A stretch of 64,000 nucleotides of DNA from NCBI GenBank assembly GCA_963402885.1, contig OY727096.1, forward strand, positions 11,327,820 through 11,391,819. The letters are read 5' to 3'. The notes below the pieces were generated by a model that saw nothing but the letters and a program-made list of their open reading frames with translations, had not been told where the DNA came from and searched no databases. Both the position numbers and the translations under genes were made by a program. Origin of the DNA: Antedon bifida (Eukaryota; Echinodermata; Crinoidea; Comatulida; Antedonidae). Position 1 is the first letter of the stretch, and every line of letters starts with the position of its first letter. This document shows, one piece after another, positions 1-64,000 of the stretch.

Positions 1-2438
1 GATTGAACAGAGGGGATGTTTATATTTTCAATGGTAATATTGTATAGTGATGGGTCAACATTTTTTAACTTCTGGGGGGTCCCAAACAGGATGAAGTTAC
101 ATTTTTTATGGTTTATAGAAAGTTTATTAGCAGCAAAGTATTGGGACAACATCTCTAGGTGGGAGTTGGTAGTATTAAACAGAGTTTGGATTTCAGGGTG
201 AGAATAAGTGACAGTTGTGTCGTCAGCGTATAGGTAAAAATCAAGTAATGGGGAAGAAAGATAGATATCGTTAATGTACAGAATAAATAAAAGGGGACCG
301 AGTAAGGAGCCTTGGGGAACACCACAAGTTACATGATTGAAATTAGAGATTGAATTGGAGAATTTTGTGCATTGGACACGATTAGAGAGGTAACTTTTGA
401 AGAGATTTAAAGCAGGGCCACGGATTCCATAGTGAGATAATTTGAATAAGAGTATATTGTGATCAATTGTATCGAAAGCCTTGGAGAGGTCTATAAAAAT
501 TCCTAATGTGAGGTGACGGTCTTCGAAACCATCAACAATTTTATTAGTTAGGTCGATTAGAGCGGATGCAGTATTGTGGCTTTTTCTAAATCCAAATTGT
601 TTTTTGTAGAGAATGTTGTATTTATTTATGAATGAGGACGTACGTTCATAAATCACTCTCTCCAAGGCTTTCGAGAAAATTGAAAGAATTGAGATAGGAC
701 GATAGTTGGAGAGATCAGATTTGTTTCCGGACTTATAAATAGGAGTAACGCGCGCTATCTTCATCCTGTCTGGGAACACACCATTAGTTAAAACAAGATT
801 AAAAATATGGGATAAAGGGAAAGAGATCAAATTGGCGACATATTTAATGGGTTTAGTTTTAAAATCGTCAATGCCAGGGGATTTGTTTGTTTCAAAGGAT
901 GTGATAATTTTTATAACTTCCGTCTCATCAACTGGATTAAGAAATAAAGAATTATGAGTTGGATTTGGCAGAAAGTCTTTAAATGAGTTGTTGACATTGG
1001 GAATTTTGTTAGCAAGGGAGGGACCGATTTCTACAAAGTATTTGTTAAAAGCATTACATATTGTATTGGGATCTTTAGTCAGTTCACCGTTACAGTTGAT
1101 AGAGATATCAGAGTTTCGATTATTGGGGTTTTTGAGTAGTGAATTGATGGTTTTCCAGGTTGCCTTGATATTATTTTTATGTTTAATGAAAGTGTCCTTG
1201 TAATGTGATTTTTTAGCCAGTTTGACCAAAGTATTTAGTTTATTGCGAAATTTTTTGTATGTTTTTTCATTGGCGACAGAAGGACAGTGGAGGAATTTAG
1301 AATAAAGTTTCTGTTTATATTTAACTGAATTTAGCAATCCATTAGTCATCCAGGATTTTATTTTATTTTTTTTTTTTTTTGATTTTTGGAGGGGAAAGTG
1401 TTTATTATAAAGTGATTTTAATTTATTGTCAAAATTGTTATATGCAGTGTTGGGATCGTCAGTATTTATAACTTCAAGCCATTGTTGTGAAGCCACATCA
1501 ATGCGAAAGTTTTCCAGGGATGTATAGTTTATTTTTCTGAACTCATGAATTTCTTCCCCATCTGAGCCAGTTGGAATATTATTAATAAAAGAAATATTGA
1601 AAACAGGAAGATGATCAGAGATATCACAATACAGTAAACCACTTATGTTGTGATGATCGAACTGATTTGTAAAAATGTTGTCAAGCAGAGTAGCAGTGGT
1701 TTTAGATATACGGGATGGCTTGTGAATACATGGAAGGTAATGGTTACTAAACAGTGAATTTATAAAATGGCGGGCTTCATTATCAAATTCATATTTGAGA
1801 ATGTCAATATTGAAATCGCCAAGGATATACACAATCTTGTTTTCTTTGGATAATGTGGAAAGAACAGAATCTAATTCATCTGAAAATGTGTTTGGGTCAA
1901 AAGAGGGGGGCCTATAAACTGTTCCAATAACGATGTTTTTTAAATTTGGTCTGGTAATTTCGATAAAAATTGATTCGCATGTAGAGGGGTGTAGAGTCAA
2001 GTCATTTCTTGTGGAATACTGAAGGCTATCACGAATATACATGGCAACGCCACCACCGACTTTATGGTCTCTGTGATTTGCAGTAAAATGGTAATTAGGG
2101 AGCTGTACAAGAGGGTTATCATATTTAAGCCAGGTTTCACTTACACCAATGACATCAAATTGATGCTTTGTTGATTCTAAGAGTTGTTTAATTTGATCAA
2201 TGTTTTTAAGGATACTTCTAGAGTTAAAATGAATTGTAGAAAAGCAGTCAGATTTAGTATTCGGGAATGAGTTGGGGTAGTAGTATTGAGATAAGTTTTG
2301 GTCGTTAGAGAAAAAATGTGTATCAGGATCAATATTAGTAGTAAAATTGTCAGAATCATTTAAAAAGGGTGAAAAAATTAGGTTGGTTAGTCGGTCATGT
2401 TCCGAGGTGCTAGAGTCTATATCATTTGCATAGTACAT
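1..2438 (-). CDS. LINE ORF2: endonuclease-reverse transcriptase, partial (runs off left edge)
   Basis: This is the second ORF of a CR1/L2/Jockey-type non-LTR retrotransposon, encoding an APE-like endonuclease followed by a reverse transcriptase that copies the element by target-primed reverse transcription. On the minus strand the ATG lies at 2436-2438, with an in-frame stop just upstream at 2463-2465. Visible motifs are SETW (about residue 100), YRPP, GDFNID (about 205), FIDLSKAF (about 650), GVPQGSLLGP (about 710) and the catalytic YADD at 219-230 (residues 737-740). The YADD codons are exactly in frame with the ATG, and the frame is still open at position 3, so at least 812 codons are present and the C-terminus lies outside the window. 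I did not check every codon for stops. Clade assignment within CR1/L2/Jockey is uncertain. Confidence 0.85.
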   Translation of the reverse strand, partial: MYYANDIDSSTSEHDRLTNLIFSPFLNDSDNFTTNIDPDTHFFSNDQNLSQYYYPNSFPNTKSDCFSTIHFNSRSILKNIDQIKQLLESTKHQFDVIGVSETWLKYDNPLVQLPNYHFTANHRDHKVGGGVAMYIRDSLQYSTRNDLTLHPSTCESIFIEITRPNLKNIVIGTVYRPPSFDPNTFSDELDSVLSTLSKENKIVYILGDFNIDILKYEFDNEARHFINSLFSNHYLPCIHKPSRISKTTATLLDNIFTNQFDHHNISGLLYCDISDHLPVFNISFINNIPTGSDGEEIHEFRKINYTSLENFRIDVASQQWLEVINTDDPNTAYNNFDNKLKSLYNKHFPLQKSKKKKNKIKSWMTNGLLNSVKYKQKLYSKFLHCPSVANEKTYKKFRNKLNTLVKLAKKSHYKDTFIKHKNNIKATWKTINSLLKNPNNRNSDISINCNGELTKDPNTICNAFNKYFVEIGPSLANKIPNVNNSFKDFLPNPTHNSLFLNPVDETEVIKIITSFETNKSPGIDDFKTKPIKYVANLISFPLSHIFNLVLTNGVFPDRMKIARVTPIYKSGNKSDLSNYRPISILSIFSKALERVIYERTSSFINKYNILYKKQFGFRKSHNTASALIDLTNKIVDGFEDRHLTLGIFIDLSKAFDTIDHNILLFKLSHYGIRGPALNLFKSYLSNRVQCTKFSNSISNFNHVTCGVPQGSLLGPLLFILYINDIYLSSPLLDFYLYADDTTVTYSHPEIQTLFNTTNSHLEMLSQYFAANKLSINHKKCNFILFGTPQKLKNVDPSLYNITIENINIPSVQ

Positions 2439-3018
2439 ACCAAAAAAAAAAAAATATATGTGTTACAAAAACAAAAAACTACGACTTAACGTACTTAAAA
2501 AAGAGAAAAAAAAAAGAATCAAAATTGCAATTTAACATTTGGTTAAAATTAAGTTAACTGATATTGATAAAAAATATGATATGATGAATGAAAACAACAA
2601 CAAAAATTAAAAATAATTAAAATTGAAAATGTTGGAGATGTGTATTTATGTTTAAAGTGTTAAATTGTTATTATTTTCCATTCAAAAAGTATATAGGCTA
2701 TCTTGATGCTTGGCATTGTTTCCCTGGCTGACCACTTCCTCTTCTCTTCTGTCCGCTTCATCTTCTTCATGACTCTCATTCGTGATCCAGCCACTCTCAC
2801 CAGTTTAATAATAAAAACATTGTCAAACAAAAGTTAATGATGAAAATAGAAGTAATAATTATGATAATCAAAATAATGATTGATAAATGAAATTAAAATG
2901 ATGAATAATATGAAGGAAAAAGAAGAGCGTCTTTTATGAATGTTGTTTTCAGTTATGAGTTTGTGTTAAGTAAGGAGTACTTAGCTGTTTGTTGATCATT
3001 CCTGATTTGGGCGGAGAC

Positions 3019-3777
3019 TCAAAGATGGTTGAGGTCAGAATCTGATCTGATGACGATCTTTTTCTTGTTCTTTAGCAGACAGTGTACTCTTCCATCTGTG
3101 GACCATGCAGCTTCAACCGATTCATTACGTGTTGCTAGATGTAACAGATTTAAGCGTCTCGATGTTAGGTTCTCAGTAATTGAGTAACCAGATTTTTTTA
3201 GTTGTCGTTTATTGCGAAAAACATCAGAGCGAGTGCGGTATGAGGTAAATTTGATAATGATAGGTCTTGGTTTGGATTTAGATACATCGGAGCCAGGATT
3301 TAGTTTCTTTCTGCCTAAACGATGTGTGCGATCAATATCACAAAGTTCAACCCCTTCTGAGATCCTTGTTGTTATTACGTCAAGTGCCAGTGTATCTGTA
3401 TTTTCCTTAAAAGACTCAGGAACACCATGTAATAGTAGACAGTTACGTCTGCTATACTGTTCTAATTCATCGAGTTTATCCCCCATTGCTCTGTTTTCAG
3501 CTAATAAAGTGTCATTCTGTTCACGAAGGCTAGAAATGTTTGCCGCCGTTACACCGTTGTCCATGGCAACGCTGTCATAAACACTGTCAGTAACCTGGTC
3601 AACTATAGATTTGCTGATTTCAGCGATTAGCGTTTTACTATCACATACAGCTTTAATTATTTTCTGAAAGAGTTCAGGTGACGATAATATGTGATTGCTA
3701 ATGCTTGTTGCCACAATTGAAATTAATTGAGGATCGTCGGCTAGAATCGTACATGTATGATTTAAAATACAAAACAC
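3019..3777 (-). CDS. LINE ORF1: coiled-coil/RRM-type RNA-binding protein
   Basis: This is probably the ORF1 nucleic-acid chaperone of the same retrotransposon as the downstream ORF2, 580 bp away on the same strand. The N-terminal half is helical and ends in a heptad-like stretch (SLREQNDTLLAENRAMGDKL), followed by the ORF1p-type block LEQYSRRNCLLLHGVPES and then DRTHRLGRKK, as in Transposase_22-like ORF1 proteins. The frame is open up to a stop near 3850 but begins at a GTG at 3777. The first in-frame ATG is at 3564, which would give about 182 residues. Either the start codon has been lost, or translation begins internally or after splicing. The 580-bp AT-rich spacer to ORF2 is long for such elements. 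Confidence 0.75.
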   Translation of the reverse strand: MFCILNHTCTILADDPQLISIVATSISNHILSSPELFQKIIKAVCDSKTLIAEISKSIVDQVTDSVYDSVAMDNGVTAANISSLREQNDTLLAENRAMGDKLDELEQYSRRNCLLLHGVPESFKENTDTLALDVITTRISEGVELCDIDRTHRLGRKKLNPGSDVSKSKPRPIIIKFTSYRTRSDVFRNKRQLKKSGYSITENLTSRRLNLLHLATRNESVEAAWSTDGRVHCLLKNKKKIVIRSDSDLNHL

Positions 3778-3850
3778 ATCGAAATTGCAAATGAGAAATA
3801 AAGCTTGAGAAATGAGCTTTTGATTAAACGTAGGACTGTAGTATTATTAC

Positions 3851-4970
3851 AAAAAGACAAACACTTTCCAATCACTACCTATAAGTTAGATGCTAAAAAA
3901 TGGAATAATTGGTGGTTTTTTTTCGCCGTCTGCCATTGATTTTTATGGATTTGATTAATTAGGCCTAATTCATTTGAAAATAAGTTGTAATAAGTTACTG
4001 GATCGTTTTTCTCTTTCGGGTTATAAATATATGCATTAACTATAACTATTATTTGCAGGGAATTTGATTATTTTGTATACAAATTATTTTGGTTTTCTAA
4101 TTTTTTTAAATAATAGTTAGTTGGATTATTATCGTGTTATATTTTCAATAAACAAGTTGCTTATTAGTAGGTGTTAAACGTATTATTTAAATATAATCCA
4201 TCAACACCAGTGTACTTCAGGTACATAAGATTATTATTGATCGGTTTAATTAATTTCAAGTTCTTTGAACTTCGCATTTCAATATTGTTCTTCGTCCATT
4301 ACCATTGATATAATGTAACAAAATTGTAAGTATCCATTTCGAAACTTCAACAACATCTTAATCATTTAATTTTAATCTCATGACTATTTTAATCATGCTA
4401 TTGCAGATTATATATCTAGGCTTACTATCGACCTTCCATTATTGAGTGAAATTACTTCCGTCCATACCATATTAAATCATATTCATGTTCATGTAATTAA
4501 TTAAGTTTCAATGTTGAAATAGGGTCAAAACACTTTACACAATATTTAATCTCATACAGCGGCAAAATCGCCATTTATCTTAACATGATTATTAATTGGT
4601 AGTTAGACTGGTCATAGACATGAATGAAATTCATTACTGTAGTCCATAGATAGGTATATTGTTTGTTTCTAAAATAGCTCTAAATCTATCTGTTGAGCAA
4701 GTCACTTGATTACACCAATTTTTAAATACATACATTGTAACTCAATGTACAACAATGTAAAACAAAATACTGTATATAACAATTTATTGTTAAGAGTAGA
4801 ACAACAATAAAAGTAAATCAATTGTATTTGATGATTTTGCTTTTATCTCGGAATTTTTAAATCATATATAATTCGTTCACATTGTAAATGGATCAATGGC
4901 TAGAATCTAGTGCTATGGGATCGTATAATCGTAGAGATCTAATAGTCCGATATTATCATTACACCATCAC
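3851..4970. other. AT-rich non-coding stretch
   Basis: No exon, repeat boundary or RNA gene was recognised here. It may include the 5' UTR of the LINE to its left. Confidence 0.4.
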
Positions 4971-4985
4971 TCTCTGGTGTATATA

Positions 4986-5100
4986 CAGCACCCGCCGCTA
5001 TTTCTAGACGGTTTCCCATCCAGAATGCAACCGGGCCTATGAGTATTAATAGTAGACGAGATACTGCACTATCATGTCAGTTTCTAGCAGCATCAAGTGG
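4986..5100 (-). pseudogene. 5S rRNA-derived sequence (degenerate 5S copy or SINE3-like head)
   Basis: Read on the minus strand, 5036-4984 matches the 3' half of metazoan 5S rRNA: GGCCCGGTT, then TGGATGGG-AA-ACCGTCT (the box C region of the internal promoter), then CGGGTGCTGTA. The matches come in the right order and at roughly the right spacing. Further upstream, around 5045-5100, weaker matches to the 5' half remain (ACCACTTG, TCTCGTC). The body is too diverged to be a working 5S gene. It could be a dead 5S copy or the head of a 5S-derived SINE (SINE3). The inverted arm starting at 5038 begins inside this block. Confidence 0.55.
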
Positions 5101-6203
5101 TAACCTCATTGATGTATTTTTTTTGTCTAATAAGAAAGGCCCGGTCTTAGTTTCTACTCTATTTATTAAAACAGAAATAAAATAGAAATATAAAATAATA
5201 TAATTATAAGGAAAGACAATATGTTTTAGATGGAGCACAGTGAAGTTACATTTTTACTACAGTAATTATAGGCTTGTTAATTACAATTAAATGAATACTA
5301 ACTAATAATTGTCTGGCCTTTATACGCATGCCACAATGTAGACCCAGCGGTGGCGCCAGGATCTTTCCGACGACGCGGGGGATAAATTGCGAGCAGAGAT
5401 AATAGGAACCTAGCAACCTTAGCAACTCTCAACAGACCGACCGACCGACCAACCAACCGACCGACATAGTAAGCTGTAGAATCGTGTTTGCACGCGACTA
5501 AAAATATATTATAACTTTTATAAATAAAAGTCAAATTCCAATGTTACCGTATCATGGGATTCGTCACAATCCCTGTAGGGGGACCAATGAATGTGGCCGT
5601 AGTAGCAACTCTCAATTCGATACGCTCATGCTTATGCATATACAAACACGCACTATACTTAGGTCTACACAGTGGTGGCGCCAGCGGCGGGGCTACGTCG
5701 GGGATATTTAAACATTTCGTTTAATATTTCGAAGTAGGCCTATATTACAGTCAGTGCATTGTCTGGGGACCATGGTGGGCTGGTCCTGAAGACCTATAAT
5801 TTCGCTTCATGTAAACTGCATTTTGCAGGGACGTAGGAGCTCTATTTTTCACAATTTATCCCCCGCGTCGTCGGAAAGATCCTTGCGCCACCACTAGGTC
5901 TACATTGTGGCATGCGTATAAAGGCCAGACAAGTATTAGTTAGTATTCATTTAATTGCAATTAACATGCCTATAATTACTGTAGTAAAAATGTAACTTCA
6001 CTGTGCTCCATCAAAAACATATTGTCTTTCCTTATAATTATATTATTTTATATTCCTATTTTATTTCTGTTTTAATAAATAGAATAGAAACTAGACCGGG
6101 CCTTTCTTATTAGACAAAAAAAATACATCAATGAGGTTACCACTTGGTGCTGCTAGAAATTGACATGATAGTGCAGTATCTCGTCTACTATTAATACTCA
6201 TAA
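5038..6203. repeat. Large inverted repeat (352-bp arms 5038-5389 and 5852-6203)
   Basis: The left arm begins TATGAGTATTAATAG and the right arm ends CTATTAATACTCATA. The inner ends are GATAAATTG and CAATTTATC. Both arms are 352 bp and almost identical in inverted orientation, with a spacer of about 460 bp. The spacer carries a GACC-rich mini-element copy (5433-5503) and a third partial copy of the inner-arm sequence near 5663-5703. This could be a foldback transposon or two 5S-headed elements inserted head to head. No ORF of interest lies inside. Confidence 0.8.
5433..5503 (+). repeat. GACC mini-element, copy 1 (5'-truncated)
   Basis: A run of GACC/AACC tetranucleotides is followed by CATAGTAAGCTGTAGAATCG and ends in GCACGCGACT. 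It belongs to a dispersed family with further copies near 6.4, 8.2, 20.1 and 55.7 kb. Confidence 0.65.
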
Positions 6204-6400
6204 ATGCCGATTAACTCATTATTATGTCATACTAATGTTATTATAATACTTAGTCGAACGTGTCTATAGCCATTTAAGTGTGATTAATGAGAAAGCCAGG
6301 ACGTGAAATACACTGCATTCAAAAGATATACTGTACTTAAAGTTTAACCACCTAAACTACGAGGGCAATCAGATCAGATCATCAGGTCATGTTATCGATT

Positions 6401-6500
6401 ATTTTTAGCGACTCTACAGCTCACTATGTTGGTCGGTCGGTCGGTTGGTCGTTCGGTCGGTCAAATTTGAGCACGCGACTGCAGCCAGCCAGCCAGCTAA
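6401..6500 (-). repeat. GACC mini-element, copy 2
   Basis: This is the reverse-complement member of the family. It reads GCGACTCTACAGCTCACTAT, then a GGTC array, then CAAATTTGAGCACGCGACT followed by GCAGCC. Confidence 0.65.
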
Positions 6501-6855
6501 ACTTACATTAGTTTACAAAATAGAATTACATGATTGACTTCATTGAAACCTAAAATAATACTAAGTTGGCACCTTTTACAGTAACAATGTAAACTATTCT
6601 TGCCAATTATCACTTTAGTATTTCAATTTCCTATATAATTTAAAGTGAATAAAAATAATAACGGTACAGTATTCTCTTGGTACCATAGTATTACCGGTAG
6701 TAATGATGAAAATGAGATATCTGAAGTTTAATTACAATAATCATTCTATACTAATACATGACGTAGGGTAGTCGTGCAAAATGATTATGAATATAGTTTA
6801 TGAATGTAGTTTATTAATGATAGCATTGGGTGTGGGTTGCGCAATTCACATTGTT

Positions 6856-6907
6856 GATCCAATCTGCGATTAACGTCATTTTAATGACGTTAATCGCAGA
6901 TTGGATC
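6856..6907. repeat. Perfect palindrome, 25-bp arms
   Basis: Arms 6856-6880 and 6883-6907 are exact reverse complements (GATCCAATCTGCGATTAACG and onward) separated by TT. It could extrude a cruciform or be the relic of a tiny palindromic element. No gene is nearby. Confidence 0.9.
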
Positions 6908-8180
6908 ACTGTTTGTCTTTTTGAATAGACGTAAAGTTGTTGGTCTCAAGTGCAGTTATAGTATTGGTCCATATCAACGTTAAAGAACATAACTCTTCGT
7001 AATTGTCATATATACATCCCAATACTCATAATTGTATCGTTAGGTTTAAAAGTATAATAAGCAGCTACATCTCGGTCGGTAAACTTACTTATTATGTTGG
7101 AAGTATATGTTATTAAAACAGTGATATCTCAATTTGTTTGATTTTAATATGCCGAAATGGATAAGCATTTCCTAGAGGACTAACATCACACACTTTGGAC
7201 TTGTCAGATTACAATGCGTCTATTGCTACAGACCAAAATAATTATTATATTGAGAACCCTTAGGAAATACAAGATAATTGGTGACGTGCTTCCTCAAAAT
7301 TCGTTCACAATCTTAGCAAAACTCATATCATCAGATACAAATAGGTGAATAATAAACATCATAATTATGATGGTTGAAGAATACGGAATCAAATAAAGCA
7401 CCCACGTAGAATGAAACTATGATTTGTTTGTTGAAAATTTATAAACCTTAACATTTGACCACCATGGATAACCCCTTGTAATAAGATTCTCCTATTAAGG
7501 GAACACCCCTCTGTGAGTTAGTGAGCTACGCATGAGGGATCTAGCATTGAACTTATTATTTATTACTCCTATTCCTACTTATATTTGAAAAAAAATAGAT
7601 TAAATTGAAATAATGAGAAAGAAGTCATGACTTTATCAGTAACTGATAATGATCAATGAAGGTTGCAAAATGGCTTCAATTTTTTTTATATCATATTGTG
7701 CGTACATTTGGTCTTATCAAACATCGCACTGTACTTAAACCTAACTGTGATAAGTATTTTGATATGAGGTGGTCCGGATATCTTTGTTTTAACCATTTGA
7801 TTCCTCCTCGCTGCTGACTGTTAATTGCCTGTTATTGAAACGATAGGAATCTCAATTGCAAATACTGTACAAGCAACAACAATTCGATTTGAATTTGAAG
7901 AAAATCACTTTTTTAATTTGCATATAACAATTTCTACATAATCCGCTAGAGCTACCGTAAAGTATAAATACTGTACTCGGTTCCAATGGATTTATTTAAT
8001 TTATTTCAATTTCTGTCAAATTGAATTTAAGTAAATGAAATTGTTAAAACTATGTTTAATTTGCTCATATTTACAGCAAAATAAAACTGTATTTAGGTAT
8101 ATTTTCACATTGACTTGATGTTCCTTTATGAGATTTAATGTTGTAATTTGAAATCACATTGAGTGTTTAGAAAGAAAACA

Positions 8181-8296
8181 AGGTCATATACATGGCGCCA
8201 GTCGCGTGCTCAAATTTGAGTTAGTGTTACCGACCAACCGACCGACGACCGACCGACATAGTGAGCTGTAGAGTCGCGTTTGCACGCGACTAAAAA
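8181..8296 (+). repeat. GACC mini-element, copy 3 (best preserved)
   Basis: The core at 8200-8291 starts AGTCGCGTGC and ends GCACGCGACT, perfect 10-bp terminal inverted repeats. Between them lie CTCAAATTTGAG, a GACC tetranucleotide array and CATAGTGAGCTGTAGAGTCG. The upstream AAGGTCATATACATGG context also occurs, in similar form, at the 20.1-kb copy. Confidence 0.75.
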
Positions 8297-9462
8297 AGCA
8301 TGTTACAAATATCACTTTCTAAGAAACAACTTAAAATGATTTAAAATGTCACACACGGAAAAGTTTTACACCTTCAATGCTTTTTTTTCTACCCCGCCCC
8401 ACTTTTTTTTAATTTGATGATAATGTGCCTTTACAATGTTGTCTATTGTTATACCTATACAATATAATCAATTTTATATCGTATCTGACTTACGGCTTTT
8501 CAGAATACTGTGAATACAGCTAATTCATAACTTTTTCATTTGGAAATTGTAAGCTACTCACTCACTTTCAGACTCAAGTGTATAATGTTGTCGTTTTAAC
8601 CTTGCTTTTTTCTAGAAGGAATAATGTACCCTAATAAACAAACAATAGAAGTATCTTTACCCGGAAATGTTCACCTGTTTCCTCAACTATTAAAATTAAA
8701 CTCAGCATCATAGTTCGAACACAAACAACCAAAACGTTATCATTAATGCTGAAAAACATGTTAACAGAAATATATATTCGATTGTTAAACTTAATGGGAC
8801 ATAATCGATCAAAAGGAATTGCTATAAAATTATCGCGTGGATTTTATTAGCCTACATTTTTATTGCAGTGACATAAAGTGTTTTTCAATTTGCCTTGCAT
8901 GACACGATGACGTAATAGATTCCTAGTATTTTGTGGTGATAGTTTGTTTAATTAATTTAATAACACTATTAGTGTTCATAAAAATATAAATGAATACTTT
9001 AGTAATACAATTACCTTACCTCTATATATCATTCCGCTCAGTTGGCCTATAGGTAAATTATAATACACTTTTACACTGTGTAAATTATTAATCATAAATC
9101 AATAAACATTAATAGTGTACATGAGTGACATTTATCCTAATTCTACTTCGATTATAAGCTTCGGGTCTAGTGGCGTCCATGGCGAAGGAAATGCACATCT
9201 GATGTTAAAATGGTTTTAAATGTAATAGTATAATAGTATTTAAAAATACTATTACATTTTTAAAATTTGCTTCGTATTGTTTACTCATTGGACCATTTAC
9301 AACAACTACAATGTTTTTGGATTTAGCTATGAATAGATTGTCAAAACAAGGAGGTTCGCTTGACAAAGGGACCTTGTCTACGACTCTAAAGTTATTGCCT
9401 GTGGTTTAGAGATTCTCTTTTTGTGTTTAAATTAACTGTGTTTATTTTCTGTTTTCTTTTAG
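8297..9462. other. AT-rich non-coding stretch upstream of the neuropeptide-like coding exon
   Basis: No exon is recognised. The first coding exon of the next gene is preceded by a splice acceptor, so an untranslated first exon and the promoter must lie here or further left; they cannot be located by eye. Confidence 0.35.
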
Positions 9463-12400
9463 GCCTTGGAAATATAGAAAATGTGCAATTGCAGAATGTT
9501 ACAGGCTGGTTTATTTATGACTTTAGTGATCCTAGCCTTACAAGCAACAGTTGGTAATGCTGATACAATGGCAGATATCGATAGTCAAGTTCAAGAAGTT
9601 GTCAGAGATAGGGTCCTTCTACATATTCTTCGTCAATTAATTTCGGTAAGGATTTTGAATAATTATTTTTGGCAAGAACTATTGAATAAAGTAAATACCA
9701 AGGTTGTTCTCTGGTCGTACTTTTAAATTTAACAGTGTAAACGATACTTTAATGTAAAACACCGAATTCCAACTAAATAACCATATTTTTGCCGAACCAA
9801 AAATATTACACTAATAAAGTCTAAAAATGGCGGTCAAGCACAGCATTAATTGAAAATCTGGTTAGGTTATTCTGTTTTATTATTGATTTATTTTTATGGC
9901 ATAAAAACAATTATGTGGTCTTGCTAAAACAACTGGGCCAAATGAAAAATAAAAATTAGAGGACACTATAGAAAATTCACTCATGCATATTTGTGCTCTA
10001 AAATGTTCGATGACCGAATTGATTACATACTGTACTTCTCTTAATAGTTTGTAGGCCTACTGTTTACTGGGCATTGACTTTAGATAAAATTAATGTACTG
10101 CAATAAAGAGTTTGATTTTTTAAAATTATCCTAGTATAATGAAATATTTGAGCCATCACGGTCTTCCAAACATTTTTTTTTTGTTTACAAAAAAATCCCT
10201 TACACAATGTACAGAATTTACTGAAACTGAAAGCTGTAAATTGTAGCAAATTGTATGATTAGATGGATGGTATGCAGTAATGTACCTATATCGACATTTA
10301 TGTGAGTAAGATATAGATAGCTATTGTAATGTGGCATGTATAATTCTTAGTCACGTGGCACACCTTCTACACGTGTTAAAAACGCTCGAATTCGGTTTTG
10401 TATTTCGAGTTAATCTTGTCTTCGTCACTTACAATAATAGAATGAAAGTTCTGCTTATGTTTTCGATCGCTGAATCCTAATAACAGAGTCAATTGGGTTA
10501 TTATTTTTCATTAGTATATGTCCGATTCATTATGATTTCCTTTTGTGTCTCGATTGCAAAGCATTGGCATAGAAAGTACAGTCTGCACATCTGATCTTCC
10601 TTGAAAGGAGGGCATATTAGCTTCATGGCACATCGGTTAGGAACCGAATAAAAGTGCTCTATTTGTGTCACATGTTTGTGTATAGAATTGCTCGGTGATT
10701 CGGATAGAACGTTAAGTTCATAATTTACCTAAAATATATGTAAAAGCTATAATAAGATTCTGTCCCCACTGTGCTGACCATGATAACCGCTACAATGAGA
10801 ATCAAAGTATTGATTGACTGGCGCTTAATACAAGTCAATAAAAGCGAATACCAAATTATTCTCAAACCTTAACACTTGGAATGACATCACAATGTATCGG
10901 TTATGATGGCATAAGGTCTATATTATCTGGTTGTGTGTGCGCTCTCTATCTCCAAATACAATCTATCGCGAAATTCCGTTGTTTCATCTTTCAAACATCG
11001 AACTAAATTTGCTCTAATGTATATGACAATGCAAATTGCTAAAGTTTTAGCGGATCCATTCCATCCTCTCAATTCTGTAATAATCTATAGTATGGCAACC
11101 CAAGTCCGCCATAAGTCCTCAATCCATACCGTTCAACAACAATGCATTTATCATCAACCCAAGTCAAACCATTCATTGTCAAGCCATGCATTGTCATGTG
11201 AAATCATTCATCGTCAACCAAACCATACATCGCGAAGTCAAATCGGTCTTCGTCAATTCAAACGATTCATCGTCAATCAAAACGTTCATCACGAAACCAA
11301 ACCCTTCATCGTGAAGTCAAATTATTCATCGCCAGACCAATCATCGTGGAACCAAACCATGAATCTAGCTGTTTCATGACCAAGTCGTTCATCGCCAAGT
11401 CGTTTGTCTCTAAGCTGTTCATCCCCAGGTCGTTCGTCTCCAAGTCGTTTGTCTCCTAAGTCGTTCGTCTCCAAGCCGTTCATCCCCAAGTCGTTCATCC
11501 CCAGGTCGTTCGTCTCTAAGTCGTTTGTCTCCTAAGTCGTTCGTCTCCTAAGTCGTTCGTCTCCAAGCCGTTCATCCTCAAGCCGTTCATCCTCAAGTCG
11601 TTCATCCTCAGGTCGTTCGTCTCCAAGCCGTTCATCCCCACGTCGTTGGTCTCCTAAGTCGTTTGTCTCCAAGTAGTTCATCCCCAGGTCATTCGTCTCC
11701 AAGCCGTTCATCCTCAAGTCGTTCATCCACAGGTCTTTCGTCTCCAAGTCGTTGTCTTCTAAGTCGCTCGTCTCCAAGCCGTTCATCCTCAAGTCGTTCA
11801 TCCCCAAGTCGTTCATCCCCAGGTCGTTCGTCTCCAAGCCGTTCATCCTCAAGTCGTTCATCCGCAGGTCGTTCGTCTCCAAGTCGTTTGTCTTCTAAGT
11901 CATTTGTCTCCAAACCGTTCGTCTCCAAGTCGTTCGTCTCCAAGCCGTTCATCTCCAAGTCGTTCATCCCCAGGTCGTTCGTCTCCAAGCCGTTCATCCC
12001 CAAGTCATTCATTCCCAGGTCGTTCGTCTCCAAGTCCTTCATCCCCAGGTCGTTCGTTTCCATGTCGTTTGTTTTCTAAGTCGGTCGTCTCCAAGCCGTT
12101 CATCCCCAAGTCGTTCATCCCCAGGTCGTTCGTCTCCAAGTCGTTTGTCTTCTAAGTCGTTCGTCTCCAAGCCGTTCATCTTCAAGTCGTTCATCCCCAA
12201 GTCGTTCATCCCCAGGTCGTTCGTCTCCAAGCCGTTTATCCTCAAGTCGTTCATCCGCAGGTCGTTCGTCTCCAAGTCGTTTGTCTTCTAAGTCGTTTGT
12301 CTCCAAACCGTTCGTCTCCAAGTCGTTCATCCTCAAGTCGTTCATCCCCAGGTCGTTTGTCTCCAAGCCGTTCATCCTCAAGTCGTTCATCCTCAGGTCG

Positions 12401-15400
12401 TTCGTCTCCAAGTCGTTCATCCTCAATTCGTTTATCCCCAAGTCGTTCGTCTCTAAGTCGTTTATCCCCAGGTCGGTCGTCTCCAAGCCGTTCATCCCCA
12501 AGTCGTTCATCCCCAGGTCGTTCGTCTCGAAGTCGTTCATATCCAAGTCGTTCCTCTTTGTTTTGTTTGTTTTATTCGGTACAATCAACATACCAAGAAA
12601 TATCTATAAAGCTAAAAAAGCTTATTATAGAAAAAGTTCACTATCAGTCTAGCTATGCACATTATACTCATTTAGTGTTTTTATACCTTTAATGTTTGAT
12701 GGAAGATTATTCCAATCCTTAATAGTATTATAATAATAATGTTTTCGAATCTAACCCTTTGATAATAAGAATTACACAATTTTCATTTGATTTCCTCGTA
12801 CAGTATACGTATGTTTAGAAATCTTTGTAAAATTGTCTGCTAAAAAAAGTGCAATCTACATCATAGTATATTTTATAGGCGTGGACAAGTCTTAGAAATG
12901 TAATGTAACTCTGTTGTTTATGTTCAGATAACCAACAGCTTTTAGTTGTTCCTGACCAATGTGTGGCCTATGGGCAATGTCGAGAATAAACCGTTTGGGT
13001 TACCTGGAGTTTATTTTGAAGGAATGAAGTTATACCAGAATACCAGACTGTTTCAGCATAGTACACTGAATTAATGCACAGCATAAAAGTTTCCTACTTT
13101 GCTTGTCTAAACAGCTAGCCTGCCTGTACAAAAAGTTCAATCTGAAATTTGCTTTTTTGATAATACATGTAACATATTCTTCATTTTGAAATACAGTTCA
13201 TCGCCAAGTCATTCATTTCCAAGTCGATTATCCCCAAGTCGTTCATCCCCAAGTCGTTCAACGCCAAGTCGTTCCTAACTTAGCTAACTCGTACCCAAAT
13301 AAAAATGTTTGTACCAGCTTTTGGTTAAATGCTAAAATAAGGGTTTTTTTAACATTTTGTGTTTTAGATTAGATTAAATATATTCTTTGTGAATAATTTG
13401 AGACTAAAATTATAACTTTCTGACTAGTGGTGGTTGAGATATTGATATGGCCATTTTCTTGACCAATGGTAAACAAATTTCACGGTCATTTTTGGCAAAT
13501 GTTGTCCATTAGAGTGAATAGAAATATTTTGACACCAAATACGACCATATCCGTCCAACAATTTCTGAGATATGAAAAGTGTGCCCTAAGCAAAAATGTT
13601 TTTGCCGGCTATATTATGTCAAAAGTCAAAATTAGGGGTTTATTGACAGTTTTATGATTTTTATTACATTAGAATAAATACAAATATATACTTTGCGAGT
13701 AATTTGAGACCACAATTATCACTTTCTGACCAATGGTTGCTGAGATATTCATATGGCCAATTTCTTGACATGACCAGTGGTCAGAAAAGGGGTTTCCGTC
13801 CACTTTTGGTAAAAGTTGCCCATTAGAGTGAATAGAAACATGGGTCTTTTGAGTAGTTTGTCACAAATATAAATATACAAATATACACCCAGTGGTTACC
13901 AAGTTACGCAAAGTCTTAACTTTGACCATATTTTTTACCCTTTTGCCCCCTGTACTGACCAATCATCCCAATTTTGTTTTCGGCCAACAGAAAAAAATGT
14001 ATTTGTATTGATATAAGCAAGCAAAAAACCTTGTTAACATAGTTTGCTAGAGGGTGCAGGCAAACCCTTTCTGGCTCCCCAACTAACAAGGCAGGTGCGA
14101 AAGGGAAGTATTGGTAATCTTATGTCTTAGGTGTTGTGATCTTAGGTCTTATGGGATCTTATCTTTTATGATCGGTTTGACTTGGTCATGAAACTGATTT
14201 TGTTTCACGATGATTGGTCTGGCGATGGATAATTTGACTTCACTGTGAAGGGTTTGGTTTCGCAATGAACGTTTTGACTTTACGATAAATGATTTTGCGA
14301 TAAATCGTTTGAATTGACGACAACCGATTTTAATTCGCGATGAATGATTTAGTTTTACGTTGAATTTTTACATGAATGGTTTGTGTTGGTGATGAATGCA
14401 TAGTTGTTGAAAGGTATGGATTGAGGACTTTTTGCGGACTTGGCTTGCCGTACTGTAGCTTTATTGAACGTCGACACGTACGAACCGCTATAGAAAATTC
14501 GTTTATTTCTACTGGGATACGATGTTAAAATGAACATTTTCAGAGATAATCTGTTTCATGTATTTAAATAAATTGTTAGGTAATTTTTCAAAATCATCAC
14601 TATTGTATTCTAGAACTGCGACCATGTAAATGTCCTGCATACATAGCTAGATTGAGCTTTCTATCCCAAACAACGATAAGCCATTATACATGAATCATTG
14701 ATTTTAATTAAATTCACTTATTTAGAAATACCATTGCTTTATCATTAAAACGCAATTGATTCATAAAATGTAGGTTAAACTTAAGAATCTGTACCTTATA
14801 TAGCTTTACCAGTTCACTCTTTATAATTATTCAAAAGCTTAAGGACATGATTATTGCATATCTTTCGACAGTAATTAGGATATAATTAATGTCGAAAATG
14901 TACGTATTGTACTTTCGTAATAGCAGTGATTAGTGAACTTTCGGTATATTAAATAAAGCATATAAATTGGGTTAATGGGTCAACACTCTCTATCTTTTAT
15001 TGTTTAATACTTATTATTCGTATAAGCCTGTTGAATAGAACTTGCTACTTGGTAGTATTATAATTAAAGAATCAAAATCCCATATTCATGCACAAAATTA
15101 AATTTTTAATAATTTAAAAACCGTTTATTAGAAATTAATAACGTCAAAATTACAGTGATTTAAATGGAGGTTATACGATCAGTTACTAGATTAATCTTAG
15201 GCTTATCGTTCACCAGGCATGCTAACGTCACAAATATAATCTGCCTCACAAAATAACAAAAGAAATATCCTAGCAAGAACTGTTAATTCTTTATTAACAC
15301 TACCACTAGTCCCTAAAATCATTTCTGCAAATGTCACTATGACCAGAATGACGTCAAACAAAATATCAAGATTCAAGTTTAAACCGGATTACACCTACAA

Positions 15401-18400
15401 TTATTTACACCATAACTTTGAATAAATTCCTGAACCATTCATCTTTACTACTCTACTCTTTCCATTTATAACATATTGCTATCATCTTGCTTATTGAAAG
15501 AATTACATTTTGAAATAACTTCATCCATCTCTTATTTCATTCATTTATTTCTCTTCATATCCATAGCACCTATAGCATAAATTCATAATTTACTGAAATG
15601 GCAACAACATATTGAAAACAACATATTTATAAACTCTGTTTTAGCTTTGACTCTTTAAGATTTTTTATTATGGTTCCAGAATAACATGCTTATAATATCA
15701 TTTTTTTTATTTCAATTTATTTAATTGCAGGTAAACAAACATATCGTATAATTAGCACCTGTATGTTAAGTATGAACTATCAAGTGGCTTTCCCAACTTA
15801 ACAAATGTAATACAAAATAGATACATTAGTGTGTGTATGTATAGAAACAATTGTCCTAATAAAGAATATTATAAAGATTCTGTGTAGGGTCTAGACCTAT
15901 AATGATTTAGACATTTTTAGACATCTATTACAACTTTATATTAGAGGTTGGGAACTGTATTTTCATTTCAATTAAACATGCACGTCAAGAGCATCGATCA
16001 ATGTTTTTCTTTAGGATGTGTCGTACTTTTTCTGTCGTATTTTGGAGTTTTCTGATTTGTCTTGGATCAAAAATGCCCTAAGCTTTTCCAGACAAAGGCA
16101 ATATCGCCAATAACTGATTTTTAACTTTATAGGTAGCGTTCAACGAACTTCATAATGTAGGTACAGTACACAGGTAATTTTGACCTCTAAGCTGGAATAA
16201 TTTCGATACCATTTTACTAATTTATTTTATTATTTGTATATATTTAGACAATTAAATTAGTGTTTTGATAAATGGAATAAGAACAAGACACTATTCACAC
16301 TACTCATGTACAATTAGTACGTGTTAAAATAACGTATTAGTGTTTGTTAATTTTGGTTTCATTACCATGATTTGGAATAGGCCTATACCTAAACGATTTG
16401 TTATGCATTATTAGATGTCAAAGTTTCTCATGCATAACTCTCCATATTTCGTGACGTCATTATCACCTGCCTTTCTTTTAAAAAATAAAATAAATAATAC
16501 AATAAAATAACACAATTATATTTTTATTAAGAAATGATTGTTGCAAACTCATAAATCATTCAACAAAACCCAACCACTCTCTTTGGTAGTAATTACAGGT
16601 CACATATCCACACATTTGTATCATTAGTCCATCGCTCCAAGTGGAATAAATTTACCAACCGCAGCTGTAGTGTATTATAATAGTAACTTGAAATCGGGTC
16701 ACCCGTCTTCGATCCGTAAGTTGTACTGCAGCCAGGTGTGTCAATATCAAAAAGCAACTCATGAGTTCTTTAACTTTGATTGATTGTCTTGATCGATAGT
16801 GTATTTTAATCAAGGGAGGATGGAGTGAAATATCCCCGTCACGTAGGATATGCATGCTATTATACAACGTACTCGATGTCATAGTAAACTAAGACGGTAA
16901 AATATAAACAGGTGCTTATGTATTACATTACATGTAAATCAGCCGTATTATGATTCATTACAATCTTACTTACGGCAATAAATAGAACGACAATGAATAA
17001 CATAATTATAATATCAAATGGAAAACATTTATTTAAATTCACACCCTCGCGAAAAAAGGAAGTTTAAACTTGACATACATTAAATTTAGGCGACTTAAAA
17101 TGTAAATAACCATATATTTGTGCGATATTTTCAGCATTACCAACCTTAGTACTGTGCACTATTACATTTCAATAACTTCATAATGTATAGCCGTTACAAT
17201 AATATAGTGTCCTTTTTATATAATGTTCTGCTGTATATTTCATTAAAAAACTTTTAAATAAATAAACAATTTTTTTTTTAAATGTTAATTTTTTTTTTTA
17301 ATATAGGCTTAATTATCTTTCACCATTTCTATTTGGGTTTCTCTCTACCTTTAAACTAAGTTTGTAATGTGTCTAATTTTATAATCGTAAAATTGTTTTT
17401 TAGATCGGTCGACCTATCGCCTGTTTTATGAAAGCTCATTAGGCCTATTTGATTTTAAATGCACTTTGAAAGAAAGTAATATCAACCCAAAATGCCGACC
17501 AATTTGATTCAACTTAGAGCCAAAATTTTAATACAAACACAGTACGTTCAGTTTGTCTACAAAAAAGCGACAAATGTAACTGAAAGCACATATATCTAAA
17601 CGAATCAGCAGCTATGTGAAACGTCTGTTCCAAGTGCACTTAAGACGTTATAGAAAGGTTAAGTACGACGTTCCGTTTCTTCGGACGAACATAACGTGAT
17701 TTTAATTTATGAAAAAAACCTCCAGTACTCATGATTCTGTGGTTCTGTCTAATTGACATTAATGGGTGGATGACCGCAGATTCTTGTTTTGGCGCTAAAC
17801 TGTTGTCACGGGCAATTACGGATCAACGTTTATAGACAATCTTGCTAAGTAGGTGATATTTTAAATCTAGTAGAAGATATTTTCGACACTTGGCCTGATA
17901 GTTGGAAGATGCCAATTCAAAGAAGCTGGATAATGGAATAATTGATTGATTCAGAACAATTCATTATAGTATCTTATGAGATAAATTTTGTAAAATCTAC
18001 AACATCATAGTATAATCTTTATTGTCTTTCTTTCTTGTTTGTTCATTTTCATATACATAAAATCAAAACTAAAGACAAAAGACCCAAAAAAAAAGCTTTC
18101 GCTTATCGAGTTTTGGCCTTTTAAAATAAATAAAACTTAAACTAGAACGAATATCATTTCTGAGAAAGAAAAATCTGAAGAAAATTAATTACATAAATGA
18201 AAATTAATAACTCACTGGCATTATCAATATGAATATGATGTAATGGAACAAGAGACTTGCTCTTTGAAAATGGTTCACCGGCCATGTAGTAGCAACCACA
18301 ATATTTGTATTGGTTCTTACGTTTAATACGAACAAGAACACGGTTATTTATACTGTAGTATAACCCCAATATTCATACTATAGTTTCAAGATCCTTTATC

Positions 18401-19934
18401 CTTTATACGTGAAGCCCAAATAGACACACTATACTAGACATCGATCTGTAACATGGTCACATCTCATACTGTGATGAAGATGTGATGTTTATTTTATAAT
18501 CAATACTGCTGGTAAAATTGTGAAATACCTATGTACTGTATCTATAAATAGAATTCCATAATTCAGCGCTTAGAAGCCTGCTACTGTAGTAGGAGGGTTA
18601 TACTTTAAACTACCATGCTGCTGCTTTTCTGAACTTATATTTTCTTTATTCCCGTCATTTGCAATCATCTCAACTTTTTTCGAAAATTTGAATATTATTC
18701 TAATACTCATTTAGTAATTACCACCTATAATACCCTAATCTATCCCATGTGTTTTAAAATGATTACATTAATATGTATTGTAATAAACATTCTGTCATTC
18801 TGTCGAAATTTTGATCTAAATTGCTATCAATCTTTCGATTTCAATCTTGTAAATTTATTTTATATGCATTGATAATTTCCAATTTCTGAAAAATAATACT
18901 TGTATATCGAATGTGATATTTCTTATCCTAATATATGAATAAAGTTATTCTCTAGTTTTTATTAAATAGTAGATTTCATGCAAGTATGTGCCATTTAAAT
19001 AATAGTAATGTTTTAAAAGATTATGTTGTCATTTTAAAAATTAATATTACTTAAACGCTATAAAGCAATTTTATTAGGAATGTTTAATTTTAAAATTTGT
19101 GCAGCAACATCTAGTAAAATGCACTTTACTATAAGTGCGTAAGTAGGCCTAAGTGTCGAACTGAAAGGAATTTATTTCGAGTTACGTAGAAAGTAGATAA
19201 CATATTTCACATTAGTCTATCTATTACCCCCTAATAATGAATCAGGCTTTCAAATGAAAACATTCTCTCTATTCAATTAATACAAAACAGTTATTATAAC
19301 ATACCTATGTAGATCCTGCATATTCAATTAGTCTTCCATTTAACTCTTCTTTCTTGACTACAAGCCAAAAACTGTAATATACAGCGCACTAGGCCTTATA
19401 GACGTTTGTTGGGTCAAATCATGTTGAATGGCACATCTTTTTAGGCGCCATCTATAATAATAACAATAATCAGAGACCGCTTAAACTATAGCATTTAAAA
19501 TTTGATTCAAGATGGAACTTTTCTTATACGTTATTTTTTTTATTTGATTCTTTATATTATAGATATTTATTATTAGGCCTAGTTAGAAAATAAAGTATGC
19601 TAATAATAAATATTACTATGACGAAATTATACAAATTCTGAACCAAATGGCCATAATAAGTGGCAGGTTTTCAATCTGCGCATAATAGTTTTTGAGCGTA
19701 ATTAGCGTGTGCAAAATGACTCAATAAGAAAGACTCCACAGAAGGGTCTGACAAACGTACGATATATTTTTGTATAAACTATTTATCTTTTTATTTGAAT
19801 AGGAAACCTCAAGAACAAAGGATTACCTTGATGATGGCCAGGGAGTTGCCAAACGAACGTCGGGTTCTCATGATAATACCTTACAGAAAATTAGAATGTC
19901 CCAATGGTGTAGGAAAATGCAAATAAGTTGTTAA
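9463..19934 (+). CDS. Secreted peptide precursor, somatostatin/allatostatin-C-like (two coding exons)
   Basis: Exon A (9463-9645) follows a TTTTCTTTTAG acceptor. Its ATG is at 9481 and it ends TCG|GTAAGG. Exon B (19803-19934) follows TTATTTGAATAG and ends in TAA. Both junctions are phase 0, giving 98 residues. Residues 1-27 look like a signal peptide (hydrophobic core LFMTLVILAL, cleavage near VGNA|D). A helical spacer (VLLHILRQLIS) and an acidic stretch lead to a dibasic KR at 72-73. The final 25 residues end W-C91-RKMQIS-C98 and stop. One C-terminal peptide with a C-x6-C ring after a dibasic site, in a precursor of about 100 residues, is the layout of the allatostatin-C/somatostatin family, whose members have rings such as CYFNPISC. 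The receptor would be a somatostatin-type GPCR (inference). Another Cys-ring hormone is possible. The intron is 10.2 kb. Confidence 0.6.
11376..12560. repeat. 15-bp tandem array (minisatellite)
   Basis: The unit is close to GTCGTTCATCCCCAA, with variants carrying GTCTCC, CCTCAA, CCCCAG or TCTTCTAAG. About 75-80 copies are present and they form higher-order blocks of several units. Because 15 is divisible by three, every frame gives pentapeptide periodicity (for example SPSRS, KSFIP), so the several ORFs here are by-products of the array. Confidence 0.9.
13197..13275. repeat. Small satellite copy of the 15-bp array
   Basis: Five or six units of the same type (CCAAGTCGTTCATCCCC) stand apart from the main array and precede the duplicated segment. 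Confidence 0.8.
13280..13860. repeat. Diverged direct duplication of about 285 bp
   Basis: Landmarks recur in order in the two halves: AAAAATGTTT, TTTGAGAC, GAGATATT then ATATGGCCA, and CCATTAGAGTGAATAGAAA. The first half is about 13290-13540 and the second about 13585-13850. Confidence 0.6.
14466..19802. other. Remainder of the peptide-gene intron
   Basis: AT-rich sequence with short homopolymer runs (for example near 17270-17300). No exon, RNA gene or clear transposon was recognised. The intron ends at the acceptor before 19803. Confidence 0.4.
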
Positions 19935-20093
19935 TGATCGTAAGTATTCTGATCATCATAATTTGTACAATAGTAAGTAATATTCTCACGTCTACGATGA
20001 GCATAAAACAACAATTACTTAAATGCATTCATACCAATCGTAACAATGATGGTCTGCTACCACGTACATATATACACCATCCACCCAATGAAC

Positions 20094-20214
20094 AAGGCCA
20101 TATACATGGCTGCAGTCGCGTGCTCAAATTTGAGTTATTGTTTACCGACCGACAAACCATCCGACCGACCGGCCATCCGACCAACCGACCGGCATGTGAG
20201 CTGTACGCGACAAA
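20094..20214 (+). repeat. GACC mini-element, copy 4
   Basis: It reads AAGGCCATATACATGGCTGC, then AGTCGCGTGCTCAAATTTGA, then a GACC-rich array, then TGTGAGCTGTACGCGAC. It lies about 160 bp downstream of the peptide-gene stop codon, possibly in its 3' UTR. Confidence 0.7.
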
Positions 20215-20299
20215 AATGGGAACATGTCTATACCTAGACTTCCGTGCCTTTGGGCAGTTATATTCAAAAGGACGGAAGCATTAGTAAATTGTATCACGC

Positions 20300-20450
20300 G
20301 AAAGCTTATAGTTTACTAAGGCTGTAAAAATGGTAATTTGTAAACTCGAACTGGGCATGCGCAAACCCCAAAGCACGTCTGGAAGAACAGAGTCTATGAG
20401 ATGTATACAGACAGTAGTCTGTAAGACCTGTTCAATAAATAATGTTTTCT
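20300..20450 (+). repeat. Dispersed repeat shared with 43.31-43.47 kb (possible LTR 3' end)
   Basis: About 130 bp matches the reverse complement of 43317-43467. The shared text includes TAGTTTACTAAGG, AATTTGTAAACTCG, TCTATGAGATGTATACAGAC and TGTAAGACCTGTTCAATAAA. An AATAAA near the end followed by a break fits a long terminal repeat or a SINE tail, but neither end can be fixed. It runs straight into LINE endonuclease sequence at about 20455. Confidence 0.5.
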
Positions 20451-20454
20451 ATCA

Positions 20455-21505
20455 AACTGAAACCATTCTCAAAACTCCATCTGGTGACAACTTAGCACTC
20501 ATTGGCGATTTTAACGCTAGAATTGGCTCTGATTATAACTCTTGGTGTAATGTGATTGGACATCATGGGGTTGGTAGAATGAATGAGAACGGGCAACGTC
20601 TTCTTGAACTATGTGCTGATCTCAGCCTTTGCGTTGCCAACACCTACTTTGAAGGTCCTTTTTGTACCAAAACAACCTGGATGCATCCTCGTTCTCGCCG
20701 CTGGCATCAACTCGACCATATTATTGTGAGACGTCGTCAGCTATGTGAGATAATCCATTGCCATAGCTTAAGAAATAGATATCACACTGCCAAACCAAAG
20801 CATGTTCATACAATTGATGTTGCTTCTACAAAAATAGGCAGCCAGATTGGTTCATTGAAAATGCTGAAACATTACTACCAGCTCTTCTGTGAAACGCAGA
20901 GCAAGAGATAAGATGCTCACGAAAACACTCGTTCTGCAAAAGCTGATTACAAGTCAAAGAGCATGGTTCAGCGTCTTAAAAGAAATGTTTTAGATCGCTA
21001 CTGGACTAATCTCAGTGAACGAATCCAAATGTGCTCGGATACCGGTGATCTGCGTGGCCTCTACAATGGGCATAAAGGAAGCAATTTATCCTATTCCAAA
21101 GAAAAGCGCACCACTTCTTTCAAGTGATGGTTTTATGCTCACCGTAGCTGCAGATCAAGTTAAAAGATGGATGGAGCACTTCAGCTCTATTTACGTTACA
21201 GACACAGGCATAAACTCTAGGGCAGGAAATTCAGCAGCTAACAACATGCATGACCTTGACAGAAATATCACCAAAGATGAGGTAGAACTAGCCATTCATG
21301 GATTGAAGAATATCAAATGTCCTGGACCTGACGGCATTACACCAGAGGTGTTTAAAATTGGTGGGGATGTCCTGACAACTGAGCTTCTTGAAGTATTTAA
21401 AACTTGTTGGCATTCAAGGTGTATTCCGCAGGACCTAAAGCACTCCAACATCATTTCACTCTACAAAAACAAGGGCAGCCGTCACGATTGCAATAATTAT
21501 AGTGG
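20455..21505 (+). pseudogene. RTE-like LINE fragment: endonuclease and start of reverse transcriptase
   Basis: The endonuclease part shows GDFNARIG, GHHGVGRMNENGQRLLELC, KTTWMHPRSRRWHQLD and IIVRRR, typical of the LINE group often mis-named craniofacial development protein 2-like. Its frame ends in a stop near 20911. The fragment resumes in other frames with RLKRNVLDRYW, KEAIYPIPKKSAPLLSSDG, RWMEHFSSIY, KCPGPDGITPEVFKIGG and DLKHSNIISLYKNKGSRHDC. Sequence similarity stops abruptly at NNY near 21503, before the catalytic RT core. Frameshifts near 20911 and 21070 and the missing core make it non-functional. Confidence 0.8.
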
Positions 21506-21520
21506 TAAGAAAAGAAATAG

Positions 21521-22428
21521 GTTTTTTAAATCTACTCGCATCAAAAAACCTGTACATTAAATGTATGTTTTAAAATTACAAATCACAAAATATAATTCTT
21601 GTTCAAACGTGAAGTTTTTTAGTAGTTTTCGAGAATATACAATTTAAGTATACTTGTTACTTTAAGACACCTCGTCAGCTTTTGAAAATTATGTCCTATC
21701 TGGTCTGAAAATAATACTAAAAAGTGGTCCAGAATTGGGACCGTGGTCCGAAACTCCAAAACTTGACCACATAACTATCTGTATTTTCATTTTGGTAAAG
21801 ATCTTGTAATAATTGTTTGATTAATTCTGCTAACAAGCAAACAAACAGACAAATGAAAGCACTCAGAAACTGAGTGAAGTACTTGGCAAAATATATCCAC
21901 TGATTATGAGCATGTTGAAAGATACATTTTTTGCTTTAGGTATTAGCTTTACCTACATGGTTCAAATCCTGATGGGGTTTATAATTTGTTTAAATAACTT
22001 TTAATACAAACATATTTCGGTATTGCAACAATGACCTTTCTGAAATCAAGATTGGCCAGAAAAAAATGTCTTGATTGACCGAGAAGTGTCTTGAAGCTGT
22101 ACCGAATTGTGGCGTCGCTGCCTTAACTCATGGAGTAAGCTTAACAGCTTGAGCAGTCGACTAATAGTTTGGTCAATGTAAAAAAATATGTCCACATTAA
22201 AAGAATACAGAATGCGTGCTATTTAATATATATATCGTATGGAAGATAAGCTTTTCTGACATGACCAATATATCAATTTTAAAATTAAAAATCTTAAAAA
22301 AACTAATTACCAACTATAAATAGTTTCATTTAAATAACAATAGAACAACAACGCGGAATACAAGCGGGTGAATTTGAAAAAAATATGTTTTTTAAAACTA
22401 CTCGTATCAAAAAACCTGTACATTAAAT
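21521..22428 (+). repeat. Direct repeats of 42 bp bounding an 866-bp period
   Basis: The sequence beginning GTTTTTTAAA and ending AACCTGTACATTAAAT occurs at 21521-21562 and 22387-22428 with few differences. The first copy abuts the broken end of the LINE fragment, so it may mark an insertion that interrupted that LINE. Confidence 0.6.
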
Positions 22429-24514
22429 CAAAATTGTCTGCTATCTTTTAACACTGAAAATAATATAAATTTTGTTATTTGTGAAGTTATTAATCAACCA
22501 ATTTTCTTGCATGGTCTCAAAGTATTTATCTACCTACACCGAAAAATTCAGAATGATAACTTGAATTGTAGGCCCTATCGTGCTAACAAACAAACATACA
22601 TACAAACAAAGCAACTACTATACAATACATAGGCCTACAACTAATATAACAGTCAGACACCACACACGCGATCGATTACATATACCTCCTTGGCGGAGGT
22701 AAATAATTACATAACAAAACTAAGCAATGCAATGAAAAGTCAAAAACTTTATTTAACTTGGAACTTCAGTGCCAATCATAAGTGGAGCTAATCAATAACA
22801 TCATAATCAATAACAACTCGTAAATTTTTTTTAAATTTAATATCCGGGTTAACGTCATTAGGGCATATAGTACGATGATGTCTGTTTGAAAACTTATTAT
22901 CTGCAGTCATGTCTTCTAACTCTCTTTTTGCAATGCCACTAAAAAATGTAGGTTTCTCTGAATTATCTATTCTAAATTAGACGCGAAATGATTACAAATT
23001 TACAAATACTACCAAACCCCAAAACTTCACTGGACTTTACGTTAAATCGATGCATCACCACTTGCTGTTAATACAGTATTATTGGTAATTAAATAGAAAC
23101 AATATGATTAGGCGGTAGAGTATTTAAGTCTTCTTTGTTTACGAGTCATGTGTGGACGCGTATCTTAACCGATTATAACGCGCATAAAAAATGACGTCAT
23201 CACATCTACAATAACACTTACTAATCAACTCGTGATCGAACCGTCACAATATAAATTGGGAGTGTAATGACATCTGAGGTATTGTATGTCTTAAAATCTA
23301 GAATTACGTCTAATCCACATAAGTCTTAAATGAGTGCCATCTATAAGAACAATAACAACATAAATACATATTAAGCGCACTTGAAATCAATATATGTATC
23401 AAACCAGGGGCGTTATTAAGAGTCGTGTGTTATTAGATTAAAATCGTTTAAAAGCAGACCAAACGTAAATTAATGGTACTTATTCTCCTAAAGCTAAAGT
23501 GTGCATATGCAAGAAGCGAAGTATACTCAATCTCATTGGAGTATACATTTTATAAATTATTTTCTATAAAAGAATTTCGCAATTCAGTATTTCGGATCGG
23601 TTCGATAGTTTGACACTTGCACGAAGCGAGTAAAATGACAGAGAGGTACGGTAAAGGCGCCGTTTACCTACCTAAAGAGCCAACAATATGGGTTTGGGTA
23701 CGGACTATAAACTGTAGGTCCAGTGTACACAGTTTGCTCCTGTGTACTTTAAAGAATCCAGTTCATCATTCGAGAGTAGGGGTTACCCCAGTGAACTGGT
23801 TCACATCACAAAATAGCCGCTGTATCTGGACAGTGATTAATTTATTATTGTTAATTCTTGGTCATGTGTACCTAAAGACAGCAGACCTGCAACTGAAAAC
23901 GTAAAAATAAATAAATTGTTTTCTTTACTTACATAATTTCTAAATAGTAATTTTAACCTGATTATGGGGTTATGCCTACTGTAAGCAGTCATGGTAAACA
24001 TTACCACTAACCAAATCAAATAACAAAAACATTTTATTTCTTTACAGGTTTCAGATACCAACGAGAGTGCCTGTTTTCCAATCTACCTTATCATCAGAAG
24101 AAATATATTATTATAACGACAGGATGAAGCTATTCCTGAATACGTAGGCTCATACTGTACCCAGACATTTTGAGCAGGACTCACATTTTAAAAGCCTTCC
24201 TGACAATGAGAGATATACCAGTTCACATTCTATAAAAATGCTTCAATTCATACTTTATTTTAGAAGATCATTCAGTCATGCCAACTCAATATGAGACAAT
24301 ATTTTCAATAATAAAGGGGAATATCAATACATTTAATTATCTATTTTAGAAAATAGATTGGAAATTATTCTTTTATTCTACTGTAACATCAAATGAACTT
24401 TCAAACGTTTGTTAAAATAACTAAAGGAAGAAAGAAATGTATTTCACATTCTAACTACAGTGTATGAAGAACCGTTAAAATATAATAAGAAAATCACTGC
24501 AACGACTTTTGGAT
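21563..24514. other. Non-coding stretch between the two LINE fragments
   Basis: It contains the second direct repeat and a small hairpin at 22685-22700 (ACCTCCTTGGCGGAGGT) preceded by an AAACAAACATACATACAAAC tract. The open frames here show no recognisable protein family. Confidence 0.4.
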
Positions 24515-25060
24515 AACTCCGCAGCAGAATCTGGAATAACAACAATCTCAATGTGAATCTTAAAATGAAGACCTACTGTTTTGCAGTGAGACGTGGACCA
24601 CTCACCGGAAAATCAAACACAAACTTAATGCATTCCACGTTCGCTTCCTTCGCTCTGTTCTTCATATAACATGGGACAAAAACATACCAAATACTAAAAT
24701 TGGAAATTGCACACTCTGCTCAGACCGCGCCGTCTCCGCTGCACAGGGTATGTTTGTAGGCAAGAGGATGACCGTCATCCCAAAACATTCTAAATGGAGA
24801 GCTAACAAGTGGCAATCGCCCACGCGGACGAACTAAATTACGCTACAAAGATATTTTGAAAAGGGACTTCTTTCCAGATTCCAATCACTTCCTGTGAAAA
24901 TCTCACAACTGATCGCTGTACCTGGAGAAATTGACTGGACAATGGAAAAATATATTCAAACATGGTGTACAGAAACTTTTGCAGTATAAGAAGAGAAAAA
25001 AACATACGAATGCTCCACAGCTACACCTTCCTCATAGTGAGGCAAATGTTAAAAACATTC
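24515..25060 (+). pseudogene. Decayed 3' part of an RTE-like LINE
   Basis: Broken frames give the C-terminal region that follows the RT domain in the same LINE group. They show a KLNAFHVR-like stretch, then GELTSGNRPRGRTKLRYKDI with LKRDFF (around 24800-24870), and then a W-rich tail near 24920-25000. Several in-frame stops are present. Orientation matches the 20.5-21.5-kb fragment, so both may come from one element whose middle was lost or displaced. Confidence 0.65.
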
Positions 25061-26957
25061 ATCGACTTACGTACTTACTTACTACTATGCCAATGATGAT
25101 TTTTTTTCTTTTATTACTAAAATATATTCATTTCATAATGACGTTAACATGTTTCTTAGCGTATATATATCTTAGTGCATTCATTTTCTCAACATACTCA
25201 TTTCTTAACATACCGGCGGTAGGTCTAATCATATCAAGCCAATAATGATACACTTTCTAGACGTATTATTATGTTATGAAGTATGGAACACCAATCTACA
25301 AAATCAGACAAATACTATTATGCCTTTCTTTATCATTAGTCACTTACAAAAATAAAACCTGATAAACATGAATTAATAAAACATATTGTTTACATTATAT
25401 TGACAATTATTGCCAAAAGAAACTTTAAATTAAATAGTTTTTGTTAAAATAATATTTTCACAGAAGAATGTGACAATTATGTAACAAATTCAAAAAAACA
25501 TATTTGTCGTTAAAGCCGGTAAGCATACTTTATGCGCAATAGCCATGGACCATACATGCAATTTAGGCATACGCTCGATTAAATATGTGTTTTAAACAGA
25601 CAAACAAGATGAAATCATAAGGAAATGTTACAATAATACAGTAATATAAATAAATTGGCAAATCAACTGTTCACAAGAGTACAATGTTTGTTAACGTAAT
25701 TACGCTACAATACAATAAGGGTATGCTACGTAATTTTAATTTCAGGAAGTATAACGACCTTACAAAGCCTACAATGTGCATTTCTTATATTATATATATT
25801 CGTGTGTAAATTATTTATTTAATAGGATAGTTTTTTTTCTTTCTGTGCAAAACTACTAATAAATTGATCAGTTTAATAATAAAGTCTCAAGTTTTAATTA
25901 TTTTCCTATGATGTATGCTTTTGACGTCATGTTGAGGTACTATTTGCATACGTGGAGTTTGGTTTGGCAACTTTTGTCAATTTTGTTGACGACATCATGG
26001 ATTTCTATATCACAGTTATGCGCATTTGAACCATTTTTGCGTGTCCGATCATCGGCCGAAAAAAACCCCGTAAAGGACTCTACACACATGATCAATAATC
26101 GTCAAGATATTATTATTGTTTTTAATAATCCCACTCACCTGACGTCATTTGATTGAACGAGCAGCATAAATGGTTATCCTAGTTTTAAAATGAAAACGTT
26201 CTAATTATATATTTATCTATAGTCGATCGTTATCGTCCACGGATGGGCCTTAAACTAACTAATTGAAATAGGCCTACAATCTTAAATACACGTACCAAAA
26301 CAAAACATATATTGTGTTCTTTTTTAAAGAAACTAACACACATATGCAAGTAAGACATTTCACATCAGAAAATGAAACAATGTTGAACCAAACACGCCTT
26401 TGCCTCAATTAAAAGCGTTTGTGAACCTTCGATGATTGGAGAAGTACGACGTACAGTTTTAATGGGAATAATATAGACTAGATTGTGAAATGTAAACGCT
26501 CCAGATTAAAACGGAATGTATTATGAACATATAATTTATAATAATAATAAAGACGGGAATATACGGCGACAAGATTGATATAGTCGAGAATAAGCTAATC
26601 TAATTACAGTACCTTCTATTATAATGCATGTCTAAAACAACAAAATACACATGAAACAAAATTAAAATGTACCAGTAGGTCGTTTTCGCCGACTGAATTT
26701 TAGATTTGTTTGCATTTTTTTTAGGTTTTAATATAGTTATAATTATATTTCTTTGTTGATTCTCTCGTATAGTTAGGTCCCTACACAATTATTTTAGAGA
26801 ACCTGTTTTTCAATTATTATACTGACAATCATAACTATTTGAATAGTATGCTTTCTGAACAAAGGTTTATATTTAGTGATATAGCAAGTTTTCGTTTTAG
26901 GTCGGTAGCCGTCTCCTGTGTCTTGAATATCTACAATGTCCAAGTTGCAGCAAGGTT
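25061..26957. other. AT-rich non-coding stretch
   Basis: No exon or defined repeat was recognised. Confidence 0.4.
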
Positions 26958-27317
26958 GTTGAGCCGTAAAATGTGCAACAAGTCATAAATTTGTGCAAAC
27001 AACCACACCTTTGCAAACATGGCGCCCTCAAATGTGTATAAATTCATAATCCACTAATGTGCAAACATCACGCCGTTAAATGTAAAAACGATCAGTTTTG
27101 ATTATAAATGTGCAAAATAAATTTTACAAATTTTTAACCAAAATCAGTTTAATTAAAGTGACCTAACCTAATTCTAAATATCCAGGAGATAATATGTTTT
27201 TAAGGTGTGATGTTTGCACATTAGTGAATTTCGAATGGTTACAGATTTGCGGATGCCATGTTTGCACAGATGTGGTTGTTTGCACAAATATGACTTTTTG
27301 CACATTCCACGGCTCAA
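26958..27317. mobile_element. Short foldback element (MITE) with GTTGAGCCGT-type termini
   Basis: Left arm 26958 to about 27080 and right arm 27203-27317 are inverted copies sharing GAGCCGT, ATGTGCAA, TTTGTGCAAACAACCACA, GCAAACATGG and CACTAATGTGCAAACATCAC. They contain many TTTGCACA motifs. The same arms bound the larger element at 30927-32522. Confidence 0.8.
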
Positions 27318-27407
27318 AGAGCCTACCGTTAAAATACCGGAGCCGAAAGTTGCGGTAGGTTTACGTGTATCGAGGAAAATTCAGATAACGTTCTCAACAG
27401 TGAGTGA

Positions 27408-28260
27408 GGCCCTGTTTCTGCTGCCAAGAAAATACCGTATTTAATACGGTATTTTTTGAATACCGTATTTATACCGTATTTTCTTGGCAGCAGAAACTGC
27501 GCTCATAAAAAAATACCGTATTTTGAATACCGTATTTTGAATACCGTATTTTGAATACCGTATTTTCCCCACAACATTTGTGGATAAAATACGGTATTTA
27601 CAAATTTATACCGTATTTTTTTTACCCTCTTCTGCTGCCAATAAAACATACCGTATTTTTTTTTACCTGCGACATGAGGTCAACATCGTGTTTTTATTTT
27701 CTGTCGCTGTCAGCTATTTTACACACGTGTACATATATATTCGGCGCAAATGTGGAGCGAAGACGTTACTGTATTTACTATATAAATCTGTGTGGGGACC
27801 GGCCAACTAAGGTAATAAAAGGGACAACCACATTTATAAAGACATTTCTAAAAAAATAAAGCAGGAGTACGGAATAGACTTGTCTCCAAAGCAAGTAAAC
27901 TCCAAGCTGAAGAGCCTGCGAAAGCAGTACAACATTTGCAAAAGACAATAACTCTGCGAGGGGACGAATTACTTGTCCCCATTACGATGTTTTGGCCTGG
28001 ATATTGGGAGATCGGGCCATAGCTGTCCTCTCACAACATCTCTATCTAGGGCTAGGCTGTTGAAAGTGAGCCGTAAAACTTCCTTTATTGCGACTTTTAA
28101 TTATCGACCAAATAAATGAATGGCAATTTTGGTAAAAAGGATGAATTTTAACACGATCACCCAAGAAATATTGTTAGCAGAAACGGGGTACTAAAAAATA
28201 CGGTATAAAAAATACCGTATTTTATACCGTATTTTGAGCAGTTGCAGCAGAAACAGGCCC
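27408..28260. mobile_element. Harbinger-like non-autonomous element with a TACCGTA motif array and Myb/SANT remnant
   Basis: The termini are GGCCCTGTTTCTGCTGC and, inverted, GGGCCTGTTTCTGCTGC, flanked by TGA at 27405-27407 and 28261-28263, a 3-bp target duplication of PIF/Harbinger style (TNA). Fourteen copies of ATACCGTA or its complement cluster near both ends, three of them as TTGAATACCGTATT tandem units. An inverted inner copy of the terminus lies at 27470-27497. At about 27836-27946 one frame reads KDISKKIKQEYGIDLS...NSKLKSLRKQYN, which resembles the Myb/SANT-like protein of Harbinger elements; stops follow. No DDE transposase is seen. Confidence 0.65.
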
Positions 28261-28263
28261 TGA

Positions 28264-28913
28264 CTCTCTACGAGTGTCGTACACATATCAATGTGTCACC
28301 CATAATGTTTGATTATTCGTGAAAATGTGTATACCTATTTAATATTACAACAGCGTCATACGAAACACAACATTCGTTTGTCCACATTATTCTCAATTCA
28401 CATTACAGATTATATGTGTCAATTTTCATCTACCGATACGAGCATAGTTAGCTTTACTACACTTACGTTCGTATCCACTCATGATATCAGTTACGTTCGT
28501 CTATGTTTGTTAATTAAAACTTAGTTTAACAATAATTCAACTGTTTCTTAAACATTAAGTAGCCATTTTGAATGTTGAATTTCAAAATGGAGTGTTTCTC
28601 GTAATGTAAATTATTCATTATTAGGCCTATAACACACTTAAATATAGCCTTACCGTTTGATCTTTTTTAATATTTTGGTTAATTTGTCAAGTGCCGCATA
28701 TTATTTCTACCTTTCAAATAAATTAGTAATTGCACGTTTAGGTTTCTGTTGCACGTTTGAAAACCTCGTGTGCGCCTTCTGTAACCTATTAGTCTTTCAA
28801 CTCAAGAACAGAAAATAATTCTCTGAATTTAACTCATAAACATTCATTGTTTGTGTACTATCAAACAATAGTTTAATAATTAGATACATTTTTTTACGAG
28901 CATTATATTAGTG
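28264..28913. other. Non-coding spacer
   Basis: No feature was recognised between the Harbinger-like element and the next MITE. Confidence 0.4.
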
Positions 28914-29145
28914 TTAAGCTACTTTCACATCGCGCCTGGATTCAGTCCGGTGCCCTGAGAAAAATATCGTTGAAAATGGGTTTAGTAGTAAGTTTTCTTT
29001 TGTCCAATCACCAGTGAGCAAAAATGACCTCGCTTGAAAACGGATAACCGAATTCGTGCGCTCGATGTGAAAGCACACTTAACGCTCGCGATATTTTTCA
29101 CAGGGCGCCAGACCGAATTCGGGCGCTGATGTGAAAACAGCTTTA
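28914..29145. mobile_element. MITE with about 50-bp inverted ends
   Basis: The left end reads AAGCTACTTTCACATCGCGC through GCCCTGAGAAAAATATCG. The right end inverted reads AAAGCTGTTTTCACATCAGC through GCCCTGTGAAAAATATCG. TTAA lies at or near both borders, suggesting a TTAA-type insertion. No coding content. Confidence 0.7.
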
Positions 29146-29597
29146 ATGTCTGGATAAGTTGGTACACAGAGTTCTCTGCGTTCAAATCCTGTCAGATGTC
29201 AGGATGTCTCACGACACGTTTTTTTGTGAAGAACGGACACACTTGAGAATGACAGTGATTAGCAATATATTGGCAATATGCCTAAATGGATTCTAAATGA
29301 ATAATTAAAGAATAACATTCTCTCCCTGAAACAATATTTATGTAACATTCATTGTTATTATGCCATATCAGTGGCCGTAAATACCTGATTCCATTGTGAT
29401 TTCAGTAAGTGTAAACATCAATGTGATCGTCTCCCAATAGAGTAAAATAGAAAGTGATAGAAATTCTACAAAACAGAACATTACGTGTTCTTTTAATTTA
29501 TTGCCTGTTTAAAAGCCATTAGAGCAAAGGTGAATTATGCATGATGTCCAAAGTAGCACACAGGGAGTAAATTATTGTATTAATGTTTAGATTTTAA

Positions 29598-32500
29598 TCA
29601 ATTTTTCCGTCTTATCTTCATTTCAACAAACTTGAGAGAATACTCATATCCTCTCCACTGTCGCCACACAACACCTTTGGCATACTCACTACCGGGCGCG
29701 TTTAAATAAACTCCATTTAAGTTTGTGAAATGACACGATTCATACCACCAAGCTCCACTGTATTCTTCTGCACAGTGACCAGTCCAGGCATCGTTGTCAC
29801 GGTCGAAGGTACTAAAACGTTGATGATTATGAAGAATCATAGCATCACCTAGACAAGTATATTGGAAATAAACACAATGAAAGTGGTGTTCAGTTTGATT
29901 TGTGATGAGAGGGATAGTTAAATTAAATATCAAAATGAAGTGCATATTATTGTTATCAATAACGAATTCTTCTATTCTTCTTTCTTGTCCCATTATTCAC
30001 TCTGTTATGAGCTCGGTGTAGGCCTACTAAGCCTCCGTATTATGGGGTAGCCTGTCCGGTTTATTTTTACACCGCCTTATTCTCTTTAGTGTTTTTCAAA
30101 CAGGTACTCATTTACAACTGAGGATGGACTGAGCAATGTCGAGAATAGAATCAGGGTCTTTCTGTATATTATTTATATCCAACCACCGGACTACAGCAAT
30201 TATTACGGTATTAACACTAACAACATGTGTGCGGCTATAGAATGTAGATATTAGGCCGAATATACTGTACCATAAATGAATTGTAAAATAAACATAATAT
30301 AAAAAAGCTTAACATTAATAGTGCAATAAAAACATGTCGATCCATAAATAATCCTACAAAACCACATACATACTGCAGTATAATATAAATGGAATTATGG
30401 AGACTATTTCTGGGGAAAATAACGGACACTGAACCCATATATAATGAATACAGTGCTATGCCTTGACAGTGGTTTAATGAAAAGTAAATTACCAGCAGAA
30501 AAAAATAACAAAATAATGTCCAATAGTCTCAAGTTTAGAATAAATTGTAATTTGATAAACCGTAATAAATGTATACAATTTCATAATTCTATAAATATTC
30601 GAATATTCCCATTTTATTATGGTTATTAAAATTCGTGTCATGATCAAATGTGACAGTAGTAGGATATGTATCGTCGCAATTATTTTTATTTTAATAGTGG
30701 CAGAAGAAAATACAAACTATTCGAGAAAGAACGGGAGGACGTAATTCGTACCGAAAGTACAAATTTGAAAAGGTGGGCATGGATAAATGAGAGAGAAGGA
30801 TTTGTTTCAATCTGAGATCATGGTGTCTCTTGCCTTTATCGCATTGACCACCTAAATGTTACAAAATAAACAGAGGTCTTCTTAATGCACATTCGTTGAA
30901 GCTGACTATCTCAAAATAGGAACCATGTTGAGCCGTGACATGTGCAAAAAGTCACATTTGTGCAAACATGTTGCCCTCAAATGTGCAAACAACCACATTT
31001 GTGCAAACATGGCACCCTCAAATATGCAAATCTCTAAAAATGTATAATCCACTAATGTGCAAACATCACGCCGTTAAATGTAAAAACGATCAGTTGTGAC
31101 GTTAAATGTGCAAATGAAATTTTACAAATATGCAAATCATTTTTTTTCAACTGTTGTATTATGGTATAGCGCCCTCTATAATGATCAGCATTCATGACTA
31201 TATTATATTGTACAGCTGCAGTGTAGCATAAATGTAACAGCACGGTAGTGTTGTGGATGGATATACAATGAGTTGTGAATAAAGACGGTTGTACATAATA
31301 AAGCTGGTTCTAGGTGTGGTTTATTAATGTATACTTTATGGTAGCCTTGTAATGACTGGATACTACATCAACCAAAATTGTTTATTAAAAATGATAACCT
31401 AATTCCTATAGTCACGGGTTTTTCTAAAAATGTTTTCAAGATATAGCCACTTACATATTTTTGTAGTACAGGCTGAAATAATCTGTTCACACAAACACAC
31501 AATCATGTCTGGGGATGCAGGACTGACACGTGGTCGCTGCTTACTGGAGAGGGTAATCCATACTGTTAAAATTGATTAAAAATAGTTGTCCTCTTTTTAA
31601 ATTTGAAATTGTGAGGATTTTCCTGCGCAAATCGTTTTAAGTTAACTAATTAATTAGATGAATAATATAGATGAAGTAGGTATGAATATGGTACAAGCAT
31701 TAGGCGATTGTAAATGTTATGCACGATTTAAAATAACACAGATTTCATTGCGCAATTTGATCTGCACAACATTGTGTAATTTGAAATTCGCGAGGAAATC
31801 TTTGCGCAATTTTATTCTTTTACCTGCATTTTTTATTAATGTATACGGATTTATGAGCTTTGGTTTTATCAAATACTGAAAATACTATGTGCTGTTCGAA
31901 ATTTTCTGCGCAATTTGAATATTGATTCAATTTGCGCAAGAAAATCCTCACAATTTCAAATTGCATAATTGTTCAAATCGCACATAACAGACATCAATTT
32001 AAAATAAAATAATATAAAATCTGATGAACTCAGTTGATTATGTTTTGTGAATTTCCTTTTAAAATAAGAGGATAACTATAAAAGATTTCACTTCAACGGT
32101 ATGGATTACCCTCTCCAGCAAGCAGCGACCACGTGTCAGTCTTGCATCCCCAGACATCATTGTAATTTGGGTTTTTTTAAACAGATTATTTCAGCCTGTT
32201 CTACAATTAAATTCATGGCTATATCATGAAAACATTGTTAGAAAAAGCCGTGACTATTTATTTTTAATAAACGATTTTGATTGAAAAAAAGATTTGCACA
32301 TTTGTAGAATTTCATTTGCACATTTAACGTCAAAAGTGATCGTTTTAACATTTTTAACGGCGTGATGTTTGCACATTAGTGGATTATACATTTTTACAGA
32401 TTTGCACATTTGAGGGTGCCATGTTTGCACAAAGGTGGTTGTTTGCACATTTGAAGGCAACATGTTTGCACAAATGTGGTTGTTTGCACAAAGGTGACTT

Positions 32501-35500
32501 TTTGCACATTTTACGGCTCAACAAACCACCACCGTTTGATTTCGATTCGACTGAGCCCGGTGATTGGCCGTAACAAGTAGCCAGGTACTATACAGTAATA
32601 ATTAATCTCCTATTTAGTGAATACATGTATGCTTAAAGCTCTGTCTACACTATGAAACTAATTTTGACAAAAAAAAGTGTGATTTGCCCAAATATAGTAG
32701 TGTTATGCTCAAATATAGTAGTGATATGACCTTATCATGTCCATATATGGGCACATCATATGCTTTTGTCACATAAAGTTTGATAGTTTAGACAGAGCCT
32801 AAAACATAATTCAAACGGCTATAGATAAACGTAACTTTTAGCATTTTAATAATATTAGATACAATTTTTCATCCATGGTTTTGAAAGTTTAAATTTACAA
32901 ACACGCCATGAATTATTAGGGACTTTACGAAACAGGACGGGAAGCCACAGGACGGTGCGCATGAATAATGTGTGAGTATGCATGAGCTTTTTATCAAAGT
33001 GGACGGAGCTTATATTAGCGTGAAATTCTGTCGTCTTAACTTTTTGAGGACGAGAAAAATGGCATTTTTTAGTTTACCGAGAACCACTAGAAATAAGGTA
33101 CATAACTTTAAAAATACAGCTAAAATTTAACTTAAAAGTGGAATTTTCGAAAGCGTTTGAATGCGAGGCCTATGCTGTACCACCAGGGCAAAGAGATTCA
33201 GAAGGGCCCCGCGAGACGGCGGAGGGAGAGATATACTGCTGTTCTAGCTAGGCCATACACCCAAATCAATAAAGACACGTTTAATCTAGCGTCGTGCATG
33301 ATGGGAATCACGCTTAACTGTTTACCTGCGGTTCCAGAGTACTCGTCAACGAATAATCTGAAGTCTTCCTCAAGACTACCAACACGGAATCTGCCATATT
33401 TAGCATGTGCTGTATTACTGTCAAAATCTTTCAAGTCGACACGGAGTTCGTATTCATCTAATATTGTTAATCGTCTGATCTTGTCCAAGCCTAGCCAAAA
33501 TTCACCAAATATATTACCAAAACCTCTACGGTAACTCCCAAAACCTCGGTAGAATGTTTCCTGACCGTCTTGCCTTCGCTGAAAAACCTAAGTTTCAAAA
33601 CAGCTCTGAGTTATATAAAATTGGCTATGATATTTGAAAAAAAAAGGAAAAGGAACCAAACTCATTGTAAGAAGAAGTTATAGATCACATAAATAAATAT
33701 GATCAGAATAATAATTGCGTGTGAGATATTGTTTGTGTCGTAGTAATAAGTAAATGAAGTTATGTGCAGGTTATTTCTTTTAATTGTAGATGGCGGTATG
33801 ATCATTTTAGAAACCGTCACAATGTTAGGAGATTGTTATTGTTCCCGGGAATATTGTACCATTATCGTCGTACCTCGTCATCCATGTCCTTTATTGGCCA
33901 TTACCGTTCGTCATCATGCTATTCGTTGTCATAATAATTAATATGGTTATGCCTACTGTAGCATAAATCCTTGTTCAAACCAAGTTCCCACAAAACTAAA
34001 ACATGTAAAACATTAATTGCGCGACGCAAGCAATACCGTAGCGATGTACTATAGTATGCCTATGTGATCTATACGTTGCATTGAACCCTATAGAATAGTG
34101 TGAATCAAACTTTGGAACTCTAAAATGGTTCTTTTTTTATTATGTAAGAATGTTGAATGTAAGATAGGCCTACATTAAAATAATATTCAATGTTTAATGC
34201 TTACTGTCCACCCTCCACCATCTGTTGTCATGTCACAGAACACTTCAAATGGAGATCCACAATCATCTGGGTATATAAAATACACATCGCTCTTTGTTTT
34301 TCCATTAAGGAGGTGATCTGTGCAGTCCCTTGGACGTTCTATTGAAACTGAAGAAAATAAGTTATACTTAATAGACTATCACTGATAAAATCTCAATATT
34401 TGTATTATTTTATATTATTATTTAAAATAATATCAACCGTATGTACTAAAGCCAATTACTACGGGGCGCCGTTCGGGACATTACTCATTTTGTCGACAAA
34501 ATACAATTAATTATGTGACACATAATTAACTCTATTCAGACAAAAACAATTCTGTGTGACGATAGAATTCATTCCATGTAGACAAAATTCATTCTGTGTG
34601 GACAGAATTCATTCTGTGTCAACAAAATACATTTTACGACGACAAAATTCATTTTGTGTCAACAAAATTCATTTTGTATCAACAAAATTCATTTTGTGTC
34701 GACAGAAGTCATTTTGTGTCGACAAAATTAATTTTGTGTCGACAAAATTAATTTTGTATCGACAAAATTCATTTTGTGTTGACAAAATTAATTTTGTGTT
34801 GACAAAATTCATTTTGTGTTGACAAAATTCATTTTGTGTTGACAAAATTCATTTTGTGTCGACAAAATGACTTTTGTGTCGACAAAATGACTTTTGTGTC
34901 GACAAAATGACTTTTGTGTCGACAAATGAATTTTGTGTGCTGAGCCTACTCAAGCGTGAGACAGAACGTTTTAACATGCACATTAGAAGGCGGAGATTTT
35001 AATGGTGCCTCAAAGATTGACAGTTACATTAATTTTATTTCACCGACCTTCTCTACTAACACTAACACTTTAAAATTAATTTATTTACCATGAATACAAG
35101 AACAGATTATTTCGTGGTACGGCGGAACAGCACTAGTTCTAATGGTACGCACGCGCACTAGAGATCAAATTCTTTCAGTGTTTTATTCACGAAGCAGGAT
35201 CTCCAAAGAGATACTTTTATATATATAAATACATCAGGCATAGAACATTAATTCTAAACCGCCCGGTGATCTATATATAAATTATGATTAATTCTGACAC
35301 AGGCGAGCACAATGGAAAAACTTCGGGACAAATCTCCGCCTTGGATACCTACCTTATCTACCTCAGATGTACCGCAAAACGTAGATTTGATAACATTAGT
35401 TTCAATATTACGATATTGTTCCATATGTCTATCTTAGGAAGATATTATAAAGGGTTTTGAAAAAAAATTTCTGATTTCATAGGTAGATTTTCAACCGTCC

Positions 35501-37093
35501 GCGCGGTAGTAAGTAATTTCCGGGTTCACCTTGCAACTTCCTGGTTTCAATTAAGTTGGCCGTTGGTGGCGATAGCCATTTTAGTTTTTTGTTTATTTTC
35601 GGACCGCGCGTGAGAAGGTACAGTAGTACATTAATAAAGATCAAATTAAATATATTCATAAAGCATAGGAGTATATTATGGGGAATAGTATATACAATTA
35701 CATCGGGAGAATGATGATAAGAGTTTTTTTTTAAAGTAGATTGAAACCCCGATAGCTGAGTTGTTGAGTAAGATGCCAGGACTGTATACTGCTGTGTACT
35801 ATCTGTGTCCCGTTAGGACCCTGGGATACTTCTGCCCATGTTGGAAGCCGTCTAAAACGCCTTCCATCTTTGGCCAAAACGGCCCACTGTGTCGCGGAAT
35901 AATGTATTAATTATACCAATTAGGCTGGTATTTATTTATATATATAAACACATCAGGCATAGAATATTAATTCTGAACCGCCCGGTGATATACTGAAATT
36001 TAATTAATTAATTTGAAACGATATTTATTTATTTAAGCTATAGATATTTTAAAATCGAACGTAATATTCATTATTCCTACATTTGGGACTTTCTTGATGT
36101 CTATATGACTTAAGTTCTCTTCACAGCAAACTTAAGCTTGGTTTCCACTAGGATACAACACAAGGATGTAATCGCAACGCAAATAATCAGGACGTGAGTA
36201 CGATTCATCATCCTCCGCTTCGTGATTGCGTTGCGTCCTAGTAAAAACCAAGATTTAAGATTACTTTCCATTGCTGCATTTCCAGATGTAAATGATCCGC
36301 ACATTATTCAATTTTAAGTCCGTAGATTTGATAATAGTTAGGGTGAGGTTGAATTAAGCGTTTACTTACTTCCTTGATAAGAAAACAAGCATTTTTTAAA
36401 CTACTTGATCTAGTTTTGCTTATACCATAAGGAAGTTTAGGCCTTTACTACTCATAATGATATCCAAAAGATCAAGTATGGTAGTTAGTATGGTTGCACT
36501 GGTAGTAGTGGAAGTTTTAGGGAGCTTTCGATTTGCGACGACTAAGGACGGACAACCTAGTTCAGATCAATCGATGTGTCGTCGGTCGTCGTCTGGACCT
36601 AGAAACCATCAAACCTGTGTCAAAATGGGAGCAAGGTCACACGCCCAAATATTCCACATGCGAACAATGAAATAACATGATGATGTAACACGTCGGTCGT
36701 CACAAATCGAAAGCTCCCTATTGATTACATTCAATGTGTAAATAAAATAAACACATTACCTTTGGTCTGACCTTGATTAACAAATACTTTCAATACACTT
36801 GATAAGTCAAGAACAGCCTGCTCCAGTTGCCTGATTCTTCCCCCACTGCACTCTGACAATTGAGTCCGAATGTCAAATGACAATTTGTCTACAGCTTCAA
36901 GCACTTGACTGTTGGAAACATTTGATCGAGATTTCTGATGAAATGGTTGATGAGGTCGAGCCAATGAACCTACTTCAGAATTTATATCAAACGATCCAGC
37001 TTGTCCAATCGTTAGAAAAGTGTCCGTTACATTACTTGCAAATACTGAATTCAGCAGACTAACAAGTAGGCATAAAAATGCTTTGCTAAACAT
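29598..37093 (-). CDS. Secreted fibrinogen-related (FReD) protein 1, four exons, 329 aa
   Basis: This is probably an extracellular pattern-recognition or adhesive lectin of the ficolin/fibrinogen-like type. Coding exons on the minus strand are 37093-36760, 34347-34205, 33587-33326 and 29848-29598. All have GT/AG borders with junction phases 1, 0 and 1; lengths 334+143+262+251 sum to 990, exactly 330 codons. Exon 1 encodes a signal peptide (residues 1-19) and a helical, coiled-coil-like stalk. Exons 2-4 encode the fibrinogen C-terminal domain (about 115-329): RDCTD, FCDMTTDGGGWT, QRRQDG, GEFWLG, YSGTAGDAM, the Ca2+-site-like DRDND, and WWYESCHFTNLNG. Intron 3 (3.5 kb) holds a foldback element and a MITE, and intron 1 a minisatellite. 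A TTTATT at 29497-29502 gives a minus-strand AATAAA about 100 bp past the stop. Ligand unknown. Confidence 0.88.
30927..32522. mobile_element. Long foldback element (1.6 kb), same family as 26958-27317
   Basis: Outer arms (30927 to about 31145 and about 32285-32522) start and end with GTTGAGCCGT/ACGGCTCAAC and carry repeated TTTGTGCAAACA motifs. Inner arms (about 31370-31640 and 31905-32280) are also inverted copies, sharing GGGTAATCCATAC and CACGTGGTCGCTGCTT with their complements. On the left, the outer and inner arms are separated by about 220 bp of extra sequence, apparently a secondary insertion. Taken together, this is a hairpin with arms of about 500-600 bp inside intron 3 of FReD gene 1. 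No transposase. Confidence 0.75.
32636..32801. mobile_element. MITE, 166 bp
   Basis: The ends are AGCTCTGTCTACACTATGAA and, inverted, AGGCTCTGTCTAAACTATCA, both continuing to GACAAAA. An internal AAATATAGTAGTG unit is repeated twice. Confidence 0.75.
34538..34940. repeat. 20-bp minisatellite with self-complementary units
   Basis: About 20 copies of GACAAAATTCATTTTGTGTC occur in tandem, with variants ending AATTAATT or AATGACTT. Each unit pairs with itself (ACAAAAT/ATTTTGT). It lies in intron 1 of FReD gene 1; the open frames across it are artefacts of the repeat. Confidence 0.85.
35216..36000 (+). repeat. Possible tRNA-type SINE (35745-36000) plus separate 3'-tail copy (35216-35285)
   Basis: A 65-bp tail containing ACATCAGGCATAGAA, TTAATTCT and AACCGCCCGGTGAT occurs at 35216-35285 and again at 35935-36000. 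Ahead of the second copy, CCCCGATAGCTGAGTTGTTG with GAGTAAG resembles a tRNA A box, and a moderately GC-rich body follows. I could not find a clean B box, so the SINE call is tentative. Confidence 0.4.
36132..36258. mobile_element. MITE with TTAA target duplication
   Basis: TTAA at 36132-36135 and 36255-36258 flanks inverted ends GCTTGGTTTCCACTAGGA and ATCTTGGTTTTTACTAGGA. This fits a piggyBac-like TTAA insertion, though the TIRs do not begin with the usual CCC. Confidence 0.7.
36518..36720. mobile_element. MITE, 203 bp, in FReD gene 1 between exon 1 and exon 2
   Basis: Inverted ends TAGGGAGCTTTCGATTTGCG and, on the other strand, TAGGGAGCTTTCGATTTGTG extend into GACGAC. The inner part also carries GTCGTCGGTCGTC-type repeats. 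It ends only 40 bp from the exon 1 donor. Confidence 0.75.
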
Positions 37094-38757
37094 TTTACTT
37101 TATTGTTCACAATATAAATATCTACGTGTTTACATCGGTGTAAGCACATTATAGCTCAAAACATCCATTATGTCTACATAGACCTACACAGTGTATTAAA
37201 AAAAGAACATTTATTACGGAATGTCAAATTATGGGTAATGCATTAAAATTCTTAGTAGCTGAATATATTAAACGTAATATAAACGTATTATGAGCAGCCG
37301 ATTCAAATCATTAAACACATGTAGGCCTTAACATGACACACATACACATTCAAATCGAATACATTCTCATTATAGTTCTTTTCTATGCAAAATCATTAAA
37401 CAATTTATTTCAATTTTTGTTTTACATTACTTAATTTATATTACGCTCTATAAAATTATCTCTTACTTACTTAAACACAATGTAGTGAAAAGGAAATGAC
37501 GTCAATTACTTGATCTTATATATTGTCTTATGACTTTCCAGTTGGTTCAATAAATATTCTCTCGCAACCTTTAATGTTAATATTAGATCCTCTGAGTGAG
37601 ATCACTGCTCCGGAAAATTAAAATACTGTAATGTAAGAGTACTGAATGTAAGACTTTCCTTTGTGCCAGAATATTACTACAATTCTTCAACATTATCTAC
37701 ACACATACTTAAATAATATGACAGGTGATGACGCTTGGTTTAATTTGAAAAAACTTACCATTGTTACAGCATTGGTCCTTCTAAATAACAAACTGAATGA
37801 AGGTAAATACCGAAGCTTACCTGTAAAATACAGTGGATTGTAAAATCCAGAAAGTAAAACCACGTGACATAAAGTAACATTGAATTATAGCGACTGTTTT
37901 AAAGATCATTATACACACTTTCAGAAAGTGCCACCACAGTTTTCTTCACTTGTATTCCCACATACGTAAGCAGCAACAATGACGTCTATAGTCTATGTAC
38001 GATATAAGTCGTCATTCAGTATAATGATCAACCCAAGACCACAGTCTGACCCGAAAGTAATTTTCTCATAGTAGTATTGTATGGTCTTCCGTAAGAAGTT
38101 CGATAATTTCCGACAGGGCGCTGTTGTTCTGTCTACACACTTTGAACATTGTTAGCATTAGACGTTATTATGTCATGATCTTTCAAGTCAATCTAATTCG
38201 TTTCAATGAAATGATATCGTATTAACCTTGTTTGAATAAGCGACATTTTCCCAGACTCATATATATCTTTTGTTTCGTTGTAGGGGAGGGGTACCTTTTC
38301 ATGCTTAAAGTGTTATTATTGTTTTGTATTATACATTTTTCAAACAAGGAATAATCTAACCATGACTTGCAGATCACTAAATGCCTATACAGTGCATCGA
38401 TATCACCGAGAGTTGAGTTATTCTAAACATTTTACGATAATAACATTTCGATACGTGAATTGTCATACTTAAAACTAGTACTCTCGACCGATAATCACAA
38501 GAATTTCCATGAAAAGGAAATACTGTAATAATTATAGGTCTAGTTATTTCAGAAAGCTCTCGAACTAAATAATACCGAACTTTTCTGAAATGTATCTCAG
38601 TTAATGAAAACAGTTTAAATGATTTGTTAAGGTATTATTATTATCTTTTGCTGTATACACATTCATCTGAGCAATTAAATTGTATGTTGCAAAAATTTGA
38701 AATATAAAGCGCAGTGTTATTTTTGTATATTAAGAATAATGTGTAATTATTGATTTT
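37094..38757. other. Intergenic region between the two FReD genes
   Basis: It should hold the promoter of FReD gene 1 (minus strand, starting leftward at 37093). No TATA box or other element could be chosen with confidence. No exon recognised. Confidence 0.4.
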
Positions 38758-39103
38758 AAAGATGTATTGTCCCCCTGAAAAATAATTTTTTTAAATTTTG
38801 TTGTTGAATATGCCATGTTAATGTCACATAATAGTTATTGACTTCGACCAAAAATTGGATCGAAAAAAAAAATATTTACCTGAAAAAACTGAAATTTAAA
38901 GCAAAAAATGGTCAAATTGGCTGCTAGCCAATGGATTTTTGGTTGAATTTAACCATTTATCATGTTATTTTATAAGTGAAAACATTATTTTTTCCATTTT
39001 TTTTTCTATGGAAGTGATTAACTTTATTAAAGCTACAAAATAACCTATTCAAAGTCTGATTTAATTAATCTTAATTTTTCATGTTTTTGGGGGACAGTAC
39101 TTG
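38758..39103. mobile_element. MITE, about 345 bp, with GTCCCCC termini
   Basis: The left end AAGATGTATTGTCCCCCTGA and the right end, inverted, AAGTACTGTCCCCCAAAAAC match, and both are followed by AT-rich sequence. It lies about 220 bp past the stop codon of FReD gene 2. Confidence 0.65.
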
Positions 39104-39321
39104 TTAGATATAAGAAAACACACACAAAATGTGTAGTAAACGTACATTTTATGTTAAACTTAAACGCATTGTGGCGTCGAGAGGACAGAAGACAAAACAA
39201 TATTTATCAACACAATAAAAACAAATTTGTTTTTCTTTGACCTCGTGGGGTTTATAATCTTGATAAAAAATGATATACTTAACATACTGGTATTTGTAAT
39301 AATATTAACAATAATTCAATC

Positions 39322-42300
39322 TTAATCTTTAATTCTAATTTTCATTTCAGTCTTTTTGAGTGAATAGTTTTGTCCTCTGAAATCGTACCAGACGATTCCC
39401 TTACCAAATAGTTCCGTTTCACCTATCAGGTAGAGCCCGTTGAGATTGGAGTAGTGACAACCAAGATACCACCAACCGCCACCATAGTTGAGGGCGCAGT
39501 TGTAATCAATCATGTCATGATCTCGGTCTTTGGTACTGAACGGGTTGCCACTGTGGTAGGACAGTGAATCCCCTATAATAAATATCAATCAAAAGAAAAA
39601 CAATAAATTATAATAGCGCAGTACGTATGTTTTGTTATAACAAACCCGGTTGTATTCTTGCAATTTAATTGGTTAATTACGCATCACGTGTCATTTGGAA
39701 TTAGACCTCTTAACGGAAAAGTGATATCTAATGGCTTTACTCCGTGTCCGCATAGCGATCTAGTATTTTGTCAATGAATTACGATGGATAAATTGATGTA
39801 AAATAGGTGTGTTATAAAACAAATAATGAATGTTTTGTTTTCGTTGAATGGAAAGAATATTTCATTCGATGAAAAAATTGTCTGATCTAACGAGGCGAAA
39901 ATAGAGCAGTCAATTTTTTAACTCATGAAATGTCAACCATCCAACTCAATTACGTTGAATATATTATATACAGTACGTTAAATAATCTATACATTATTAT
40001 TATTATTGAATGTACATTTTAAAAAATCAACCCAATGAAAATATATTTAGAATCAGGTGAAAAAAATATACTCTAATTATAATTATGCTTGATATCTGTT
40101 AACTGGACACCAATTCATTAAATGCGATGTTGATCCCATACCAACGCTCTCCAGAATTATTATATTTTAATGTTATCTCCAGACACCCCAGGGTAGGTAG
40201 GTTGATGCGCACAAGCAGAGAAGTGAGGAAGTTCGCTGCTTGCATGTTTAACTACAGATAATGTTGATGTTGATCTTTAAAAATTGTAATACATGGATGC
40301 GTTTGCATGTATGTGAAATTAATTAGGAAGCCAAACTAACCAGCATCTCCACCGATGTATTTGCCGAGTTCTAATCTAAACTTGGAATGGTGACTACCAA
40401 TATAAAATCCGTCGTAACGCGCATACACTTTAGTGTCGTTGAAATCCCACAATTCAATAAGCAGTTCATATTCGTCTTGGTCTGTTATACGATGCATATT
40501 CTGGTTCCCGAGCCAAAATTCACCATTAACATTTCCAAATCCTCGACGATAACTGCCATATCCTCGATAAAAACCGACGCTGCCATCTTGTCGGCGCTGA
40601 ATAACCTATACAAAACAATAATGAACATATTTACTACTGGATTTATAATAATAAAATGTGAAACCTCTAAGTGCTCTATATATTATTACCCCGGTCATTT
40701 TTGGATCAAATTAAAATAAATCGAATAAATGCAATGACAAATCAATTACATCCTGTTTTGATAACTGACATGTATTTATTGCGTTTTTGTTTATCGCACT
40801 GGGTTTTAATGATCCCGTGTATCATCGCTATCGATCACATCGAATATTGTTTTAATATTCTTTGGTTATCAAATCCAATTTTCATCATTTCAGTTTTAAG
40901 GCTATATAGTTAAAAAAAACAGAGTAATATACTGTAAAAATTACAAACCGTCCAGCCACCACCCATAGTCTCCAAATCACAGTAAACTTGAAAAGCAGGC
41001 CCACAGTCATGAGGTAGAATTGTGTATACTCCACTCTCATTATAGCCTAATCTTTGTATATCATTGCAGTCTCTTGCAGCGGTCTCTAGAAAATAAAATA
41101 TGAATAATATAGTAGATAAAAATAAGTAGGCCTATAGTTACATAGTTTAGGAAATCGATATTTGTTATAACCATTAACTACACATAGGGATAGGTCTATT
41201 CAATACTAACGTAACTTATGCTTATCCGATTATATTCTTTATTATTCTAATGATTGACAAAATATATTGTATCTATGGATATAAAACACAAATGTATTAG
41301 GTTTATATCATTCCACGATTATCTCTAATTGCAGTTTCTTACTTATCTAATCTTGTTCTGGTATCTCATTTTTTTGGGAAATTTTTTCATGTGCTTGTAT
41401 GATTAATTTTTCGTTTTAAATTGTTCTCTTTTATATTTATTATTTAGTATCTTTTTGTTACTTCGTCTTTTGTGAGAACCTAGGTGTAAAGTTTTGTTAT
41501 ATTTATTTTGGTTTCCTTCTACACATACACTGTTTTCAACCTCAATATGTTAATGTGTGTATGTGTGGAGAATACTGAATAAATGAAGCGAAACGTGGAT
41601 ACATTTTGTATCACGCTCTTATGGAAATCAGTACCTTATTTGACTGAAAAGAGTTACAGTAGAAGAAGATAGAAGTAGTGTCAATGGTTTTTCAGTTTCT
41701 AAATGATAGTATCTCATCATAAAACAAATAATTATACAGATATAAAACCTACCTCAAATCTTGTCAGCATATTGGAAATTTTCAGACAAATTTAAATCAC
41801 ATTCAGTACTTTTAAACCAAATAAATAACCTTTTTTTTTTAAATTAACTTGTATATATGTTTTAACGCAATACTGTTTAGATTATTTATTTTAGATAATA
41901 ATGATCCTAACTGTTACTGTTCTTAGTCGTCTTCTTATGAAGACACATAGTATCCGTTGACGTTCCTTGCTGCTGCTCTTTACTCGAGATCTAAGTTTAT
42001 ACCATGCTATACACCTTTATTTTAACGGGAATAGGCTAAGATTGTTGGGCTATCCTGACTGTATTTTTGTAATGTCAGTAATGATATCACTTTATTGTAT
42101 GTAGGCCTATTTGTTATAATGATTTTCCATATTAATTCAAATCCAATTTATTCAAATAAAATTATCTTTATATATGTACTAAGTAAGATTACTGTCAATT
42201 TTAATTTTAATTCATGAAGTATAAATAAAATGTTTTGAACTTGACCTTGCAATATAAATTAAATGGATTTCAAGAGAAGGGATCGATGACCTATGGCATT

Positions 42301-44015
42301 AAGTATACGTATTTGTCTGTCGATATGGAAGGATGCGTCTGATAACATGTAGTCTGCAATGTAGCACTGACCACGCCCATTCAATCACAACGAATACTAG
42401 AGACAGTAATTATAATAATATTTAATTTGATAAGTTATTTTGATTTGTGAATTCAGTTTAATATTAGATACGTCATTCCATAAAGTCTATAAAATTATTT
42501 GCAAATTAACGCGTTAATCAAGATACATTATAAATTGAACATGAAATATAACCAAAATATAAAATTGATTAACTTATTGAAGAAAAAATGGCGAATATAC
42601 ATATCTAAAATTGAAATCATAACATACCGCTTAAATTAGTTAAAACCTTGGGCTCTCTGTAGCAATTTAAAACTTTAGGTATACTGACCAGCGCTAACTG
42701 GATAAAGATTTGGAATAGCGTAATAATGACGGTTATTAGATCGACGCCTAGCGTACAAATATTTTGATTTGTAAGAATAATTTGAAGAATTTGTTTTTGA
42801 TTGACAAGAATAATTTGAAGAATTTGTTTTTAAACAAGAAATATTTCTTACAACAAACGCCGCTCGACAGTAACTAGTAACTAAACATTTTGTGTAACGT
42901 AAAACACGTGTGAAATGCTCTATTAATTGTTTTGAGGATATAATTATGATTGGATTTTCCTTAGTTGATTTAGCTTATCAATCAATTAATTAAATCCGCA
43001 ATCAACCAATCACCTTTTATTTCAGAACAAAGTCCATGGCCTACTGATGTACAGAACAAACATATACATATAAAGACAATAGTACTATGCATATTCCGGG
43101 GTAGGGAATTTGCTTCCTACGGTCGTAGTGACCCACATACCCCAACAGTAAACAACATTTCTAATTTCTCAGAACCTTTGTCTTACAGCCGCCGACAAAC
43201 GTACTCACTAAATCAAACAATTCGTTATCTATACACAGCTTCCCTGATACAATCAATTCGAAAAAAATATTTATCATCATAGAGAAAGGATTACCATCAT
43301 CATTAATGATAAATTCCTACGTTGACCCAGCCGAAACGAAACATTGTTTATTGAACAGGTCTTACAGACTACTGTCTGTATACATCTCATAGATTCTTTT
43401 CTCCCCGTCGTGCTTTCGGGTTTAAGCATGTCTCGTCGTACGAGTTTACAAATTCCCATTTTCCGCCTTAATAAACTACTAGCGTCCGCTATTGATTGAC
43501 AAATCAAGCTGACCTGAAGTAACTAGAAAGTCATGTACAGGCACACAGTGGTCTAGTAGCAAACTACCACTTTCTGTACACACGTGCCGCGGCTTAATAT
43601 TTCACTTACCTGCAAATCTAGTGTTAACTGCTTTATCAGATACGAGGTAGTTTGTTAGTCCTTCTACCGCTAAAGACATACGGAGACATTCTTTACTCTG
43701 GTTTACTCCGGCTAGGCCTCCTACTTCTTGACTTAGTTCCTCAATTTGCTCGAGAATACTCGCATTCTCCTTGCACTTACAACTTGATGAATTGCCATAG
43801 ATGAAATGTTTAGAGCTTTCGGAATTTGGTTCTGTGGCATTACTTACATATTCACATTTTAAAATAATTTCTTTAGAATTATCTTCAACATTGTTAAAGT
43901 TTCTGCTATCCAAAGTTATGTCTGCTGCGCCCTCAACGAATATAGCTAATTCATATCCACTGAACTTTAAAACAGAAAGAAAACATACATTCGTAATTAA
44001 ATTTAACAGTTTCAT
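39322..44015 (-). CDS. Secreted fibrinogen-related (FReD) protein 2, four exons, 352 aa
   Basis: This is a tandem paralogue of the FReD gene to its left and probably also an extracellular lectin. Coding exons are 44015-43610, 41085-40949, 40605-40341 and 39572-39322, with GT/AG borders and junction phases 1, 0 and 1. Lengths 406+137+265+251 sum to 1059, exactly 353 codons. The last exon is 251 nt in both genes. Exon 1 gives a signal peptide and a stalk with a CKCKEN cysteine pair, N-glycosylation sequons and a short helical segment ([12 protein letters not shown]). The fibrinogen domain (about 139-352) has [51 protein letters not shown] and [13 protein letters not shown] replaces the DRDND of gene 1, and the stalk is unrelated in sequence, so ligand or calcium use may differ. 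Confidence 0.88.
43317..43467 (-). repeat. Dispersed repeat, second copy of the 20.3-kb sequence
   Basis: The reverse complement carries AATTTGTAAACTCG, AAAGCACG, TCTATGAGATGTATACAGAC and GACCTGTTCAATAAACAATG, matching 20300-20450. It lies in intron 1 of FReD gene 2, about 140 bp downstream of the exon 1 donor. It may be part of a solo LTR; no TG...CA borders could be fixed. Confidence 0.5.
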
Positions 44016-44432
44016 AATAGAAAACTATTAGTTGAAACTGATTGGTATTCACACGTCTGAACTGTACTTCCCTGGAAGTAAAATGATTAATTATGATACA
44101 GAACTCTTAGCCATTTCAATTGTTCTAGTTTAGGCGTTTGTCTGTTGGTAATCAGTTTGGTTGGAATTGTCGGCTTGATAAGTTTTTAAGCCTCTATTGC
44201 TTCCTGTCAGGAAGACACTGAATTTACTTTTCTCTTGAGACGTAATGTCACGTGCTTTAAATTTGTGATCAATACTTTATCGAACGGGGGTCTCCGGGAT
44301 TGGGGAATCGTTCAACGCCCACTTGCCACACAGTTCATTTCATACAATCAGCTGTTAGTAATCCTATTTAATGGGTAACTGTTTTGATTCGTTGGCTAGT
44401 TTTATTCACGTCGTGCCAGTGAACGGACCGTG
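44016..44432. promoter_or_regulatory. Divergent promoter region between FReD gene 2 and the sulfatase gene
   Basis: Only about 417 bp separates the minus-strand FReD start codon (44015) from the plus-strand sulfatase ATG (44433). A CACGTG E-box-like site lies at about 44249-44254 (GTAATGTCACGTGC), and a CACGTCGTGCC sits just before the sulfatase ATG. No clear TATA box was seen for either gene. 5' UTR lengths are unknown, and either gene could have a distant first exon. Confidence 0.45.
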
Positions 44433-47400
44433 ATGAAGCAGTCGGGAGAAAATACAGTTCTTGGAGGTGAAACTACAGTTCGAGGAAAAGTTATTGGAGA
44501 CATGAATAATGCAATTCGACTGAAAAAAGATCGAAGGTTTGAATGTTGTTCTCCCGTGCTGGCGTTACTGCTGGGATTAGTTAGCTGTCTCCTTTTAATA
44601 ATTGTATGCGGTGGTTTTTATTCAGAGAAGACATTACACATTGGAATAAAATCTGTAGAGAAAGAAAAACCTATCAAAAGCAGACCACACATTGTGTTCT
44701 TACTTGCCGATGATTATGGCTTTAATGATATTGGATATCATGGATCAAAAATTAGAACTCCGGTAATGGACAACCTTGCAAAAGAAGGAGTCATTCTTGA
44801 AAATTATTATGTTCAGCCAAAATGTTCCCCTACAAGGAGTCAGTTATTATCTGGACGTTATCAAATACATACTGGTCTACAACATGGTACAATTAAAGCG
44901 GGAGTACCAAATTGTCTGCCTCTTGACGAGGAAACACTTCCGGAAAATTTAAAGAAACTCGGATATACAACGCATATGGTTGGAAAATGGCATCTAGGAT
45001 TTTATAGGAAAGCGTGTTTACCAACGAAGCGAGGTTTTGATTCTTTTTTTGGAATATTACTTGGCAGTGGAGGACATTGGTCGCATGAAACTCAAGGTGG
45101 ATATGATTTTAGGGTGAATGAAAATGTCGCTAGGCAATATAAGAACAAATATTCGACTACTTTGTATGCCAGACAAGCACAAAAGATTATAATGTCTCTT
45201 AAGCCAGATAAGCCGTTGTTTTTGTATGTACCATTCCAAGCCGTTCACACTCCACTGGAAGTTCCAGAAAGTTATAGTCTGCCATATAAAGATGTATTCC
45301 GAGATAGAAATCGGCAAATTTACGCCGGGATGGTAACGTGTTTAGACGAAGCTGTCGGCAATATTACTGCAGCCTTGAAAGAAAGGGGTATTTATGACAA
45401 TACAGTGATCATATTTTCAACTGACAATGGTGCACAAGTGCATAGTAGCGGAGGGAGTAATTGGCCATTGCGTGGAATGAAAGGAACTTTGTGGGAAGGA
45501 GGAATACGCGGAGTTGGATTTGTGCATAGTCAACTACTTCCACAATCTATTCGAGGTACAGTCAATAGACAGTTGGCACACGTTAGCGACTGGTTCCCGA
45601 CGATAGTTGAGGGTATTGCAAAAGGTAAATATAGAGGTGCAAAACCACTCGATGGTTATAACATTTGGGAAAGCATAAGAAAAAATAAACCTTCTCGACG
45701 GAAAGAAATTCTTCATAATATAGATTCACTACGACTACCACTTACATCTAGAGACCGATGGGGCAAGCAAAGTGTCAAAAAGATATTTGATGTAGGCCAA
45801 CGCGCAGCAATACGACAAGGCGATTGGAAGCTAATTACAGGAACCAGTAATAGGTTTGGTTGGTATGCTCCAGCAGATTCTCATCATGAAACGATCATTC
45901 CAGAGCGCAACAGTGGGAAGGTACTCTGGTTGTTTAACATAACAGCTGATCCATATGAGCAAAATGACCTCTCTGAAAAGCACGTTGACGTTGTTATGAA
46001 ACTATTAAGACAATTAGCTAAATATAACCAAACTGCAGTTCATCCAAAATACCCACCGCCAGACCCAGCTGCAGATCCATCAAAACACGGAGGTGTATGG
46101 GGACCCTGGGCTAGAAAACCTCCAAAGGGATTTGAAGGTATTTACGGACCTTTCTGTTCAAAAGGTCATTCAGCTGCATGTGTTAAAACATTAAAGAATA
46201 TCAATGACGACATAGATAACTATGACGTCATTATTAAGGAAGCATTGGAGCAGGAAATTATTAAGGCATCTGATTTACTTAAATTAACCATAAAAAGTAA
46301 TAATCAAAGAAATGAACAATCTAAAACAAAATTGTCGCTGAATGAAAAATTTCCATTTAGAGCAATTGCACCGATTAAACAAATTCAAATTGAAGAAGCA
46401 TCTCTTGATGTTGCAACTACAGGTAAACGGAAAATTCTGCCCACAAAAGATGTTTCACAAAAGGTGCAACGTAAGAAACCAAATAACGAAACTGTACCTG
46501 ATATAAAAAATCATCGGAAATTGCCTAAAAAAGAGGTTCAATCTAAAAATATTTCTTCCAAAAATGGAGCTTCACCAAAAAATGACAAACCATCTAATAA
46601 AATAAAAGCTGAAGCTCCAAATACAAACGTTACTATGCTGAAAAGAAAATTAAATATTTCCTCTAAACAAGAAATGTTGCCTAAAAAGAATGTTTTATCT
46701 AAAAACGAAACATCAACCTCATCTCATAAACATTATTTTTCGGATAAAAACGACGGCTTAAATACAAAGAAGGTCTCAAATAAGGATGAACAAATAAATA
46801 AAAAAATTGTACCTAAAAAAGAAAGTACGCGTAAAAAGAAAATGCTACATAATGGTCCTTCGAATGAAAAGAAAGTTTTACTTAATAAGAAAGATTCTTT
46901 AGAAGAAAAAAGGAAAGATTTACATCAAGATAGAATTGTTAATAAGGAAACTTTACCTAAAAAAGAGGCGTCAAATAAAAAGAAAGTTTTACCTAAAGCG
47001 AAAGGTTCTTCAAAAGAAAAAGGGAAAGGTTTACTTAAGGATAAAAATGTTAATGAGGAAACTTTACCTTCAAATAAAAAGAAAATGTTACCTAATGATA
47101 AAAATGGGAATAAAAAGATTGCAAATAAAAAGAAAGTTTCAACTAAACAAAAGAACGTAAATGAAGATGTTTTACCTAAATCAAATAGTTTAAATAAAAA
47201 GAAAGTTTCACCCAATGATGGGGTTTCGACTGAAGAAATTATACCCAAAAGAGGTATCTCAAATAAAAAGAAAGCTTCACCCAACGGTAGGGGCTTGACT
47301 GAAAAAATTATACCAAAAAGAGGTACTTCAGATAAAAAGAAAGTTTCACCTTCAGGCAATTATGGGGGATCCACTGAAGAAATTATACCCAAAAGAGGTA

Positions 47401-48209
47401 CCTCAAATAAAAAAATAGTTTCGCCAAATGATGGACTTTCGACTGCTATAAATAAAAAGAAAGTTGCACCTAATAAGGAAGGTTTACAAGACAAAGATAC
47501 TTCGAATAAAAAGAAAGTTTCACCTGATAAAGAAGAATTGAAAGAAAAAACTTTATCTAAAAAAAGTACTTCAAATAAAAAGAAAGTTTTACCCAAAGAA
47601 AAACGCGTGAATAAAGAAATAGTACGTAAAACTGATGCTTCAAATGAAAAGAAAGTTTCTTCCAATAAAGCAGATTCGAATAATAAAGGTATTTTACCTA
47701 AAAAAGATTCTAAAATCAACCAGAAAATTTCACTCCAAAAAGAACATTCGAAAAAGAACGAAGACCCTTTGACGGAAAAGAGGATTTCAACTAAAATGAA
47801 AACGTCTACAAAATATACTTTAAATAAGAAGAAAGTTTTAGGAAAAGATAAAAATTCTTTTAAAGAAGCTAAGAAAGGAAGTAGCACAAGTACAAAAAAT
47901 GTTCAAACTAAAATTAAAGCGTCGCATAAAGAAAAAGTTTCAATTCAAGTGTTAGAAACCCTCAATAAAAAAGAGGTTATACCTAAAAAACGTACTTTAT
48001 CGAACAAAAAAAAAATAAATAATAAAAAGTCAGTTTTAACTAAAGGTGAAACTTCTCGAAAAAAGAGTTTACAAGATACTCCTTCATCTGAAGATTCACA
48101 TAAACCTAAAGTTTTATCTAAAAAGAATATTTTACCTAAAAAGGGAACTTCGAATAACAAAAGTGGAAAGAAAATTTCACATAAAAAGAAAGTTGAAACA
48201 ACAAATTAA
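44433..48209 (+). CDS. Type II membrane arylsulfatase (ARSB/I/J-like) with lysine-rich C-terminal tail
   Basis: Hydrolyses sulfate esters, probably on sulfated glycans in the Golgi/lysosomal lumen or outside the cell. Single exon, 1258 aa from the first ATG (44433); an in-frame stop lies at 44397-44399. Residues 40-62 form a membrane anchor after a basic N-terminus. The sulfatase domain (about 84-560) keeps the whole catalytic set: D93-D94, C131 in CSPTR (formylglycine site), R135, K185 and H187 in GKWHLG, H272, D331-N332 and K350. Motifs YQIHTGLQH and KWHLGFYRK resemble arylsulfatases B, I and J, usually about 530-600 aa. From about 620 to the end runs a Lys/Ser/Asn/Pro tail with some 17 NKKKV-like units and three near-tandem blocks IIPKRGTS-NKK-VSPN around 47.2-47.43 kb. 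An unbroken 1.9-kb frame in TAA-rich sequence argues that the tail is translated. Lack of introns could mean an old retrocopy. Confidence 0.9.
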   Translation: MKQSGENTVLGGETTVRGKVIGDMNNAIRLKKDRRFECCSPVLALLLGLVSCLLLIIVCGGFYSEKTLHIGIKSVEKEKPIKSRPHIVFLLADDYGFNDIGYHGSKIRTPVMDNLAKEGVILENYYVQPKCSPTRSQLLSGRYQIHTGLQHGTIKAGVPNCLPLDEETLPENLKKLGYTTHMVGKWHLGFYRKACLPTKRGFDSFFGILLGSGGHWSHETQGGYDFRVNENVARQYKNKYSTTLYARQAQKIIMSLKPDKPLFLYVPFQAVHTPLEVPESYSLPYKDVFRDRNRQIYAGMVTCLDEAVGNITAALKERGIYDNTVIIFSTDNGAQVHSSGGSNWPLRGMKGTLWEGGIRGVGFVHSQLLPQSIRGTVNRQLAHVSDWFPTIVEGIAKGKYRGAKPLDGYNIWESIRKNKPSRRKEILHNIDSLRLPLTSRDRWGKQSVKKIFDVGQRAAIRQGDWKLITGTSNRFGWYAPADSHHETIIPERNSGKVLWLFNITADPYEQNDLSEKHVDVVMKLLRQLAKYNQTAVHPKYPPPDPAADPSKHGGVWGPWARKPPKGFEGIYGPFCSKGHSAACVKTLKNINDDIDNYDVIIKEALEQEIIKASDLLKLTIKSNNQRNEQSKTKLSLNEKFPFRAIAPIKQIQIEEASLDVATTGKRKILPTKDVSQKVQRKKPNNETVPDIKNHRKLPKKEVQSKNISSKNGASPKNDKPSNKIKAEAPNTNVTMLKRKLNISSKQEMLPKKNVLSKNETSTSSHKHYFSDKNDGLNTKKVSNKDEQINKKIVPKKESTRKKKMLHNGPSNEKKVLLNKKDSLEEKRKDLHQDRIVNKETLPKKEASNKKKVLPKAKGSSKEKGKGLLKDKNVNEETLPSNKKKMLPNDKNGNKKIANKKKVSTKQKNVNEDVLPKSNSLNKKKVSPNDGVSTEEIIPKRGISNKKKASPNGRGLTEKIIPKRGTSDKKKVSPSGNYGGSTEEIIPKRGTSNKKIVSPNDGLSTAINKKKVAPNKEGLQDKDTSNKKKVSPDKEELKEKTLSKKSTSNKKKVLPKEKRVNKEIVRKTDASNEKKVSSNKADSNNKGILPKKDSKINQKISLQKEHSKKNEDPLTEKRISTKMKTSTKYTLNKKKVLGKDKNSFKEAKKGSSTSTKNVQTKIKASHKEKVSIQVLETLNKKEVIPKKRTLSNKKKINNKKSVLTKGETSRKKSLQDTPSSEDSHKPKVLSKKNILPKKGTSNNKSGKKISHKKKVETTN

Positions 48210-48450
48210 ATCTAATTAATTAAGAATATGCCCAAACTCAAAAACTAACTGTATAGGCCTAAACATAAAATAATTTTATATCGAAAAAGAAAAACCTTTT
48301 GTATACTGTAGAAAATAATATTTGCTTAAAAAAATTTTTTCGCATAACACTTTTCAATTTTTATTGCTTGCTTATCTTTTGTGATTTACTGAGAGAATCT
48401 CAAATATTTATACAAATGAATAATGGTTATCCAGGCGGTTTTTTATATTC

Positions 48451-48456
48451 AATAAA
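48451..48456 (+). terminator. Candidate polyadenylation signal of the sulfatase gene
   Basis: AATAAA lies about 240 bp past the stop codon. It is the first canonical hexamer I noticed there, but in AT-rich DNA it may be fortuitous. Confidence 0.4.
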
Positions 48457-51400
48457 CAATTGAAAGCTACCATTTATTTAGTTATAATCTGGTCTAGCTT
48501 AATATACTAACACAAGCTTTGAAACGCATTATGGTATTCAATCTTTCCAAACACACCTTGCATATTTTGGCTCTCTGATCAATCACAAATAAGTAGTGGT
48601 TAAGTACGGTATTACATTAAAAATAACTTTAAGCCATAATTATAATGTTAATTATTTATTTGTTTTAAGTAGCATCGTAGGCCAACTCATGCTATTTTTT
48701 ATAAATTGTATTAATGGTAGGCTCCTTTCGTAATCATTGTGAGTTTATTGAATAAAATGTTGACATTTTAAAGTATGTGTGTTTTTTTTAATAAAGTAGG
48801 TCATGTTTTACACTAATTTATGTGGTTCGTGTGTAGAGTTCTTTTGACCAGTTTGATTCAATTTATAACATCAGCTGACGTTTCCTTCGATTCCTCGATA
48901 ACGACCAGTTCGGATGGAGAACATTAATGAAGGATGTAAGTTTACATCATATCGTCCCAAGAGCAATGGCTGACTGATTGTTTCTATTACATTCGGATGC
49001 TTGGTATGTGAGATATACACGAGGAAATCCTTCAGTAAAAACATAAGAAGATGTATGATTGACATTGATTAAAAAAAGATATCGAGATATTTCCACATGG
49101 TAGAATATAATTCATTAAAATGATGACAGGATGATGTTAATAATCCTCATAACAGATTCACATTAAATATAAATCGCACTCTGTTGTATATAGGCTAATA
49201 TATTAAATTTGCATGTAGGAAAATATAAATTTTAGTCTAAAGCATAGAATACCGGAACGTCGCTGTCGGACAATTTGGCTTAAACGATTTCCATCTGATC
49301 TGTGTCTGTCATCTATACCCAACAGTCAAAATATTTATTTCTTCCCATATTTTCATGCTTATGATATCCTTAACGTTATCCGGAGCAAGCCTCAATACAA
49401 TACTTTTGTTAGAAAAGATCAACGGATGCGGACACTTTATTAGTATGTTTCACATTATAATAATCGTTATCATTTTCAAATATCAGTTATAAAGTTATCA
49501 TTTAATCTTTTCCGATTCGCGCTCACTATTACTTTTATCATCATTTTTGCAGACTTATAATATGCCGACTAGTGTATCAGAATAAACATAAATTTAACGC
49601 TATCGCTATAAGTTTAGAATCGTACTCTTTTTACATCTTCATTTGGAATGGGACGTTAATCTGTTGAGGTATTCATCTTAGACCATAAACCCTCAAAAAT
49701 AGAAAAAATACATTTTATGACGTAATCATTGGTACATTGGCCATAAAAGGAAACGGATGCAAGTTTAACACATATGGACAGTGCAGCTAAACTTCATTCC
49801 CAGTCAATCGTTAAAACCTTTTAATGTTGGACACATTCCAGTTAAGAGAGAAACAGAGGAATGTTAAATTATAGAATTACATAAACTGCAGTAGGGAGTT
49901 GATATCTATCCGGTTACAGAAACATGCAGCAGACGTATCGTGAGAAAATACCCTGAAATTATCGTTTGAAATTCAAAGCGTTAACGTTGCATGATTTATG
50001 TAAAGGTCACAGTAAGAGCTAAAATTAGGTTTCCGATGCCGTTTACATAGTTTATGAATATAACCTTGACTATCGCAAAGCCCGTAATCAATGGGGGAGA
50101 GGACGAACGAACCCCATTTTCTTCAAATACTGTACCCTCTGGAAACTACAGAGACTATAGCTAGTATACTAAGCCGTTGGTTACGAACTTTTACACCTAT
50201 GTGGGATGAATAAATAATTTGACTTTGTCCCATTAAGTAGAAATAATTACCTTCATTACAATCATTGTTGTTGTGCCGCACATCGAATTGTAAAAATCAA
50301 TTTGAAATAGTAAGTCTATCATAAAATAAAATTAATTAAAATTACATATAAAATTTTAAATAAATCATGTATGACACCACCAATTTTCAATACTTTTGCA
50401 ATGTGTTTTTGTATACTGTATATAATATATATATTTTGGTATACTGTATGTATTTTATATAATTTATTATCAATTTTAACTGGAATTGGCAACAAGAAAC
50501 ATAAAATATGTGAGGGAATAAATTTTCCAATGTGGTACTAAGTTTAAGTTTGTAATCTATGTTCACATTTTGGTTTCAGTCATAGCAATTCTATCACACC
50601 GTAAAATGTGTTTATTGTTGCCAGGAGTATTAATACTGTTATCATCAATTTCACGCATAGTTTACACAATACGTAATGTTTGTTAGGCCTTGTTGTTGGC
50701 CTTAAACAAAACGTTGTATTACAATGTAATACTTAATAGCATTTAAATCACATATCCTTATTATAATAAATATTCAATAATTATATTGTAATTATGCTAT
50801 ACTTCTTTTGATAGGCCAACGTTTATATACGGAAAGTTAGTGTGTGTAATTTATGAGTGGGCCCTAATTATCAGCTTCGGCTGGATGGCCAACCCTCGTT
50901 AAATATTGTCGAAAAAATATTTAAATTGCGTTATTATAACTTCTATGAATTTTCATAACAAAAAGAGGTACATAGACTTAATAGTAGGCTAGGAAGGTCC
51001 TTCTGGCAAGCTTGATTAACTTTGTCACCAGAAGGTTTAGATTGGAATTATGAACAAATTCGGTAACAATAACAGAGAGTAGGACAAGGTTAAAAGTTTA
51101 AATATGCAACCAGGATGCGAAAAATGAAAAACAAAAATGTCTAGACAAAAATAAACTAAATTGTATAAATTAATCTATATTACTGTTACAAAGATTACAA
51201 CTATTTTGGTCAAAATCACCGAAAAATCAGATTAAATTAATTTTAGGCTTACAATTGAAATACATTCCAATCGAGTATAAAAATACAAAATTATGTGTAA
51301 CGATCCGTGTAAAACAGACTACAGAATTACGTAAAGTTAGTGTAGGTATATAATGTATGATTTAATTAACATTTAAAAGGCAATAACTTGTATAGTATAA

Positions 51401-52873
51401 TGTTTAAATCCAAATTCACAGTTGGATGTCAGTTTTAAAACAGCTGAGGGTTTCTATACAGACAGTTTCCTTTTGAAAATAATATAGTTTCAAATAATCA
51501 AAACACTGTGTATATACAAGACGGTATATTGCCCTTAATTAAAGCAGACTTGTACTAGATAAATATGTTTTTGAACACTTTTTTAATGACATTAAAATAT
51601 CTTGAATCTTTAATTCGTGTTTTTTTATAATTTCAATCCTTAAACAACAACAAACACTAGTGCAGAAGTTTATATCAAATCGTCCAGCTATATTTTCTGT
51701 ATACTATAGAACTATTATGCTTTAATAAGCACCCGGTTAGATTTATCCAGTATAAAAAAAAATGTAATACAGCATTTCACATGGCCTAGTATCATACTTT
51801 ATAACCTAACCTTACATGATACATGCTCCGCATGTCATAGGCCTATCCCTGAGATGCTATTACAAAGTTTTCCTATGATATTTGGAAAATATTGTCGTAT
51901 GTGAAGATACAGCATAGAGAATCAGGTAGTTTAAGTCATTATTTTGTGGAAACTGTATTTTTTCACAAATAGAAATCAGAAATGTGTTGGATACACAATG
52001 TCTTGTTTGCATTGACTGAAATGCACTGGTTCGAATCGCAGTTTGCACCAACGTAATATGAAATTAAATATAAAATTTAAGAGAACCATGTTCTTTCAAC
52101 AAGAAATTATAATATTTAAAGGGTTTGAATATTTTTCAAGTCCTACTATTGTTCATTTAATCTTTCATAGAGACTCCCCTTTATGCACACAATTTGTTTG
52201 CATTTCTATATAATAACACTCAAACTTATTTCGAATAAATTGAAAATATCAGATTCAGAAAATGTAGTAAATGGCTAGCTATTAAAGTAAAGTAGTAATG
52301 GACAGTGTGAGGCTATTTTAAGAATAGGATGCAACACCTGGTGATCATTGATATAAACCAGCAGGGTTTTTAAAAATTATTATTGTTACTTCCTACTTTA
52401 CTTTATTGGGACCGACGCCTGTTTTATACACTAGCGATAGTTTTATGCAATATACTGTTTCTTTTTGGTCTAAATGTATTTGTTTATCTAATACCATCTT
52501 CAATGAGGATAACCTATCCAGTCTCAGTGAAGGAACTGATCATTAAGGGCCCTCAACAGCCCCCTAAATTAAAAATTATTAGATGAATAATTAATGTTCT
52601 TTAATCTGGGCAGCAGTTTTTTTTACTTGATCTGAAGGTCTGAAATGACTTGTTTCTTTAGCCATTTTTAATTTCACCAGATGCCAATTTTTACCCTTCC
52701 TTACAAGCCAGCCTAGTTTAAACCAAAGCCAGATTCTAGTGGCATGAAACTGAACAATTACTTTTTCTAGATATTATTGTTACTGTACATGGCCAATAAA
52801 AAAGCTATTTAGCTATTTTCTTTCCCTACCATTTCATTTCCAAATATAAATTGCAATTTCTAAGATGCCTTCT
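48457..52873. other. Intergenic AT-rich stretch
   Basis: About 4.4 kb between the sulfatase gene and the 3' end of the TTC19-like gene. Open frames are short and without recognisable motifs. The 3' UTR of the TTC19-like gene should occupy the right-hand end. Confidence 0.4.
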
Positions 52874-54240
52874 TTACTTGTGTTCCTTCAGGTACCGTTC
52901 TGTCTCTAGTTGTGCCACCATATCTTTAATCAATTTTATGGTATACCGATCTCCTTCTTTTTCTGCTAATTGAAGTGATTTTCTATAATTTGTTTTCGCA
53001 GATTCAAAATCACCTTAAAATTGGAAGTAAAGTGCAAATATTAACATTTACATCACTATAGTTTAATCTTGAGGTAAAAAGAAGTTGATCATTTAGACAT
53101 ATTATACAAGAAAGCTAGTAAATAAAAAATTAGTAATAAATATGCATTCTTTAAATTTTTATACAATCGCTTTTAAAACCTTGCACTCCATTTTTGTTGT
53201 TACTGAAATTGAGTTATTGTACCCAATAATATGTTTCAGAGACTATGCTACACACAAACATTTGAATGCTACGCACAAGGTTTTGAATGCTATGCACAAG
53301 GTTTTGAATGCTACGCACAAGGTTTTGAATGCTACACACAAGGTTTTGAATGCTATGCACAAGGTTTTGAATGCTACGCACAAGGCTTTGAATGCTACGC
53401 ACAAGGTTTTGAATGCTACGCACAAGGTTTTGAATGCTACACACAAGGTTTTGAATGCTATGCACAAGGTTTTGAATGTTATGCACAAGGTTTTGAATGC
53501 TACGCACAAGGTTTTGAATGCTACACACAAGGTTTTGAATGCTATGCACAAGGTTTTGAATGCTACGCACAAGGTTTTGAATGCTACACACAAGGTTTTG
53601 AATGCTATGCACAAGGTTTTGAATGTTATGCACAAGGTTTTGAATGCTACGCACAAGGTTTTGAATGCTACACACAAGGTTTTGAATGCTATGCACAAGG
53701 TTTTGAATGTTATGCACAAGGTTTTGAATGCTACGCACAAGGTTTTGAATGCTACACACAAGGTTTTGAATGCTGCATGCAAGGTTTTAAATGTTATGCA
53801 CAAGGTTTTGAATGCTACAACAGGGGTTTGAATGCTATGCACAAGGTTTTGAATGCTGCATACACAGTTTTGAATGCTGCATGCAAGGTTTTGAATGCTA
53901 CACACAGTGATTGTTTAATTCATTTAAATACGTAGTCTCTTTAAAATAGACATAAAAGATTGATTGATTTTTGTTCTCCTGTAAAAGTATGTCTTGTGGA
54001 GAAACAATTAAGGTTTTGAAAGAAAAGCGATTTGCCAAATGCCCTACCTAGCAAAAATATAGTGATTATATACCTACCCATATACATTTGACAAGATGCG
54101 AGGTTGCTTAGAGCTGTTGATAAGTATGGGTGTGACACACTTTTTCCTGTTTCTATAGCTTTTTCCAAATAAGTTATTGCTTCTTTGTACTTTTTCTGAA
54201 GATGATAGAGAGCTCCAAGGTCATTCAGCAGAACAACATT
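52874..54240 (-). CDS. TTC19: TTC19-like TPR protein, last two coding exons (partial gene)
   Basis: TTC19 is a mitochondrial inner-membrane TPR protein needed for respiratory complex III maintenance. Two exons are visible on the minus strand: 54240-54078 (acceptor after an A/T-rich tract ending CAG, donor G|GTAGGT, ends in phase 1) and 53013-52874 (acceptor TTTTAAG, ends in TAA). Joined in frame they give 100 residues. The first exon reads VVLLNDLGALYHLQKKYKEA, then a TPR with AIETGK, then HPYLSTALSNLAS. The second continues GDFESAKTNYRKSLQLAEKE, then LIKDMVAQLE and a short basic end. The two TPR units and the HP-x-L-x-x-x-LSNLA phrase fit the C-terminus of TTC19. Kinesin light chain and other TPR proteins are less good fits. 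Upstream exons should lie to the right and were not found. Confidence 0.72.
53262..53908. repeat. 21-bp minisatellite in the TTC19-like intron
   Basis: About 30 copies of GAATGCTACGCACAAGGTTTT occur, with alternation of TACGCA, TATGCA and TACACA forming higher-order blocks. The period is divisible by three and lacks stops in several frames, so long ORFs (for example GFECYAQ repeats on plus, HSIQNLV on minus) arise on both strands. The array lies wholly inside the intron 53014-54077. Confidence 0.92.
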
Positions 54241-55702
54241 CTGAAAAAAAAAGATCTATATCAAGATAATGCAATCCAATGACAACTTTAATTTAGTAAT
54301 TAGACATATTAATTAATAATTTCTGGTTAAGATTAAACATAGACAACCTACTGATATTTGACCTCCAGTTGTTCTTGAGTAATTGAGTGATTTATTTAAT
54401 AAATTTAAAAAATATAAGCAAAAACACATTTAAGAGCTACGTTGTCTGTGGTAAATGAAGTGTAAAATAACTCCTATCCATGTACTAAGACTTTTCAATC
54501 ATATATTTAAATCTAAACATAGATCTTCAGTCTGAAAAGTTCTCTTAGGTCGACTACTAATACATTTTTACTTTTTATTCCACCTAGTCGCATGTACTGT
54601 AGACCTATGGTGATTGCGTATTTGCAGTACAGCTCATAAACTGTAATAATAAATAAAATCATTCAATTCAAAAATGCATCTATATATTACTTGTTACTTG
54701 TTTGCATAGCTATCCCCATTTTTGGGGACATTTCGCCGTCATTGACATTATGTTGACATAACACAACAATGAGACATTAATTTTGATGAGAAGGTCATGA
54801 AACACTAATTAATTAAAAAAACTAAAAACCTGGGACCTGTAACCCTAGGTAGGGACCCTGACGGGTACTCTCCCTCCGGGTCAAAAGGATCCCAAAACTC
54901 ATCGGTGGGCAGGGGCGCTCATCTCCCTGTTCAGGACTATTTCTGATGATTACCCAGCCTATTTACATTTAAAATTAAACACCAAGACATATCAATTAAT
55001 TAATTAACTTAATGACTACTACATGGTAGTTATTGTCTTCTATAGAAGAATATATCCTCTTTTATAGTTCTTTGTAATTAAGCACTTTGTGTTAAAAATG
55101 CTATATAAATTTGAAAACATTAACATTATCACCATAATACTCCCCAACCCCTTCCCAATTTTTAGTCGCTTTCTGACCGTATCTTGATATCAGTTTAATC
55201 TAGCTAAGTCAATTTTTCACAGTATATTCCTTATGGCCAGGAATCGATGTGGTTATGTTTTCACGGTGCGCAATAAAAAATTACACGGTCTACGCACGAT
55301 TTAACGAAATCACGTTTGTAATCATATCTTCACAACCATGAATCACAATTAAATAAAATTTGGTACTCATAAATTTTAGGGCATAAATCATCATATGGCA
55401 ATACAATTACGTGCGTAGCGCATGTAATGCATGCGTACGCACTCTTAAAATTTTCAAAATTTATTTTCGATGAAATAAGAGTACGTTTCAGGCAATTTTA
55501 AGCATTTACAAAATTGCCATGAGTGCGCACACTGCGCGTTAAATGTTATTGCGCACTCTTTTTGCCCGATTCTGTTTTCTTGACTTACTTTTCAACTCGA
55601 AATTACGTTATACGAGCACGTCAAAAGGCTACGCACATGTAAATTAAAAAAATATAAATGTTTTTAAACATTTCAACATTTTTAAACATGTTCAGTAATT
55701 TC
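54241..55702. other. Probable intron of the TTC19-like gene
   Basis: AT-rich sequence. A moderately GC-rich patch at 54828-54960 (CCTGGGACCTGTAACCCTAG and on) looks like a short unidentified repeat. Confidence 0.35.
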
Positions 55703-55775
55703 GGTCAGTTGGTAGGTTGGTCGGTCGGTAAACAATAATGAGCACGTGACTGCAGCCATCTATATGGCCTTGTTT
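55703..55775 (-). repeat. GACC mini-element, copy 5 (partial)
   Basis: The reverse complement shows ATGGCTGCAGTCACGTGCTC, then TTATTGTTTACCGACCGACC, ending in a short GACC/AACC array. The right half of the element is missing. Confidence 0.6.
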
Positions 55776-57872
55776 TTAGGGTAAACCCCCATTAATGGGA
55801 CACTTTGTACTTTGTTTGGTCCTACTACTGTAGTAAAACAAAAGTACAAATGTCAATGAACTATGACTTTAGTTCCATAAAATAAACTCTGAATCCTGAG
55901 AGAAAAAAATAGTGTTTTAAAAACATTTTCTATGACGCCACATTTAGATTCTTTATAATGCACATGCCAACATGAATTATTATTCATTACTACTTATATA
56001 TTACATGAATTTGGCAATATAAGAATGTTTGTTTGTATGTTGACCTGAATGTTGTAAACTAAAAATAAACATTTTTTTAATAGCATGACCGAGTTTAAAC
56101 TTCTTTTGGGAAATTCTTTCATATTTTTTTGGAAAAATGCTGTCGTAATATTAAATAAAAATTTTTAAAAATGCAGAAATCAAACATTTCAATTTCTTGC
56201 AGTAGGTTAAATTAATTATTTCAATTTTAGGGTAATATCAGTTTGTTTTCAAGTATGTTCGCAAAACATAAAAAATACAGATGAATTTTAAAATAACTGT
56301 AGTTTTAATCAAGGTATTCACTTTTACCGAAGAGAACAATGAACAGAATAGTTTATAGGCAATAAATAAGATTTACCAGAATCCTGTTGTTCCAGCTTCC
56401 AGTGTACCAGTTTTTCTTTAAATTACAGTTTATTGGTGAAAGTGAATATAATTGGTTATCCGCACTTGGCGGATAACCCCTTGTTATTGTCAGGATATTT
56501 TTTTTTTTTTTCTTTAATCTTCTTTCTTTCCACGAATTTTGTTCGCAGCGTATCTCTAATTCTGGCCAACATAAGATTGTATAACTTTTTCATAAGATTG
56601 ACCTGTAGCTGTAGATTTGCAGCCAAGCTTCTCGACGATGTTGGAGTTGCGCAACGTAAGTTACGCGCGATTTTATGAATTTCGATGATTGATCATAGAT
56701 TAAAAACCAAAAGGTCTTTTGTATTGAAACTTGGTGAAAATTTAAGTCATATTAAGCGCAAACTTTCTATGGATTAAAAATGGCATCTTTAAAAAAAAGT
56801 TACACGCGCACGCGCGTTTAAAATTTTTAAAATGCGAAAAATCAATTTCTAATCAACTTTCTATGCGTTTCAGGTCATTTTGAGCATGTCAAAAATTTCC
56901 GTGCGCGTATAAAATTTTACGTGCATGTCGCAAAAAACATCTTTTTTTGCGTGATTTATGTTTTTCAAGCGTTTTCTAGTAATTTTATCAACTTTTTAAA
57001 CAATTTCGACCTAAAATCACGACATACGAGCACGTAGAATTAGACAATTTGCGCGTGTTTTTATGAAAAAGTTTAAAATTTTGTGAAAATTATGCCTTTT
57101 TTTAAACTGTCATAAATTCTAAACTATGTGGTGAACTTTTTTTAAATTACAGATTCTGGAAGTTGATAAGTTGTAGATATCGAATCATTAATCAATATGG
57201 TTAACCGGTCATTGTGACGTCATCGTATGGCCACTCGAATATAAAATATAGGATTATAGTCTCTTTCGTCATAGCGCATCACATTTAATAGAGCGCATCT
57301 CTACTTATCCGTATTCCATTTTCCTCCATTTTTTTTATTGTCTAGGTCAATCAATTATCTTTCGCATGATTTACCATTTAAAAAAATGTGATGACGTTAT
57401 CATGTTCAAAAGCGTCAATAACTTTGGTCACTTATTTTCACCTATTCTGAACTGTATGTAGTACGTATACAGTATATAGTGTATACTGTATATACTTAGA
57501 CGTGACACAAAATAGAGGGCGCACTAACATTTTTTCAATGGCATAATCGTTTTTCTGCGCGATATTCTAACGTATGACGTGCACGTGGCGTCTGCGCTGC
57601 GGATAACCTAACTCATCCGTAGTGACGAGTTCAAATCTAGTTTAAAATGATTTTTTAAGGTCCAATATCTTTAGAATACATTTTGCTGACAGTGAATTTT
57701 TGTCTACAGTGTACGATATTTGATTGATATCATCACCATTTGTCAACATAATTTCTTCTTATCTTCACTACTAAACATGTACTATAGTAGGTAGAAATGC
57801 ACAAGTTCACACTGTGTGCCTTGTTGGTTTCAGAATTCCTATTATCACCACTGAATGTGTACATATTTAGTC
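55776..57872. other. Non-coding region with GCGC-rich repeat-like patches
   Basis: A hairpin GGTTATCCGC/GCGGATAACC lies at about 56453-56477, and GCGGATAACC recurs near 57599. Stretches rich in ACGCGCACGC and TACGAGCACGT around 55.3-55.63 and 56.65-57.06 kb look like diverged copies of one repeat. No exon recognised. Confidence 0.4.
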
Positions 57873-60800
57873 TAGACTCATGTCTCAAAAAATGATTCAT
57901 GCTCAAGTTTTCCTTGCTTATACTGCCAAAATCCTTGTACGTGGAGCCAAAAAGCAGTCCAATGCGACGAATGCCAAGGATGGACTCACACTAGCTGTAT
58001 GGGCATGAACACTGTTAATTATGAAGTTCTTGCTAATTCAAACATTTCATGGACTTGTTGCAATTGTGGAATGCCCAATTTTTCCACATCATTATTCTCA
58101 CAATGGACCATTGAGATGTCAAATAGTTCTTCTAGTCTAAGTAGTACAAAGTATAGCTTAGATGAAACTCCACTCAGTCCACCAGTGGCGACATCTTCGC
58201 CTAAAGCTTCTGGTCCGTTGCCACATGTTAGCAAAAACAAACCACCTACCAAAGACACACACTTGATGAATGAAAAAGGCATGATCAATGAAAGAACTCG
58301 GACTAAGCCTAAACGCGATACTGCCAAGGTACCATTAAAAATTCTTGTTATAAATTTCCAAAGCATAAAGAACAAATCAGCAGAACTTGCTGTCTGCCTG
58401 GACATCAATAAGCCAGACATTGTAATAGGGACTGAGACTTGGTTAAACCCCACAATTGGTAGTAACGAGATTTTCCCTCATGAGTATACTGTTATCCGCA
58501 AAGATCGTGATGACTCATGGGGAGGCGTATTACTCGCATTTAAGAAAAACCTTGTTACCGCACATATTACTGATACGGACACAGACTGTGAGATTGTATG
58601 GGCAGAATTACAAATTACAGGTGCTAAATCACTTCTGATTGGAGCCTTTTATCGCCCCCCTGATAAGAAAAACACCGCTTATCTACAAGAATTAAGAAAA
58701 TCTTTAACCAAAATCAAAAACATTAACAACTGTAATGTTTGGTTAGGTGGAGATTTCAACCTAGGAGACATAGACTGGGAGAGCCAAACCATTAGACCAG
58801 GAAATGATCCAAGAAATGTCTGTCACCAACTAATTGACATAACTTCAGATTTCAACTTGGAGCAGCAGGTTTTGTATCCTACTCGACATAATAGGATCTT
58901 GGATCTATTCTTCACAAATAACTCTACCCTAGTCGATAGTTCCAATGTAATACCGGGATGTAGTGATCACGACGGAATTGCAGTAATCACAATGAACTTG
59001 AAACCAAAACTAAATGCTCATAAACCGCACAAAGTTTATTTGTATCATAAGGCAAACATGATCGAACTTAAACAGGACATGAAAAACTTCAGTAACAAAT
59101 TTGTAGAAACCCACACCCAGCAAAATGACAACAGAAGTGATATTGTTTGTGTTGAGGATTTGTGGAGTCAATTTAAAGTCAAGTTGTTTGAACTGATGGA
59201 CAAACATATACCAACTAAAATGTCTGGGAAAACAAACAAACCCCCTTGGATAAACAATAAAATCAAGAAGATGCTACGACTTAAACAGAAGGCCTACAAC
59301 AAAGCAAGAAAAACTGGCAATGTAACAGACTGGGACAAATTTAAAAATATACGGACACACACCTTTAAAGTAACAAGAACTGCTCACAGGAGATATATCC
59401 GGGAATTTTGCTTGGGATCAAAAAAACAGTTTTGGTCCTTCGTAAAAAGCCTAAGGAAAGACTCCTCTGGCATACCAGCACTTAAAGATCAAGGATCAGT
59501 AATATCAGATAATATCACAAAAGCGGAACTACTTAATACCCAATTCACATCTGTTTTTACTAGGGAGGATTTAACATCTATCCCCCAAGTTGAGTCCTGT
59601 AAACACACACCTATTCCTGATATTACTGTTGATCCAAACGGTATTGAAAAATTACTCAAAGGACTCACACCAAATAAAGCTCCAGGGCCTGATGGAATAC
59701 ATCCACGTATCTTAAAGGAATTAGCCACTGAACTAGCCCCTATTTTATCAATAATCTACCAATGCTCACTAGACACTTGTCAACTACCCGATGATTGGAC
59801 ATTAGCAAACATCACCCTGATTTCCAAAAAGGGGGAGAGAACTAAACCAAGCAATTATAGGCCAGTATCACTTACTTCGGTGTGCTGTAAGTTACTTGAA
59901 CACGTGGTCCACTCTAACATTATGGACTATTTTGATAAACACCATACTCTCTCCGATCAACAACACGGATTTAGAAGCAAGCATTCGTGTGAAACGCAAC
60001 TTATTCAAACTATACATGATCTCACCTTTGCACAAAATAGCAAACACCAGACCGATGTTGTAGTGATGGACTTCTCAAAGGCGTTTGATGTAGTAGCACA
60101 TCAGCGTTTACTTCTTAAATTATCACATTATGGGATCTGCGGCAAACTAAATCATTGGATTTCTGCATTTCTTACAAACCGATCACAGCGAGTAATTGTA
60201 GGCGGCGAGCACTCCAAATGGGCCAAGGTTTTGTCTGGAGTACCACAAGGGACGGTCTTAGGCCCGCTCTTATTCCTCGTCTATATAAACGACCTACCAA
60301 ATGGAATAAACTGTACCACCCGTCTATTCGCGGACGACTGCGTCTTGTATAACACAATTAAAACCAAAAATGATTCAAAATTATTACAGCAAGATCTCGA
60401 CACTCTGTCAATATGGCAGAGAAAATGGCAGATGTCATTCAATGTAAACAAATGCTATCTCCTCAGAATTGCGGCATCAAAAAACCCAATCACCAATCAA
60501 TACAGTCTCGGAAATTCGATCTTGCAAGAGACTCACACCCACACCTATTTAGGTGTTGACATTGCTCACAATCTGAAATGGAACACACACATTAACAGAA
60601 TAGTTAGCACAGCCAACAAAACTCTCGGTTTTGTTCGTCGAAACCTAAGTTTCTGTAATAAGGACACCAAAGCAACTGCATACACTGCACTGGTAAGGCC
60701 AACCTTGGAATATTGTTCTGGGGTTTGGGACCCCTTTACCACTGAACTCATACAAAAAATTGGTAAAATTCAACGGCGAGCAGCCAGAATGGTCCATAAC

Positions 60801-61250
60801 AACTATGACTGGCAACAGAGTGTAACAGAACTAATAAAAGATCTGAATTGGGAACCACTTTCCTTAAGGCGAAAAACATCACGTCTTGTTACTTTACATA
60901 AAGCCATGGGGGGCCATCTGGCTCTGCCACTCCATTCTTATCTGGCGCCGGCTCAAAGGCAAACCCGTCGATCTTCAACCAGCAAATCATTTATCCAACA
61001 CCAAACACGCACTGATACTTACAAGTTCTCATATGTGACGAGAACAACTAGGGATTGGAACAAACTACCTCCAAATATACAGAACATTGAAGAAACTGAA
61101 TCTTTCAAGGAAGCATTAAAGGAACACTTAAAAAACATATCACCTGAAACCAGAGACTAAATAACAAAGACCCCGCATGCGCACAAACCCTGCTTGTTTT
61201 GATCCTTAAGGATCGTTAAGCAGTAACCGAAAGAAGAAGAAGAAGATGTG
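57873..61250 (+). mobile_element. CR1/Jockey-like LINE, nearly intact
   Basis: One long ORF (57999-61160) is preceded by an in-frame PHD-finger segment and followed by a short 3' UTR. The UTR ends GCAGTAACCGAAAGAAGAAG with further AAG units, a typical trinucleotide-repeat tail of this LINE group. The insertion is in the opposite orientation to the neighbouring TTC19-like gene. The 5' end was not delimited and no target-site duplication was identified. Confidence 0.85.
57999..61160 (+). CDS. LINE ORF: PHD finger, AP endonuclease and reverse transcriptase
   Basis: 1053 residues from the ATG at 57999. The frame is open further left to a stop at 57873-57875 and encodes CLYCQNPC...VQCDEC...WTHTSC, which with WTCCNCG just after the ATG forms a PHD-type zinc finger (C2-C2-HC-C2). 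Endonuclease motifs are INFQSIKNK (about 117), GTETWL (143), FYRPPD and GGDFNLGDIDW (249). RT motifs are APGPDGIHPRIL (about 560), MDFSKAFD (690), SGVPQGTVLGPLLF (747) and the catalytic FADD (777). No internal stops, so the enzyme may be active. The PHD part has no in-frame ATG; an ATG at 57880 lies in another frame just before an A6 run, suggesting a one-base slip there. Confidence 0.92.
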   Translation: MGMNTVNYEVLANSNISWTCCNCGMPNFSTSLFSQWTIEMSNSSSSLSSTKYSLDETPLSPPVATSSPKASGPLPHVSKNKPPTKDTHLMNEKGMINERTRTKPKRDTAKVPLKILVINFQSIKNKSAELAVCLDINKPDIVIGTETWLNPTIGSNEIFPHEYTVIRKDRDDSWGGVLLAFKKNLVTAHITDTDTDCEIVWAELQITGAKSLLIGAFYRPPDKKNTAYLQELRKSLTKIKNINNCNVWLGGDFNLGDIDWESQTIRPGNDPRNVCHQLIDITSDFNLEQQVLYPTRHNRILDLFFTNNSTLVDSSNVIPGCSDHDGIAVITMNLKPKLNAHKPHKVYLYHKANMIELKQDMKNFSNKFVETHTQQNDNRSDIVCVEDLWSQFKVKLFELMDKHIPTKMSGKTNKPPWINNKIKKMLRLKQKAYNKARKTGNVTDWDKFKNIRTHTFKVTRTAHRRYIREFCLGSKKQFWSFVKSLRKDSSGIPALKDQGSVISDNITKAELLNTQFTSVFTREDLTSIPQVESCKHTPIPDITVDPNGIEKLLKGLTPNKAPGPDGIHPRILKELATELAPILSIIYQCSLDTCQLPDDWTLANITLISKKGERTKPSNYRPVSLTSVCCKLLEHVVHSNIMDYFDKHHTLSDQQHGFRSKHSCETQLIQTIHDLTFAQNSKHQTDVVVMDFSKAFDVVAHQRLLLKLSHYGICGKLNHWISAFLTNRSQRVIVGGEHSKWAKVLSGVPQGTVLGPLLFLVYINDLPNGINCTTRLFADDCVLYNTIKTKNDSKLLQQDLDTLSIWQRKWQMSFNVNKCYLLRIAASKNPITNQYSLGNSILQETHTHTYLGVDIAHNLKWNTHINRIVSTANKTLGFVRRNLSFCNKDTKATAYTALVRPTLEYCSGVWDPFTTELIQKIGKIQRRAARMVHNNYDWQQSVTELIKDLNWEPLSLRRKTSRLVTLHKAMGGHLALPLHSYLAPAQRQTRRSSTSKSFIQHQTRTDTYKFSYVTRTTRDWNKLPPNIQNIEETESFKEALKEHLKNISPETRD

Positions 61251-61542
61251 TGGTGGTAATTTTTCATTATATAGAAAACAAAATTTAATCTTCCATATTA
61301 GCATTGTAAAATTCCTAGACTTATTTTTTTTTTTCGGAAATTTCATCCATATCAACAAACTTACAAACAGAAAAGGAAAAAAGAAAATTCGCAAACTCTA
61401 AGCTTAAATATATAGGATAATTCTATCAACAATACATTTTTGAGTTATGGAGCATATGTTTGCAAAAACAAGCATCAAGAATATTACAACTATTCAACAT
61501 ACATTGCATCATACTGGCACTACTATAATATAACTAGTACTA

Positions 61543-62260
61543 CTATATAAGCGAGTTTTTTACCAAAAAGTTTAGTAATGGAATTACCTTCAAGTTTACA
61601 AGTAAGAGGACAGAAACGGCTACAACACGTACCAGTTGCTGGAGACCAGCAACTGAGGGAGCAAGGAAAACAAGTTCATCCACATAACTAAGATGATTCA
61701 AAATAATGTTACTACATTGGCAACCCTGAACCATTTAGTCTAGAGTTAAGAGTACTAATATATATGTTGTAAAGGGACATAACCCCACCCTGTCTAACTC
61801 CATTGGATACTGTAAATGGATTTGAAACAGAGTTATCACAAAACTCGCTATTTCTCATAACAACATTTGAGCAATTCGACAATCCAAAGATTCATACCAT
61901 TGTTAATTAGCTTACTATAACAGTGATTGACTCGATCAAAAGCCTTACTGGCATCTAGAAAGCAGGCAAAAACTGGGCTACCATTTCTATTGTAGTAGTC
62001 AATGACATGTTTTAATACAAAGATACAAGTAACGGTCGAGTGTTTTGATTTAAATGCAAATTGCTAGTCGTTGGATTCCAATGAGTTACCACAGTGACTG
62101 ATCAAAATAGATTCAAAAGATAATACAGATGCTAAAGCAATAGGTCTAGTTGTTTAGTAATATCACCAGATTTACTCTTAACAATCTTCACTAGAATAAC
62201 TTTAACCAGATCTTTAGTTACATGGCCATGACACAGCATAGCATTAAAGCATATACTCAA
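61543..62260 (-). pseudogene. Decayed LINE reverse transcriptase fragment
   Basis: In broken minus-strand frames, from right to left, one reads AFKSKHSTVTCIFVLKHVID, then SPVFACFLDASKAFDRVNHC (RT motif with catalytic Asp), then past stops GCQCSNIILNHLSYVDELVF and LAPSVAGLQQL. The YADD motif has become YVDE, so the second catalytic Asp is lost. It is of a different LINE lineage from the copy just to its left. Confidence 0.75.
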
Positions 62261-62501
62261 TAAGATATTAGTTGTTTACTAGCATATTTATATGACCGGA
62301 AAGTACAATATTTTACCCTCTACCCCATTTCTCAATGTTTGCATACAGGTACATAATTCGACTAAAATGTATGTAGAGACTTTGTTTAGGCCTCAGATAC
62401 AGGTTTCCATTAGCCAGCATAGGATTGCTTTGTAATTTCCAAAATCACACCTTTGTCATACACCTTGAAAGTATGCAAATTAGCAGTAAAAATTAAATGA
62501 A

Positions 62502-62625
62502 ATATGCAAATAAGGGGGTAAAATTACAGTCGTCCCATATCTCAAAAACCACTAATGGAAATGCTAGAGTGTTGATTTTTTGTCTGAGATATGGTAATCC
62601 TATAATTTCACCCTAATTTGCATAT
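62502..62625. mobile_element. Small palindromic MITE, 124 bp
   Basis: The left end ATATGCAAATAAGGGGGTAA and the right end, inverted, ATATGCAAATTAGGGTGAAA match and continue to CCATATCTC on both sides, so nearly the whole element can fold back. Confidence 0.7.
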
Positions 62626-64000
62626 CATCGGGATGAGTCACAGAAGTGCGATGCTCAAATTTTGATCTCCTCATCTGTGACCATTTAAAAAGAAAAATCT
62701 CTGTTTGCAATTTGTTTCACTCAAAATGATAGATTGCCTAGCCTAAATTGTTTTCTACTGTGTGCTATTCACAGAAATAACAATATTTCTTTCTTCTTGT
62801 ATTGTACTCTAAACACTAGGATCATGTTGACTTGAAACTCAAAGCAACCCAACTCAAAGGAATTAGTTGTGCAAGAGCGCTTAAATGTCAACTTTCGAGC
62901 AACTGAACAAGAACTGTAAGAAAACAGTGTACAATCGCTTTTGTGGATACCAACACATACATGACTCAAAGTTTCTAATTGCAATTCAAATTTAAGTTCT
63001 TTTCAGCCCTGGTAGAATATTAAATCAACTCCCTGATGTTTAATTATTTTGCTTAAAGCCACATTCCCTACATTTTTTGAACAAACTGCATTTTATGTGA
63101 ATTTAAATGCTATATTGGCTTATTGCAATAATTTCCATCTTTAAACAGTAAAAATGTGAAATATAAGTCGATTTTAATCAATTTATATGGCCCACTATAA
63201 ATACCAGCATTGGTTTGCTTCTGTGATGCACCGATTCAATTGATCGCGAAGATAAAACATAGAAGAACTGTAAATTACAGAAAAAATACTGAGTTTTCCC
63301 CAATTTGTATTAACATTCTGCTAAAAAATGACTGAATGTTACTACAGCAACTAGACAATGCTGGCTAGGCATTAGCTAGCATACAATGTTTTGTGTATTT
63401 CATCAAAAATTCACCTAGGCGCAGTATTGGAAGCACCAAAAAGCATAAAAAAGCATAAGTAAGCATAATAGCATTTATATCTTTAGCTAATTTTGCACAA
63501 TTAAGCATGAGCTCTATATAACCTCTTTTCCCTTTTTTGTGTAGCTTTTGTTTTGCTTAAGCTTTAATATTTACTGTTATGCGCTTTTTAGCACTGCTAA
63601 TGCTGTTTTATTCACTGCTTAAGGTGTTTTTCATTAATTGCTAATTGTGCTTTTTAATTGAAATTGCTATTGCTTTTAGCATTGCAATAGCTCTTTTTGG
63701 CACTGCTAAAGCTATTATATTCACATGCTCTTAACTATTCTTATGCACAAATTCAATAATGTACTACTAAAAAAGCATACAAAAACAACCTAAAAATTGA
63801 TGTAGGCTATATAACGGTTCTAGTTACTTAAAAATGACCATCTAGTTTTTAAATAAATTGTTATAAATATAGTCGTTTTTCAAAAAATAACGAAAGAATT
63901 ATGTTTACGGTATGAAAATATATTAAAAACAAGAGAAAAAAAACATAATTATGTGATTAATAAAAATAAGTCTAAATTTAAAACAGATTGTTGCTAATAT
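62626..64000. other. Non-coding right end with a GCTTAA/AGCATAA-rich patch
   Basis: Around 63430-63750, words such as AAGCATAA, TAGCA, TTTAGC, GCACTGCTAA and GCTTAA recur on both strands in a loose, non-tandem pattern. No exon of the TTC19-like gene or any other gene was recognised. Confidence 0.4.

Follow-up and report, generated by a model that had tools for sequence, protein, structure and literature searches.

An intronless ARSB-type sulfatase gene in Antedon bifida with a predicted membrane anchor and a 628-residue lysine-rich C-terminal tail

The window analysed here, a 64,000-nucleotide stretch of the Antedon bifida genome, contains at 44433–48209 (+) a single open reading frame of 1258 amino acids without an internal stop, which encodes an ARSB-family sulfatase, probably anchored in the membrane and followed by a long lysine-rich tail. 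The explanation that we tentatively regard as the best, drawn mainly by analogy, is that of an intronless, membrane-anchored ARSB-family sulfatase whose disordered polycationic tail may act as an electrostatic tether on anionic glycans. The combination of an intronless ARSB paralogue, a signal anchor and a 628-residue Lys-rich tail was not found in the open-licence PMC literature searched; sulfatases with basic appendages are already known.

The gene and the encoded protein

The coding frame is intronless across the whole sulfatase gene, 44433–48209 (+), and begins at the first ATG after an in-frame TAG (44397–44399) located just 5' of it. The following features were delineated:

44433–44552 (+), N-terminal segment, residues 1–40, with RLKKDRR ahead of the membrane helix; model confidence low
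44553–44612 (+), predicted transmembrane helix, residues 41–60 (signal anchor, putative type II); hydropathy peak 3.0 at residues 42–60, helix 41–60 in the model
44679–46109 (+), ARSB-type sulfatase catalytic domain, residues 83–559
44823–44837 (+), CSPTR formylglycine motif, C131–R135
46110–46322 (+), linker past the ARSB C-terminus, residues 560–630; two Cys, helix 578–627 with low to moderate confidence
46323–48206 (+), Lys-rich, disordered-type tail, residues 631–1258; repeats from about 46796 to 48195
48451–48456 (+), AATAAA closest downstream of the stop codon

The preliminary description of this DNA had reported a protein of twice the family length, and the frame agrees with this; 699 of the 1258 residues, linker and tail together, lie past the end of ARSB. 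An assembly or frame artefact was set aside, given 1258 open codons and repeat copies in one phase. Neither the catalytic part nor the tail has a second copy within the 64-kb window, where each matched itself alone.

A Pfam profile search matched residues 85–392 to PF00884 (Sulfatase, E 4e-58) and gave no other family, PF14707 (Sulfatase_C) at residues 458–535 remaining below the cut-off (22 vs. 30.9 bits). The best solved relative is human N-acetylgalactosamine-4-sulfatase (ARSB, 1fsu; 540 bits, residues 84–559) and the second-ranked solved sulfatase scored 191 bits, which places the window protein nearest to ARSB among sulfatases; the catalytic domain is 55% identical to the human enzyme. 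The formylglycine motif CSPTR is present, starting at C131, and the metal and sulfate active-site residues of ARSB are kept at 10 of 10 positions, the human numbering of which we take to be correct (the 1fsu row prints A at C91, which was matched by place). The complete sulfatase with CSPTR and metal/sulfate ligands proposed earlier is thus borne out, and the catalytic part, judged from its sequence, is an ordinary, animal-type member of the ARSB family (subfamily S1_2).

A bacterial origin was considered and rejected: 51 of 55 stretches in the prokaryote scan encode a relative, 49 of these 51 at no more than 40% identity (best segment), and the two above this limit are short stretches (L078, 63% over residues 107–199; L080, 50% over residues 500–531). 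The former, L078:3001–3275, lies on a contig filed as Akkermansiaceae; its 93 residues match the window sulfatase at 63% identity, well beyond the remaining bacterial matches, and may represent a conserved fragment or contamination. A viral scan with the sulfatase gave six pattern matches and no relative.

The hydropathy profile contains one hydrophobic segment, peaking at residues 42–60, and the AlphaFold model predicts a helix at residues 41–60 with moderate confidence. Positive charges precede this helix, the positive-inside bias expected for an N-in/C-out orientation, which points to a type II topology with the active site and the tail both outside the cytosol. The sulfatase is therefore probably anchored in the membrane, as the preliminary description suggested, and the charge bias also fits its view that the tail and the active site face the same side of the membrane. 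A coiled coil in the linker was considered and dropped, as its heptad score was matched by 2916 of 5000 shuffles.

Elsewhere in the window, a long open frame at 57876–61160 (+) with PHD-finger-like, endonuclease and reverse transcriptase domains represents a LINE-type retrotransposon, and a fibrinogen C-terminal domain exon lies at 29598–29996 (−); both of these neighbours, like the ARSB clade itself, fit an animal genome. Open frames at 36731–37099 (−) and 43602–44024 (−) have secreted-protein-like starts and no Pfam match; large tandem arrays occupy 11380–12557 (15-bp unit × 78), 34555–34938 (20-bp × 19) and 53245–53906 (21-bp × 32).

Paralogues and the loss of introns

The genome searched comprises 315.6 Mb in 27 contigs, with the window on contig C9. 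The catalytic domain gave 72 matches, and the window gene alone was matched from end to end within a single frame. Otherwise, close relatives gave exon-sized matches; a long open frame, of 536 codons, also occurs in a more distant relative located on C11, with about 29% identity. Among 20 stretches fetched, 12 ARSB-type gene groups, partial ones included, were recognised on C15, C12, C11 and C7. Where covered, at least nine of these 12 groups have the same exon breaks, close to query residues 145, 207, 260, 331, 416 and 475; the partial C15D copy shows the last break (475) alone, and the C12a pair has partly different breaks. GT/AG were present at or near the match ends for most, not all, boundaries in the two genes printed. 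Four tandem ARSB-type paralogues, one partial as matched, lie at G000:C15:5410000-5436000 (loci L010–L013) within a wider expansion of the family.

The window gene thus differs from its ARSB-type paralogues in being without the introns that they carry. The trees place it beside the C15 and C11 paralogues as their sister, at modest support (69; 64.6/64). Introns are common to this sister clade and to the C7 genes close to human ARSB, so that, most simply, the window gene would have lost all of them at once, as in a retrocopy. Human ARSB (1fsu) ends at WGPW, whereas the window protein adds a membrane helix before the catalytic domain and 699 residues after it. The paralogues stop 0–18 codons past the ARSB end in 11 of the 11 C-termini read, an extra coding exon being not formally excluded, and their N-termini are short and signal-peptide-like in all nine read, with no long N-terminal segment; the presence in the same genome of paralogues without the tail fits a local gain. 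A genome search with the linker and tail returned the window gene as the sole match among the 61 best candidates scored. A donor gene for the tail was sought in the genome and none was found; the NKKKVxP DNA pattern gave five genome matches (four in this tail and an isolated one on C10) vs. three for the reversed control. The most fitting reading of the window gene is a retrogene-like copy of ARSB, which would have gained an anchor and a polycationic tail, 'retrogene' being suggested by the missing introns. Retroposed intronless functional opsin genes are described in a bivalve, the scallop Chlamys farreri (PMC5700196).

Composition, repeats and reading frame of the tail

The 628 residues of the tail include K at 24.8%, R at 2.7%, D at 4.1% and E at 6.5% (K+R 27.5%, D+E 10.7%) and no Cys; the net charge is +106, the pI is 10.3, 98% of the 30-residue windows are net positive, and the charge-hydropathy plot places the tail well on the disordered side. 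The longest basic run is four residues, and the dibasic pairs number 49 KK and 17 KR/RR/RK. The whole protein has no RXXR furin-type site, and the XBBXBX heparin-binding motif was found 0 times vs. 3.1 in shuffles, so it is rarer than chance. The coding sequence of the tail is A-rich and AT-rich, with a GC content of 19% at third positions, and is built of degenerate repeats of about 69 to 111 nt. A 53-nt repeat keeps one codon phase in 13 of 13 copies and a 35-nt repeat family in all 11 copies checked, of 16 listed, while the core motif AAYAARAARAARGT has seven matches in the window, all inside the tail, vs. 0.11 expected. The highly cationic repeat tail, earlier put at about 640 residues, is therefore real as a coding feature, with 628 residues, net +106 and repeats in phase.

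Second-order Markov simulations of the tail gave 0 of 2000 open sequences, with a mean of 40.9 stops, so the open frame is not due to chance. Under simulated neutral drift, substitution at 10% of sites would introduce 11.3 stops into the present tail, and no run stayed open (0/500), so the reading frame has been maintained; at 2%, 45 of 500 runs stay open. Pooled over five repeat pairs, pS is 0.285 and pN is 0.256, both inflated by pair '69b', which is out of register due to a 6-nt insertion; without this pair, hand arithmetic gives pS 0.22 and pN 0.20. There is no clear amino-acid-level purifying selection among the repeat copies, and strong selection on the exact sequence would look different; possibly, selection acts on charge and length only, or there is none beyond the open frame.

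Possible role of the tail

According to the explanation that we tentatively prefer, the ARSB-family introns would have been lost, most simply via reverse transcription of an mRNA, an N-terminal signal anchor would have been gained, and a C-terminal extension of 699 residues would have been acquired, the last 628 of which became a disordered polycation by in-frame repeat expansion. In sulfatases, the active-site Cys is converted to formylglycine in the ER, and C131 would be converted likewise. The signal anchor would then fix the enzyme in a membrane of the Golgi or of the cell surface with the tail dangling on the same side, where it may serve as a low-specificity electrostatic tether, retaining the enzyme at glycans that are sulfated or anionic in some other way and raising the local substrate concentration, like the basic domain of the Sulf enzymes. 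The glycosaminoglycans and fucans named in the preliminary description would be candidate substrates.

The earlier statement that no sulfatase of such architecture has been described goes too far in view of the basic domain (HD) of Sulf1/Sulf2 (PMC3890690) and the C-terminal extension of ARSI (PMC2650720). According to PMC3890690, small substrates do not require the Sulf HD, recognition of heparan sulfate and retention at the cell surface depend on it, and it was proposed to direct processive desulfation; PMC6237999 treats catch-bond binding of the HD to heparan sulfate. Like Sulf1/Sulf2, the window protein carries a long basic segment on a sulfatase, and the proportions are close: 27% basic and 13% acidic residues in the HD, as we read PMC3890690, against 27.5% and 10.7% in the tail. 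At the same time, Sulf1/Sulf2 belong to a different sulfatase family from the ARSB-type enzyme of the window; the HD lies between the catalytic and the GlcNAc-6-sulfatase-like C-terminal domains, whereas the tail is terminal; the HD includes 12 basic residues in a row, whereas the longest run in the tail is four; and the HD is not described as repeats, whereas the tail is repeat-built. ARSI is an ARSB paralogue with a C-terminal extension of 45 residues, suggested in PMC2650720 to function in substrate recognition, and the C-terminal extension of the window protein is about 15 times longer. In the literature searched (open-licence PMC), no ARSB-type sulfatase was found to bear a long tail rich in lysine, which is no proof of absence.

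The analogy with the Sulf HD and the ARSI extension is the reason for which an electrostatic tether is favoured over a possible, if doubtful, alternative, namely that the tail is a tolerated low-complexity expansion with no binding role. Here, an AT-rich stretch past a lost stop would have grown by slippage and duplication and stayed open owing to a mildly harmful effect of truncations and frameshifts. The paralogues that stop at the ARSB end, the A-rich and AT-rich composition with its low third-position GC, the uniqueness of the tail in the genome among the best candidates scored and the near equality of pS and pN between repeat copies all suit such an expansion; the last of these also counts against a tether, as do the absence of XBBXBX and basic runs of four residues at most. 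Positive charge in nearly every 30-residue window and a frame still open when about 11 stops would be expected from drift at 10%, on the other hand, are less expected of a merely tolerated sequence. A more specific version of the tether, which we consider rather unlikely, is a convergent Sulf-like ARSB enzyme, in which the polycationic tail would turn an exo-acting 4-O-sulfatase into a surface-held, processive one on intact sulfated polymers.

It is improbable that the mature protein, despite the open frame, lacks most of the tail, be it by alternative splicing, by early polyadenylation or by proteolytic cleavage at dibasic sites: the many KK and KR/RR/RK pairs would offer such sites, but the protein has no RXXR furin-type site, and the simple donor and acceptor consensus patterns tried across the sulfatase gene gave no match, although this is weak evidence. 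Slightly less probable still is a mainly structural protein, in which the tail would be a cationic component of a matrix (shell, mucus or adhesive) and the sulfatase would trim sulfated partners; matrix proteins rich in lysine have been described from pearl oysters (PMC4498902), but a transmembrane anchor is unusual in matrix proteins, and no fusion of a sulfatase with a shell-matrix protein occurs among the literature matches listed.

A further reading makes the window gene an orthologue of vertebrate ARSI/ARSJ, the C-terminal extension of which would have grown longer in the present lineage. In its favour, ARSI/ARSJ and the window gene alike are ARSB paralogues that have few introns or none and are extended at the C-terminus. 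The C-terminus of ARSJ is lysine-rich. The human ARSI and ARSJ rows in the tree and in the AU test are provisional sequences; the ARSI row, the one compared, agrees with PMC2650720 at 7 of 7 positions (C93, G185, Y212, N298 and three N-glycosylation sites). With these provisional sequences, ARSI/ARSJ cluster with human ARSB (79.9/74), away from the window gene, and a grouping of the window gene with ARSI and ARSJ is rejected by the AU test (p 0.018); again with the provisional sequences, the window gene with C15 alone is not rejected (p 0.113), and the window gene with human ARSB, ARSI and ARSJ is borderline, narrowly not rejected (p 0.050). The ARSI gene comprises two exons, and its protein has 45 additional residues (PMC2650720), against the unbroken coding frame of the window gene, and orthology to ARSI/ARSJ thus appears very improbable; the parallel in C-terminal extensions looks convergent, a lead suggested by sequence comparison.

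If the tail binds glycans, a glycan-tethering basic appendage would have originated separately from that of the Sulf enzymes, by the simple route of intron loss and repeat growth, and the protein would offer a natural test of whether a disordered, sequence-degenerate polycation suffices for substrate capture. If the tail is instead a tolerated expansion, the gene would be a caution against reading function into charged repeats.
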